Source: a virus | DNA: 42,393 nucleotides | Virus record (IMG/VR): IMGVR_UViG_3300044675_006032 | Span: 1-42,393 of that record | Direction: 5' to 3' (one strand) | Shown: piece after piece, positions 1 through 42,393 of the stretch | Layout: each line of letters begins with the position of its first letter | Numbering within the stretch: position 1 is the first letter of the stretch | The notes under the pieces: model-generated | Databases searched by the model: none | Seen by the model: the letters and a program-made list of their open reading frames with translations, nothing else | Told to the model about the DNA's origin: nothing | Translations under genes and position numbers: made by a program

Positions 1-366
1 GTCGTCGTATTCTTCGCCTACTTCTTCCAAGAGTTCAAATAGCATGTCGCTATCTGTTGTTCCTAGTTCGTTGGTTCGGTTATCCGCAAGAGCGTATGCG
101 ATCGCACTAGAGGTGTCGCCTTCAAATTTCACGCATGCGATTTTTTCCCAACCAAGTTTTTTAGCCGCTTCGTATTGGTGGTTTCCTGCAATGATCGTTG
201 ATGTTCCGTCAGCATTGTCTTTGATTACGATCGGTTTTACTTGACCAAATTCTCGGTATGACGCAACGATTGCATCAATGTTTCCTTTGCGTGGGTTATT
301 TTCAAGGTGCACAAGTTTTTCTAACGGTGTCGCTAGATGTTCTATGCTTTTGTGAATACCTGACAT
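1..366 (-). CDS. ParB/Srx-fold nuclease-like protein, C-terminus cut by window edge
   Basis: The minus-strand frame starts at ATG 366 and stays open to base 1, giving 122 residues of an incomplete protein. It shows the ParB/sulfiredoxin N-terminal pattern: NPRKG at residues 24-28, GQVKP at 41-45, and the GNHQYEAAKKLGW box at 61-73, which corresponds to the G-x-R/H-R/Q nucleotide-binding motif of the family. Phage members of this family are usually annotated as ParB-like nucleases or ParB-methylase partners, not as true partition proteins. The start codon abuts the stop of the 114-aa gene upstream (TAA then ATG), so the two are co-translated with the RuvC-like gene. The fold assignment is good; the biochemical role (nuclease, CTPase or DNA-binding partner) is not decidable because the C-terminus is missing. 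Confidence 0.85.
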   Translation of the reverse strand, partial: MSGIHKSIEHLATPLEKLVHLENNPRKGNIDAIVASYREFGQVKPIVIKDNADGTSTIIAGNHQYEAAKKLGWEKIACVKFEGDTSSAIAYALADNRTNELGTTDSDMLFELLEEVGEEYDD

Positions 367-711
367 TTAGGCTCCTGTTTGTATACGAACATTGGCGTTC
401 AATGTTCTGAGTGCGTCCAAAGATGTTCGCACGGTGAGCAGTTTTTCTCGTTTGGATTTAACTAACGCTTCGCTGATCTTATACGAATATGCTTCGTCAG
501 AAAGTTTGTAGTCTGCCCACGCTTCACGCTCTTTTATGCTTCCTTTGGCGGCTAGATATTCTTTAGCCCAGTTGCCCTTCATGAGTGCATCTTTTTTTGC
601 GGCGTCAACAGCAAGGGTTTCAAAGGCTTCTGTTTCTTCTTCAAGAATGCCAAGTAAGCGCATGATTTCAGATTCAATTTCTACTTGAGATATTGGCTGT
701 GACCTACCCAT
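367..711 (-). CDS. conserved phage protein, helical, unknown function
   Basis: A 114-aa charged, mostly helical protein. The pattern near residues 60-70 (IKEREAWADYK) and the C-terminal LDALRTLNANVR resemble a small protein commonly found beside RuvC-like or ParB-like genes in actinobacteriophages; I recall the pattern but know no established function. No Cys or membrane segment is visible. It overlaps the end of the RuvC-like gene by 8 nt and abuts the ParB-like gene, which points to translational coupling in a recombination or replication operon. An accessory role in DNA recombination is a guess from context only. Confidence 0.8.
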   Translation of the reverse strand: MGRSQPISQVEIESEIMRLLGILEEETEAFETLAVDAAKKDALMKGNWAKEYLAAKGSIKEREAWADYKLSDEAYSYKISEALVKSKREKLLTVRTSLDALRTLNANVRIQTGA

Positions 712-1231
712 GTTGTTCTCCTGTTATCGCCGTGAAATCGCATTTCTTTAACGCTAAAACTTGATCTGCATTCCACTCGTATTGGGATAGTCCCAAGTAT
801 GTCAGTGTCATTTGTTCAAGGATCCAAGCGTCACATCTGTCGTTGCCGTCTCCACCCGACCAGATTATCCCCGTTTTCGCGGAGATTGCTGACATTACTT
901 CTGATTTACCTGAGTTTCCTTTTCCTGTAGCAAATTTGGCTCTACAGGTTGGGGGTATGACCACTACTGGCACGCCTAGTTCGCGTAACGCGACTCTTAC
1001 AACGCCTCCTAGTTCTCCTATGGAGTGGGCTTGTGAATGTCGTGAGGCATATGAGTAGCCCTCTACCGCCACTATTTGGACACCAGCATCTTGGGCTAGT
1101 GCCAAGATTTCGTTCCTTATCTCTAGGAGTCGTTCTGACCCTTTGTTTTTGGATCGGATGCTCGTTGTCAGTCCGCCAATGCTCACACCTGTGCTTGTCA
1201 GGGAAAGGTCTAAGCCCATTATTTTTGTCAC
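704..1231 (-). CDS. ruvC: RuvC-like Holliday junction resolvase
   Basis: RNase H-fold endonuclease of the RuvC type, expected to resolve branched DNA in replication, recombination and packaging. From GTG 1231 the protein is 175 aa. The first catalytic Asp lies in MGLDLSLTSTG (D8), a Glu in VAVEGYSY (E57) matches the second acidic site, and DGNDRCDAW near residues 128-136 supplies the C-terminal acidic residues (D131, D134). The reading frame continues upstream to 1489, but that extension runs over the divergent glycosyltransferase gene and is Cys/His-rich noise, so I take GTG 1231 (ATG 1219 is the alternative). No clear Shine-Dalgarno is present. A TATAGT -10 box lies 12 nt upstream on the minus strand. 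Confidence 0.82.
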   Translation of the reverse strand: MTKIMGLDLSLTSTGVSIGGLTTSIRSKNKGSERLLEIRNEILALAQDAGVQIVAVEGYSYASRHSQAHSIGELGGVVRVALRELGVPVVVIPPTCRAKFATGKGNSGKSEVMSAISAKTGIIWSGGDGNDRCDAWILEQMTLTYLGLSQYEWNADQVLALKKCDFTAITGEQHG

Positions 1232-1242
1232 ATTTTTTAGAT

Positions 1243-1251
1243 TACTATAGT
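1243..1251. promoter_or_regulatory. overlapping divergent -10 elements around palindrome ACTATAGT
   Basis: Bases 1244-1251 read ACTATAGT on both strands. On the plus strand TACTAT (1243-1248) sits exactly 6 nt before the ATG of the glycosyltransferase. On the minus strand TATAGT (1249-1244) sits 12 nt before the GTG of the RuvC-like gene. One symmetric sequence could thus serve as -10 box for both genes. No good -35 is seen for either direction. Confidence 0.45.
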
Positions 1252-1254
1252 CCG

Positions 1255-2247
1255 ATGCGTAGAATTTTTGTGGTAATTCCATCTTTTCAGGAAGAAGATT
1301 TGCGTAACACGGTGAACAGCATTTTTGAAAATGCGAAACATCCTGAACGCATTTATGTCGGCATTTGCAATCAGCGCACGGATAACAAGGATTTTGAGAC
1401 CTTTGAGGAGTACGGTGACCGTGTTCGGTGTGTGGATGTACGTTCTCCTCGCCCACTCGGTCTTGGTTTTGCTTATTTTTCTGCGTCAAAGTTACTGATG
1501 GATGAAGAGTTCTTTATGCGGATAGACGCGCATACAAGAATGAAAAAAAACTGGGATTCAACTTTGGTCAGTTATTTTAGCAAAATAGAGACGGACACAG
1601 GTAGTTCAAAAATTGTAATAACTCAGTTAACTGGTGGATTTTATAAACAAGACATGAATCTAGCAGGTTTTATAAAACATGAAGATAAAGATGAATGGTT
1701 TCATGAAGGACAGCCACCAAATACAAGTGAATTTATGAATGGCAACTTAAGGCAGTTAAAAGAATACGCCCTAAATATTGAGCATCATCCGAATAATAAT
1801 TATGAATGGGATGATATCTCGTTGGCGAATGGCTACAAGGAAATTCATGGTGTTTCTGGAGCATTCCATTTTGGCGCAAGTCAATTTTTGACTGATTGCA
1901 GTCCTGATCCAAGAGTATTTTTTTGGGGAGAAGAACATACCTTCGCTATGCGTGCATGGACTCGTGGTTATAGGCTTTATGCAATAGATGTGAACACACA
2001 GTTCACTGCGGGTAAAACAGAGGAATATCTAGAAACGGTTGGTATTGATGACTGGCGAAATTTTTGGAAATCATATAGGGGGTTTACGGTTAGATATGAA
2101 TCGGGATCTGTGTCAGCGAGTTTTCCAACACATAGCGATCCCGACAACCCAGTTATTGAAATACTTTCAGGTAGGGAACTTGGTTTTTATGGAGCAAAAG
2201 ATGAACAGTCATATGCCGATTGGATGAAAAAACTCGGTATAGCCTAA
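1255..2247 (+). CDS. GT60-like (Skp1 GlcNAc-transferase type) glycosyltransferase
   Basis: A 330-aa GT-A fold glycosyltransferase. The N-terminus IFVVIPSFQEEDLRNTV is the nucleotide-sugar-binding beta1 with the Ser/Phe/Glu following it, VGICNQ is typical of the Skp1 GlcNAc-transferase (GT60) family, and FFMRIDAHTRM contains the DxH metal-binding motif (family form D-x-H) followed by the W-D pair. FFWGEEHTFAMRAWTRGY near residues 222-239 matches the conserved acceptor-side Glu-Glu region. The start is ATG 1255, 6 nt after a TACTAT -10 box, suggesting a leaderless mRNA; the open frame further upstream overlaps the RuvC gene and is not protein-like. Likely substrates are phage or host glycans or proteins; which is unknown. 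Confidence 0.82.
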   Translation: MRRIFVVIPSFQEEDLRNTVNSIFENAKHPERIYVGICNQRTDNKDFETFEEYGDRVRCVDVRSPRPLGLGFAYFSASKLLMDEEFFMRIDAHTRMKKNWDSTLVSYFSKIETDTGSSKIVITQLTGGFYKQDMNLAGFIKHEDKDEWFHEGQPPNTSEFMNGNLRQLKEYALNIEHHPNNNYEWDDISLANGYKEIHGVSGAFHFGASQFLTDCSPDPRVFFWGEEHTFAMRAWTRGYRLYAIDVNTQFTAGKTEEYLETVGIDDWRNFWKSYRGFTVRYESGSVSASFPTHSDPDNPVIEILSGRELGFYGAKDEQSYADWMKKLGIA

Positions 2248-2699
2248 ATGTTTCAAGTTATTTTGTGATTAACAAAAAATCTGCCCCACAGAAACTGATT
2301 GTTTCTATTGATAAACAAGGCGCATGGGGTGAAGTTTCCTATTATCACAAACTTGAATGTGGTCATGTTGAAGTCCGAAAAAGGGCATCATCAGCGCCAA
2401 GGATTGCTTGTACTTGGTGCGTGATCGGTGAAGAAAAAGGCAGAGAACTTAAAGCGCTGACTATAGTTCAGCCACCGACCCTTGAAGAGGTCTGGGACTT
2501 TTATGATGAGACTACATCGGAGGAAGTTGATGTTGCAAAACTTCGGGCAGGGGTGGCGAACGCCGTAGGTTGTGCACAGGAAAGTGTTGAGGTGGTTTCC
2601 ATCGTTGACGAAGAGAACATTCTGCGTGTCAGTTATGTTACAGTTTTTCTTGATTTTGAGACAGCAAAAAGAATTGCGGATAAGAGTAGGAATACCTAA
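2220..2699 (+). CDS. small Cys/His (zinc-finger-like) phage protein
   Basis: A protein of up to 159 aa that I do not recognise. Residues about 42-71 contain YYHKLECGHVEVRKR followed by IACTWC, a C-x-H...C-x-x-C arrangement typical of a small zinc-binding finger. The C-terminal half is acidic and alternates predicted helix and strand. The start is uncertain: TTG 2220 overlaps the glycosyltransferase end by 28 nt; GTG 2265 would start just before the conserved-looking region and leave an 17-nt gap; neither has a clear ribosome-binding site. Co-oriented with and directly after the glycosyltransferase. Confidence 0.65.
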   Translation: MDEKTRYSLNVSSYFVINKKSAPQKLIVSIDKQGAWGEVSYYHKLECGHVEVRKRASSAPRIACTWCVIGEEKGRELKALTIVQPPTLEEVWDFYDETTSEEVDVAKLRAGVANAVGCAQESVEVVSIVDEENILRVSYVTVFLDFETAKRIADKSRNT

Positions 2700-2712
2700 C
2701 CGACTGCTGATT

Positions 2713-2740
2713 TTGCTTGTATCCTGATGCAAGTTATACA
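2713..2740 (+). promoter_or_regulatory. sigma70-like promoter for whiB-like gene
   Basis: TTGCTT (2713-2718), a 16-nt spacer and TATACA (2735-2740) precede the WhiB-like gene. The transcript would have a short leader containing GAGGGG about 5 nt before the ATG at 2759. Confidence 0.5.
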
Positions 2741-2758
2741 TAGTTTGCGAGGGGCAAC

Positions 2759-3130
2759 ATGATTGATGCAAGCAATATAGAAAATTTTTTTGATACGGAA
2801 AAAGCAAATTGCAGGGGTAAGAACATTGTTATGTTTTATCCCAACCACTCGCCGACTGATCGTCTTGGTAGAGAAAATGCCGCTAATGCCATACAGATTT
2901 GTTCGGAATGCGAAGTCCTAGAAGGATGTTTGGATTATGCTTTGCATTATGAGCCGCTCGGGTTTTGGGGTGGGAAGACTGAAGTTGAAAGAGAAGTTTT
3001 GAGAAGAGTTAGAGGTATAAAACTGCCACCAGAGCGTCAACCGTCTGACTCTATTCGTCGTTCTTCTAGGCGTGGTTTCATAAATAGCCAAGTTAGAAAG
3101 AGTTTGAGTTCCATAAAAAATGAGCAATAG
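2759..3130 (+). CDS. whiB: WhiB-family [4Fe-4S] transcriptional regulator
   Basis: A 123-aa Wbl protein. The four cluster ligands are in place: C18, then ICSECEVLEGC giving C48-x2-C51-x5-C57. The family turn G-[FVI]-W-G-G appears as GFWGGKTEVER. A basic C-terminal tail (RRSSRRGF) fits DNA binding. Wbl proteins are known only from actinobacteria and their phages; they bind sigma factor region 4 and modulate transcription, and phage copies can interfere with host whiB regulation (for example TM4 WhiBTM4). A GAGGGG ribosome-binding site precedes the ATG. The 3' end overlaps the primase-helicase gene by 11 nt. This is the single strongest host indicator in the window. Confidence 0.93.
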   Translation: MIDASNIENFFDTEKANCRGKNIVMFYPNHSPTDRLGRENAANAIQICSECEVLEGCLDYALHYEPLGFWGGKTEVEREVLRRVRGIKLPPERQPSDSIRRSSRRGFINSQVRKSLSSIKNEQ

Positions 3131-4868
3131 TCACCTTCCGCATGTAGATAATTTTTTGTCTCGCTTGAAAGGTGTTCGTCCAACAAACAATGGGTGGGAT
3201 GCAAGGTGCCCATGTCGCAATGACGATGAGAATCCTTCTCTTTCGGTAGGTATCGGCGCAGAAGACAAGGTTTTGGTTTCTTGTCATCGTGGCGAGGGTT
3301 GCTCGGTTGTGGAGATTTGTCAGTCTGTTGGTTTGAAAGTTGTGGACTTGTATCCACCACAAAAAGAGGAACGAAAACTCACCCTTATTGCAACATACGA
3401 CTACCGTGACGAAAACGGAATTTTGCTTTTTCAGAAACAGCGTTTCACTGATCAAAGCGGTAAGAAAACTTTTAGACAGAGGCGACCTGATCCAAGCGGG
3501 AACGGCAAATGGATTTTTTCTTTAGATAACACACCGAAAATTCTTTATCGTCTCCCACAAGTTCTTGAAGCAAAACGCAACGGTGAAGTAATTTGGTTGG
3601 TTGAGGGTGAGAAAGACGCTGACGCAGTTTTTGCTCAAGGCATGGTTGCTACAACCCCACCAAACGGTGCGGGTAAATGGCTTGACATTCATTCCCGTGC
3701 GCTTGAGGGTGCAACGGTTTTTATTGTTGCCGACAATGATGAAGTAGGTAGGGAGCACGCGATCAGTGTTGGTGATGTTCTCGCTAAGCATGGATGTGTT
3801 ATCAGTTCATTCGTCCCACCTAATGGTTTCAAAGATGTTTCAGACATGATTAACGCTGGCAAGTCTCTTAATGATTTGCTTGAGTTGGATAGAACAGAAC
3901 CGTCGGGAGAAGTAACTGTCCACGATGATGAAGAACAAGAAATTGAGGCAGTAGTTCAGGCAACTTCGCCGATTGAATCTTTAACCGAGCAACTTGTAAA
4001 AGTTTTAGCAAATGAAGATTTGAGTGAGTCAACAAGAATTAATAGAGCATCAATGCTTGTTAACTCTTTTGGCGTGGAAGATAGAAGCGACAAGGGGCGA
4101 CTTGTCAATTGGGCGCAACTCGTCCTTGAAGACGTTGATGATTCTTATGATTGGGTTATCCCAAATGTTTTGGAACGCGGAGAGCGTGTAATTGTTGTTG
4201 CCGCTGAAGGTGTTGGTAAAACAATGCTTGCGAGACAGATCGCTATCTGTAGTGCGTATGGGATACATCCTTTTACCATGTCTCGGATGAAGCCGATCAG
4301 AACTTTAACGATTGACTTGGAAAACCCTGAAAAGATTATTAAGCGAACATCAGCCAGCATCCATGGAGCGGCAAGACATCTTGGATATTTGGATGGTGAG
4401 CCTGATTGCCACATCTTGATGAAACCATCGGGTGTTGACCTGATGCGACCAGCCGACAAAGCGTTTATAGAGCAAACTGTGGAAAGAATACGACCTGATT
4501 TACTTCTGCTCGGTCCGATCTACAAGTCATTTATTGATCCCGGTGGCAGGACATCCGAAGCGATCACGGTTGAGATTGCTAAATACTTTGACATGTTGAG
4601 GGACTATTACAACTGTGCTCTTTGGCTAGAACATCACGCTCCGTTGGGCACATCTACGACAAGCCGTGATCTACGCCCATTTGGTTCTGCTGTTTGGTCA
4701 CGCTGGCCGGAGTTTGGCTTGTCTTTGACGCCAGACCCTACTGCTGTTGGTGACTATGTTTATGATGTCCGCCATTTTAGAGGTGCGCGAGATCTGAGAG
4801 AGTTTCCAACTAAGATGAGAAGAGGGAAAGTCTTCCCGTTTGAAGTTATGGAATTCATGAAGGTTTGA
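3120..4868 (+). CDS. bifunctional DNA primase-helicase (TOPRIM + RecA-like ATPase)
   Basis: A 582-aa replication protein. N-terminal Zn-binding region: C30, C32, C55 and C61 around CPCRNDDENPSLSV and CHRGEGC. TOPRIM primase core: WLVEGEKDADAV (E162) and VFIVADNDEVGRE (D205, D207), the acidic residues that bind Mg2+. An acidic linker near residues 260-285 leads to a RecA/DnaB-like ATPase with Walker A AAEGVGKTM (361-369), LTIDLEN (396-402) and a Walker B-like RPDLLLLGP (458-466). The layout matches phage gp4-type or RepA-like primase-helicases that prime and unwind at the replication fork. It starts inside the end of whiB, so expression is coupled, and the HTH gene follows after 1 nt. Confidence 0.88.
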   Translation: MSNSHLPHVDNFLSRLKGVRPTNNGWDARCPCRNDDENPSLSVGIGAEDKVLVSCHRGEGCSVVEICQSVGLKVVDLYPPQKEERKLTLIATYDYRDENGILLFQKQRFTDQSGKKTFRQRRPDPSGNGKWIFSLDNTPKILYRLPQVLEAKRNGEVIWLVEGEKDADAVFAQGMVATTPPNGAGKWLDIHSRALEGATVFIVADNDEVGREHAISVGDVLAKHGCVISSFVPPNGFKDVSDMINAGKSLNDLLELDRTEPSGEVTVHDDEEQEIEAVVQATSPIESLTEQLVKVLANEDLSESTRINRASMLVNSFGVEDRSDKGRLVNWAQLVLEDVDDSYDWVIPNVLERGERVIVVAAEGVGKTMLARQIAICSAYGIHPFTMSRMKPIRTLTIDLENPEKIIKRTSASIHGAARHLGYLDGEPDCHILMKPSGVDLMRPADKAFIEQTVERIRPDLLLLGPIYKSFIDPGGRTSEAITVEIAKYFDMLRDYYNCALWLEHHAPLGTSTTSRDLRPFGSAVWSRWPEFGLSLTPDPTAVGDYVYDVRHFRGARDLREFPTKMRRGKVFPFEVMEFMKV

Positions 4869-4869
4869 A

Positions 4870-5517
4870 ATGGCTGAAAAGGGTTTAACTAGAGAGTTTC
4901 TCGCTGAACGCGATTTGCGTATTTTCAAGATGAGGCAGGCTGGTATCCCTATCGCCGAAATTGCTAGACGGTTTGGAATTGGGTCTACCAATGTTTCCCA
5001 TTCAATTCGTAGGCAGTTGGGCAAGTTGAACCAAGAGGCTTTGCTTGCTTACCCTGAAGTTTTGCAAATGGAACTTGAGCGTTTGGATGCTTTGCAGTCC
5101 GCAATCTGGCCGATGACGCAACACAGAAAACAAAAAATGGATGACGGCACAGAGGTTGCTATTGAACCCGACATTAAGGCTGTTTCAACGGTTCTTTCAA
5201 TCATTGATCGTCGTGCGAAGTTGCTTGGTATGGAGCAAACTAATGTCAATGTGCAGATGGATGTGAGGGATGCTTCCCCTCTTCGCGCTGTACTTGCTGG
5301 TGCTCCCGGAGTTCTTAGCGCTGAGAAGTTTGATTCTGAAGCAGAGGGCAAGAAACTTCTTGCACTTATGGCTGATGCAGGGATCCTTCCAAAAGAGCAG
5401 ATCAGGGAACTATTGAATGATTTCCCTGCTCTTGAAGATGGCGACGATATTCAGGATGCTGAGATAGTTGATGCTGAGGACGATGCCGTATCACAAAAAG
5501 AGATTGACACCATCTAA
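4870..5517 (+). CDS. HTH DNA-binding protein, candidate terminase small subunit
   Basis: A 215-aa protein with an N-terminal helix-turn-helix: RIFKMRQAGIPIAEIARRFG then STNVSHSIRRQL at about residues 17-50. The central VLSIIDRRAKLLGME (about 107-121) resembles the helical region seen in many phage small terminase or HTH packaging proteins, and the tail is acidic. Small terminases have this order of HTH, helical oligomerisation segment and C-terminal tail, but replication-associated HTH proteins look similar, and the gene directly follows the primase-helicase while TerL lies about 34 kb away in this window. I rate small terminase as possible, not proven. Confidence 0.7.
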   Translation: MAEKGLTREFLAERDLRIFKMRQAGIPIAEIARRFGIGSTNVSHSIRRQLGKLNQEALLAYPEVLQMELERLDALQSAIWPMTQHRKQKMDDGTEVAIEPDIKAVSTVLSIIDRRAKLLGMEQTNVNVQMDVRDASPLRAVLAGAPGVLSAEKFDSEAEGKKLLALMADAGILPKEQIRELLNDFPALEDGDDIQDAEIVDAEDDAVSQKEIDTI

Positions 5518-5559
5518 TTTCGTAAAACGATAGTTTCTTGCAGTTGATCGCTTGCAGAG

Positions 5560-5733
5560 ATGGCATCATGTATCCCTATGATTATTGCAATTCTTATCAC
5601 AACGGCGATCGTTGTATCAACCCACTCATTCCTAATGCATTCTGTTGACAGATTTGACCGCTACGGCGACAGCGGCGGTTCATTCCGTGAATGGACAGAA
5701 TTTGAAAAACAGAAAAATCCTTCAAATTTCTAA
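5560..5733 (+). CDS. small single-pass membrane protein
   Basis: A 57-aa frame. Residues 5-24 form a hydrophobic segment (IPMIIAILITTAIVVS) followed by a polar, charged tail with DRFDRYGDSGG. This looks like a one-helix membrane protein with the C-terminal part outside the bilayer core; orientation is not determinable. A weak GCAGAG precedes the ATG. It fills the only gap between the HTH gene and the convergent PhyH-like gene and ends one base before that gene's stop, which supports it as real. Function unknown; a holin or superinfection-exclusion peptide would be speculation. Confidence 0.55.
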   Translation: MASCIPMIIAILITTAIVVSTHSFLMHSVDRFDRYGDSGGSFREWTEFEKQKNPSNF

Positions 5734-6498
5734 TTACCTTTTTCTGTCGTAGTAATACCCCAAGTTTTTCCATTGTTTAACGCTTGGGTCATCAAGCAAT
5801 GAGGTCATGTTCTTTTCGTATCCTTCGTCAACTGCACCTTCATATTGCTTTGAGTTGCTGTAGTGACCAATAACGGCTTTCCTTGTCGCATTTTTGTCAG
5901 CAGACACTAGGGCGCGATGAAAGAGATTGCCATGCCAAATCAACAGGTCGCCTTTTTGAGCAAGGAAAGTAAAATGCTCTACTTCTTTATGCTCTTCAAC
6001 TTGTTTTTCAAGTTCATAGTTTAACCACCGTCCATCAATCACTTCCCCGCTATTTTCTCCAAAATAAGCCGCATGCTTATCAAAAACCCATTTATGTGAT
6101 TTGGGTATCAGTTGAAATGGTCCTGTTTCGTACAAAACATTTTCTACCGCAACCCAAGCACCTATGTAGTTGTTGAAGGCGACGGGGTTTGAATGTATTG
6201 AATCCTGATGCCAATTTTTTTGGCTACTCATAGACCATGTATCTACACGGTGAAGAGCAACAGCAAGTTTCAGTTCAGTAAAAAAATTTACTATTATTGA
6301 ACTGCACATTATGTCCATTACTTCGGGATGTTCTAGATACTCTTCCTCTTTATCCCACCCAAAATTATTTCCATACTGATCAGTTTTGTTGGAGTTTTCT
6401 TTTTCCCATACAGAATTGTATTCATCTAAAAGACTTTCGCTTATAGCCTTTTTGAATACAACATAACCATTTTCGTGGAAAAAATCTATTGGCTCCAT
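5734..6498 (-). CDS. PhyH-family Fe(II)/2-oxoglutarate dioxygenase
   Basis: A 254-aa protein of the phytanoyl-CoA dioxygenase family. It begins with the typical FFHENGYVVFKKAI, has the iron-binding HxD in WHQDS (H97, D99), and the distal histidine and 2OG-binding arginine in GDLLIWHGNLFHRA (H194) and NATRKAV (R206). Such enzymes hydroxylate small molecules, lipids or sugars and occur in many aquatic phages; the substrate cannot be read from sequence. It lies 8 nt after the 210-aa gene and converges on the small membrane protein. A second, unrelated-looking 2OG oxygenase is at 15452. Confidence 0.88.
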   Translation of the reverse strand: MEPIDFFHENGYVVFKKAISESLLDEYNSVWEKENSNKTDQYGNNFGWDKEEEYLEHPEVMDIMCSSIIVNFFTELKLAVALHRVDTWSMSSQKNWHQDSIHSNPVAFNNYIGAWVAVENVLYETGPFQLIPKSHKWVFDKHAAYFGENSGEVIDGRWLNYELEKQVEEHKEVEHFTFLAQKGDLLIWHGNLFHRALVSADKNATRKAVIGHYSNSKQYEGAVDEGYEKNMTSLLDDPSVKQWKNLGYYYDRKR

Positions 6499-6506
6499 TT
6501 TCTTAT

Positions 6507-7139
6507 TTATACATCGTCCCTATAAAATATTTCAAATCCACAATGCATTATCGCAGATGCGAGCGTTCCATAATAAACGTCTCTTTCAACGCTGTCATCT
6601 ATTGGTTGTGAATCAATCCTGAGTGATGCTTTCAGTGCAGCGGGGAACGCAATGTCTCGCATGACTCTTCCACCGTTGTACCAATGCGTTTTCCCAAATT
6701 CAACTTTCCTGCCAAGTTTCACTTTGTATGGGAGCGTTACGAAAACATGGTCAGTGGCGGTTAGGTGAGTGAAGGAAATGCACTCCTCAACCGACGACTC
6801 GTTATCTGCATATAACGTTGCCAAGTCTTTTCCTTCAGTATCCGAAGGGGACATTGAGCAGTAGCCCTCGGCTGCGAGTGTGTATTCGTCAATACCCCAT
6901 CCCTGTCTCATAATCACTGATGCTTCTATGATCTGCTGAAGTCGTTCGTCTTTGGGTATGCCAAATGTGTTTTTGAGTTGAACTATTGTGACTAATTCAT
7001 TATCTTTCCAACCAAAAATATTAATATTTAAATCGGATCCTATTCCGTCTTCATCTATCAAGGCAAGTTTTGCCGTTTTGACAGATTCGGCGCATAGTGC
7101 TATTTTGTCTAAATCGGTTTCGTAGAATCCTGTATACAT
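6507..7139 (-). CDS. conserved hypothetical protein
   Basis: A 210-aa protein, not recognised. It is mixed alpha/beta with no transmembrane segment and no obvious catalytic motif; the segments QGWGIDEYTLAAEGYCS and ATDHVFVTLPYKVKLG are the most structured-looking parts. The start ATG 7139 has AAGGTTGGG as ribosome-binding site. Upstream TACAGT may be its -10 box. It is followed at 8 nt by the PhyH-like dioxygenase, so the two may share a pathway, which is only a neighbourhood inference. Confidence 0.75.
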   Translation of the reverse strand: MYTGFYETDLDKIALCAESVKTAKLALIDEDGIGSDLNINIFGWKDNELVTIVQLKNTFGIPKDERLQQIIEASVIMRQGWGIDEYTLAAEGYCSMSPSDTEGKDLATLYADNESSVEECISFTHLTATDHVFVTLPYKVKLGRKVEFGKTHWYNGGRVMRDIAFPAALKASLRIDSQPIDDSVERDVYYGTLASAIMHCGFEIFYRDDV

Positions 7140-7165
7140 GTTGACCCAACCTTACTGTATGGTGC

Positions 7166-7182
7166 CCCTCACAAAATGAGGG
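7166..7182. promoter_or_regulatory. inverted repeat CCCTCA-n5-TGAGGG in divergent intergenic region
   Basis: A perfect 6-bp inverted repeat with a 5-nt spacer lies between the divergent genes starting at 7139 (minus) and 7222 (plus), immediately upstream of the plus-strand -35 box. Position suits an operator; no binding protein can be named. Confidence 0.35.
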
Positions 7183-7211
7183 TTGCATTTTGGGGATTTT
7201 CTTTGTACTAA
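7183..7211 (+). promoter_or_regulatory. sigma70-like promoter for H1-like gene and methyltransferase
   Basis: TTGCAT (7183-7188), 17-nt spacer, TACTAA (7206-7211). Transcription would begin only a few bases before the ATG at 7222. Confidence 0.5.
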
Positions 7212-7221
7212 GGTTTTCTGC

Positions 7222-7521
7222 ATGTCATCAAAATCAAACAAAAAAGCACCAGTCAAGAAAACAGCATCAAAGAAGTCTCCTGCAAAAAAGAAGGCTCCTG
7301 CTAAGAAGCCTGTCTCCAAGAAGGTTTCTGCGACCGCTGAAAAAAGCAACAAAAATGTTTTGGCTGAAATTAAAATTGATACAGCAAAACCACAGTTCGT
7401 TAACGCTGAAAAATTCATGAAGTCATTCGTGGATGAATCTGCTGTTTTGATTAAGGCAAATAACGTAAAATCTTTGCCTCTTCGCAAGAAAATGCTTGCG
7501 TGGTTCAAGATTAGCAAGTAG
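7222..7521 (+). CDS. Lys/Ala-rich histone H1-like DNA-binding protein
   Basis: A 99-aa protein from ATG 7222. Residues 1-36 are a Lys-Ala-Pro-Ser array with repeated KKAPxKK, SKKSPAKKKAPAKK and SKKVS units, as in the C-terminal tail of histone H1 and in actinobacterial H1-like or Lsr2/HU tails. The rest (about 50-99) is a short helical region ending KKMLAWFKISK. Expected to bind DNA nonspecifically by charge. Function could be condensing or masking phage DNA or acting on the host nucleoid. The frame continues upstream to 7183 but that overlaps the promoter. It is followed after a small hairpin by the DNA methyltransferase. Confidence 0.75.
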   Translation: MSSKSNKKAPVKKTASKKSPAKKKAPAKKPVSKKVSATAEKSNKNVLAEIKIDTAKPQFVNAEKFMKSFVDESAVLIKANNVKSLPLRKKMLAWFKISK

Positions 7522-7525
7522 TCTG

Positions 7526-7541
7526 AACCCCATGAGGGGTT
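7526..7541 (+). other. short hairpin AACCCC-ATGA-GGGGTT between H1-like and methyltransferase genes
   Basis: A perfect 6-bp stem with a 4-nt loop, 5 nt after the stop of the upstream gene and just before the GAGGGG ribosome-binding site of the methyltransferase. It lacks a U-tract, so it is more likely an mRNA processing or translation-control element than a terminator. Confidence 0.35.
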
Positions 7542-7554
7542 TACGAGGGGAAAA

Positions 7555-8931
7555 ATGACAACCGAAGAAACAGTGCTGCCGTTTGTTATTGATTCAAACA
7601 TTCTCTTAGGTGATGTCCGTGAGACGCTTGCTTCGTTGTCAGATAACAGCATTCATTGTGTTGTTACATCACCTCCGTATTGGGGGCTAAGGGATTACGG
7701 AACCGCAACCTGGATTGGTGGCGACCCTGAGTGCTCGCACAAAAGAGATAGTAAGTTCAGTGAAAGTTGCACAACTGGACAGAAACTTCTTGAAGGTGCA
7801 ATAGGTGACGGCATCTATAAAGTCCAATGCCCTCGTTGTGGCGCGATGCGTAAAGATAGTCAACTTGGTTTAGAGCCAACCGTTGATGAATATGTTGAAC
7901 ATATGGTTGAGGTTTTTCGTGAAGTTCGCAGAGTTTTGCGAGAAGACGGAACTCTATGGTTGAACCTTGGTGACTCTTATGCGGGTAGTAACGGCAACGG
8001 ATGGAAGCAGTCAATTGCGTCCACCAATGCATCCAACGCTGGCGGGGAGAATGAAGATTTCAGGGCAAAGATCGGTCGCGATGACGGCGATCTGAAACCA
8101 AAAGATTTGGTAGGTATTCCGTGGCGCGTTGCTTTTGCCTTGCAGGCAGATGGTTGGTATTTGCGTCAAGACATCATTTGGGCTAAACCTAACCCGATGC
8201 CTGAATCTGTTCGTGACAGGTGCACCAAAGCACACGAATACATGTTTTTGCTAACCAAAAAGTCACATTATTTTTTTGATAGCGAAGCGATAAAAGAACC
8301 AGCAAAATATGCTTACGACGATAGGGGATCTCGTGCAGACAGCCGTAAAGACGCAGGTATTTCTAACGCTATGCACGGTTCAACAGGAGCCTTTAGAAAC
8401 AAGAGGTCGGTATGGACGGTAACAACGAAACCATTCAAGGGGGCGCACTTCGCGACCTTTCCACAGGATCTGATAGAGCCTTGTATCTCCGCTGGTACGA
8501 GCGAAATGGGATGTTGTGCTCAATGTGGGTCACCTCTAGTGCGTCAAGTGAACCGCAAGAGGATTGCTCGGAACGAGTTGTCAGTGGACGATCCTCGTTA
8601 CCGACCAAACACCTACGAAGGCGCATATGGGGAAATAAACGGCAAGGGCGACGCAGGTTATTCTCAAACCGACACGATCGGGTGGGAAAAGGGCTGTAAG
8701 TGTGAAACTGTTGAGACGGTTCCGTGTACGGTGCTGGATGTGTTCTTTGGTGCTGGTACTACAGGTGTGGTCGCACAGAAGTTGGGTAGATCATATTTGG
8801 GGTGTGAATTGAACCCTGAGTATGCACAAATAGCGACATTGCGTCTTTCGGATGAAAAGGAAAAATTGAGGGTCGCTGAGGAGATTAATGCAAGCCAGCC
8901 TTCACTTTTTGAGGTTACTTCTGAGGGGTAA
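7555..8931 (+). CDS. beta-class DNA methyltransferase (N4-cytosine or N6-adenine)
   Basis: A 458-aa SAM-dependent DNA methyltransferase. Catalytic motif IV TSPPYWGLRDYG lies at residues 38-49, and the SAM-binding motif I region VLDVFFGAGTTG lies at 393-404; this order (IV before I) is the beta class. The Ser-Pro-Pro-Tyr form is common to N4-cytosine enzymes but also found in N6-adenine ones, so base specificity is open. Cys pairs (CPRCG near residue 95; CAQCG near 322; GCKCE near 381) suggest structural zinc sites. No restriction endonuclease is adjacent, so it is an orphan enzyme probably protecting phage DNA or altering regulation. GAGGGG precedes the ATG. Confidence 0.9.
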   Translation: MTTEETVLPFVIDSNILLGDVRETLASLSDNSIHCVVTSPPYWGLRDYGTATWIGGDPECSHKRDSKFSESCTTGQKLLEGAIGDGIYKVQCPRCGAMRKDSQLGLEPTVDEYVEHMVEVFREVRRVLREDGTLWLNLGDSYAGSNGNGWKQSIASTNASNAGGENEDFRAKIGRDDGDLKPKDLVGIPWRVAFALQADGWYLRQDIIWAKPNPMPESVRDRCTKAHEYMFLLTKKSHYFFDSEAIKEPAKYAYDDRGSRADSRKDAGISNAMHGSTGAFRNKRSVWTVTTKPFKGAHFATFPQDLIEPCISAGTSEMGCCAQCGSPLVRQVNRKRIARNELSVDDPRYRPNTYEGAYGEINGKGDAGYSQTDTIGWEKGCKCETVETVPCTVLDVFFGAGTTGVVAQKLGRSYLGCELNPEYAQIATLRLSDEKEKLRVAEEINASQPSLFEVTSEG

Positions 8932-8994
8932 TAAATGTTGTATTATTTACCTACATAGGTATTCCAGTATTTCTCTTTGACTTGGAGGTCAAAA

Positions 8995-9393
8995 ATGTCA
9001 GCATCAGCACCACTTCTTCTCCCAATGACGGTTACAGGCGCATGCGCAACAACTTCAACTGTTGTTGTTCGCACTCCTGTCGCAGGTCGTGTCCGTGCAA
9101 TCACAGTTGCAGTTGGTACTGCTCCTGCTGGTTCAGCACTTAGCGGAACTGTTCGCAAGGCAACATCCTCGGGAACGGTTGTCGGAACTTGGTCACTTGC
9201 AGCCGCCGCCACTTCGGCAGAAGCAACAATGTCAACAGTTGATGGTGCGGACGAAATCGCAGAAGATGACTTGTTGCACCTCGTAGTCGCTGCTGTAGGT
9301 TCAGGAACTGCTGGTTCAAACTTGACCGCTCTTCTTCAAATTGATCAGTCGGCAGACCAAGATGGTGTGAACGCCCTCTACCCTTATTCCTGA
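8995..9393 (+). CDS. Ala/Thr/Gly-rich beta protein, possible virion decoration or fibre protein
   Basis: A 132-aa protein rich in Ala, Thr, Ser, Gly and Val with alternating strand pattern (TGACATTSTVVVRTPVAG), few charged residues except two acidic loops, and no Cys pair or helix-rich part. This composition is usual for small capsid decoration or head-fibre proteins, but I cannot assign a family. ATG 8995 has a strong GGAGGT ribosome-binding site 5 nt upstream, the best in the window, and a strong terminator follows, both of which suggest high expression. It is isolated from the structural block, so virion role is inference. Confidence 0.65.
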   Translation: MSASAPLLLPMTVTGACATTSTVVVRTPVAGRVRAITVAVGTAPAGSALSGTVRKATSSGTVVGTWSLAAAATSAEATMSTVDGADEIAEDDLLHLVVAAVGSGTAGSNLTALLQIDQSADQDGVNALYPYS

Positions 9394-9420
9394 TCTAAAA
9401 ATTTAAACCCGACAAAATAT

Positions 9421-9460
9421 TTAATCCCCCCACATCCGTGCAGGTCTGTGGGGGGATTAA
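9421..9460. terminator. 14-bp perfect hairpin, bidirectional terminator
   Basis: TTAATCCCCCCACA (9421-9434) pairs perfectly with TGTGGGGGGATTAA (9447-9460) around a 12-nt loop, with AT-rich flanks on both sides. It lies between convergent genes ending at 9393 (plus) and 9478 (minus), so it can stop both transcripts. Confidence 0.85.
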
Positions 9461-9477
9461 TTATTTATAGACATAAA

Positions 9478-9840
9478 TTATTTACTAAAAGTTATTGCCA
9501 CCCTGTCGCCAGCAAGGCGCAGAAGATTGATCGCTTCTTTTTGGCTGTGTGACGAACACCAGTCCGATATTTCTTTATTCACTATCAGTTCTAGGTATTC
9601 GCAGAAGAATCGCGCCCTACCAGTCATGAATGGCGCAACTCCACACTCCTCTGCTCCTGTTTCTCCTTGTGCAAGGAGTTTTTCTTTACCCCCACAGGCA
9701 AGAAGTATTGATCCCCAAATATCTACTTCTTTTGTATATGGGTCATATGTCGTGTAGTTGGAGAACCCTTGTTCCTCTATTATTTGCGCAGCCTTGTCGT
9801 AGACATCATGAGCGCCAAGTTCTTTTAATGTTGGGAACAT
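9478..9840 (-). CDS. conserved hypothetical protein (120 aa)
   Basis: A 120-aa, mostly helical protein, not recognised. The segment EYLELIVNKEISDWCSSHSQKEAINLLRLAGDR suggests a compact helical bundle; small proteins of this kind are frequent in actinobacterial genomes and phages. Its ATG shares a base with the stop of the 85-aa gene upstream (TAATG), so it is translated with the NrdJ operon. Four cysteines are present but not as a C-x2-C pair. Confidence 0.7.
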   Translation of the reverse strand: MFPTLKELGAHDVYDKAAQIIEEQGFSNYTTYDPYTKEVDIWGSILLACGGKEKLLAQGETGAEECGVAPFMTGRARFFCEYLELIVNKEISDWCSSHSQKEAINLLRLAGDRVAITFSK

Positions 9841-10097
9841 TATTCTGTTTCAATTCCGTTCTTATTGCAAAGATCGGCATACGCATGGTTTGGGCTTTCC
9901 CCTATTCCAACCGTCTGCTTGTACTCATCGGTGAAAAGGTCAACGGCGTCACAGTCATCACCCTCAAAATAGTTGAGCATCGCTTCCGTGAACTCATCGC
10001 ACTCTGCGAAGGCAATCCACTTCCCGCCCTCATATATCCCGCCGTACCTTGCCTCTCTTATGACGACGGGATAAATGCGAATCGTTTTTTGAGTCAT
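9840..10097 (-). CDS. conserved hypothetical protein in nrdJ operon (85 aa)
   Basis: An 85-aa acidic protein from ATG 10097, which follows the NrdJ stop by 1 nt. The longer frame to 10136 lies inside the nrdJ coding end and has no ribosome-binding site. The sequence (IYPVVIREARYGGIYEGG, DDCDAVDLF) looks like a small alpha/beta fold. Not recognised. Tight coupling to nrdJ could indicate an accessory role in nucleotide metabolism, but that is only context. Confidence 0.65.
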   Translation of the reverse strand: MTQKTIRIYPVVIREARYGGIYEGGKWIAFAECDEFTEAMLNYFEGDDCDAVDLFTDEYKQTVGIGESPNHAYADLCNKNGIETE

Positions 10098-10098
10098 A

Positions 10099-12027
10099 TT
10101 ATTTGATTGGGCAAGCCCCTGTTGCGCAGTCATCAAGCGTTAGATCTAAACCTGTTGCCTGACTAAGGGGAATGCTCATGTCAATTTTCTTTAAGAGCGA
10201 ACCGTACTGTTCTGAAGTAATTTCTTCGTATGGTGGCAACGGGAAGTTGTGGTCAGCATGTAAGAGGAATGACACGGACTTGACACCTGTGTCGTAGTTC
10301 TTGGAGAGCCATTCTTTGATGGATTCAAGTTCTTCCTTTCGGTAGTACACGGTTACCGAAACAGCGTTGTCTGCCCATTCGGTTTGCATTTTGCGCACCC
10401 ATTCAAGTTGCTCAACGGCTGTCATGTTTTCTGCGAGAACCGCGTTGTCTGGTGACTTGCATGGGAACTCTACGACATAGCGTGTGTGGTCTTCTCTCCC
10501 GTCAATACCAATATCCCAAACAACCTTGTGTCCTCGTTTACGGAGACCGTCAACGAGGGCGTCAGACGCTCCAAAACGCACCCTACGGATGTAGAAAGGT
10601 GCAAATGCTGGATGTATGCCCGGGGTGATGCCGGGAAGCAATGAGAGCGTGCCAGATGGTTGAACTGTTGTCAACCGCACCGAACGAGGGTATCCGTTTT
10701 CTTTGGAATACTTGACATCAAATTCGTCAAGATTACGGTAAGCCTCATCTAGCCAAGAAACCTGTTCTTCTGAAGCCTGCAACACACCCGAGATGCTTTG
10801 ACCTAGGCGTGCATTCTTAGACACGATCGCATTGGTTTTGGCGTACGGGTAACTAAGTCTTGTGATTTGCTTCTGAACGATGTAAAGCAACTCGGATATT
10901 TCCTTGAATTGCTCAATTGAGCAGATGTTGGGGAGAAATATGGTTGAAAGGTTGCATGATTCGCCGTCACCCAAACCAATCTCCGCACAAGGGTTGAACC
11001 CCTCAATCGTCTTGTCTGCACGCTCTTCTTTGAGTCGCCCGAACTTCCGTGCAAGCCTTCGGTTAACCAAGCCGTACGGTTCACCACCACCCGTATAGCC
11101 CTTCCATAGTTCTGGCATGATGTGGTCGTAGTAGTCAGCGTAAATGCTGTTATTGCTGTTGGCACGGTAACCCGGAATTTCTCCTGATGCCCAATTCTTC
11201 GCACGGAGGAACAGAACATCGTCAGGGTCACCAATCGCGATTTGTGCTGAACGGCGGGATGAACCCGAAACGACAACACGACCAATGATGTTGCAAATAT
11301 CTAGGACATCAATTGAACGAAGTTTTTTCCCTTCTCGGTTTTGAAGCACCTTAGAAATATCTTCAATCCCATCAATCAGCGCTTGCGGTCCGCTGGCTGT
11401 TCCGCCGAATGTCTTGAGGGGTGCGCCAAATTGGCGAATAAGAATCGTTGAATACGAGAAAGACTTCCCTGTTTCAAAGTACGACTTCAATGTGCTATGT
11501 AGCAGTCGTCTCCAACCCTGTCGTGAGTCAGGGACAATAATGTCCGCATCGTTTGATCGCTCGTGAGTGATTTTTACATTGGTCAAAACTTTTGGAAGGT
11601 CATGGATTTTTGCTCGCTCCACAGAGAAACCAACTCCGCCACCAAGCATGAGGTGGTCAAAAAGAAATTCAAAATCTTCTACTTTTTCTATGTTTACGAA
11701 ATAGCAGTTATTGAGTGATGCCGCGTTGAACTGTTTGATGAGCGGGGTTCCGAGTTGCCATAGTGCGCGACCCGAGAATGATCCTCGTAGGTTGAACACA
11801 TGGTCGTAGAGTTTTTCTGCTTGATCTTGTGTTAGTGGTGTCCCAATGTCTATTGCTCCGTTTACACAGCGTTGTACTGTTTCTGCCCAAATTTCGTTTC
11901 GGTCTAGTTCTTCAATTCGTCGTGAGTATGTGCGTAAGTAAACAACTTCACCTAAACCGCTGAATCCCCAAGGCGGAGTCTGTGTCTTGTAGCGGTCAAC
12001 AAATTCTTCAGTGATTCTTGCGGTCAT
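10099..12027 (-). CDS. nrdJ: class II adenosylcobalamin-dependent ribonucleoside-triphosphate reductase (monomeric)
   Basis: A 642-aa enzyme that reduces NTPs to dNTPs for phage DNA synthesis using adenosylcobalamin. Key residues of the Lactobacillus leichmannii-type RTPR are all visible: first disulfide Cys in LNNCYF (C108), thiyl-radical Cys and catalytic Glu in NPCAEIGLG (C347, E349), second disulfide Cys in ESCNLS (C358), and the C-terminal shuttle pair C634-x4-C639 in CATGACPIK. Length is slightly below the 739 aa of the L. leichmannii enzyme. Being B12-dependent and oxygen-independent, it fits actinobacterial hosts. A GAGA-type ribosome-binding site precedes ATG 12027. Two small genes follow in the same operon. 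Confidence 0.95.
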   Translation of the reverse strand: MTARITEEFVDRYKTQTPPWGFSGLGEVVYLRTYSRRIEELDRNEIWAETVQRCVNGAIDIGTPLTQDQAEKLYDHVFNLRGSFSGRALWQLGTPLIKQFNAASLNNCYFVNIEKVEDFEFLFDHLMLGGGVGFSVERAKIHDLPKVLTNVKITHERSNDADIIVPDSRQGWRRLLHSTLKSYFETGKSFSYSTILIRQFGAPLKTFGGTASGPQALIDGIEDISKVLQNREGKKLRSIDVLDICNIIGRVVVSGSSRRSAQIAIGDPDDVLFLRAKNWASGEIPGYRANSNNSIYADYYDHIMPELWKGYTGGGEPYGLVNRRLARKFGRLKEERADKTIEGFNPCAEIGLGDGESCNLSTIFLPNICSIEQFKEISELLYIVQKQITRLSYPYAKTNAIVSKNARLGQSISGVLQASEEQVSWLDEAYRNLDEFDVKYSKENGYPRSVRLTTVQPSGTLSLLPGITPGIHPAFAPFYIRRVRFGASDALVDGLRKRGHKVVWDIGIDGREDHTRYVVEFPCKSPDNAVLAENMTAVEQLEWVRKMQTEWADNAVSVTVYYRKEELESIKEWLSKNYDTGVKSVSFLLHADHNFPLPPYEEITSEQYGSLLKKIDMSIPLSQATGLDLTLDDCATGACPIK

Positions 12028-12100
12028 TTTGTTCTCTTTCGGTGTAGTTGCAATTTAGGCAGAGAACTATATTACAGCACCAAGGGTTTTAAGTAAAATC

Positions 12101-12394
12101 CTAATTACTAGTAAGGTTATATTTTCGTGCTTCTTCTAAGGGTATTACTTGACCAACAGCAAATTTTCTCACCTTTGTGAAAACTCCCGGTGATACTTCT
12201 TCGGGCATAAAAAAATCTTCTTCAACTCTGAATGTTTGTTTACCGTCTAGGGAGTTGAACAGTCCAAGACCAAATATCCTTGTTGGTGGTTTGTGATTAT
12301 CGGGCACACAGTTACCGCTTGGGTCACCGCAAACTATGCATGGTTCAGTGGAAGCCCTCAAGAACTCTATGTCACCATATATATATTCAGGCAT
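12101..12394 (-). CDS. small conserved phage protein with CxxC motif
   Basis: A 97-aa protein from ATG 12394. PCIVCGDPSGNC near residues 18-29 gives C-x2-C-x6-C, a half zinc-ribbon; the C-terminus VIPLEEARKYNL is typical of small phage proteins that I recall from actinobacteriophages without known function. The start is chosen because TACACT lies 5 nt upstream, fitting a leaderless mRNA; the in-frame TTG at 12400 would overlap that box. It precedes nrdJ with a 73-nt gap. Confidence 0.7.
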   Translation of the reverse strand: MPEYIYGDIEFLRASTEPCIVCGDPSGNCVPDNHKPPTRIFGLGLFNSLDGKQTFRVEEDFFMPEEVSPGVFTKVRKFAVGQVIPLEEARKYNLTSN

Positions 12395-12399
12395 AAACA

Positions 12400-12405
12400 A
12401 GTGTA
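12400..12405 (-). promoter_or_regulatory. -10 box TACACT of a leaderless start
   Basis: On the minus strand TACACT is followed by 5 nt and the ATG at 12394. Same arrangement as at 12895 (TACACT, 6 nt, ATG), 1243 and 14856. Confidence 0.4.
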
Positions 12406-12433
12406 CCCCGCACCATGCTGACCGTTTACATGA

Positions 12434-12461
12434 AGAAGGAGCGCCTTTCGGCGCTCCTTCT
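12434..12461 (-). terminator. 12-bp hairpin terminator after the 80-aa gene
   Basis: AGAAGGAGCGCC (12434-12445) and GGCGCTCCTTCT (12450-12461) form a perfect 12-bp stem with a 4-nt loop. It lies 38 nt beyond the stop of the minus-strand gene at 12499 and upstream of the next minus-strand start. The T-tract is short (TTCTTCAT on the minus strand). A second small hairpin CTATGC-n6-GCATAG lies next to it (12464-12481). Confidence 0.7.
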
Positions 12462-12498
12462 CTCTATGCGAGGGGGCATAGACCTGTGACCCATGTAT

Positions 12499-12741
12499 TT
12501 AATTTTTGGGTGCGAACTTGTTCTCCTGTTGTAGAACTTTCATTTCTTCTGCAAAAACTGCATCAAACTCATCCTTGTAGCGAATCTGTAGAACGAACGA
12601 TGCACGACGCTTTGCCTCTAGTTTGCGCTTTGCCTCAACCCTGCGGGCTTCTGCGCGTCGGTTGCGTTCCTCAACGGGTAGTGGCTTCCTTCCTCGGGTT
12701 ACACCTAGTTTGTTCTTCATTTGCTCATATGTTGTTGCCAT
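12499..12741 (-). CDS. small basic phage protein (80 aa)
   Basis: An 80-aa, strongly basic, helical protein: VTRGRKPLPVEERNRRAEAR then RRVEAKRKLEAKRRA, ending in an acidic helix. The RGRKPLP element resembles an AT-hook-like minor-groove contact, and the rest could be a nucleic-acid-binding helix; not recognised as a family. AGGAG lies 7 nt before ATG 12741. It has its own terminator downstream and a divergent AT-rich promoter region upstream. Confidence 0.7.
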   Translation of the reverse strand: MATTYEQMKNKLGVTRGRKPLPVEERNRRAEARRVEAKRKLEAKRRASFVLQIRYKDEFDAVFAEEMKVLQQENKFAPKN

Positions 12742-12871
12742 TGTGGCTCCTATTTGTGTCTAGTGGTTACTTAATTAATAATTAGATAATAACTAAGGCT
12801 TCAAGATAAAGCAACCCTAATTTCGTAAAAATATACCGTGACATTGTGTATAAATGGGCTCTACGGGTGGG
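12742..12871. promoter_or_regulatory. AT-rich divergent regulatory region
   Basis: A 130-nt AT-rich stretch between the divergent genes starting at 12741 (minus) and 12907 (plus), including TTAATTAATAATTAG. It must hold the minus-strand promoter, for which several TA-rich -10 candidates exist. No open frame of note. Confidence 0.4.
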
Positions 12872-12900
12872 TTGTAATAATGAATGAGGCGCACTACACT
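12872..12900 (+). promoter_or_regulatory. sigma70-like promoter giving leaderless phosphatase mRNA
   Basis: TTGTAA (12872-12877), 17-nt spacer, TACACT (12895-12900), then 6 nt and ATG 12907. This is the most complete example of the leaderless arrangement in the window and the reason for choosing 12907 over ATG 12880. Confidence 0.55.
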
Positions 12901-12906
12901 TACGGT

Positions 12907-13419
12907 ATGGATAATATAAACATACCTAAAACATCACTAATCACCGAATTACCTACCGTAATGAACCTCAAGGAAGCACAGTTGAACTGCCGTGACTTTG
13001 ACGCAGTAATTACAGCAGGACCATCTAAACGGGAAGTCAGCGAATTCAGACACCCAATACATAAAGTCGTTGAATTCCACGACACCATGTTTGAAAACAA
13101 CGGTGGACCATCATATGAAAATGTTGCAGAACTCATTGAGTTTGGTGCAGGGGTTCCAAAACTCTTGGTTCACTGCCATGCAGGTATTTCCCGCTCTACG
13201 GCAACAGCATGGGGGGTGGCAATCGCAAACGGTGAAGAACCTTTGGAAGCATTCCTGCAACTACAACAAAATCACCCAAACGAAAGCAGTGTCTTTGGTC
13301 ATGGATTTAAGCGAACATTCGCACCCAACATCCTTATCGTAAAACACCTTGACAAGTATTTCAATCTAGGGACAACCCTTCTTGAAATCCGACAGAAGCA
13401 CACAGAGGGTGGCTGGTAA
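12907..13419 (+). CDS. dual-specificity/tyrosine phosphatase-like Cys-phosphatase
   Basis: A 170-aa protein with the Cys-phosphatase signature HCHAGISRS (HC-x5-R: C90, R96), which forms the phosphate-binding P-loop. An upstream Asp in EFHDTMFEN (about D59) is the candidate general acid, and ITAGPSKREVS at about residues 35-45 fits the start of a DSP-type fold. Family members hydrolyse phosphotyrosine, phosphoserine/threonine, phosphoinositides or RNA 5'-triphosphates; the substrate here is unknown. The next gene is an HDAC-like enzyme 4 nt downstream, and three kinase-like proteins are encoded in the structural block, so a role in reversing or reshaping phosphorylation is plausible but inferred. 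Confidence 0.85.
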   Translation: MDNINIPKTSLITELPTVMNLKEAQLNCRDFDAVITAGPSKREVSEFRHPIHKVVEFHDTMFENNGGPSYENVAELIEFGAGVPKLLVHCHAGISRSTATAWGVAIANGEEPLEAFLQLQQNHPNESSVFGHGFKRTFAPNILIVKHLDKYFNLGTTLLEIRQKHTEGGW

Positions 13420-13423
13420 GAAT

Positions 13424-14365
13424 ATGAAAGTATTTTGGAACAGCGACTACACAAACATTTCCCACGACTTTGACACATCGCGCAAATCCGACAATATTGT
13501 CGCGTTGATCAAAGAAAACCAAGAAATGCCATCACAGTTAAGACTGCATAAAGATATCCCAAATGTGGAAATCTGCGATCCTTACGCAAAGACCGATGTG
13601 GACGTCACCGAAGGTTTAATCAATTCTTGGCTAACTAAAAATTACGCTGAAGCACTTAGGACGAACAACAATAGGCTTCTATCTGAAAGTCAAGGTTTCA
13701 GATGGTGCCCCAACACTTACGCTTTCGCTCGTGCCCATGCGCACGGGTTGATCGCTTCGGTTGATGAGGTTAAATCGGGTGGCGGCAGGTGTGGAAGTTT
13801 GTCGTCAGGTCTCCACCATGCTTCTATGGGTTCGGGTGCAGGGTTCTGCACTATCAACGGGATTGCTTTGTCGGCGATCTACGCCCATGAGCAAGGTTTT
13901 GAGCCAATCATTCTTGACTTTGACGCCCACTGTGGCGGTGGGACAATGAACTTTCTAAACAAGTTCAACAATTCATTGAATGACGAACAAACACCTATTC
14001 AGCATATTGATATGTCCACAAATCATTTTGATTCCTATGAAAGTGACGCAAAGTGGTCTTATCTCAATGTTCGTGGTATCAACGATGATTATCTTGACTG
14101 TATTAAAGAAGCGCTTGAAATCGCTCGTCCATTAGTGACCGACAAAACCGTGTTCATATACAATGCGGGGATTGACCCAATGGATGCATACGAAATTGAT
14201 CAAGAAGTGATCAAACAAAGAGAGAAGTTGGTATCCAATTTCATTGGTGAAAGCAAGGCGATCTTTGCCCTCGCTGGTGGGTACTCTGGTCAAAATACAA
14301 CACGAGACGATGTGGCAAAAACACATCTTTACAATATTTACGGATGGGCATGGAGCCAGAAATAG
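13424..14365 (+). CDS. histone-deacetylase superfamily amidohydrolase (HDAC/AcuC/APAH-like)
   Basis: A 313-aa protein with the full HDAC active-site order. SSGLHHASMGSGAGFC supplies the His pair (H131, H132) and the G-F-C of the substrate channel. ILDFDAHCGGGT gives the Zn ligands D167 and H169 (family DxDxHxGxGT). NAGIDPMD (D251) supplies the third Zn ligand where HDACs have AGFDAHxxD, and LAGGY ends with the catalytic Tyr (Y287). It should remove acyl groups from amines: acetyl-lysine, acetylpolyamines or similar. Bacterial relatives include acetylpolyamine amidohydrolase and AcuC. Start ATG 13424 follows the phosphatase stop by 4 nt. Length is near the family norm. The substrate cannot be assigned. 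Confidence 0.87.
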   Translation: MKVFWNSDYTNISHDFDTSRKSDNIVALIKENQEMPSQLRLHKDIPNVEICDPYAKTDVDVTEGLINSWLTKNYAEALRTNNNRLLSESQGFRWCPNTYAFARAHAHGLIASVDEVKSGGGRCGSLSSGLHHASMGSGAGFCTINGIALSAIYAHEQGFEPIILDFDAHCGGGTMNFLNKFNNSLNDEQTPIQHIDMSTNHFDSYESDAKWSYLNVRGINDDYLDCIKEALEIARPLVTDKTVFIYNAGIDPMDAYEIDQEVIKQREKLVSNFIGESKAIFALAGGYSGQNTTRDDVAKTHLYNIYGWAWSQK

Positions 14366-14619
14366 TTCACGGGTTGTACGCAACCTACACAAACATTAAA
14401 TGCAGGTGCACGGAGTGCAAGCAAGCAGCCGCTGAATATATGCGTGCCTACAGGAAAACTAGTGCTGGTAAATCTCAGGCTAGGTTTCATCAAGTTGTCG
14501 CTAATAAGCGATCACAGATAGCCATTCAATGGGTGAAAAATAACCATCCGCAAGAGTGGGCTAAAATATGTGAGCAAGCATTACACGGCTTGGATAAAAG
14601 AAAGAACGGAGACAAATAA
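14350..14619 (+). CDS. small Cys-rich DNA-binding-like phage protein
   Basis: An 89-aa basic protein. Its start, IVHGLYATYTNIKCRCTECKQAAAEY, has the H-G...Y...C-x-C-x2-C pattern that I recall from a common small phage protein family with one zinc knuckle, followed by an R/K-rich helix (RAYRKTSAGKSQARF). No function is established to my knowledge. ATG 14344 is an alternative start; both overlap the end of the HDAC-like gene. Confidence 0.65.
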   Translation: MEPEIVHGLYATYTNIKCRCTECKQAAAEYMRAYRKTSAGKSQARFHQVVANKRSQIAIQWVKNNHPQEWAKICEQALHGLDKRKNGDK

Positions 14620-14620
14620 T

Positions 14621-14851
14621 ATGGACTCACAATATGATGAAATATTAGAGAAGTTGGAAGGTTTCATTGAGCAAACCGAAAAAAGGATTAAACAACTTGT
14701 CTCTGAAATACAATCTCTGAAACTTGAGGTTCAAGGTCTTGATCACGGAGTTAAACAGAATCAGATTTCAAATGATCAGATAAAGGGAACTTTGGGCTCT
14801 ACGCTGAAGACCGTTGGGGATCATTCTCAGAGGTTTGGCAAGTTGGGGTAA
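14621..14851 (+). CDS. short coiled-coil protein
   Basis: A 76-aa protein from ATG 14621 with GGAG 9 nt upstream. Residues 5-45 show regular heptads (ILEKLEGFIEQTEKRIKQLV, then SEIQSLKLEVQGL), so it should form a parallel or antiparallel coiled coil. No membrane segment. The frame upstream to 14570 overlaps the previous gene. Function unknown. Confidence 0.6.
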   Translation: MDSQYDEILEKLEGFIEQTEKRIKQLVSEIQSLKLEVQGLDHGVKQNQISNDQIKGTLGSTLKTVGDHSQRFGKLG

Positions 14852-14855
14852 ATGC

Positions 14856-14861
14856 TAGTAT
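14856..14861 (+). promoter_or_regulatory. -10 box TAGTAT of a leaderless start
   Basis: TAGTAT, 6 nt, ATG 14868. A weak TTTGGC lies 16 nt upstream as possible -35. Matches the spacing at 1243 and 12895. Confidence 0.4.
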
Positions 14862-14867
14862 TCGTTC

Positions 14868-15452
14868 ATGGAATACAGCGGGAATAGTTCGCAAGAGGCT
14901 TTTGTCCTTGAAATGCTCGGTCACAAAAAGAATGGTTTTTATGTTGAACTTGGAGCGTTCCATTCTTCAGAGGGGAGCAACACATATGAACTTGAGAAAA
15001 CATATGACTGGCAGGGTGTCTCGTTTGAGTTGCTAGAGCAACGAAGGAACGAATTTATTGCCAACAGAACTAACCCTTGCATGGGGGACGCTCTCAACTT
15101 TGACTACATTGCGTATTTTGAAAACAATCATTTTCCAAAACAAATTGACTATCTACAGGTTGATATTGATACAGGCTACGACAGGGCTACACGCCCAAAC
15201 GGGAACCATTACACAACCCTTCTTGGTTTGATTACCATACCGTTGACTCAATACAGATTCTCGGTTATCACCTTTGAGCATGATGCGAATATGTATTTCA
15301 GAAATACTGGACAGAGAGACGCACAGCGCGAAATACTTGATTGTCTTGATTACACACTTGTTGCCAGAACAATACATGAAGATTGGTGGGTGGATTCTTC
15401 GGTTATAAGCCCTGATGTATACAAGAAACAGATGCGATGGGAAACGCTGTAA
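14868..15452 (+). CDS. FkbM-like SAM-dependent methyltransferase
   Basis: A 194-aa Rossmann-type methyltransferase. SSQEAFVLEML precedes the SAM-binding motif FYVELGAFH (about residues 24-32), followed by NTYELEKTYDWQGVSFE, which is the FkbM pattern (E-x-G ... L E ... G ... E). YLQVDIDTGYD near residues 98-108 is the motif IV region. FkbM enzymes O-methylate sugars or small molecules and are common beside glycosyltransferases in phage genomes. It overlaps the oxygenase start by one base (TAATG), so the pair is probably functional together, likely on glycan or surface structures. Confidence 0.8.
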   Translation: MEYSGNSSQEAFVLEMLGHKKNGFYVELGAFHSSEGSNTYELEKTYDWQGVSFELLEQRRNEFIANRTNPCMGDALNFDYIAYFENNHFPKQIDYLQVDIDTGYDRATRPNGNHYTTLLGLITIPLTQYRFSVITFEHDANMYFRNTGQRDAQREILDCLDYTLVARTIHEDWWVDSSVISPDVYKKQMRWETL

Positions 15453-16012
15453 TGGCAGATGGGGCATCTCTCCCTTTTGTTTATTTAACAAACTTTCTTT
15501 CAGAGTCAAATTTTCATGCCGTTCTTGGTCAGGCTCTCAGTTCGCATGGTGCAACGAGCGAGCAAACACCTCATTTGGTTAATCTTCAAAACATTGAAAC
15601 TTGGTCTATAGGCAAAAATATTGAGAGCCTCTACCCACTTCACTGTCAAAGAAAACTGCTCAAGATAAAAGGTGGGAATATCCTTGATTTTTCTGATAAC
15701 AGAGGGATGGACTATCATCAGGATTCTGTCCCCAATAAAGACTACCCCGATGATCCAGAGATCGGTTTTACGCCAAACGCTTCTGCTGTCTACTACTTGA
15801 ACGATGATTACGAGGGCGGTGAAGTGTGTTTCACTACTGAAAGACCACCGATTCAGCAAGCAACAGTTGACACCAAAGGATTAAAAAATCTATTTACGCT
15901 AAAACCTCAACCAAATTCGTGTGTGTTCTTTGATGCAAACTTGTGGCATTGGGTGAGACCAGTAACCAAGGGAAGAAGGTTCTCTTCAACATACTTTTTG
16001 CTAGTTGAATAA
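15452..16012 (+). CDS. prolyl-4-hydroxylase-like Fe(II)/2OG oxygenase
   Basis: A 186-aa oxygenase. The iron ligands are HxD in MDYHQDS (H89, D91) and the distal His in ANLWHWVRPVTKGRR (H166), with the 2OG-binding Arg at the end of that motif (R175/R176). ASAVYYLNDDYEGGEVCF is the typical P4H core strand. Family members hydroxylate prolyl or other residues, or sugars; phage members are common in aquatic viromes. The start at 15452 forms TAATG with the methyltransferase stop; ATG 15437 is a less likely alternative. Confidence 0.85.
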   Translation: MADGASLPFVYLTNFLSESNFHAVLGQALSSHGATSEQTPHLVNLQNIETWSIGKNIESLYPLHCQRKLLKIKGGNILDFSDNRGMDYHQDSVPNKDYPDDPEIGFTPNASAVYYLNDDYEGGEVCFTTERPPIQQATVDTKGLKNLFTLKPQPNSCVFFDANLWHWVRPVTKGRRFSSTYFLLVE

Positions 16013-16029
16013 AGAACTAATGTGTAGAG

Positions 16030-16188
16030 ATGCTTGAGAAAACCCACTTAGCGGAACAAGGATTTAACCATTTGGTTGATAGCGAATTAGAAAAACTACG
16101 TATAGAGGTAGCGGATCTAAAGAAACAGATTGATTACCTTAAAAGCGACTTGAGGTATTACGAGTTTCAGGCAACAACAAAACTTTAG
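16030..16188 (+). CDS. short coiled-coil peptide
   Basis: A 52-aa frame with heptads in DSELEKLRIEVADLKKQIDY and GTAGAG just before the ATG. It fills the gap between the oxygenase and the convergent thermonuclease gene, overlapping the latter's stop by 4 nt. Function unknown; real on context and composition. Confidence 0.5.
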   Translation: MLEKTHLAEQGFNHLVDSELEKLRIEVADLKKQIDYLKSDLRYYEFQATTKL

Positions 16189-16586
16189 TTGTTTTTAAAT
16201 TCAGCCCATGTTTTGTCGCCAACACCAAAGTACTCACGAGCGTAACCAGCCTGAATGATGTCTATGTTTAGGCAGGCGGTTTTGGGATCGTTGATCTGAT
16301 CAGAACTGAAGATACGCGCAAGAATGCGACCGTACTTGTCGTTCTTGTCGGGGATTGTATTAACAAAAACCCACTCATGACTTGTCAGCCAATCTTCAGT
16401 GAATTTCTTTGCTTTTAGACCTAATTCTTTTTCCTTCAAATCCTTCGTCCGAGACTCTGGTGTATTTATTCCATACAAACGAACACGCATTTTGTGATGG
16501 ATATTGAAACCTAGATCAACCATAAGTTCAACAGTGTCACCGTCAACAACTTTCAATAACTTAGCCCCATACCAAAATCGTTCCAC
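16185..16586 (-). CDS. thermonuclease-like (SNase-fold) nuclease
   Basis: A 133-aa staphylococcal-nuclease homologue. VVDGDTVEL (D17) and D24 give the Ca2+ site, RVRLYGINTPE gives R36 and E44 (equivalents of R35 and E43), and DKYGRILA gives R87. All catalytic positions are kept, so it should cut DNA or RNA. No signal peptide is visible, so it acts in the cytoplasm or is carried in the virion. It starts 3 nt after the Cys-rich gene upstream and is the last gene of the long minus-strand structural block. Confidence 0.9.
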   Translation of the reverse strand: MERFWYGAKLLKVVDGDTVELMVDLGFNIHHKMRVRLYGINTPESRTKDLKEKELGLKAKKFTEDWLTSHEWVFVNTIPDKNDKYGRILARIFSSDQINDPKTACLNIDIIQAGYAREYFGVGDKTWAEFKNN

Positions 16587-16588
16587 AA

Positions 16589-17350
16589 TTAATCCTTTTC
16601 TTTAGAGTTTTTGTATCGTTCAAGCATTCGTTTGCCTTTAGCGGCAAGCATCCTCGCATCGTCTGCGTTTTGTGGAACTGGCTCGCCCCAAGCGGCTGCC
16701 GATAAAGCAAGCCGTGTTGGTTTACCTTTTTCATCTTTCATTGGTCCTGAAGGATTAGTGAAAAACCTAGTTAGGAATGAACCTTTTCTCCGCATCTTTT
16801 CTGGTGTGTCGGCTCTGCCTTTAACACCGGGCTTCAGGTTAGATCCTTCTGTTCTATTGAAGTGCGCACGACCAGCGGCAGTTAAACCACCCTTTGGATC
16901 ACGCAACGGTTTAGCAGACTTCTCTTCAACGATCGGACCACCAGTAACCCATGCGCGACAAGTCCTCTTTGATGCACACTTGAAATCAAACGCTTCGCAA
17001 TATCCAAGTTCGCCAGCGCTATCAATTGCTTCCCATTCATCTTTGCGCTCACCGCCAGTAACACCCTTTTCCATGCAATCTTTCATAGACGGGGTTTGTA
17101 TAAACAAAGCGCAATTTCCGCACAGTTGTTTTTTTGCTGACGCAGTATCAACATCCCATTCTTTTGCTATCTTGCCCCAATAATCGTTATTAGGTTCAGA
17201 AGGATTTAGCGGACCATACATTGCTGTCTTAATTGCCTTGCCACGGTTGCTCAGGTTCGTCGCAATATCCTGAGTCGCTTTAGGGCATTTCTTTTCTGCT
17301 TTTACCCGAACATGTATTTGTTGTTCAGCAATGATGTCAGTGAATTTCAT
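16589..17350 (-). CDS. Cys-rich N-terminus + DUF6321-like C-terminal domain protein
   Basis: A 253-aa protein with two parts. The N-terminal half has six regularly placed Cys (C77, C80, C92, C118, C125, C131) in CGNCALF, DCM, GYCEAFDFKC and RTCRAW, a pattern resembling small HiPIP-like or zinc-bound phage proteins. The C-terminal half carries DPKGGLTAAGRAHF, SNLKPGVKG, RRKGSFLTRFF and PTRLALSAAAWGEPVP, which I recognise as the DUF6321-type signature found in many phages and some large viruses. Function unknown; virion association is likely from position next to the major capsid gene. It lies beyond the capsid gene's terminator, so it needs readthrough or its own promoter. Confidence 0.75.
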   Translation of the reverse strand: MKFTDIIAEQQIHVRVKAEKKCPKATQDIATNLSNRGKAIKTAMYGPLNPSEPNNDYWGKIAKEWDVDTASAKKQLCGNCALFIQTPSMKDCMEKGVTGGERKDEWEAIDSAGELGYCEAFDFKCASKRTCRAWVTGGPIVEEKSAKPLRDPKGGLTAAGRAHFNRTEGSNLKPGVKGRADTPEKMRRKGSFLTRFFTNPSGPMKDEKGKPTRLALSAAAWGEPVPQNADDARMLAAKGKRMLERYKNSKEKD

Positions 17351-17375
17351 ATGTTCTCATTATCCCACAAAAAGC

Positions 17376-17417
17376 AAAAAACCCCGCCCCAACCTTGCGG
17401 TCAGAGCGGGGTTTTTT
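17376..17417. terminator. terminator after the major capsid gene
   Basis: AAAAAACCCCGC (17376-17387) pairs with GCGGGGTTTTTT (17406-17417) around an 18-nt loop, giving a GC-rich 6-bp core with A and T tracts on either side, so it works in both directions. It lies 12 nt beyond the capsid gene stop. Confidence 0.9.
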
Positions 17418-17428
17418 AATTGCTTAGA

Positions 17429-18742
17429 TTATGCTGATGGAGCCGCGTTGAACGAAACCTTCACGAAGGATTCTGGGCGCTTAACTGCAAGAGCCAAACG
17501 CTGTTCAGCAAGGATCACAATTGCGTTACGCACGAAGAAGTCTGCATGCTGTTCGCTGATGCGAATGCTTGCTGACTCACGGTCGTAAATCTGTGCTCCC
17601 GTACCGAATGCTCCGATAAGTGCAGTGCCTTCAGTCATTGCAGGAGTGTCCACAACAGGGATCCTCCACAACTTCTGCTCGCCACCCATTGCAACCGAGA
17701 CTGCTACGACATAAGCGCCGTTGCCGTCCTTGGTCAATTCAATGTCTTCCCAATCGTTCGGGTGCAATACAACGCCCGATGGCTCGTAGTAAGCCAAGAA
17801 TGAGAGGGTAGCGGCACGACGGAGTGCGTCTGCCTTGGTGTCGGTCATACCTGCGGTTGCCGAGTAGAAACCCGACGACCAGTTGTAGGTCTGAATGCCA
17901 CTGGTGTTCAAGATACCTGTAAGGTTCTCGCCCGTTCCTGAACCGTTAAGGATCTGTGCATCTTCCTGCAAGCGGAGACCGTACATCAACTCGTTGTCAA
18001 TGATTGAGCGCAGTTGTGGCTCATCAGCAAGAACATTGCGGTGTGCGGCTTCCCAGTGAGCCAAAGTGCGAACAGGAGCCTGCTCACCAACGAAGGTGAA
18101 AGACGACTGTGGCTTGGCTGCAAATGCGGAACCATTACGCTCAGCAACAGGTGCCGCGTTGTTGGTGAATCCGGTCATGCGGAAGTATTCAATGATTGCA
18201 GCAGTTGTGGTGCGACTTGGGAACAAGTCACGAACACGCTTGGTGCGCATTGGAGGAACAACAAGGGCATCGCGTTGGATTGTTCCAAACGAACCTGGGG
18301 TACCAGTTGGAAGTGCCGAGTACAAGTCTTTCTGACTGTAAACTTCACTGCTTGACTTGTATGGTGCTGGCATGTTTGCCGAACCACTTGCCAAAAGGGA
18401 CTTGAACTCTGCTGAAGCAAGGAATGCCTCACCAATGCTCTTGCGACCAAATGACTGTACTACTTGTTGCATTTCCTGCGAAGCGAAAGCCGAAGCCTGT
18501 GCTACTGAGTCCTGTGGTTGTGAAGCCCATTGGTCAGCATCGCGCATTGCCTCAAGACCCTCAACTAGGCTCTTGATTTCGCGGATGTCTGCCATGTTCT
18601 TATCAAACGCGGTCTTTTGTTCTGCGGATACTACTACGGTGCCGTCTTCAATTTTGAAGTTGTCGGCGATGGTCTTGTTTTCTGCCATCTTGGTGCGCAT
18701 TGCACCTTGAAGTTCAGTTAAACGGCTGTTGTCAAATGACAT
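17429..18742 (-). CDS. major capsid protein, HK97 fold
   Basis: A 437-aa HK97-family major capsid protein. A helical N-terminal region (residues 1-75, with ALEAMRDADQ-like heptads) corresponds to the delta/scaffold domain that the prohead protease removes. SIGEAFLASAEFKSLL precedes the N-arm; PSRTTTAAIIEYFRM and RTLAHWEAAHRNVLADEPQL match the E-loop/spine-helix region; QILNGSGTGENLTGIL is the diagnostic A-domain motif. Start ATG 18742 has AGGAG 8 nt upstream; the in-frame GTG 18751 overlaps it. It has its own promoter and terminator, which fits very high expression. Confidence 0.93.
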   Translation of the reverse strand: MSFDNSRLTELQGAMRTKMAENKTIADNFKIEDGTVVVSAEQKTAFDKNMADIREIKSLVEGLEAMRDADQWASQPQDSVAQASAFASQEMQQVVQSFGRKSIGEAFLASAEFKSLLASGSANMPAPYKSSSEVYSQKDLYSALPTGTPGSFGTIQRDALVVPPMRTKRVRDLFPSRTTTAAIIEYFRMTGFTNNAAPVAERNGSAFAAKPQSSFTFVGEQAPVRTLAHWEAAHRNVLADEPQLRSIIDNELMYGLRLQEDAQILNGSGTGENLTGILNTSGIQTYNWSSGFYSATAGMTDTKADALRRAATLSFLAYYEPSGVVLHPNDWEDIELTKDGNGAYVVAVSVAMGGEQKLWRIPVVDTPAMTEGTALIGAFGTGAQIYDRESASIRISEQHADFFVRNAIVILAEQRLALAVKRPESFVKVSFNAAPSA

Positions 18743-18825
18743 GTTGTTCACTCCTAGTGAATTGGATTTGGTTGGTGATTACTTATGTTTTTATTGCAGA
18801 CTTCGGTAAGCACCTAGTCCAGTTA

Positions 18826-18854
18826 CTATTACTGTAATACGAGAATAACATCAA
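18826..18854 (-). promoter_or_regulatory. sigma70-like promoter of the major capsid gene
   Basis: On the minus strand TTGATG (18854-18849), 17-nt spacer, TAATAG (18831-18826). The leader of about 75 nt ends in AGGAG before ATG 18742. Confidence 0.55.
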
Positions 18855-18874
18855 AGTAGTATTAAAAATGCAAC

Positions 18875-18890
18875 CCCTAAAAAGTTAGGG
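18875..18890 (-). terminator. weak hairpin overlapping the stop of the 379-aa gene
   Basis: CCCTAA-n4-TTAGGG spans the stop codon at 18877, and on the minus strand is followed by GTTGCATTTTT. Short stem, so partial termination at most; it separates the effector-like cassette from the capsid promoter. Confidence 0.4.
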
Positions 18891-20016
18891 AATTTGAGTA
18901 GTGTCGTTTCACTACTCGTGGGCAACAGCCTTTGGAATATTTGACGCCGTATTCGCCTTCTTGGAATCCAGCCCACTTTTTGCTTGTTTTGCGGTTTCTC
19001 CATGGGTGATCCAACGGGAGTAGGTCGTTGTCATCAAAGTATTTTACATCGGCAGGTTTGTCTGAGTTCAGCAACGCCAAAAACTTGTAGACGCGCTTCT
19101 TGGCAATCTCTTTTGAACCATCTTCCAAGCCTCGCATGAAAACTATTTTGAGGTCACGAAGGTTGGTTTTTGCTGTTGTTTTTGCTTTAGCGTTGTTGTT
19201 TCTTACTCGTACAGCCAAATCATTGATATCGCCACTTGTCACGGTTGGTGGTTTCTTTTTAGGTTTCGGTACACCCTTGAAAGACACCAGACCAGTCTGA
19301 GCCATTGAACCCTGATCATCCTTTTTACCAAAACCCGCCCCCTTTCGGCGAGGTTTATTCCTAGGGCTGTTATCCCCTCGGATACCTGTGACGCGGTTGT
19401 AGTCAGACACATTAGAACATGGAAGCCAAACAAGTTTCCCATCCCGTGCCGTATAACGGCGAATACCGATACAGCCAAGATTCCTTGAACGGATACGAGC
19501 AGAATCAGGATCGCTGAACGTATCAGGGTCTGTTGAACGGCTAACAAAGTTAACGAAACCCTTTTCTTCTAAAGACTTACCAGAAAACGAGCCTGTTACA
19601 AGTCCGCCACCCGGCAAGGTTGCGATACCGGAAATAGGTTTCTCATCAAGGTTCTCCCAACCCCGTTTAGGTGCCTTGTGGTTACAAACCGCATAATACT
19701 TTTTCCCTGCAAGAAGGATGGTTCGCACACCACCACAACCACGAGCCTTAGAAATAGCGACAGCATCAGCACGATTCTCGTAATATGCATCAGACTTTGT
19801 TTCTAAACGCTTTGTCCGTTGAACCATTTTCGGCAACGGCTTCTTCTTCTTAGAAGCACGAACTTTCAAGTATTCGTCTTTGCCTTTTTTGATGGCTTCA
19901 TATTCTTCACGCGAGGCGCAAGGCATCCAACCTTTGCCGTCTTCGTATACGCCTTGGCATCCAAGCATGCGTGCAACACGAAGAGCCTGATCTCGCGTTG
20001 TTTTAGGATCGGTCAT
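18877..20016 (-). CDS. protein with three LGCxG Cys-pair repeats
   Basis: A 379-aa basic protein. Three related units occur: ARMLGCQGV...WMPC (C20-C33), SKARGCGGV...YAVC (C94-C111) and SRNLGCIGI...WLPC (C182-C200). Each has a helix, then [LR]GCxG[VI], a short strand pair and a closing Cys, often after Trp-Leu/Met-Pro. I have seen similar units in phage virion-associated proteins, without known function. A Lys/Arg-rich linker follows, and the C-terminus has a CC pair (YSKGCCPRVVKRHYS). Cys pairs could bind metal or form disulfides on virion release. It is the last gene of the effector-like cassette before the capsid gene. Confidence 0.75.
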   Translation of the reverse strand: MTDPKTTRDQALRVARMLGCQGVYEDGKGWMPCASREEYEAIKKGKDEYLKVRASKKKKPLPKMVQRTKRLETKSDAYYENRADAVAISKARGCGGVRTILLAGKKYYAVCNHKAPKRGWENLDEKPISGIATLPGGGLVTGSFSGKSLEEKGFVNFVSRSTDPDTFSDPDSARIRSRNLGCIGIRRYTARDGKLVWLPCSNVSDYNRVTGIRGDNSPRNKPRRKGAGFGKKDDQGSMAQTGLVSFKGVPKPKKKPPTVTSGDINDLAVRVRNNNAKAKTTAKTNLRDLKIVFMRGLEDGSKEIAKKRVYKFLALLNSDKPADVKYFDDNDLLPLDHPWRNRKTSKKWAGFQEGEYGVKYSKGCCPRVVKRHYSNSLTF

Positions 20017-20023
20017 TTATTTA

Positions 20024-20257
20024 TTATTCCGCCGTGTAAGGCATAGACATACCGTATTGTTCAAATAGTTCATCAATCTTTGAAGAATTCTCGCTATCCA
20101 TCAAAAACAATACCATTGATTCAAGATCTCCATCTTCACCAGTTTCGTCAGCGTATCCAGTAGCAATTGAAATAATCTTTGAACGCGTCTCCGAATTTTT
20201 GATAGTTGACAACAATTGGTCTTTTATTGAATTTTTTTGTTCTTCTGAAAGTTTCAC
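20024..20257 (-). CDS. small acidic helical protein paired with the 990-aa gene
   Basis: A 77-aa acidic protein (KNSETRSKIISIATG, GEDGDLESMVLFLMDS) predicted to be all helical. GTG 20257 overlaps the stop of the 990-aa gene by 4 nt (GTGA), so its translation is coupled. It differs from the other small partner proteins of the cassette. Possible chaperone, inhibitor or immunity factor for its large neighbour; inference only. Confidence 0.7.
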   Translation of the reverse strand: MKLSEEQKNSIKDQLLSTIKNSETRSKIISIATGYADETGEDGDLESMVLFLMDSENSSKIDELFEQYGMSMPYTAE

Positions 20258-23226
20258 GCGTTGCCCCTTGGTATTGCTCGTGCTCTTTGTCTCCGTGGAG
20301 CAGTTCCACCTATCTTGTTTTTAGCAAAAGAGAAAGTTCCACTACTAAACGGAAGATTGCTCTTGAACCAATGCTTAACAAACTCCCTGCGGACTTTGTC
20401 ATTAGCGGGATCATCAATAGCAAAAATCCAATCTTGGTGAATAAACTTTTTACCGCCACGAGTTTGAGCAATCATTGATTTGATTCTAAAATACTCCGCT
20501 TCAGAGTTAATCAAACCACCCGCACCAAAGTTTTCATAAAAAGATAGCGCTTTTTTGAATCCCCCTAGTCTGTTTTCGGGTATATTGCCACCATTAAAAC
20601 CAACTCTCGCCCAAACATATTGACCGTCATCAACTGCACCAACTTTTGCTTTACTGATACCAATCTGCTTTAAGAAAAGAAACGCATGCTGATTATAGAT
20701 TGTCTGTATGTCAGCGCCTCTGTCCATTTTGCTTCTCACGAACATGGTTGATTGTTTTACATATCCACTATTTACGCTCACGAGGCGACCGGAATCACCA
20801 ATTGCTGCACGAACAATATTCCCGTTTGCATCAATTTCATTGAATACGACACTCACGCTGTGCTGATCGTTGTTCCCTATTCGCACCGTTGCTACCGCAT
20901 TGTAAAGTTTTCCATTTGCACCCTCAATACGAGAATGACCATACGCTTCTTCTAAATACTTCTTTTTCCCCGCAAAGTCAAGCGAGCGCCATTTTTCTGG
21001 CGTCATATCCTCAAATGGTTTCTTTCCAGTACCGTAACGCTTTTCCATATACTTAGCAAGTTTTCCGCTACGACGCTTTATGGCATCGTCAATTTGTGAT
21101 TTGATCTTCTTCACAACATCTTCGTCTAGTGGTTTCACAACACCAGTTGCGTCAGGGTTGAAATTCAATCCTCTTTGAATTCTTTTTACTGCTTTGTCAA
21201 CTTCAGGTTCAAAACGATCATAATTCTTCAGCATCTGCTCGTATCGTCCAATACTTTCTTTCATTTTGGCAATATCTTTTGCCTTGCTGACGCGTAGTTC
21301 TTCCATTTGCGTTGGACTGAGATTTCCTGTTGGGTTCTTTATTAAAGCCCAAGCACTATCAACAGCGGCTTTGTCCCTGTTCAAAGCCTCACTGAGTTTG
21401 AGTCTGTTTAAAGCAATTCTTCGCACATAGGATGCTTGTGCTTCTTCAATTGTTTTTTTCAAATCAATTTGAGGATTGGCTTTATATTTCTCAATTATTG
21501 ATTGAAGCAAATCTTGAAAATCTCTTTCAGCAGCCATTCGACCCTGATTGTCATTAAATATCATTTCGTCAATATGCCGCCCAAAGTTTTGTAGATTTTT
21601 AGGGTCTTTGATTTGGAGCAATACATCTTCTACGATTTTTTCGTTTGCCGTAGAAAGGTTCGCTACGTCTATTTTTGCTGGTTTGAATACAAGTTCAGAT
21701 GGTGATTCATCACCAATGTTTGGAGGATTTGGTTTAACTCGTTTTGGTGTTTTGAATGGTGCGTCAATCGGGTCAATCGCAGGTACGGGAGCGGCGACTT
21801 CATCTTTGTTGGCATCAAGAATTTCCTGCCACGAATCGCGGTAATCCTTAATGTATGTCTTGACTCGTGCGATATTGATTTTTTCACCATTTCGTTCAAT
21901 GAAGTCATTGTCTGAAAGTTCGCCTCTGTCAATTGCTTGTTGTAGACGCTCCAACCTTGCGTTTGATGCAGTAATTTTTGCGCTTGCTTCATCCCTTTTA
22001 TCTCTTTTTCTGGCAGGAGTTTGCGGAAAATTGGCTGGATCATTAACAATCATTATTCGGTCATTTGGAATGACGTCACGAACAACATATTCTTGAAAAT
22101 TGTCGTCGTTCAACGCTTGATTCAAGTCAACTTTTCGTGCAGCCTTCCTTGCTCGTTTTCTTTTTTGTGCGTCAGCGATGGCAGCCAGAGCCATCGCCTC
22201 ACGGTTTCGCCTCATCTCCTCTGAACGAGCCGCGTTGTCGCTATCTCCGCGAGGTGCTGGTTTTGGAACCCTTCGCTGTTCTGATTCAGCGTTGAGCATC
22301 GCGCCTATGTCACCTTCAGGGTTTTTCCTAGGGCGACGAGGTTTAACAATCTTTGGCTCAACTATAGGTTTTTCAACAGCATTTTCTTTTTCTTGTTTTG
22401 GTGCTTTTGGCTTCTTTGTTGCTTCAACAACTGCACGGCGACGACGGCGAGCAGGTGCTTCGCCAGTACGCGGTGCACCGGGTTGTTCAATTTCACGATC
22501 CATGCGTCGTTGTTCTGATTCGCGTAGATTACCTTCACCCCTTGGCTGTACTGCACGCCGTCTGCGGGCAGGACGAGCAACAGCATTGCGTCGTTTCAAT
22601 TCCGCAATTACACGCTTGTAATCGTCGCTGTCTCTTCCGCCAGTAGCGTTTTCTAATTCGTCACGCATTTCTTGCAGAACATTTAGTGGTTCAGCCGCGA
22701 GGAGATTCCTATTGTTACGAGGCGGACGAGCAGGGGCTAATTCTCGTGGTGTGTCAGGTGCATCAACCGATGGTGGTCGAGCAACAACAGTTCGCCTACG
22801 ATCACCACGAGGGCTAGGTGCGTCTCCGCCGTCCAATCGTTCGGCAACGCCACGCAAACCTTGCTCAAGACGACCAGCGCCACCACCATTGGGATTAAGT
22901 CTTGCAAGTATCCGTCGTTCACGGCGAGCAATACGACGACCCCTACGAGCATCATCAACATTTTCCAAGCGTTGACCAATGTCAGATATTTGGTTTGCAA
23001 TCCGACGGGCTACACCCCATCCACAGGATCTACCAAAACGATCAGTTATTTGTCCACCGTAACGAGTACCAACTGGACAACGCCATCCACCGCGACGGTT
23101 GGTTCCCGGTATGGAAAGACTCGGATCCCACATAGCACGGACAGCCTTAACTTCGTAAGCCATCGTTGACGTGTTTCTTTCACTAAGGAAAGATTTTGCT
23201 TTAAAGTCAACAATGTTCTGAAGCAT
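20254..23226 (-). CDS. modular virion-associated effector candidate: C-x17-C module, disordered Arg/Pro linker, GNAT-like C-terminal domain
   Basis: A 990-aa protein. Residues 6-30 (VDFKAKSFLSER) and WDPSLSIPGTNRRGGWRC (33-50) lead to the C-x17-C module CPVGTRYGGQITDRFGRSC (50-68), then VARRIANQI and a coiled segment. Residues 110-400 are Arg/Pro/Ala-rich and probably disordered. Residues 400-730 are helical and charged. The C-terminal part (about 760-960) is a folded domain with YNAVATVRIGNN, GDSGRLVSV, FLFLKQIGISKAKVGA and DDGQYVWARVGF; the last two resemble the alpha-beta end of GNAT acetyltransferases and some phage toxin-like domains, which I hold with low certainty. The N-terminal half is nearly identical to that of two kinase-like neighbours, but this protein lacks the DRHxxN kinase motif. 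Confidence 0.8.
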   Translation of the reverse strand: MLQNIVDFKAKSFLSERNTSTMAYEVKAVRAMWDPSLSIPGTNRRGGWRCPVGTRYGGQITDRFGRSCGWGVARRIANQISDIGQRLENVDDARRGRRIARRERRILARLNPNGGGAGRLEQGLRGVAERLDGGDAPSPRGDRRRTVVARPPSVDAPDTPRELAPARPPRNNRNLLAAEPLNVLQEMRDELENATGGRDSDDYKRVIAELKRRNAVARPARRRRAVQPRGEGNLRESEQRRMDREIEQPGAPRTGEAPARRRRRAVVEATKKPKAPKQEKENAVEKPIVEPKIVKPRRPRKNPEGDIGAMLNAESEQRRVPKPAPRGDSDNAARSEEMRRNREAMALAAIADAQKRKRARKAARKVDLNQALNDDNFQEYVVRDVIPNDRIMIVNDPANFPQTPARKRDKRDEASAKITASNARLERLQQAIDRGELSDNDFIERNGEKINIARVKTYIKDYRDSWQEILDANKDEVAAPVPAIDPIDAPFKTPKRVKPNPPNIGDESPSELVFKPAKIDVANLSTANEKIVEDVLLQIKDPKNLQNFGRHIDEMIFNDNQGRMAAERDFQDLLQSIIEKYKANPQIDLKKTIEEAQASYVRRIALNRLKLSEALNRDKAAVDSAWALIKNPTGNLSPTQMEELRVSKAKDIAKMKESIGRYEQMLKNYDRFEPEVDKAVKRIQRGLNFNPDATGVVKPLDEDVVKKIKSQIDDAIKRRSGKLAKYMEKRYGTGKKPFEDMTPEKWRSLDFAGKKKYLEEAYGHSRIEGANGKLYNAVATVRIGNNDQHSVSVVFNEIDANGNIVRAAIGDSGRLVSVNSGYVKQSTMFVRSKMDRGADIQTIYNQHAFLFLKQIGISKAKVGAVDDGQYVWARVGFNGGNIPENRLGGFKKALSFYENFGAGGLINSEAEYFRIKSMIAQTRGGKKFIHQDWIFAIDDPANDKVRREFVKHWFKSNLPFSSGTFSFAKNKIGGTAPRRQRARAIPRGNA
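22453..22533 (-). repeat. shared GNLRESE..RMDREI segment, copy in the 990-aa gene
   Basis: Encodes GNLRESEQRRMDREI followed by QPGAPRTGE. A near-identical segment is encoded at 28875-28958 in the 890-aa gene; the 953-aa gene lacks it. Confidence 0.75.
22951..23160 (-). repeat. conserved N-terminal module, copy 1 (990-aa gene)
   Basis: Codes for about 70 residues including the C-x17-C module. Highly similar at protein level to 25811-26020 and 29241-29450, with scattered DNA differences mostly at third positions, indicating old duplication or recombination kept by selection. Confidence 0.85.
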
Positions 23227-23547
23227 TTATTTCCATTTTCCTATAAGGGTGTCGTACTTGCCGTCATACTGATTTGGTTCAATGAAATCTGAAGGATTTG
23301 GCGTATAGCCATTCCAATCCCAAAAACTCTCAAGTGATAATGCTTCGTATTCATACTTCTTTTTGTCATTTTCAACTTTTGACAATCTCTCCTTAAGAGA
23401 AGATAACCAATTCTTGTCGTTTTCATTTTCTTTTGGATTTACATATATAGAAACTTTTCCGTTTTTGATTACAACGATGTTGCGTGGTTCCTGTTTCTTT
23501 GCTTCATCATCAGAAAAGAAACTTACAAAATATCCATCTTCAATCAT
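23227..23547 (-). CDS. small partner protein (106 aa) between two large modular genes
   Basis: A 106-aa protein from ATG 23547, with GGGAG 6 nt upstream and 10 nt after the 953-aa gene stop; the frame to 23571 would overlap that gene. Its start, YFVSFFSDDEAKKQEPRNIVV then IKNGKVSIYVNP, shows the same strand-turn-strand layout as the 98-aa (26542) and 105-aa (31228) small proteins. A charged helix (WLSSLKERLSKVENDKKKYE) follows. Likely a companion of the 953-aa protein; function unknown. Confidence 0.7.
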   Translation of the reverse strand: MIEDGYFVSFFSDDEAKKQEPRNIVVIKNGKVSIYVNPKENENDKNWLSSLKERLSKVENDKKKYEYEALSLESFWDWNGYTPNPSDFIEPNQYDGKYDTLIGKWK

Positions 23548-23557
23548 TTGTTTCTCC

Positions 23558-26419
23558 CTATGGTCTTGCAAGACGAATCTCGTCCGCAGCCTCTTTCAGA
23601 TTTTTGAGATTGACTCGTATTGCTTGAATTGAGGCATCTATCTTGATTTTATCTGCTGGCGTAGCGGCATCCAATGAACCCCAAGCCTCTTTCATGTTTT
23701 CAACAATCAGATCAATTTGCTGTACTGTGAGTTTTGAAATTGAGTCTTGTATTTGCGCTAGTGCTGGTGCATCCTGTCGGTTGAACTGATCAACTGCGAG
23801 CATTCTTTTTGCATCCGCCTTGGATAGTTCTCTGATTTTTCCTACGCCGTTGTTGTAGATGCCATGGTCAATTGGGATTTGCTCATTTCCAACCCAGAGG
23901 TAGTTGCCTGCATGCCTATCGGGATTGCCCATAACGCGATCCAAAACTCGCACCATTCCTTGCGCTACTGGATCTATCTGATTTGGACGATTCCGTCCAG
24001 CCTTTATGTCACCGTCAACTACATCACCATAATGCTCTACAAGAATTGCCGCATTCCTAGTTATATTTCGGTGACCACGAATACTAACCATGTCTCCAGC
24101 AATTCTCACTCTAGACATCGGTCTGCCAAATGCTTGACCAAGCACCGCTGCGTATTGTTCACCAATAAATTCATTTTCAACAAAAGACGGGCTCTTTAGG
24201 ATATATTTTTTACCAGAAACAGCATCTTCCACTACATATGTTTTGTTCTTTTTGCTTCGTGACGCCCTGTTGTTGATTCCGTTACCCGGATCAGCCAACA
24301 ACTTAAATCGTTTTGAGATCTGACCAGCAGGCTCGTTCGGATAGTTTCCATTGGCAAGAATCGCATCTTTCAGGAAAGCATCTGGGACATCATCAAGATC
24401 TCCGCCATTTTTCACAAACTGATTTGCTTTTGCTTGTGTTGAAATGTTTGCGTTGCCCTTTTTCACTGCCTTGGGGACAAGTATTCCATCTATTTCAACG
24501 TGACCATGGTTTTTATTGAACCGTGACGCTTTGCTTTTCTTTATCCCTGCAACGTTTCGGTCATTGACTCTCTTCGCGGCTTCTTCGTCAAGTGAAACAA
24601 CATTATTTTTTGGTGCGTTTCTTACTCTCGGCGCTCTTGGGGGAGTTGGTGGTGTTGGAGGTTCTGGTGGTGTTGGCGAACCATCCCCCTGTGATGGTGG
24701 GGTAGGGGCGTTTAATTGTGCATTTATCCTGTTGCGAAGAGCGGTCAATCCTCCAGCAGGAACACCAAATTCTTCTCTGACCATTCTACGGTCTTGGAGT
24801 TGTTGGTTTCCTCTAACTGCCATCATCTGATCATCGTCTAATACATAATACGCATCACGACCAGAGGATTTTCCATTTTGCGTATATGCAACAACATGGA
24901 ATTGACGGTTCTCAAGTCTTGCGAGGCGGTTAGCCTTTTCTTTGGCATCTTCAAATCGGCTATAAGCAACACCAGTGTGGTCAAAATCTTGTGTTGGTTC
25001 AAGACGAGGATTCCTTGCCGCAGGGCGCACAGGTTTTACTGGTGCTGGTTCAGGTACATCATCAGGTGCGGGTTTCCGAGTTGCGCTACGGGCGGCGCCT
25101 GCTGTCGTTGCCTTCTTGCGACGACCACGGTTATTCCTTGGACGACGAGCCTGCGGTGTCGGTGGTTCAAAATCTTGTGGTGCGCTACGACCGTGAGCAT
25201 CTTTCCAAGCGTCACGAAGATTAGGTTTGTTGATTGCATACCATTCGCGGCGTGTCAACATTCCAGCATTTCCACCACCTGCACGGATTTCACGAACACG
25301 CTTAGCGTATTCGTTGTATTTTCTTAATACATATGGGCTGAAATCTTCTGATGCTCCTGCGTCTGATGCTTCGCGTGCTGTCAGTACATCAACATTGGCT
25401 GGTTGTGGTGCAACGCGTGGGCGTGGCTGTGGTCGTCGTTGTCCTGCTGGTGCAGGTCGGCGTGTAGGACGAGGTTTTGGCGCAGGTGTTGGCGCTGTTT
25501 CTGGAATAACATCGCGTCTCCTGTTTTGTGGTCGGCGAGCAGACGGTGCATCCACTTCTGCCTGTTCATTACCTTGCTGTCTTTCACCTCTAACAGCGTT
25601 CACAACTCTGCCAACATTGCTTGCATTCCAAACTTCGGCAGCGAATTCTCTACCTCCACCACGAGCCCTTCGTGGTTTCGGTTTGTCACCACCTTCAAGA
25701 CGATCAGCAATTCCTCTTAAACCACCTTCAACGCGACCAGTCTCGGGAACCCCACCAAGCCGTCTCATCATTCGTGCGTTACGACGGTCAAGGCGACGCT
25801 TTCGTTTGTCGTCATCTCGTTGTTCTAAGCGTTCACCAATGTCAGCGATTTGGTTGGCGATACGGCGTGCTACGCCCCAACCACACGAACGACCAAAGCG
25901 ATCGGTGATCTGTCCGCCATATCGTGTCCCTACAGGGCATCGGAAACCACCACGACGGTTAGTGCCGGGAATAGAAAGACTCGGATCCCAAATTGCTCGC
26001 ACACCTTTGATTTCAAAGTTGAAAGATGATTGGGTTTGATCAGAGATAAATGATGAAGCCTTAAAACTCAGAACATTTCGGAATTCTTCGTTTGAAAACT
26101 CAGAAAGTAAAACCTCAGATATTGACAGAACAGGAAGGTTTTTGGTTTCTACAATTTCCTGTTTAAGGAATGCAAGGTTTGCAACCTTTTTCTCTATCGC
26201 TGATCCTGATGGGCTTGGACCTTCAATAATTTTTGATGAGTCCATTGTTTGAACTAGTTCAGGTTTTGTTATAGGTGTTTTGCCATATTCTTGACGGAGA
26301 AATTTGGCAACTTCTTTAGCGGCTTCGGTCATTGGCTTGAAGGTGGATCCTTCAGGGGTCGTTGAGACGACCATAAATGGTGTGTTGTCGCGATTTTTGA
26401 TAATGAAAACTAGGTTCAT
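23558..26419 (-). CDS. modular kinase-like effector candidate with fused N-terminal partner domain (953 aa)
   Basis: A 953-aa protein. Residues 1-110 are an extra domain (NLVFIIKNRDNTPFMVVSTT) resembling the separate small partner proteins. Residues 118-180 carry the shared module with C161-x17-C179. Residues 205-600 are Arg/Pro/Ala-rich, including a run of PTPPxPP units. Residues about 650-690 hold KNGGDLDDVPDAFLKDAIL, a pre-kinase box shared with two neighbours. The C-terminal domain has a PI3/4-kinase/HipA-like catalytic core: Lys in KYILKSP (about 742), Glu in VENEFIGEQ, catalytic NPDRHAGN (D834) and metal-binding IPIDHG (D851). Phosphotransfer to protein, lipid or small molecule is likely; target unknown. 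Confidence 0.85.
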   Translation of the reverse strand: MNLVFIIKNRDNTPFMVVSTTPEGSTFKPMTEAAKEVAKFLRQEYGKTPITKPELVQTMDSSKIIEGPSPSGSAIEKKVANLAFLKQEIVETKNLPVLSISEVLLSEFSNEEFRNVLSFKASSFISDQTQSSFNFEIKGVRAIWDPSLSIPGTNRRGGFRCPVGTRYGGQITDRFGRSCGWGVARRIANQIADIGERLEQRDDDKRKRRLDRRNARMMRRLGGVPETGRVEGGLRGIADRLEGGDKPKPRRARGGGREFAAEVWNASNVGRVVNAVRGERQQGNEQAEVDAPSARRPQNRRRDVIPETAPTPAPKPRPTRRPAPAGQRRPQPRPRVAPQPANVDVLTAREASDAGASEDFSPYVLRKYNEYAKRVREIRAGGGNAGMLTRREWYAINKPNLRDAWKDAHGRSAPQDFEPPTPQARRPRNNRGRRKKATTAGAARSATRKPAPDDVPEPAPVKPVRPAARNPRLEPTQDFDHTGVAYSRFEDAKEKANRLARLENRQFHVVAYTQNGKSSGRDAYYVLDDDQMMAVRGNQQLQDRRMVREEFGVPAGGLTALRNRINAQLNAPTPPSQGDGSPTPPEPPTPPTPPRAPRVRNAPKNNVVSLDEEAAKRVNDRNVAGIKKSKASRFNKNHGHVEIDGILVPKAVKKGNANISTQAKANQFVKNGGDLDDVPDAFLKDAILANGNYPNEPAGQISKRFKLLADPGNGINNRASRSKKNKTYVVEDAVSGKKYILKSPSFVENEFIGEQYAAVLGQAFGRPMSRVRIAGDMVSIRGHRNITRNAAILVEHYGDVVDGDIKAGRNRPNQIDPVAQGMVRVLDRVMGNPDRHAGNYLWVGNEQIPIDHGIYNNGVGKIRELSKADAKRMLAVDQFNRQDAPALAQIQDSISKLTVQQIDLIVENMKEAWGSLDAATPADKIKIDASIQAIRVNLKNLKEAADEIRLARP
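25811..26020 (-). repeat. conserved N-terminal module, copy 2 (953-aa gene)
   Basis: Second copy of the module described at 22951-23160; here it lies about 110 codons into the gene, behind an extra N-terminal domain. Confidence 0.85.
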
Positions 26420-26422
26420 TGT

Positions 26423-26503
26423 TTACTTTCCACATTCGTGAAGATATTCAGCAAGCCATGCAAATCTTGAGGTTGCATTATCGCTACCGTAAAATGGTAT
26501 CAC
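26423..26503 (-). CDS. possible 26-aa leader peptide
   Basis: GTG 26503 opens a 26-codon frame (reading IPFYGSDNATSRFAWLAEYL in its middle) that ends 4 nt before the ATG of the 953-aa gene. The peptide is protein-like but there is no clear ribosome-binding site; it may be a leader peptide, a gene remnant or chance. The rest of the 26420-26541 gap shows nothing else. Confidence 0.25.
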   Translation of the reverse strand: MIPFYGSDNATSRFAWLAEYLHECGK

Positions 26504-26541
26504 TAAGTGGGTGATATTAATTTTAGGTTGATGTCAATATA

Positions 26542-26838
26542 TTATTTGTTATCTAATTTTTTGTGACCCAAGGCAACTAGGAAATTATTAATTTTATCCT
26601 TATTTGAACCCTTGTACTCAAGTATTTCTGCATGACGGTATGAGTACCCATGCAACATACTCTCAAGGTCAGCCTTATCCGACGAGCCTTTCTTGACCGC
26701 CAAAAAGTGTTCATTATCCTTTTTGTCGGAATCTTTATCCTTTGAGTAATACTTAATAATCCCTTTATCGTCCTCAACTATGACGAGTGGATCCACCTGA
26801 ACTAGTGGGTCTTTGGAGGTGATGATCGCTGCTCTCAT
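26542..26838 (-). CDS. small partner protein (98 aa)
   Basis: A 98-aa charged protein. Its start MRAAIITSKDPLVQVDPLVI matches the layout of the 105-aa protein MRYALVTPSTDVSGNPYVLL and the N-terminus of the 953-aa protein; the second half (LESMLHGYSYRH then DKINNFLVALG) parallels SGMSYHSVS and ITLLRQLAKKW of the 105-aa protein. AGGA lies before ATG 26838, 5 nt after the 890-aa gene stop. Probably a companion of the 890-aa kinase-like protein. Confidence 0.75.
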   Translation of the reverse strand: MRAAIITSKDPLVQVDPLVIVEDDKGIIKYYSKDKDSDKKDNEHFLAVKKGSSDKADLESMLHGYSYRHAEILEYKGSNKDKINNFLVALGHKKLDNK

Positions 26839-26843
26839 GGTTC

Positions 26844-29516
26844 CTATGATCCTATAATCAAATCAGCAAGTCTGCCGGGGTCAACATCTGTTATATATTT
26901 CATTTTTCTTTGCGGTTTTACGCCAACCCTCAAAAGAGCCTGATCCCCACCCCTAGGGTTAGCGGTTCCATCCCCACCGGCTTTCAGTACATCTTCAACA
27001 ACATTCATATACGGGTTTTTACGCTCTGCCTCACGGATGGACTTCTGAACCTCTTCAACGGCTAAGAGTATCTCGCGCCGACTTATTTGCCTATCTTTGA
27101 ATTGCTGTCTCAATGTTGCAAGCATCTCGTTTCTTCTACCACCAACATCGTTGCCTAAAAAGCCTCGTAATCCTTCGTCGTTACCATCATAATTTTCGTG
27201 AGCCCGCCCACCCCAGTTGACATCAAACCCAAGAGAAGGATCAATTGGGACGAACCGCTTCTTACCACTGGAGTCAGTCGCTACAAAGAAGTTCCCTCCA
27301 TGGCGGTCTCTGTTGACCATGATGTAGTCCAAAAGTGTCGCTCTAACACGATCGGCGGGTTTTATTTGCGACACGGCTACTTGATTTCTTCCGTCTGTCA
27401 GCGCCCCATCAACGTAGTTCCCTGCGTGTTCATAAACAATAGCCCTACCAGCGCTGTTAGGGGCACCCGGTCCACCTTTTTGTTTTCCATCCATTCGCAC
27501 ACCACCGATAGGCATGCCAAGTCTACCAGCAAGATTATTGCCAATCACTTCATGAATGTCTTCGTTTTCTGCATGGGCACCACTTTGGTATTTTAAGAAA
27601 AACTTGTTTCCAGTGATGGCGTCGGTAAACATATGCATATTGTTGGGAATGTTGCCGTTAACACCACCACCAGCATCTGATTTAGAGAATCTTGTTGTTG
27701 CACCGTGTAGCGCTTCACCCAATAACTCATCAGGGACATCAGCCAAATCTCCACCTTTTTCTAGGTGGTCAATTGCTTGCTCCTTGGTATCCATACCTTT
27801 GTTCCCCAATGGAACGCTTTTCACATCAGGCAAACCGTCTTCACCTAATTTGTTCAGTTTTTCTGGTGCATGACCATCTTTTGCTTTTGGTGGTGAGACA
27901 TCCCATCCACCTTCTGGTTCTGGTATGTCTGCTGGTCGTTGTGGTGGTTGCGCTGGTTGCTGTACGCGTGGAGCGTTCTGGTCGTTGACATTATTATTTG
28001 GTACAACAACTTGATTTCGTTGCCTAAATTCAATAGCAGCATCAATTTCGGCAAGTCTTAATTCGGCAGCGGAAACTCCGTCTTTTATTTTTTCTTTTTG
28101 TCCCCACATTCGCAATAAATTATCTCTGGCTTCGTCTCTTTCCCGTTCGCTACCATTCTTTTTACTCTGCCAGTCTTCAAAGGCTCTATCAAATCCTGCT
28201 TGAGCCTCTTTGAGAAGTTCTTGATCTCTAATTTTCTTTCCCAAAACTTCTTCTTTGGACATGTTGCGCAAATTATTGTAAGCGTTCGGCTTGTATCTTT
28301 CAATTTCCCCTTCTACTGCTTTGACTAAAGCCTCGTCTCTTTGCTGGTCAAACTCCCTGCGGGGGTTTATGTCTCTTGCTGGCAGTGGCGGTGGACCTGC
28401 TCGTCGTGCAGGTGCTTCAGGTTCAGGCTGTGGCGCTCCTGCTTGTTGCCCAAATATTTGTTGGTTAACAAAATTGCCACGAGCATTACGCTTGTTGTTG
28501 TCATCGTAATACCGACCAAACCTTCTCTCTAGTTCGGCTTTTTCTTCGCCTTCAGGGAAGTCTGGTTTACGCCAATACGCATCTTCGGGTAGTCCGCGAA
28601 GATCGCCAAATCGGTTAACAACATTACGGATAGAACGATCGTCCGGTATGCTCCCTCCCAACTCGTCTGCTGTTGGGTTCCATGCGGGTGGTGGTGGAAT
28701 TGGTGATGATTGTTCCGCTGGTCGTTCTGGTGGTTTTGGTGCGGGTTTTCTGCGTGGCACCTTTGTCGGTACAGGTTTTGAACCGTCAACAAAATCTGCT
28801 TCAGGTTTTCTTCTAACAGTTCTTTTTGCGCCTTGTTGTGTAGCGTTTCGTCGGCGTCGTCGTGGAGCATTTGGTGCGGGTGGTTCACCTGTGCGTGGTG
28901 CGCCGGGTTGAACTATTTCTCTGTCCATTCTTCGTGCTTCTGATTCACGGAGATTTCCTCTTCTCCGAGGTGCCCGTGCTGGTTCTCTTGCTGGTTGTTC
29001 AGCATCTCCGCCAACAGGGATTCTTGGACGAGCAGGAGGTTCTATGCGTGCAGGATTTTGAACAGCGATTCGTGGACGAGCAGGAGCGCGTGGAGTAGTT
29101 ACTGGTTTTCCAGTTGCTCCACCATCTAACGCGTCTGCCAAACCGCGAGCGCCACGCTCAAGTAAGCCGGGTTTATCTTGACGAGCCAAAAACCGTTGCA
29201 CACGCGCATTCCGTTTTGCCAAACGAGCATTTCGTTTACGGTCGTCAACATTTTCTAGCCGTTCACCAATATCTGCTATCTGGTTTGCGATTCTCCGAGC
29301 AACACCCCACCCGCAAGACCTTCCGTAACGGTCAGTGATTTGACCGCCATATCTTGTACCAACAGGGCAACGCCAACCACCACGGCGATTGGTGCCCGGA
29401 ATAGACAAACTTGGATCCCAGAGAGCGCGAGCGCCTTTAACATCATAATTAAAAGTACTTGCAGTTTGCTCAGCGAGAAACGCGAGCGCCTTGTAATTCA
29501 CTTCATTCTTGAGCAT
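26844..29516 (-). CDS. modular kinase-like effector candidate (890 aa)
   Basis: An 890-aa protein. N-terminus NEVNYKALAFLAEQ and WDPSLSIPGTNRRGGWRC lead to the module C50-x17-C68. Residues 90-520 are Arg/Pro-rich linker, with the GNLRESEARRMDREI segment at 187-201 and a charged helical part at about 380-480. The pre-kinase box EKGGDLADVPDELLGEAL lies around residue 575. The kinase-like core has Lys in FFLKYQS (K642), Glu in ENEDIHEVIG, NRDRHGGN (D737) and VPIDPSLG (D759). The C-terminal tail ends DVDPGRLADLIIGS, similar to MTPKQLADIIVVP of the 617-aa protein. It abuts the 572-aa gene (TAA then ATG). Confidence 0.85.
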   Translation of the reverse strand: MLKNEVNYKALAFLAEQTASTFNYDVKGARALWDPSLSIPGTNRRGGWRCPVGTRYGGQITDRYGRSCGWGVARRIANQIADIGERLENVDDRKRNARLAKRNARVQRFLARQDKPGLLERGARGLADALDGGATGKPVTTPRAPARPRIAVQNPARIEPPARPRIPVGGDAEQPAREPARAPRRRGNLRESEARRMDREIVQPGAPRTGEPPAPNAPRRRRRNATQQGAKRTVRRKPEADFVDGSKPVPTKVPRRKPAPKPPERPAEQSSPIPPPPAWNPTADELGGSIPDDRSIRNVVNRFGDLRGLPEDAYWRKPDFPEGEEKAELERRFGRYYDDNNKRNARGNFVNQQIFGQQAGAPQPEPEAPARRAGPPPLPARDINPRREFDQQRDEALVKAVEGEIERYKPNAYNNLRNMSKEEVLGKKIRDQELLKEAQAGFDRAFEDWQSKKNGSERERDEARDNLLRMWGQKEKIKDGVSAAELRLAEIDAAIEFRQRNQVVVPNNNVNDQNAPRVQQPAQPPQRPADIPEPEGGWDVSPPKAKDGHAPEKLNKLGEDGLPDVKSVPLGNKGMDTKEQAIDHLEKGGDLADVPDELLGEALHGATTRFSKSDAGGGVNGNIPNNMHMFTDAITGNKFFLKYQSGAHAENEDIHEVIGNNLAGRLGMPIGGVRMDGKQKGGPGAPNSAGRAIVYEHAGNYVDGALTDGRNQVAVSQIKPADRVRATLLDYIMVNRDRHGGNFFVATDSSGKKRFVPIDPSLGFDVNWGGRAHENYDGNDEGLRGFLGNDVGGRRNEMLATLRQQFKDRQISRREILLAVEEVQKSIREAERKNPYMNVVEDVLKAGGDGTANPRGGDQALLRVGVKPQRKMKYITDVDPGRLADLIIGS
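28875..28958 (-). repeat. shared GNLRESE..RMDREI segment, copy in the 890-aa gene
   Basis: Encodes GNLRESEARRMDREI then VQPGAPRTGE; counterpart of 22453-22533 in the 990-aa gene. Confidence 0.75.
29241..29450 (-). repeat. conserved N-terminal module, copy 3 (890-aa gene)
   Basis: Third copy of the module at 22951-23160. The DNA keeps long matches around the GGATCCCA and GGGCAACGCCA stretches. Confidence 0.85.
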
Positions 29517-31235
29517 TTATTTTTTCTTCTTTGCGCTAACCAAGTCTGGTTTGATGAAGGTTTCGTACTGCCAACGAGGTGCTGTTCTTTCAATACCGTC
29601 AAGACCTGTGTAAGTAACGAGTTCTAGAGGCTTTGGAAGCCTACCAGTATCAGCGATGAACTTGAATGCGCCTTCGGATTTTTTGGCGAAATCCTCAATG
29701 TTAGAAATGATGTTGTCTTTAGTGCTTGATTCTGCAAGAGAGTTAATCATTCGTGGGAACTTGCGCTTCTCGCCGATGGTAAATGGTCGTGAACGCTCAA
29801 TGCTTACGACTACTCCGTTCGGCGCAACGAACGAGATTCTGCTCATAGATGGTCCACCAAGAAGGGCAAGATCATCAGCACCTATGTCGGATGGGAGTTG
29901 CACTGCACGAACCATAGCACCGTCAACCATGTCAGGGTTCTCACTAAATGAACGAAGAACAGAAGATGGAACAACTGGTCGTAGAACAACACCATCTCGT
30001 CGGATCATTCGTCCTTCGCCTGCTGGTGCACCTTTGAGTGTTGATATTGATTGCTGTACGGAAGCGTTGAACTTATCTTTTTGGAAAGCGCCAGTTCGCG
30101 GGATTTGTGCCATACGACTAATTTGGATTGTGCGCGTGTTGCTTGGGTTACCTTCTAGAACTTCTGAAAGATTTTCTGCTCGTGCTGTTGGCAATTTTGG
30201 TGGTGCAAGTCTTCGGGCTGCTCGTGCGAGCAACGCTAGTGGTCCTGGTATTTCAAACAACTGCGCTCCACATGTTGAGAAACGGTTGTCTGTGAAACGA
30301 CCACCATATTCAAAACCGCTCGGGCATCGTGCTTGACGCCTGCGATTAGGCTTGAGCCTGCTGAGCGCCCCACCGCCACCGCCGGGAATAAGTGCGCCAT
30401 AAAGTCTTGAGCGAATAGGTGCGCTGAATGGGGATATGTTGCCCGGTGTTACTACTGAACCAACCGCCTGAGCGGCTCTACCAAGTCCACTTGAAGAACC
30501 AACAAGACCTGCTTTGATTTCCATGTCTTCAGCGTCATCTTTTTCAACACGGTATCCACCGCCACGCTTCTTGTATTCGCGAACAAGCCAAGCGTTTGCG
30601 TATGCGGACGGGTATACATTGAATTTCTTTTTTGCTTCGGCTTTTACTCGCGCATAAAGTTCTTTGTCCGTTGGGATATTCGCACCTTTTAATGTGGTCT
30701 CATCAGATTTGAATGTGGACACATTGATCGGCTTGTTTTCTTCTCGGTTACCCGCTGTTTCTGCACGACGCTTTCTGCGAACAGCGGAATCAATTTCTTC
30801 TGCGGACATTCTCATCGCTGTAGATTTCTTTACACACTTAGGGTATTTACCTGAATCTGCGTCTCCGCGACCACATGACTCAAATCCGCCACCTTTTTTC
30901 GGGCGTGAAATATCAACCCATTCTTCTTCAAACCATTTCCCTAATCCACCGCGCTTGGATTCATCACCGATAAAGGTTTCCGCACCTAGTTTTGATGTAC
31001 GAGACTTTAGGTAAAGTTTTGCTTTAAAGTTTAGAAGAGCCCTACTTCCGTCAAGCGGAGTTTTACGAACATCTGATCCTTTAGTGAAAAGGAATTTTGT
31101 TTTTGCATTATCTGGGTTAAAATAAATTTCCTCACCAGAGACAATATTCGTCCGTTTCATAGCAGTTTTCATACGCATAGACATACGGAGTTTCCGTGCG
31201 AAATACTCAAAGTCTTGGTTGAGATAACTACTCAT
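29517..31235 (-). CDS. multi-motif virion-associated protein: DUF5872-like, YPSAYAN and C-x17-C modules (572 aa)
   Basis: A 572-aa protein built from several phage motifs. Residues 66-78 (LLNFKAKLYLKSR) echo the N-terminal FKAKSFLSER of the large neighbours. Residues 99-160 match the DUF5872-type signature: KWFEEEWVDISRPKKGGGF, ESCGR (C121), YPKC (C134), then a basic helix. VYPSAYANAWLVREYKKRGG at 207-226 is another motif I recall from phage and large-virus proteins. RCPSGFEYGGRFTDNRFSTC (C304-x17-C322) is the shared module. The C-terminal 220 residues form an unrecognised folded region (VVVSIERSRPFTIGEKRKFP). No kinase motif. Likely a virion component; exact role unknown. Confidence 0.75.
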   Translation of the reverse strand: MSSYLNQDFEYFARKLRMSMRMKTAMKRTNIVSGEEIYFNPDNAKTKFLFTKGSDVRKTPLDGSRALLNFKAKLYLKSRTSKLGAETFIGDESKRGGLGKWFEEEWVDISRPKKGGGFESCGRGDADSGKYPKCVKKSTAMRMSAEEIDSAVRRKRRAETAGNREENKPINVSTFKSDETTLKGANIPTDKELYARVKAEAKKKFNVYPSAYANAWLVREYKKRGGGYRVEKDDAEDMEIKAGLVGSSSGLGRAAQAVGSVVTPGNISPFSAPIRSRLYGALIPGGGGGALSRLKPNRRRQARCPSGFEYGGRFTDNRFSTCGAQLFEIPGPLALLARAARRLAPPKLPTARAENLSEVLEGNPSNTRTIQISRMAQIPRTGAFQKDKFNASVQQSISTLKGAPAGEGRMIRRDGVVLRPVVPSSVLRSFSENPDMVDGAMVRAVQLPSDIGADDLALLGGPSMSRISFVAPNGVVVSIERSRPFTIGEKRKFPRMINSLAESSTKDNIISNIEDFAKKSEGAFKFIADTGRLPKPLELVTYTGLDGIERTAPRWQYETFIKPDLVSAKKKK

Positions 31236-31545
31236 TTTTTGCCGATTCTTTCGGTTCTTCAGGTTCCGCTATTTCTGCGGGCAAGGTTGTCTTCCACTTT
31301 TTAGCCAACTGCCTTAAAAGTGTAATATTTTTTTCATCCAGCACATTAGTACTAACACTATGATACGACATTCCCGAGGTTGCTTTTTCAATAGTGTCCC
31401 TTTGGGACAGAAACAATTCGTTTGTCAAACTTGATGCGAACTTCGGGTCAGGGGCTACCACACCAAAAATGCCGTAATCTCCTTCCAGTAGGACATATGG
31501 GTTTCCCGAAACATCGGTGCTTGGGGTTACAAGGGCGTATCTCAT
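31228..31545 (-). CDS. small partner protein (105 aa)
   Basis: A 105-aa protein. ATG 31545 overlaps the stop of the 617-aa kinase-like gene by 4 nt (ATGA), and its end overlaps the 572-aa gene by 8 nt, so all three are coupled. The first half is strand-rich (YALVTPSTDVSGNPYVLLEG), the second helical (ITLLRQLAKKWKTTLPAE). Similar in layout to the 98-aa protein at 26542 and to residues 1-50 of the 953-aa protein. Probable companion of the 617-aa protein. Confidence 0.75.
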   Translation of the reverse strand: MRYALVTPSTDVSGNPYVLLEGDYGIFGVVAPDPKFASSLTNELFLSQRDTIEKATSGMSYHSVSTNVLDEKNITLLRQLAKKWKTTLPAEIAEPEEPKESAKNE

Positions 31546-33395
31546 ACAACACTCGCTACAAGATCTTCTAATGCCGAATCCGCTTTAGGGGCAGGTGGTA
31601 CAACAATGATGTCTGCCAACTGTTTTGGGGTCATCCCTTGCATTTCTCTTAGGCGTGACGCTGACTTTCTGATATCTGACTGCAACGTTTCTAGTTGCTC
31701 CAACTGCTCAGGGTTCATCGCAAATTCGCCTATCAAATTGCGATCCTTGACCATCTCGTCAAGTTGGCTCAAAAGGCGATCTTCCAATGAATCTGCGTCA
31801 ATTTTCTGTATATCTTGTAGAACCTTTTCGGCTTCCCCAACTAGTTCGCCATGGCTTTCGGCTGATCTACCATGACGCAAAGTAAGTTCGTTGCCGACTG
31901 GATGATTACGAATACCTGAAGAAAATTTTTCTGCTGTATCACTAAATTCGTAAACGCTCATCACAAAACTATGGTCAATAGGGATGGCGTCAACACCATC
32001 GGAGTTTTCCGCGAACAGAATGTTCCCACTATGCCTATCTCCATTAGCCAAAACAATATCCATCACATGCATATGAACCAATTTTCGGCTATCAACTTTT
32101 TTCATCACTTCCGGATCAGAAGAAAGAATCTTCCCTTCGTATGAGTTATGAACCAGATCCGTAACAACACCCATAGCCGCCCTAGTTGGTGCTGCTTGAA
32201 CCACGCGAAGCGAAGACGATGGATAGCCAAACTCCTCAGTTATTGACACAGCAAGAACCTCATTCACAGGTTCAAACCATCGGGATGCTCCACCCTTGGT
32301 CAGGGGTGCTTTGCTATGCGGAACATTCTCATCCCACATGGACTGCCGTGAAGCGTATTTGACACCAAACATTTGACCTGTTGACCTATCTCGGAAGCGA
32401 TTCATCCCTACGACACCGCCACCAGTGCCAAGTAACTCAAATCGCTTTATTTCTGAAACATTGCCTTCAGAGTCGTAAACATCAATATTTTCTAGAATCG
32501 CGTCAAGTACCAAAGCATCACTTATTTCATTTAGTTTTCCGCCATTGGCAATATGCTGTGAAGCCTTCTCAACTGTGTCAATGTCTTTTTTGACAGTAGG
32601 GAGATCTCTTGAAATATTTCTTCCGTTTGCATCAGCAATACCTATAACAGGATCAAAATCTTTTGCCTTCGCAATAGTGCTATTGCCTTTCTTGAAACCG
32701 CTAGGCGATTTGACCACGGGTGGATCAGCCTTCGGATCCTCTTTTTTATCTTTGCGACGCTTTAATGTCGCTAGGAGGAAATTCTTTGCATCAACGGTGG
32801 CGTCTCGTTTAATCTTCCCCGCTACTGCTTCCAACTGTTCTTTTTTCTTGTCAGATATTTTCCCGCGCCTATGAAGCGAGTCAGTAGCAAAGTCCAATAG
32901 TTGCGCACCGCCAGACTTCAATAAAACCATACCGAAAAGCGTAGATTGTGTCATTGAATCTGAACCATCTGCGTACATGTAATCCATTGTTTGCAGGGCA
33001 ATCATCGCCGCTGCTTTTGAACCATTTTTTACTTTTTCAGATTTGAAAATTACCCGAGCGCCATCAATCAATTTCCCAGCCATGGAAGCCGCCCCGCGTG
33101 CTGCTGATTCAGCAGAAGGGGTGAGGCAGTTGGACATCTGCATGTCGGTGAACTGATTTGCGTTAGGTGTACCGGGTGGGCATCGCAACTTACCCAAAGA
33201 ATCAACTATCACCCCCGCAGCGCGCGCCGCTCTATGACCGACGGAGGTTAACTCTGGTCGGTCTTTTACAGTAGGTCCAAGGAAACCTTTGAACAGCAAA
33301 ACATTCTCTTGAACAGCAGCAACAGATTTGCGGTATTCTGCAACTCTCTCGTTTGCGTCAAAAGCGCGAGACGATTTGATCATCGCCTCAACCAA
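31542..33395 (-). CDS. modular kinase-like effector candidate (617 aa)
   Basis: A 617-aa protein. It has a short version of the shared module, RCPPGTPNANQFTDMQMSNC (C72-x17-C90), then a helical region (100-215) instead of the long Arg/Pro linker. The pre-kinase box IANGGKLNEISDALVLDAIL is at 282-301, followed by FELLGTGGGV and the Lys of FGVKYAS (K346). The catalytic loop ANGDRHSGN has D453, and AIPIDHSF has the metal-binding D474. This is the PI3/4-kinase/HipA-like arrangement with all catalytic positions present. The C-terminus ends MTPKQLADIIVVP. Start: TTG 33395 directly after the upstream stop, or ATG 33383; neither has an ideal ribosome-binding site. Confidence 0.83.
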   Translation of the reverse strand: MVEAMIKSSRAFDANERVAEYRKSVAAVQENVLLFKGFLGPTVKDRPELTSVGHRAARAAGVIVDSLGKLRCPPGTPNANQFTDMQMSNCLTPSAESAARGAASMAGKLIDGARVIFKSEKVKNGSKAAAMIALQTMDYMYADGSDSMTQSTLFGMVLLKSGGAQLLDFATDSLHRRGKISDKKKEQLEAVAGKIKRDATVDAKNFLLATLKRRKDKKEDPKADPPVVKSPSGFKKGNSTIAKAKDFDPVIGIADANGRNISRDLPTVKKDIDTVEKASQHIANGGKLNEISDALVLDAILENIDVYDSEGNVSEIKRFELLGTGGGVVGMNRFRDRSTGQMFGVKYASRQSMWDENVPHSKAPLTKGGASRWFEPVNEVLAVSITEEFGYPSSSLRVVQAAPTRAAMGVVTDLVHNSYEGKILSSDPEVMKKVDSRKLVHMHVMDIVLANGDRHSGNILFAENSDGVDAIPIDHSFVMSVYEFSDTAEKFSSGIRNHPVGNELTLRHGRSAESHGELVGEAEKVLQDIQKIDADSLEDRLLSQLDEMVKDRNLIGEFAMNPEQLEQLETLQSDIRKSASRLREMQGMTPKQLADIIVVPPAPKADSALEDLVASVV

Positions 33396-33725
33396 CTATT
33401 TGTCGCTAGATTCTGACGCTTTGTTAAAGAAAGAAAGTGGAACAACATCATCATCCTCTGCATCTTTTTTCTTAGAAGGCTTTTTCGTTTCCACTTTGGT
33501 TTCTTGTGCATCCTCAACAGGTTCATCAACGCTGATCTCTACTGATGCAGGTGTTTCAACTTCCAACACTGCTTCTTCAACGACAACTACTTCCTCTTTG
33601 ACTTCAACCTCAACAACAGAAATCTGAACTTCAGGCGTCTCAACTACGGGCACTTGTTCTTGTTTTGTGTCAAAAGCAAGACCAGAAGTGTTCACTGAGT
33701 CAAAAGGTTGGTTTTCTTTTTTCAT
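33396..33725 (-). CDS. acidic low-complexity protein, scaffold-like
   Basis: A 109-aa protein dominated by Val-Glu repeats (VVEVEVKEEVVVVEEAVLEV) with a basic patch KKPSKKKD near residue 85. Low complexity and highly acidic, as in scaffolding or internal head proteins. It shares one base with the stop of the upstream gene (TAATG). Probable assembly factor by position between protease and capsid genes; no family recognised. Confidence 0.7.
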   Translation of the reverse strand: MKKENQPFDSVNTSGLAFDTKQEQVPVVETPEVQISVVEVEVKEEVVVVEEAVLEVETPASVEISVDEPVEDAQETKVETKKPSKKKDAEDDDVVPLSFFNKASESSDK

Positions 33726-35203
33726 TAAATGTCGCCAAGACCTGTTTCAATTTCAAGCATTTCAAGTTCCATCAAACTGCTTAGGAACTCTTTCGCTTCG
33801 TCATCCAAAAGAGTCTTTTCTTCCGACCATTCGGCAGGAATCATGTCTTCTTTGTCAAGTTCCATTGCACGCTTCTTGATATGTGCTTTTGCTTTTTCTT
33901 TATCTTTTGCGCGACCGTAAGACATGATTGCGTTCTTCAAGTCTTCTTCATCCTTGATTGGGTATGAGCCGTCTGGCAAAGCCATTCCGCCCTTAGCCAT
34001 TTCGTCACGCTCATCTTCGCTGTACATTGCCTTAAGGGCAACGTCGGCTACTTCTGCATCAATGTCTGCGGCTTCTTCGGGATCGTATTCATCAAATCCG
34101 AGGATCTCACCGTCAACACCAACATAAACATCGTATGACTTTCCGTCTACGCCTTCAATTTCTACAGCGTAAGCGTCGTAACCGTCAAACATGTCGGCAT
34201 CAACAGAAACAACTTCGCCTTCAATTGACTTGGTTGCAATATCTGAAGCCTCGCTGAACGAGATTACTTTTTGTCCGGGTACGGTTGCTACTTCACCAAT
34301 CAAATCTTCATTCAAAAGGTGCCAGCCCATGCACTCGCCTGACGAACCATCAAAGTAAGCCTCAACTGGCTTTCCATCTTTGCGTTGAACATCAACAACA
34401 AAAACATCAACTTCGTCTGCGTAGCCAGAGTCAAGAACTTTTCCTGCGAACATGCTTTCTGCCATGCCTTCAATTTCAAGCAGGCTTGGCATTGTGTCTT
34501 GTTGTTCACATCCACCTGGGCATGATGCACAGATTTCTGAACCGCCCGCATAGACGCGACGCTCAATGGCGCAAACAAAAGCAAGATCGTCATAGTCGGC
34601 AGACTTGACGCCCATTGTTTCCATGCGCTTAGCGCGAGCCTTCTTGCGTTGCTCCATCATCTTTTCAATCTCGCTGTACATCTTCTCTTCTTCATCATCA
34701 AGATCTTCGGGCATGTCTTCTTCGTCGTCTTCTTCTTCCATATCTACGACTTCAGTAGGCTTCTTTTTCTTTTTTGCAGGAGCAGGGGTCATTCCCTCTT
34801 CCATCATTGCGAGATCTTCTTCCATCTTTGCTCCCTTTTCGTCTGAAGCGGAAACCCACTCAGATTTTTCGGTTGCTACTTCTGGTGCTGCGTCAGCAGG
34901 TACGGCTTCTTCCGTTTGCGTGACAGCCTTTGCTCCACACTTGCCACAAACTTTTGCTCCCGGCTTGTAGCCACATTCTGCTAACTCCAAACCTTTGGCG
35001 CATTCAATTCCGCCGTCTGCAAGAAGTTTTACTGTTGGTGTTTCGCTAGCCATGTTCGTGGACTCCTTGTAGTGCATTGTTTTTGCAATACACTTTGTTG
35101 GATTAGAGCAAACAGAGCATGGCGTCAAGCGTTTATCGCCTGACATCAGACACTGATATTTTGCTGTTTTTTGTGGTAAACCTGTTATTGAAGTATAACC
35201 CAT
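33725..35203 (-). CDS. acidic scaffold-like protein with Cys clusters and a PepSY-like region
   Basis: Up to 492 aa. Three Cys clusters occur: CLMSGDKRLTPCSVCSNPTKC near 18-38, CAKGLELAECGYKPGAKVC near 69-87, and CAIERRVY...ICASCPGGC near 210-232. A strongly acidic, helical middle (MEEEDDEEDMPEDLDDEEEK) suits a scaffold. Residues about 325-390 (ISFSEASDIATKSIEGEV, YDAYAVEIEGVDGKSYDVYV) look like a PepSY-type fold. Start is unresolved: ATG 35053 has AAGGAG 9 nt upstream, while the longer frame from 35203 adds the first Cys cluster, which resembles the third, but its first codons coincide with a promoter-like GGGTTATACTT. Probably an assembly protein. Confidence 0.72.
   Translation of the reverse strand: MGYTSITGLPQKTAKYQCLMSGDKRLTPCSVCSNPTKCIAKTMHYKESTNMASETPTVKLLADGGIECAKGLELAECGYKPGAKVCGKCGAKAVTQTEEAVPADAAPEVATEKSEWVSASDEKGAKMEEDLAMMEEGMTPAPAKKKKKPTEVVDMEEEDDEEDMPEDLDDEEEKMYSEIEKMMEQRKKARAKRMETMGVKSADYDDLAFVCAIERRVYAGGSEICASCPGGCEQQDTMPSLLEIEGMAESMFAGKVLDSGYADEVDVFVVDVQRKDGKPVEAYFDGSSGECMGWHLLNEDLIGEVATVPGQKVISFSEASDIATKSIEGEVVSVDADMFDGYDAYAVEIEGVDGKSYDVYVGVDGEILGFDEYDPEEAADIDAEVADVALKAMYSEDERDEMAKGGMALPDGSYPIKDEEDLKNAIMSYGRAKDKEKAKAHIKKRAMELDKEDMIPAEWSEEKTLLDDEAKEFLSSLMELEMLEIETGLGDI
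35191..35201 (-). promoter_or_regulatory. promoter-like element GGGTTATACTT, copy 1
   Basis: The same 11-nt sequence occurs on the minus strand upstream of the protease gene (37437-37427). TATACT fits a -10 box. If active here, it would make a leader of about 130 nt before ATG 35053. Confidence 0.4.
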
Positions 35204-35257
35204 ATTAGTGTTTTGTTTTTGTTACAAATGGAACAGTCTTAAAAACCGTTTTTTTAT

Positions 35258-37360
35258 TTACATTGAGTCCATGATGTTGAGCAACGCATCAAATGCTTCG
35301 TCCTCTACACCATCAATCTCAACGATCACTCCGTCCTCGGTGACTTCTGATTTGATTTGATAATAATCCAGAATTGGATCCAAAAGTTCTTTGACTTCGT
35401 ACAGTGACCGTTCAGCAGAAGAAACCATGAGAGTTTCTTTCTCATCCAACGACAATGACTTAGCCTCAATCTCTGAAGCCACACCACCCGAACTCAACAC
35501 TTCCTTGAGAAGGTTGAAAGCGTTCTGTAGTTTTGTCATATTCCGTGAACTGATAACCCGTCCTGCTTTGACTTCAATGTCTTCATCGGCGTCTTTGCCC
35601 ATGAGTTCAGCAATAGCCGCCATCAGCATGCCCATCATCTGCTTAGGGTCTTTGCCTCCGCCACCGCAACCACAGTCATCATCGTCGTCAGAGTCTTTGT
35701 AGTAAGGCATTTCCATAACTCCGCCGTTATCATCATCGCCTTCCATGACCCAGTTTTTCTTATCTGCCATGTAGTTGATGAAATCGGGCTCATCATTCAT
35801 GAATTGTTTCAGAGCCTCATAAGCCTTTTCGTTGCCTTCGTCTTCGTTCTCAAACTCAACATCTTCCATTTTCATGGTTTCTTCTGTTTCATCTGATTCT
35901 GCCAAACGGTCAGCCATAGCCTCCATCATTTCGTAACCCTTTTCCTCAGAGTCAAGGAAGTCAAATATTGACTTAATTTCTTCTTCGGTCATGGTTTCAA
36001 GCGATTTGCCGGGCTTGAGTACTCCCCTAAGACGGTTATTGAATTCGTTGTCGTCCCAGTTCAACTTGCGTAGTTTGCCACGACAGTTCTTCATGCCCGG
36101 ATGATGACATCCTTCGTTCGGCCAGAGACCAGTTGTTTCATGGTGAAGCCAAGCGCAAATATTGCTCAACGGGTAAAGTTCAGGGTGGTTGGCGAGAATT
36201 ACGCGACAACGACGGAATCCACCCGGCTTTTTCATAATTGGGCGCCAGTAGCGGAGCAGTTTTTCAAGGTTTCCACGACGCGGACCGTATCCACGGGTAC
36301 GGGCGGTAACAATTTCTTGTGGAATGATGCCACCAAGTGGGTCAGCCTTTTCAGGTGACTTTGGTTTCACGCCTGCTGGTACTTGAGGATCCGCGTCAAG
36401 GTTGTATCGGTCTTCGTACCTGCGTTCAGCGTCAGAACCGCTTGGCTTATCTCCATCAACATTGATGTAAACAACCTGTGGCTTTACCCTTGTGGCTTCG
36501 CCAATCATGAATTGTCCATCTTCGTAATGGTATGAAACGCGCATCGTCATGATGCCTTGACCTTCTACACGGTGGTCAAAAATTGCGCTATTTGCATCTG
36601 ATTCACGAATCCTTACCGCGCCACCAAACTTCTTTGCCAAGGCAAGGGGAAGGTTTTCTTCACGACTGCGGTTTGGCATAGGTGCATCAATTGCGTCATC
36701 GTCTTGTTCTGGCTTCGCTTCTGCCTGTGGCTTATTGCGTTGCATGTTGCTCGCCATGAAGCGTGCAAGAAGCGAACGACCCGCTTCAGTAATGTTGCCA
36801 TTTTCTTCACGCATGTAACCTTTTTGGTCATTGCCTTCAAATGACTTGATTGAGATTGTTCCCGTAAGTTGGTTTGCGCCGTGAAGAACAGGGCTTGCTT
36901 CGTACAGTTCAACCTTCTTCAATACGTTTGCTTGGCGCTGTGGGTCAAAATCAGCATCAAGGGTTTTGTAGCCGATTGACCACTCTTGCTCTTCGCCGAA
37001 GAAAGCAACATCAGCAAAAGCCTGACGACCGCGTTCTGATTTCAGATTGAACTGAACTTTGGCATATAGACCGCCAATACCAGCGGCACGCATCTTCATT
37101 GGAAGTCGTGGATCCGATGGTGGAACTTCGTACATTTCAAGAACTTTGCCGATTGGCTCATTCCAGTTGTGACCCCAAACAACACGGGGTTTGCGCCTCT
37201 TGAGGCTGTCTGTGAAAGCGCCCGGAACGATGATGTCGCCGACACTGTCCTTGTTGCCAATTCCCGCAACGAAACATTCAACTACGCCTTGCGCTTCGTC
37301 AATGTTGAACTGACCTTGTAGCGCCTTGTATTGCTGTGTTTCGGTCATCGTCGTAGACAT
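35258..37360 (-). CDS. prohead protease (S78/HK97 gp4 type) fused to a long acidic scaffold-like region
   Basis: A 700-aa protein. The N-terminal 170 residues are the HK97-type prohead protease: VECFVAGIGNKDSVGDIIVP, catalytic His in VVWGHNWNEP (H64), catalytic Ser in EWSIGY (S128) and Glu in LYEASPVLHGAN (E153). Residues about 350-430 contain GGFRRCRVILANHP, CAWLHHETTGLWP and GCHHPGMKNC, a Cys/His motif common in phage proteases and scaffolds. The next region is strongly acidic and helical. KAGRVISSRNMTKLQNAF near residue 607 is a motif typical of the scaffold part of such fusions. The enzyme would cut itself, the scaffold and the capsid delta domain. GGAG precedes ATG 37360. Confidence 0.88.
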   Translation of the reverse strand: MSTTMTETQQYKALQGQFNIDEAQGVVECFVAGIGNKDSVGDIIVPGAFTDSLKRRKPRVVWGHNWNEPIGKVLEMYEVPPSDPRLPMKMRAAGIGGLYAKVQFNLKSERGRQAFADVAFFGEEQEWSIGYKTLDADFDPQRQANVLKKVELYEASPVLHGANQLTGTISIKSFEGNDQKGYMREENGNITEAGRSLLARFMASNMQRNKPQAEAKPEQDDDAIDAPMPNRSREENLPLALAKKFGGAVRIRESDANSAIFDHRVEGQGIMTMRVSYHYEDGQFMIGEATRVKPQVVYINVDGDKPSGSDAERRYEDRYNLDADPQVPAGVKPKSPEKADPLGGIIPQEIVTARTRGYGPRRGNLEKLLRYWRPIMKKPGGFRRCRVILANHPELYPLSNICAWLHHETTGLWPNEGCHHPGMKNCRGKLRKLNWDDNEFNNRLRGVLKPGKSLETMTEEEIKSIFDFLDSEEKGYEMMEAMADRLAESDETEETMKMEDVEFENEDEGNEKAYEALKQFMNDEPDFINYMADKKNWVMEGDDDNGGVMEMPYYKDSDDDDDCGCGGGGKDPKQMMGMLMAAIAELMGKDADEDIEVKAGRVISSRNMTKLQNAFNLLKEVLSSGGVASEIEAKSLSLDEKETLMVSSAERSLYEVKELLDPILDYYQIKSEVTEDGVIVEIDGVEDEAFDALLNIMDSM

Positions 37361-37379
37361 GGTTCTCCAATTAAAAGTT

Positions 37380-37397
37380 GTTTATTAAACAATAAAC
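37380..37397. other. 7-bp hairpin GTTTATT-n4-AATAAAC between portal and protease genes
   Basis: A perfect AT-rich 7-bp stem with a 4-nt loop in the 96-nt gap between portal stop and protease start. Too AT-rich for a terminator; perhaps an RNA processing or operator site. Confidence 0.3.
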
Positions 37398-37426
37398 TAT
37401 TTGGAGTCCCAAAACGGGAACACTTT

Positions 37427-37437
37427 AAGTATAACCC
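37427..37437 (-). promoter_or_regulatory. promoter-like element GGGTTATACTT, copy 2
   Basis: Minus-strand GGGTTATACTT lies 66 nt before the protease ATG; identical to 35201-35191. TATACT fits a -10 box; no convincing -35 is visible. Confidence 0.4.
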
Positions 37438-37456
37438 CTGTATTTTACTGAAAATA

Positions 37457-39661
37457 CTATTCAGTGAAACCAAAACGCAAACGGCAACGACAATTGAAAG
37501 TCAATGCAGGCGGAGCAACTGGATCACCGGGAAAGCGCAATGCAAGACCATCAACGATGAACCCGTCACCGAACTCAACCGTTTTGCCTTCAAGGAATTT
37601 GTGAGCATTACGCACACGCGAATCTTTGCGAGTAATCCAAGTTTTTGTCATACCAACATTGTTTTCCTTGCCAGCCAAGAAGACACCGCCGTTGTATGAA
37701 GCCTGAGCCTCATGTTCGGCAATATCCCTGCGACGCTTGGAAATTAGTTTCAAGAAAATGGCGATCAAAGCCAAGCGCAAAAGCACCGAACGCTCTTCTT
37801 CGTCTTCTTCCATCAGCGCAATGGCTATAGCCGCTGCAATTTCTTCTGCCGTTGTGGTGTTCGCCTGTTGTATACGCTCTATTTGTTGCTGAGCAAGTTT
37901 CTCAACCTCTTGTGGCTCCATCACTACATTGCTACTAGTGCGGGAGGCGACATACTCTTTGGCATCAGTGTAGATAGCCAAAATGATTGGCTCTAGATCT
38001 TCTGCTAGTTGCTTGTCCCAAATCTCGCGATCAAAAATCATGTCAACTGTTAGCACACCGCTAGATATTGACTTCACTCCTCGTTTGCCAAAAGCCTTCT
38101 CCAAAACAACTCGTTGCTGTCTTTCAAAGATGCGCTCAAGAGCACGGTCAAGTATTTCCGTCCATCTGTCTGTATCTGTGTCGGCTTTTGTTTCTAGTTC
38201 TTGTACAAACTTCAGTTGCATTTCATGCTGAATTTTTTCAAACTCAGAAAGTTGCTGATCTGGTGTTAGTGCCGCCGTATCCGTAGGTTGAGCAGGCATA
38301 TCAGGCGCTGGAACTGGTGTTGGTGGTGCAGGAACAGGCATCTCCATCGCGCCTTCCTGTGGAGGCAGACCCGGAGGCGCGGCGTTTGGATCAACACCCG
38401 CCATGTCAACTGGCTGTTGTTCTTCAGGCTTAAACGGCTTCTCTGTGTTCGCAATTGGCGTAAGGTTCGGGTTGGAAAGCAAACTGTCAGCAAGTTCAGA
38501 ATCAACTTTTTTACGACCAGTAGCAGTACGGTATTCATTCAAACTGATGAGACCCTGTTGGAACTCGTCCATCACATATCGTTCGCGTTCTTGTTTTGCG
38601 AGAATCAGAATTGGAATGTCTTCGGTGTCAAAGTCAACATAGTATTTATCGTCAAGTTCATCAAGTGCTCGCGCCAACGTGTGAAGGTGTGGAGCCATTG
38701 TCTCCATCCAAAATACACGGAGTTCTTCAGAAGCATTAGAGAAAGTTCTCCCCGAGGCGTTACCGATTACAGATTCAGGAACACCAAAGGCGGCGAAGAT
38801 TTCGTTCTTCTGTATTTCTCGCATCTGCGTGTAAGCCGCATCTCGTGGTGAAGCAGAAGTGTCCACATAATCAACACCAGACTCTGAAGCGATCACTGTT
38901 GTTGATCCTGTTCGTGAAATGTTTCCACGGAACCTGTTCTTCAACTCTTGCTTGTCATCGTCTTCCATGTCGCCTCTAACAACGAGAAGACCGCCCGGGC
39001 GTCCGTCGTTGATGAGATAGTTGCGGTTATAAAGTTTTGACAGGTTCTCTAACTCAATAGCGATACCAGCAGACTCCATTGGGGTCATTGAAAGATATGG
39101 ATCAAGCGGGTGTGGTCTGCGAATCCAACACACATCTTCAGGCTTTAGAACAAACTTTGTTCCGTTACGCATATCAACTTCAAAACCTTGCACGAACTTC
39201 TTTGCATCAGGAATCGGTGCTGTGTACTGTGGCGGGAGAAGTTGAAGGGCGATAATTTTTCCGTCTCGCGAACGAACCTTCTCAATGAATACGCCTCTTG
39301 TGCTCATCAAGAGTTGAGCAGAAACGCGGTATCTGAAAGCAAAAGAGTTTTCGCCTTCGTTTGACTTGGAGTTAAAAATCTCTAGTAGGGGCTTGTTGTC
39401 TTTTGTTTGCTCGCCTCGCTGATCGTTGCCTTTACGAAGAATTACGGGGAGTCTTGCTTGGTTTCCTGCGATTGCATCTATGCAACGAAACACCCAAGTA
39501 ACTTTTTGCATTCCCTCGCGGTATGCACGGTCAATATCCCAACCATCTTTATACGGTTTCCCAACTCGTCCCATGTCAAAAGCAATGGGCGCACCGGGAT
39601 TGGACATTGCCTTTTCGGCGCTGTTTCTGAGATCTTTATTATTTTCGCTATTCCACGCCAT
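37457..39661 (-). CDS. HK97-type portal protein with C-terminal MuF-like domain
   Basis: A 734-aa fusion. The portal part (about 40-400) shows VTWVFRCIDAIAGNQARLPV, LLPPQYTAPIPD, VCWIRRPHPLDPYLSMTPM, LYNRNYLINDGRPGGLLVV and IFAAFGVPESVIGN, all typical of phage_portal (HK97 family). A Pro-rich linker (about 415-460, APPTPVPAPDMP) leads to a helical region and a MuF-like domain at about 640-734 with KTWITRKDSRVRNAHKFLEG, LRFPGDPVAPP and FNCRCRLRF. MuF proteins act in head morphogenesis and DNA ejection and usually are a separate gene after the portal. The ATG shares a base with the stop of the small membrane protein. Confidence 0.92.
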   Translation of the reverse strand: MAWNSENNKDLRNSAEKAMSNPGAPIAFDMGRVGKPYKDGWDIDRAYREGMQKVTWVFRCIDAIAGNQARLPVILRKGNDQRGEQTKDNKPLLEIFNSKSNEGENSFAFRYRVSAQLLMSTRGVFIEKVRSRDGKIIALQLLPPQYTAPIPDAKKFVQGFEVDMRNGTKFVLKPEDVCWIRRPHPLDPYLSMTPMESAGIAIELENLSKLYNRNYLINDGRPGGLLVVRGDMEDDDKQELKNRFRGNISRTGSTTVIASESGVDYVDTSASPRDAAYTQMREIQKNEIFAAFGVPESVIGNASGRTFSNASEELRVFWMETMAPHLHTLARALDELDDKYYVDFDTEDIPILILAKQERERYVMDEFQQGLISLNEYRTATGRKKVDSELADSLLSNPNLTPIANTEKPFKPEEQQPVDMAGVDPNAAPPGLPPQEGAMEMPVPAPPTPVPAPDMPAQPTDTAALTPDQQLSEFEKIQHEMQLKFVQELETKADTDTDRWTEILDRALERIFERQQRVVLEKAFGKRGVKSISSGVLTVDMIFDREIWDKQLAEDLEPIILAIYTDAKEYVASRTSSNVVMEPQEVEKLAQQQIERIQQANTTTAEEIAAAIAIALMEEDEEERSVLLRLALIAIFLKLISKRRRDIAEHEAQASYNGGVFLAGKENNVGMTKTWITRKDSRVRNAHKFLEGKTVEFGDGFIVDGLALRFPGDPVAPPALTFNCRCRLRFGFTE

Positions 39662-39837
39662 TATTCAGATCCCAACAAGTAACCATAGATTCCGCAGGTT
39701 ACTCCAAGGGCGATCAAGCCCGCTGGTAGGAAAATGAGACCCGTACCTATTGAAATTCCTGCGACGAATAAAACCATCAAACAGTTTGCAAGGTTGCGGC
39801 GCGTGAAGAAAGATTGTAATTTTCGTAAAATGTTCAT
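39661..39837 (-). CDS. small membrane protein with two transmembrane segments
   Basis: A 58-aa protein. A basic N-terminus (ILRKLQSFFTRRN) is followed by two hydrophobic stretches (CLMVLFVAGISIGTGLIF and PAGLIALGVTCGIYGYLLG), so it probably inserts as a helical hairpin with the N-terminus inside. AAGGTGA lies 8 nt before ATG 39837, an excellent ribosome-binding site. Its stop overlaps the portal ATG, so it leads the structural operon. Small two-helix proteins before the portal are common in actinobacteriophages; function unknown, holin possible. Confidence 0.7.
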   Translation of the reverse strand: MNILRKLQSFFTRRNLANCLMVLFVAGISIGTGLIFLPAGLIALGVTCGIYGYLLGSE

Positions 39838-39911
39838 TTAGACCGTCACCTTAGCAAATGAAAGACCTATGCAATACTACAGTATGTATCTAACTATTTT
39901 TACGAGGACTA
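39838..39911. promoter_or_regulatory. divergent promoter/operator region between structural block and terL
   Basis: A 74-nt gap between the two divergent operons. It contains an inverted repeat ATACT-AC-AGTAT (39874-39885) that is a candidate operator and -10 source (TACAGT on the plus strand), and the terL ribosome-binding site GAGG near 39904. No clear -35 boxes. Confidence 0.45.
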
Positions 39912-41216
39912 ATGGCTGACTGGAATAAAATTTACGAGTATCTCCAACCGAAGGAATCTTTGTTCTGTCCTGAAGAGGCTTCTCTGACTCAAAAAGTTTT
40001 TTTGCGTAGTTATGCGTTGGAGGGTCTGTTCGGTGGGGCTGCTGGTGGGGGTAAAAGTAGCGCCTTGCTTATGGCGGCTTTGCAGTATGTAGATGTCCCA
40101 AATTACTCTGCGATCCTCTTTCGTCGCACCTACGCCGACTTGGCGTTGCCGGGTGCTTTGATGGATCGTTTCCGAAACTGGGTTATGTCCTACGAGGATG
40201 TCCACTGGAATGCGAACAGTTATGTGGCTACTTTCCCTTCTGGCGCCCGTGTTTCCTTTGGCTATCTCAATAACACCAACGACTACCTTCGTTACAAAGG
40301 TTCTGAGTTTCAGTTCATAGGCATGGATGAGGTCACGGAAATTCGTGAAAGTGACTACAGGTATATGTTCTCCCGCTTGCGTCGCCCTGCTTCGGGTCCG
40401 CTTTCCAAGGTTCCGCTCAGAATGAGGTCAGCGTCCAACCCAGCCCCTAATTGGGTCAGGCAACGGTTTATCGTTGAGGGAAAGAATGAGCAGAGATTTT
40501 TTGTTCCATCATTTTTAACTGACAACCCGGGAATTGATGCTGAGTCATACCGTCAGGCGCTATCCGTCCTTGACCCTGTTGAGAGGCGACGACTTGAGAT
40601 GGGCGACTGGTGGGCAACCACTCTTGGAACATTATTTGACAGAACGGATTTCCCGATTATTGATGGCTCCGATGTCCCCGAAATCACCTCCCAAGCCCGT
40701 GCTGTCAGGTACTGGGACTTAGCGGCGACTGAACCCCATTCAGGCAATACTGACCCCGACTGGACGGTTGGAACCCTTATGTTATTTGACCAAGGCATCT
40801 CCTACATTATGGATGTTCGTAAAGTTAGGGCTAAATCGGACAAGGTAGAAACGCTGATTTCACAGACCGCCCAAGAGGATGGGAAATCAGTAGCCATAAG
40901 GATGGAGCAGGAACCGGGCTCCTCGGGTAAGGCGCTAATTGACCAATATGCACGCTATGTGGTTCCGGGTTGGGATTTGCAAGGAATCCGCTCATCGGGC
41001 GACAAGGAGACAAGGGCAAGACCTTTCGCCGCCGCTGTCGCAAACGGCAATGTTCGGCTCGTGAGAGGCAAGTGGATCACAGACTGGTTGGACGAAATAT
41101 CTTCGTTTCCAGAGGCTTGCACCCATGATGACCAAGTGGACTCGGCAGTTGGTGCTTTTACTTTTTTAACTGGTTTGGGGTTGCCTCAACGCAAGAGAGC
41201 CAGTATCATTGTGTGA
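39912..41216 (+). CDS. terL: terminase large subunit
   Basis: A 434-aa packaging motor. ATPase: Walker A GGAAGGGKSS (41-50), Walker B with catalytic Glu in FQFIGMDEVTE (about 131-141), and a motif III-type SASNPAP. RNase H-like nuclease: VRYWDLAATE (first Asp, about residue 263), an Asp/Glu region in MEQEPGSSG, and HDDQVDS near 405 (last Asp). Length and motif set match phage terminases of the Terminase_3/6 type. It is transcribed away from the portal, in the same operon as an XRE regulator and a Rad52-type protein, which is not the usual TerL-portal-protease order. Confidence 0.93.
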   Translation: MADWNKIYEYLQPKESLFCPEEASLTQKVFLRSYALEGLFGGAAGGGKSSALLMAALQYVDVPNYSAILFRRTYADLALPGALMDRFRNWVMSYEDVHWNANSYVATFPSGARVSFGYLNNTNDYLRYKGSEFQFIGMDEVTEIRESDYRYMFSRLRRPASGPLSKVPLRMRSASNPAPNWVRQRFIVEGKNEQRFFVPSFLTDNPGIDAESYRQALSVLDPVERRRLEMGDWWATTLGTLFDRTDFPIIDGSDVPEITSQARAVRYWDLAATEPHSGNTDPDWTVGTLMLFDQGISYIMDVRKVRAKSDKVETLISQTAQEDGKSVAIRMEQEPGSSGKALIDQYARYVVPGWDLQGIRSSGDKETRARPFAAAVANGNVRLVRGKWITDWLDEISSFPEACTHDDQVDSAVGAFTFLTGLGLPQRKRASIIV

Positions 41217-41253
41217 AATAAACCTATACCACTATTTCCCGAGAGGGGACAAA

Positions 41254-41505
41254 ATGAAAAAGGCTTTTAAAACGCCAACCAAAACGCAGTTACGAACTGC
41301 AACAAACCAAAGCAGAGAATTGCTCTCTGAATGGATCCGTGAAACTAGAACTAAACAAAACCTGAGCCAAGAAGGACTAGCAGAAATTGCTGGTGTTGAT
41401 CGCAAAACAATCAACCGAATTGAGAACGGTCACTTCTCCCCAAGTATTGAAACACTAGTTCGCATTTCCCTGTCGCTTGACTCAAAAATTCCGTCCCTCG
41501 TATGA
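41254..41505 (+). CDS. XRE-family HTH regulator
   Basis: An 83-aa protein from ATG 41254 with GAGAGGGG as ribosome-binding site. LSEWIRETRTKQNLSQEGLA then IAGVDRKTINRIENG and SIETLVRIS form a typical Cro/CI-type HTH at residues 24-78, with a basic N-terminal tail. Candidate repressor or activator of the divergent promoter region. The frame to 41209 overlaps terL and is not needed. Its stop overlaps the next ATG by 4 nt. Confidence 0.85.
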   Translation: MKKAFKTPTKTQLRTATNQSRELLSEWIRETRTKQNLSQEGLAEIAGVDRKTINRIENGHFSPSIETLVRISLSLDSKIPSLV

Positions 41506-42014
41506 GCGAAAATTCATGGGATAAGTCAGAGCGTCTAGTCGCGCTAACAGAATTCCGTAAGTCACTAATTGCTATTAGCGATATGGCTTTAGGGAACCTA
41601 GAACAAGACGATGAACAACTTTGGTGTGACACATTGGTTTTGTTGCACGCAATTAAAGGTGACATTTCGTCAATGTTTACACAATATTCCAACCTTTTCT
41701 CTGACAAGATTGATGCTTCAGAACACTCCGCATCCAACGGTCAGGTCATTGAAAAGAAGTCAGCGTTTGACCGCAAGGGTTGGAAACATGAAGACATTGC
41801 GTCAGAAGTATTGCGCAGGCTAGGAGATCTTTCCGTTGACATGGACACTGGTGAAGTGATCATGACCTCAGAAGAAATAGCATTGAAACTCTTGGAATAT
41901 GTACAGCCATCGTATTGGAGAGTGAAAGAACTGTCCAAACTCGGCATCAACGCAGATCAATACTGCGAAGTCGGAGAACTAAAAACAAGCATCATTGTGC
42001 GGAAGGAAAAATAA
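41502..42014 (+). CDS. conserved actinophage protein before Rad52-type gene
   Basis: A 170-aa protein. The C-terminal half (about 90-170: GWKHEDIASEVLRRLGDLSV, VQPSYWRVKELSKLGINADQ, YCEVGELKTSIIVR) is a pattern I recall from small actinobacteriophage genes next to recombination proteins; function not established. The N-terminal half is helical. ATGA overlap with the XRE gene and 1 nt before the Rad52-type gene indicate one operon. Confidence 0.75.
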   Translation: MSENSWDKSERLVALTEFRKSLIAISDMALGNLEQDDEQLWCDTLVLLHAIKGDISSMFTQYSNLFSDKIDASEHSASNGQVIEKKSAFDRKGWKHEDIASEVLRRLGDLSVDMDTGEVIMTSEEIALKLLEYVQPSYWRVKELSKLGINADQYCEVGELKTSIIVRKEK

Positions 42015-42015
42015 C

Positions 42016-42393
42016 ATGAGCGAGATCTACCAACAGTTAGCAGAATCTTTCCCACCAGAGATGGTGCGCAAGTTGAATAAAGGTGGAGCGAACCTGATCT
42101 ACATTCCGATCAGCGAAGTCATTACACGAATGAACAAAATCATTGGTGTTGAAAACTGGTCATTCACCGTGAAATCGTGGCAACAACTTGGGACATCTAT
42201 CGTCGCTCATGTTTCCGTTCAGGCAACAATTGAAGGCAAAACGATCACACGCGAAGGCGTTGGTGGGCAGAAGATCAAAATGTCAAAACAGGGAGATCCT
42301 GTTGACATTGGTGATGAAGTCAAGGGTGCTGTTTCTGATGCACTTAAAAAGGCTGTTCAGACATTAGGAATTGGCTTGTATCTTGCTCGTAGT
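42016..42393 (+). CDS. Rad52/Rad22-type single-strand annealing protein, C-terminus beyond window
   Basis: The frame from ATG 42016 stays open to the window end (126 codons). IYIPISEVITRMNKIIGVENW, HVSVQATIEGKTITREGVGG, and DEVKGAVSDALKKAVQTLGIGLYL are the Rad52/22 DNA-binding fold: strand hairpin, then the helix ending K-x-A-x-x-x-[FL]-G. Phage members anneal complementary single strands during recombination-dependent replication. ATG follows the previous stop by 1 nt. Clear family assignment; incomplete. Confidence 0.9.
   Translation, partial: MSEIYQQLAESFPPEMVRKLNKGGANLIYIPISEVITRMNKIIGVENWSFTVKSWQQLGTSIVAHVSVQATIEGKTITREGVGGQKIKMSKQGDPVDIGDEVKGAVSDALKKAVQTLGIGLYLARS

Follow-up and report, generated by a model that had tools for sequence, protein, structure and literature searches.

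A phage-encoded HDAC-superfamily protein belongs to a distinct family, many of whose bacterial members lie near ADP-ribose genes

The HDAC gene, its neighbors, and its active site

The window (the whole stretch of DNA analyzed) spans the 42,393 bases of a linear virus record from IMG/VR, with recognizable genes for a terminase, portal, head protease, major capsid protein, primase, and B12-dependent ribonucleotide reductase. It also contains a WhiB gene (identified by Pfam), and WhiB genes have been used to recognize actinobacterial hosts (PMC6802176); the virus probably infects actinobacteria, likely Acidimicrobiia. Elsewhere in the window are a gene for a GlcNAc-family glycosyltransferase (PF11397, 2.3e-27; positions 1033 to 2247, plus strand), here carried by a phage, and genes for three paralogous long proteins on the minus strand (20254 to 23226, 23558 to 26419, and 26844 to 29516). 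The three paralogues have a common repeated module (GTNRRGGWRCPVGTRYGGQITDRFGRSCGWGVARRIANQI), with a DNA repeat of 203 nt that is 75 to 76% identical, and are possibly structural.

The gene at positions 13424 to 14365 (plus strand) opens with ATG and codes for a 313-aa protein that matches the Pfam family Hist_deacetyl (PF00850; E = 3.7e-17, 63.1 bits against a cut-off of 27.9), and the first-pass annotation was right to call a phage-encoded HDAC-superfamily protein with exactly these boundaries. Further IMG/VR contigs encode relatives with 63 to 97% protein identity, so the open reading frame is not a chance one. An AlphaFold model built with a 48-sequence family alignment (pLDDT 92.5) shows the arginase-deacetylase fold and matches many HDACs in the PDB by Foldseek (probability 1.00, TM up to 0.78), the top matches being Vibrio cholerae HdaH (VcHdaH) and Leptospira HDAC11; the protein had no hit in PHROGs, NCBIfam, or PADLOC.

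The HDAC start codon lies 4 bases beyond the stop codon of a gene for a DSP-like Cys phosphatase (positions 12880 to 13419, plus strand; 179 aa from the ATG at 12880, in an open reading frame that opens with GTG at 12838). Neither this pairing nor the ADP-ribose context of the family described below figured in the first-pass annotation. The DSPc match is weak, falling below the curated cut-off for the window protein and reaching an E value of 0.01 or less in 16 of 17 relatives. The AlphaFold model (pLDDT 84) has a DSP fold, matching DUSP5 and Tk-PTP in the PDB at E of about 2e-4, and together with a C-x5-R P-loop (CHAGISR, positions 13174 to 13194, plus strand), whose C and R are invariant in the phosphatase alignment, this identifies a DSP/PTP-type Cys phosphatase. 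A gene for a small 91-aa protein with a CRCTEC motif (14344 to 14619, plus strand) begins before the HDAC gene ends and is conserved at 22 loci, mostly at the same offset; where HDAC is absent, it directly adjoins the phosphatase gene. The small gene is followed by genes for an FkbM-like protein (recognized by eye, with no Pfam match) and a 2OG-Fe(II) oxygenase (14868 to 15452 and 15437 to 16012, plus strand), which form a joint optional insert downstream of HDAC in some relatives. A phage subclade (L115, L116, L122, L133, and L139) has a PAPS-reductase/DndC-like gene (by eye, SGGKDS) two genes downstream of HDAC.

The HDAC-phosphatase cassette is accessory and its two genes are separable, because just 23 of 62 contigs with a capsid protein at least 70% identical and sufficient flanking sequence carry HDAC (including all of those with the closest capsids), and three phage contigs (L305, L306, and L307) retain the phosphatase alone, directly overlapping the next small gene, in a natural HDAC-less state. 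A DSP-like phosphatase adjoins HDAC in 11 of the 37 viral representatives of the family. In one other phage clade, the position two genes upstream of HDAC is taken by a HAD_SAK_2-like gene, and ThyX also lies upstream.

The predicted active site was compared across 108 aligned family representatives (37 viral and 71 bacterial), and H131, H132, D165, D167, H169, D251, and Y287 are unchanged in all of them. These include the catalytic His pair H131-H132 (13814 to 13819), D165 and the Zn ligands D167 and H169 within DFDAHCGGGT (13916 to 13945), the third Zn ligand D251 in YNAGIDP (14174 to 14176), and the catalytic Tyr Y287 in ALAGGY (14282 to 14284), all on the plus strand. A search with the family profile finds VcHdaH at 3.4e-41, and in that alignment DSDVHHGDGT of VcHdaH lies opposite DFDAHCGGGT, placing G172 of the window HDAC at the second charge-relay site, the equivalent of HDAC8 D183 and KpHdaH N186. 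This column is Gly in 106 of the 108 representatives and Asp in L079 and L146 only; the relay residue is Asp or Asn/Gln in characterized bacterial and eukaryotic classical deacylases (Graf et al., PMC11532494). The usual RPPGHH is also replaced by SSGLHH (SSGLHHA in place of the RPPGHHA of other HDACs), and T18, K21, D196, D203, Y246, N247, R266, and H301 are near-invariant in the family and mostly unlike the control HDACs.

Judged by these alignments, no Zn-binding or catalytic residue is missing, but the charge relay is non-canonical. An earlier description of a complete active site thus stands for the His pair, DxDxH Zn site, third Asp, and catalytic Tyr, with no Zn ligand lost and no placement among inactive homologues in the alignment, but does not extend to the relay residue or to RPPGHH. 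Because the catalytic residues are universally conserved across the family, the protein is probably an active Zn-dependent deacylase. Its fold and Zn site place it in the superfamily, but we leave it outside the characterized classical deacylase classes (clusters 1 to 5 of Graf et al.), whose characterized enzymes are reported to conserve the relay Asp/Asn that it lacks.

The nearest solved relatives by fold are the cluster 5-type enzymes VcHdaH (9gkv/9gky) and Leptospira HDAC11 (9gz5), both at about 20% identity; VcHdaH is also the best match by profile. VcHdaH, a lysine de-decanoylase (PMC11532494), likewise has no RPP motif but retains the relay Asp (HHGDGT), where the family has CGGGT. Acetylpolyamine amidohydrolases (APAHs; cluster 4), including those of giant viruses (PMC9992855), have the superfamily, Zn site, Tyr, and viral carriage in common with the window HDAC but carry RPPGHH, score lower, and have another gene context. 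A survey of APAHs found viral examples only in Imitervirales and none in phages (PMC9992855).

Family distribution and phylogeny

An alignment-based profile scan of contigs recovered 135 relatives, where a single-protein query recovered none, and 74 IMG/VR loci are assigned to the family. Members score at least 198 bits and other HDACs at most 155 bits in whole-genome searches, barring short contig-edge fragments. In a quick-search, unrooted tree that has no cluster 5 sequences among its rows, a starred branch (99) separates the family from six control HDACs. By these sequence comparisons the family is distinct and patchily distributed. It occurs in 13 of the 296 Acidimicrobiia genomes searched. 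In the class to which the Gordonia query genome belongs, that query is the one positive among 297 genomes, and two further classes have 3 of 369 and 1 of 298.

Among deposited phages, Rhodococcus phage E3 has the one known member of the family (gp202). A tblastn search with three HDAC queries against 50,697 deposited phage records found about a dozen in all, some of which (Staphylococcus) may reflect host contamination. The proposal that HDAC-fold enzymes are rare in phages agrees with these deposited records, but 74 loci in IMG/VR belong to this family. The predicted viral structures in BFVD include HDAC folds from giant viruses and none from a phage protein, and no dedicated study of phage HDACs was found among open-access papers. 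An AcuC-type assignment of the window HDAC was rejected because there is no acu context, with neither an acu operon nor acsA (the cluster 2 context of AcuC) in the window or the family neighborhoods inspected, and because other HDACs fall outside the family branch; Magritte gp204 is an AcuC-like phage HDAC separate from this family.

Viral and bacterial rows are interleaved in the tree, with starred branches forcing at least six label changes, and phage sequences interleave with those of Acidimicrobiia. One viral clade groups with Acidimicrobiia bearing NrtR-ARG-vWA-ARPP-DSP (starred), and the clade of the window groups with another Acidimicrobiia set that has ARPP-1 neighbors (94, not starred). 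The E3 protein (AEQ21122.1, a "putative histone deacetylase protein") belongs to the same family, with motifs LSSGLHHA, DFDAHCGGGT, YNAGMDP, and ALAGGY and 34 to 37% identity over its full length, but it groups with a Rhodococcus chromosomal homologue (85) and, unlike the window HDAC, has no recognizable DSP-like gene beside it; on this phylogeny it is an uptake separate from that of the window. Four of the rows labeled bacterial (L021, L022, L024, and L027) resemble phage contigs binned in MAGs. Phages appear to have acquired members of the family repeatedly, with the direction of transfer read from the unrooted tree.

ADP-ribose genes beside bacterial relatives

Neighboring genes were counted within 6 kb of 95 bacterial family loci and, for comparison, of 40 loci encoding other HDACs in two of those classes, using profiles for ADP-ribosylglycohydrolase (ARG), vWA, NrtR, DSP phosphatase, ARPP-1 (a Pfam family named for ADP-ribose systems), and microbial PARG. 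At least one ADP-ribose-system gene is present at 37 of the 95 family loci and at none of the 40 others (P = 2.7e-7), and at 31 of the 95 it lies within 500 bp; after collapsing at 72% identity the counts are 26/71 and 0/34 (P = 7e-6). The seed profiles were picked from family loci, which favors the result, and this bias is partly met by held-out loci fetched once the hypothesis existed (8/13 family loci versus 0/20 controls, P = 9e-5) and by ARPP-1, which is found in 27 of 292 Acidimicrobiia genomes and in 7 of the 13 that bear HDAC, where 1.2 are expected (P = 3e-5). On these counts, the ADP-ribose context is specific to this HDAC family and is not a property of ordinary bacterial HDACs.

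The Acidimicrobiia locus L227 contains, by Pfam, consecutive genes for NrtR, ADP_ribosyl_GH+VWA, ARPP-1, DSPc, and Hist_deacetyl. HD_4 is an additional component at L239 and L050, and L023, L034, and L077 between them show NrtR-ARG-DSPc-HDAC, ARPP-1, and PARG_cat_microb. About 60% of bacterial family members have no ADP-ribose context at 6 kb. Five betaproteobacterial members (L049, L064, L081, L087, and L089) are beside PotD-PotA(-PotB-PotC) polyamine transport genes, and this subclade may act on another substrate.

ARG-centric systems, as described in the available text of Iyer, Burroughs, Anantharaman, and Aravind (2022, PMC9503650), are proposed to undo viral ADP-ribosylation and have phosphatases of alternating types. 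Bacterial members of the HDAC family sit with the NrtR, ARG, rhodanese/DSP-type phosphatase, ARPP-1, vWA, and HD genes of these systems, and the HAD_SAK_2-like gene beside HDAC in one phage clade is in line with the alternating phosphatases. That available text, figures aside, names no HDAC-type component, and a link between HDACs and ARG systems is provisionally unreported in the open-access literature.

ARG-centric systems have both ARG and NrtR, but the phage locus has neither. No ARG gene lies near the window HDAC gene, and ARG is absent from 28 of 30 HDAC-bearing virus records, so the cassette in phages represents a piece of the ADP-ribose theme and does not reproduce the system. The two records with an ARG match are the putative phages L152 (147 kb) and L157 (618 kb). 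The phage phosphatase is DSP-type, but what it has in common with the bacterial ones is weak: with separate profiles it amounts to the P-loop and the following helix (46 columns, about 25 bits). A strong cross-match came from a profile that contained phage sequences, and we do not propose that the phage and bacterial pairs share an ancestor; the two pairings may be convergent.

Proposed function and implications

The best explanation, to which we give about an even chance, is that the phage protein is a deacylase of a distinct HDAC family, acting in an ADP-ribose-linked removal of modifications and kept by the phage together with a Cys phosphatase. The bacterial HDAC would belong to, or accompany, ARG-centric systems (NrtR, ARG often fused to vWA, ARPP-1, a rhodanese/DSP-type phosphatase, and an HD hydrolase), and actinobacterial phages, probably of Acidimicrobiia, would have taken it up and retained it as a two-gene cassette; the phage probably owes the cassette to a host system for removing modifications, of which it captured a part. 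Zn bound by D167, H169, and D251 would polarize the acyl carbonyl, water would be activated by H131/H132, and Y287 would stabilize the intermediate. The HDAC would then strip an acyl group from an ADP-ribose- or nucleotide-derived molecule, the phosphatase would take phosphate off the same or a related molecule, and the phage would benefit from the canceling of a host-made modification or signal. The substrate may be an acyl-ADP-ribose-type metabolite or an acyl-protein: the partners ARG, Nudix, HD, HAD, and PARG make an acyl-nucleotide fitting, and the protein-phosphatase-like DSP, vWA domains, and HDAC ancestry make an acyl-protein fitting. Of the two, we lean slightly toward the nucleotide-type substrate, in which the acyl group sits on a molecule derived from ADP-ribose or a nucleotide. 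Counting against this, the known substrates of the HDAC fold are amides and not ADP-ribose adducts.

The pair could instead erase protein modifications, with the HDAC deacylating lysines and the DSP dephosphorylating Tyr/Ser/Thr of host or phage proteins, the bacterial ARG serving as a third eraser, and vWA presenting the modified proteins. This is possible and we entertain it tentatively, as the phosphatase model is nearest to the protein phosphatases DUSP5 and Tk-PTP, the HDAC profile best matches protein deacylases (V. cholerae HdaH and HDAC6), and chaperone-like vWA domains adjoin HDAC; however, likeness to a protein-phosphatase fold does not settle the substrate, no acyltransferase or kinase target is identified, and the replacements for the DSP in ARG systems include nucleotide-type phosphatases (HD and HAD), according to the available text of PMC9503650.

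None of the roles suggested in the first-pass annotation is favored. For a counter to acetylation-based defense, the analysis turned up no evidence. A polyamine role, which the first-pass annotation had also raised, fares poorly. It is improbable that the window HDAC is an APAH freeing spermidine or putrescine during infection, as the APAHs of giant viruses do, for it lacks the APAH motif RPPGHH, no polyamine gene is recognized in the window, and APAHs score well under the cluster 5 enzyme VcHdaH against the family profile. Viral APAHs are functional in Imitervirales (PMC9992855), and the betaproteobacterial family members end PotD-PotA-PotB-PotC operons, one of them followed by glutamine synthetase-like and aminotransferase genes, but these Pot-linked members are distant from the window in the tree, in a subclade of their own, and a pure polyamine reading was set aside because its operon support is confined there. 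It is very improbable that the protein is a diverged HDAC with little or no catalysis that acts by binding only: although G172 stands where characterized classical deacylases have the Asp/Asn that orients their general base, a non-enzyme would not need the Zn ligands, both His residues, and Tyr that are invariant in 108 divergent representatives.

Returning to the favored ADP-ribose-linked deacylase, a bolder form that we consider doubtful is that the family is dedicated to ADP-ribose-derived adducts (e.g., acyl-ADP-ribose) as an unrecognized ARG-centric enzyme, which phages would have captured and would carry, along with a phosphatase, as a counter-module to host responses based on NAD or ADP-ribose. 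ADP-ribose signaling and its removal are active fronts of phage-host conflict. The family represents an HDAC-fold lineage that, by alignment, has retained all Zn ligands yet dropped the charge-relay residue of characterized classical deacylases. A deacylase family tied to ADP-ribose systems, if true, adds an unexpected chemistry to them, and because phages have apparently acquired the family more than once, the pathway can be probed from the phage side as well as the host side.

What the first reader, a model, noticed from the sequence alone, without database searches (positions are those of the whole stretch)
18877..33395. A 15-kb cassette of modular kinase-bearing proteins embedded between prohead protease and capsid genes
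Five large proteins (617, 572, 890, 953, 990 aa) share N-terminal or internal modules, have long Arg/Pro-rich linkers and end in different domains. Three have intact PI3/4-kinase/HipA-like catalytic motifs. This N-conserved, C-variable layout is how polymorphic toxins and injected phage head proteins (such as T4 Alt) are organised. Their place inside the head operon suggests packaging into the prohead and delivery into the host. I know of no described phage system with three paralogous kinases of this kind in the structural block.
Basis: partly seen in the sequence, partly recalled or inferred. Interest (0 to 1): 0.88.

Follow-up and report, generated by a model that had tools for sequence, protein, structure and literature searches.

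The report
Phage swappable kinase effector–partner gene array
A phage of actinobacteria carries, among its capsid genes, a row of large multi-domain proteins whose enzyme ends (kinases, an acetyltransferase, and in relatives proteases and others) are swapped between related phages together with a small partner gene, which looks like a packaged arsenal of host-modifying effectors with matching off-switches.

Summary
Five large proteins between protease and capsid genes each carry one copy of a Cys-pair module found exactly five times in the window. A617, C890 and D953 have PI3/4K/HipA-like kinase domains. E990 ends in a GNAT fold, not a kinase, and B572 has no recognised enzyme.

Small ORFs (77-114 aa) follow A617, C890, D953 and E990. 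In 39 related IMG/VR contigs the C-terminal domain is replaced behind a nearly unchanged N-terminus, and the small ORF changes with it: 26 of 26 swaps with at least 80% N-terminal identity, and none of 10,000 within-slot shuffles reaches the observed association. Swap boundaries are sharp (window ~23242-25029), decayed displaced modules remain next to newer ones, and some slots hold HExxH, DUF3626 or ParB-like domains instead. WhiB in 13/13 contigs and no integrase indicate non-integrating actinophages.

Best reading: head-locus effectors, probably packaged and injected, each with a cognate inhibitor. This resembles MuF toxins and polyvalent proteins, but without MuF on the effectors, apparently outside temperate phages, and with several paired slots per genome. 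Packaging, catalysis and inhibition are inferred, not shown.

The parts
31542..33395 (-). A617: slot-A effector; N-terminal region (1-210) conserved in relatives, Cys module at 33126-33182, PI3/4K-like kinase at ~31605-32633
   Evidence: PF00454 2e-7; motif; kinase profile; N-term shared and CTD replaced in relatives
31228..31545 (-). p105: partner ORF of A617, overlaps it by 4 nt
29517..31235 (-). B572: DUF5872 protein with the Cys module (30270-30326); no partner ORF, no recognised enzyme; present in nearly all relatives
   Evidence: PF19197 5e-14
26844..29516 (-). C890: slot-C effector; Cys module 29313-29369, Arg/Pro linker, kinase 26853-27842
23558..26419 (-). D953: slot-D effector; ~112-aa N-terminal extension, Cys module 25883-25939, kinase 23591-24493
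23227..23571 (-). p114: partner ORF of D953, overlapping its end
   Evidence: the same CTD and partner pair sits in another slot in G005/G006
23242..25029 (-). Exchanged segment: D953 codons ~464-953 plus nearly all of p114 has no DNA match in G017 although both flanks are 84-86% identical; the same boundaries within ~20 bases in G011 and G012
20254..23226 (-). E990: slot-E protein; Cys module 23023-23079, C-terminal GNAT-like domain ~20602-20937
   Evidence: AF2 pLDDT 83 and Foldseek hits to GNATs; 18-row alignment
20024..20257 (-). s77: 77-aa partner ORF of E990 (4-nt overlap)
18877..20016 (-). p379: DUF3721 protein; an 'empty slot' form, because relatives carry an inserted domain at codon ~148
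   Evidence: PF12518 5e-12; insert in G017, G012, G004, G001
35258..37360 (-). S78 prohead protease with accessory domains
   Evidence: PF04586 6e-11
37457..39661 (-). Portal-MuF fusion protein (the only MuF domain among the proteins scanned; not fused to any effector)
   Evidence: PF04860 1e-49, PF04233 9e-8
33725..35203 (-). p492: acidic PepSY-containing head-locus protein
   Evidence: PF03413 2e-5
17429..18751 (-). HK97-type major capsid protein
   Evidence: PF05065 4e-47

Best explanation
The block is an array of effector genes built into the head-assembly operon of a large, probably virulent actinophage. Shown: each effector has a conserved N-terminal part with a Cys-pair module and an exchangeable C-terminal enzyme domain (PI3/4K/HipA/CotH-like kinase at A, C and D; GNAT-like acetyltransferase at E), and a small downstream gene is exchanged together with that domain. 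Inferred: the N-terminal modules carry the protein into the prohead; the enzyme enters the cell with the DNA and modifies host proteins early in infection; the small protein, made late with the effector, binds and silences the C-terminal domain in the producing cell until packaging. Swaps by recombination between shared N-terminal and linker sequences keep the arsenal changing against host or rival-phage targets. The target is unknown; translation factors would be the guess by analogy with HipA/HipT.
For: Position between protease and MCP in all contigs that span it. CTD family and small-ORF family match: same CTD gives the same small family in 147 of 157 pairs, different CTD in 322 of 3003. 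Within-slot shuffles: mutual information 2.12 vs null maximum 1.25 (mid slots) and 1.74 vs 1.58 (slot A), 0 of 10,000; 26 of 26 swaps behind an N-terminus of at least 80% identity also change the partner. The same CTD and partner pairs occur in different slots and even outside the head locus in G008. Slot-A proteins with kinase plus HExxH domains are followed by two partners, one of each family (G021, G028). Displaced remnants: split kinase in G004 with the DRH loop broken, decayed DUF3626 CTD and partner tail in G014, truncated p105 orphans in G022 and G024. Partner families show no significant homology to each other, which argues against a single chaperone family. 46 divergent kinases keep E, D, R, H, N, D invariant and the Lys in at least 90%; PI4K/PI3K profile match E 4e-6; model pLDDT 90 matching CotH, PI4KII, CtkA, HipA, HipT. 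Cultured relative GMA6 has an ADP-ribosyltransferase exoenzyme gene at the same place.
Against: No virion or expression data. No demonstrated toxicity, kinase activity or inhibition. Why a phage without an integrase needs immunity-like genes is inferred. Partners could be CTD-specific chaperones instead. The contigs are related, so counts are not independent events; some CTD/partner combinations are exceptions (CTD7 with family 0 or 7, CTD2 with family 15).
Confidence: 0.6

Rival explanations
1. The small proteins are CTD-specific loading chaperones or assembly adaptors (as with type III secretion effectors), not inhibitors; the large proteins are still packaged effectors.
For: Small, translationally coupled ORFs; several unrelated families each tied to one CTD.
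Against: Delivery chaperones would be expected to follow the conserved N-terminal targeting part, but the partner follows the exchangeable CTD; orphan, truncated partners left after a CTD swap are typical of immunity genes.
Confidence: 0.2
2. The proteins are structural or morphogenetic head proteins whose enzyme domains act on phage proteins during assembly (for example phosphorylating capsid proteins); the variability is ordinary mosaicism.
For: Location in the head operon; Cys-rich modules shared with other head-locus proteins; B572, p379 and p253-type domains shuffled among head proteins.
Against: At one position kinase, HExxH, DUF3626 and ParB-like domains replace each other, which does not fit one fixed assembly step; paired gene replacement and remnants.
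Confidence: 0.12
3. The array is aimed at other phages: effectors delivered with the genome, or made late, shut down a co-infecting or superinfecting related phage that lacks the matching partner protein.
For: Kin-discriminating logic of effector and matched partner in apparently non-integrating phages; allelic diversity among close relatives (N-terminus 98% identical with different CTD).
Against: No target or co-infection data; delivered effectors acting on the host explain the same facts.
Confidence: 0.08

Closest known systems
MuF polymorphic toxins of temperate phages (Jamet et al. 2017, PMC5576092)
   Same: Head-locus proteins with variable C-terminal effector domains followed by a small immunity-like ORF; proposed loading into the head and injection.
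   Different: Here MuF is fused to the portal, not to effectors; four paired slots in the window instead of one toxin; kinase and GNAT CTDs; the 13 large contigs tested have no tyrosine or serine integrase whereas MuF toxins are described as exclusive to temperate phages.
Polyvalent proteins (Iyer et al. 2017, PMC5512222)
   Same: Large multi-domain phage proteins near virion genes with metallopeptidase, ParB-like, ART, GNAT and kinase domains, predicted to be packaged and injected.
   Different: Their kinases are protein kinases that lost the C-lobe; a text search found no PI3/HipA-type kinase and no 'immunity protein'. Here the effectors are separate genes in fixed slots with paired partners.
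Mycobacteriophage PEST cassettes (PMC10654092)
   Same: Phage-borne polymorphic toxin plus co-evolving immunity gene; recombination of TOX domains; toxicity and protection shown by experiment there.
   Different: Secreted by the ESX system of lysogens through WXG100 N-termini; not a head-operon array.
T4 Alt
   Same: Packaged, injected enzyme that modifies host proteins (works like).
   Different: ADP-ribosyltransferase, no partner gene known to me, not a multi-slot array; no sequence relation tested.
HipA / HipBST / CotH / CtkA kinases
   Same: Fold of the kinase domain (Foldseek prob 1.00, TM ~0.4-0.5).
   Different: 11-14% identity; bacterial toxin-antitoxin, spore-coat or secreted kinases, not phage head-locus proteins.

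Membership tests
PI3/4-kinase-like (HipA/CotH/PI4K) kinase superfamily | Catalytic loop DRHxxN, metal-binding D, ATP-binding K and Glu | tested here: met
   E112, D193, R194, H195, N198, D215 invariant and K98 in at least 90% of 46 sequences; PF00454 over cut-off in A617
PI3/4-kinase-like (HipA/CotH/PI4K) kinase superfamily | Two-lobed fold | tested here: met
   C890 model pLDDT 90, pTM 0.91; top PDB matches CotH, PI4KII, CtkA, HipA, HipT
PI3/4-kinase-like (HipA/CotH/PI4K) kinase superfamily | Phosphotransfer activity | not testable with these tools
   needs an in vitro assay
Polymorphic toxin-immunity systems | Conserved N-terminus with diverse C-terminal effector domains | tested here: met
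Polymorphic toxin-immunity systems | Small downstream gene specific to the C-terminal domain | tested here: met
Polymorphic toxin-immunity systems | Displaced or orphan CTD and immunity modules | tested here: met
   G004, G014, G022, G024
Polymorphic toxin-immunity systems | Toxicity neutralised by partner | not testable with these tools
   needs expression assays
MuF toxins | MuF domain in the N-terminal part of the toxin | tested here: not met
   MuF is in the portal fusion only; none in A617, B572, C890, D953 or E990
MuF toxins | Encoded by temperate phages | tested here: not met
   no PF00589 or PF00239 in 13 contigs up to 145 kb; contigs may be incomplete
GNAT acetyltransferases (E990) | GNAT fold | tested here: met
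   Foldseek list dominated by GNATs, best E 9e-4 with low TM because only part of the model aligns
GNAT acetyltransferases (E990) | Acyl-CoA binding motif and activity | tested here: inconclusive
   a conserved segment before the helix (invariant T183, Y185, N186) but no Pfam GNAT hit
Packaged head effectors (T4 Alt type) | Presence in the virion | not testable with these tools
   only genome position supports it

The most novel reading that the evidence does not exclude
A previously undescribed, multi-slot polymorphic effector-immunity system carried in the head operon of virulent actinophages: several PI3/4K-like kinases and other enzymes per virion, delivered with the genome, with matched inhibitors that also discriminate between kin and rival phages during co-infection.
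Probability: 0.3. Interest if true: 0.9.

Novelty: new variant of a known kind. Interest (0 to 1): 0.77.

Why it matters
If right, one phage particle would carry three kinases plus an acetyltransferase, each with a dedicated off-switch. Phage-injected effectors are known mostly from single cases such as T4 Alt; a multi-slot system with natural swaps gives a ready series of matched effector and inhibitor pairs to find the first host targets of infection. It also raises the testable question of why apparently non-integrating phages keep immunity-like genes, and adds a kinase class that the polyvalent-protein survey did not report in the text searched.

Tried and rejected
tblastn of A617, C890, D953 and E990 against 50,697 phage records: no match at E 0.01. 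N-terminal module in GTDB genomes: no relative; MCP relatives appear only in a few MAG contigs of mixed assignment, so the host was judged from WhiB and portal similarity. Search for kinases in cultured relatives DalanDe, Gilgamesh, GMA6: none. Idea that all partners are one chaperone family: hhalign between families gave no significant match (best hints s0-s4 E 0.005, s2-s8 E 0.004 at under 10% probability). Idea that the D953 N-terminal extension is a fused partner: no match. E990 CTD against PDB by sequence: none; solved by fold. HExxH CTD profile against PDB: only a weak lethal-factor hit at E 0.43 outside the motif, so 'metallopeptidase' rests on an invariant HExxH. ADP-ribosyltransferase reading of G001's p379-slot protein, made by eye, was not confirmed by Pfam, PHROGs, NCBIfam or PDB and is not claimed.

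Full report
WHAT IS THERE. The window is a 42,393-base IMG/VR record. On the minus strand, in transcription order: portal-MuF fusion, S78 protease, acidic PepSY protein p492, p109, A617, p105, B572, C890, s98, D953, p114, E990, s77, p379, HK97 capsid protein. C890, D953 and E990 share a ~140-aa N-terminal domain at ~66% identity, and A617, C890 and D953 share a C-terminal domain at 25-33%.

THE KINASES. A617 passes the Pfam cut-off for PI3/4-kinase; C890 and D953 are weaker. An alignment of 46 such domains from the window's family of contigs, many only 15-30% identical to C890, keeps E112, D193, R194, H195, N198 and D215 invariant and K98 in at least 90%. The profile finds the PI4K/PI3K/PIKK catalytic loop in the PDB at E 4e-6. 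The C890 model (pLDDT 90, pTM 0.91) matches CotH kinase, PI4KII-alpha, CtkA, HipA and HipT. So the kinase call is firm at fold and residue level; activity is not shown.

E990 IS DIFFERENT. Its C-terminal 331 residues have no PDB sequence match but the model (pLDDT 83) matches GNAT acetyltransferases almost exclusively. The E-values are modest (best 9e-4) because only the GNAT part aligns. B572 has DUF5872 and the module, but no recognised enzyme.

THE PARTNERS. Small ORFs follow A617 (105 aa, 4-nt overlap), C890 (98 aa, 5 nt apart), D953 (114 aa, overlapping) and E990 (77 aa, 4-nt overlap). In 39 related contigs the block is a chain of large and small ORFs. The small ORFs fall into about ten main families that are not detectably related to each other.

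PAIRED EXCHANGE. Grouping the last 330 residues of the large proteins shows that the C-terminal family predicts the family of the small ORF: 147 of 157 pairs with the same CTD share the partner family, against 322 of 3003 with different CTDs. Shuffling partners within a slot never reaches the observed mutual information in 10,000 trials, and all 26 pairs with N-termini at least 80% identical but different CTDs also differ in the partner. These counts are not independent events. Examples: G015 and G023 have 98% identical N-termini and different CTD and partner; the D953-type CTD with the p114-type partner also sits in another slot in G005 and G006. DNA comparison of the window with G017 shows both flanks 84-86% identical and no match over window 23242-25029, which is D953 codons ~464-953 plus p114; G011 and G012 give the same boundaries within about 20 bases. 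In G008 a kinase and its partner are found 55 kb away from the head block, and both resemble a kinase-partner pair of the block (38% and 31% identity).

OTHER EFFECTORS AND REMNANTS. Slot A holds, in other genomes, an HExxH protein (invariant H153, E154, H157), a DUF3626 domain (PF12294 6e-10) or a ParB-like domain (PHROG 1e-5 to 1e-10). Slot-A proteins of G021 and G028 carry kinase plus HExxH domains and are followed by two partners, one from each family. In G004 the kinase is split by the ParB-like domain and its loop is degenerate; in G014 an HExxH module is followed by the decayed remains of the DUF3626 module that is intact in G002 and G016; in G022 and G024 truncated p105-like ORFs persist behind a different CTD and partner. 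Such leftovers are typical of polymorphic toxin loci (established knowledge of CDI and Rhs systems).

HOST AND LIFESTYLE. WhiB (PF02467) is found in all 13 large contigs tested and among 14 control genomes only in Corynebacterium; the portal's nearest cultured relatives are Streptomyces and Gordonia phages. No tyrosine or serine recombinase was found in the 13 contigs. These are therefore most likely non-integrating actinophages; the contigs may be incomplete. In the cultured relatives the same interval holds other large proteins, including an ADP-ribosyltransferase exoenzyme (PF03496 2e-11) in GMA6 and a 4624-aa protein in Gilgamesh, but no kinase of this family.

MECHANISM. Shown: modular effector-partner pairs, exchanged as units, in the head operon, with conserved catalytic residues. 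Inferred: packaging by the N-terminal modules, injection, action on host proteins, and inhibition by the partner in the producing cell. A partner that follows the C-terminal domain and not the N-terminus fits an inhibitor better than a delivery chaperone. Late co-expression would protect the cell that is making virions, while the effector would enter the next cell without its inhibitor.

COMPARISON. Only after this were known systems compared. MuF toxins share the logic (variable CTD, small downstream ORF, head delivery proposed) but are defined by an N-terminal MuF domain and described as exclusive to temperate phages (PMC5576092); both features were tested and not met. Polyvalent proteins share domain types and predicted packaging (PMC5512222), but their kinases are protein kinases without a C-lobe, and PI3 and HipA do not occur in that text. 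PEST cassettes of mycobacterial prophages are ESX-secreted (PMC10654092). The finding is filed as a new variant of a known kind.

LIMITS. No virion data, no assays. Families were defined by thresholds (38% identity over 130 residues). Literature search covered open PMC papers only.

Noticed in passing
window 18877-20016; G017, G012, G004, G001: p379 lacks a domain that relatives carry at codon ~148 (430-aa insert in G017; in G001 the protein is split into 431- and 424-aa ORFs). In the window the slot appears empty.
   Followed up: partly
window 16589-17350 (p253): The DUF6321 half (aa 144-253) of p253 is a domain inside the prohead protease protein of G003, G005, G006, G018 and others: head-locus modules are shuffled between structural proteins.
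   Followed up: partly
G008 3712-5754 and 3380-3730 (L204): A kinase and partner pair outside the head locus with a different N-terminal sequence (DADNDGIVQEGT).
   Followed up: partly
slot-B proteins of G006, G007, G008, G009: Weak matches of slot-B proteins to the kinase profile (E 2e-5 to 3e-8); possible degenerate kinase in the B family.
   Followed up: no
window 13382-14365, 5734-6498, 10099-12027, 1033-2247: Histone-deacetylase-like, PhyH dioxygenase, B12-dependent RNR and GlcNAc-transferase genes outside the head block.
   Followed up: no
Streptomyces phage Gilgamesh 31978-45852 (L183): A single 4624-aa protein of unknown function sits between portal and capsid genes, at the position of the effector array.
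   Followed up: partly
L189, L191 (MAG contigs assigned to Phycisphaerae and Verrucomicrobiales): Contigs with capsid relatives 66% identical to this phage are binned with non-actinobacterial MAGs; probably mis-binned phage contigs.
   Followed up: no
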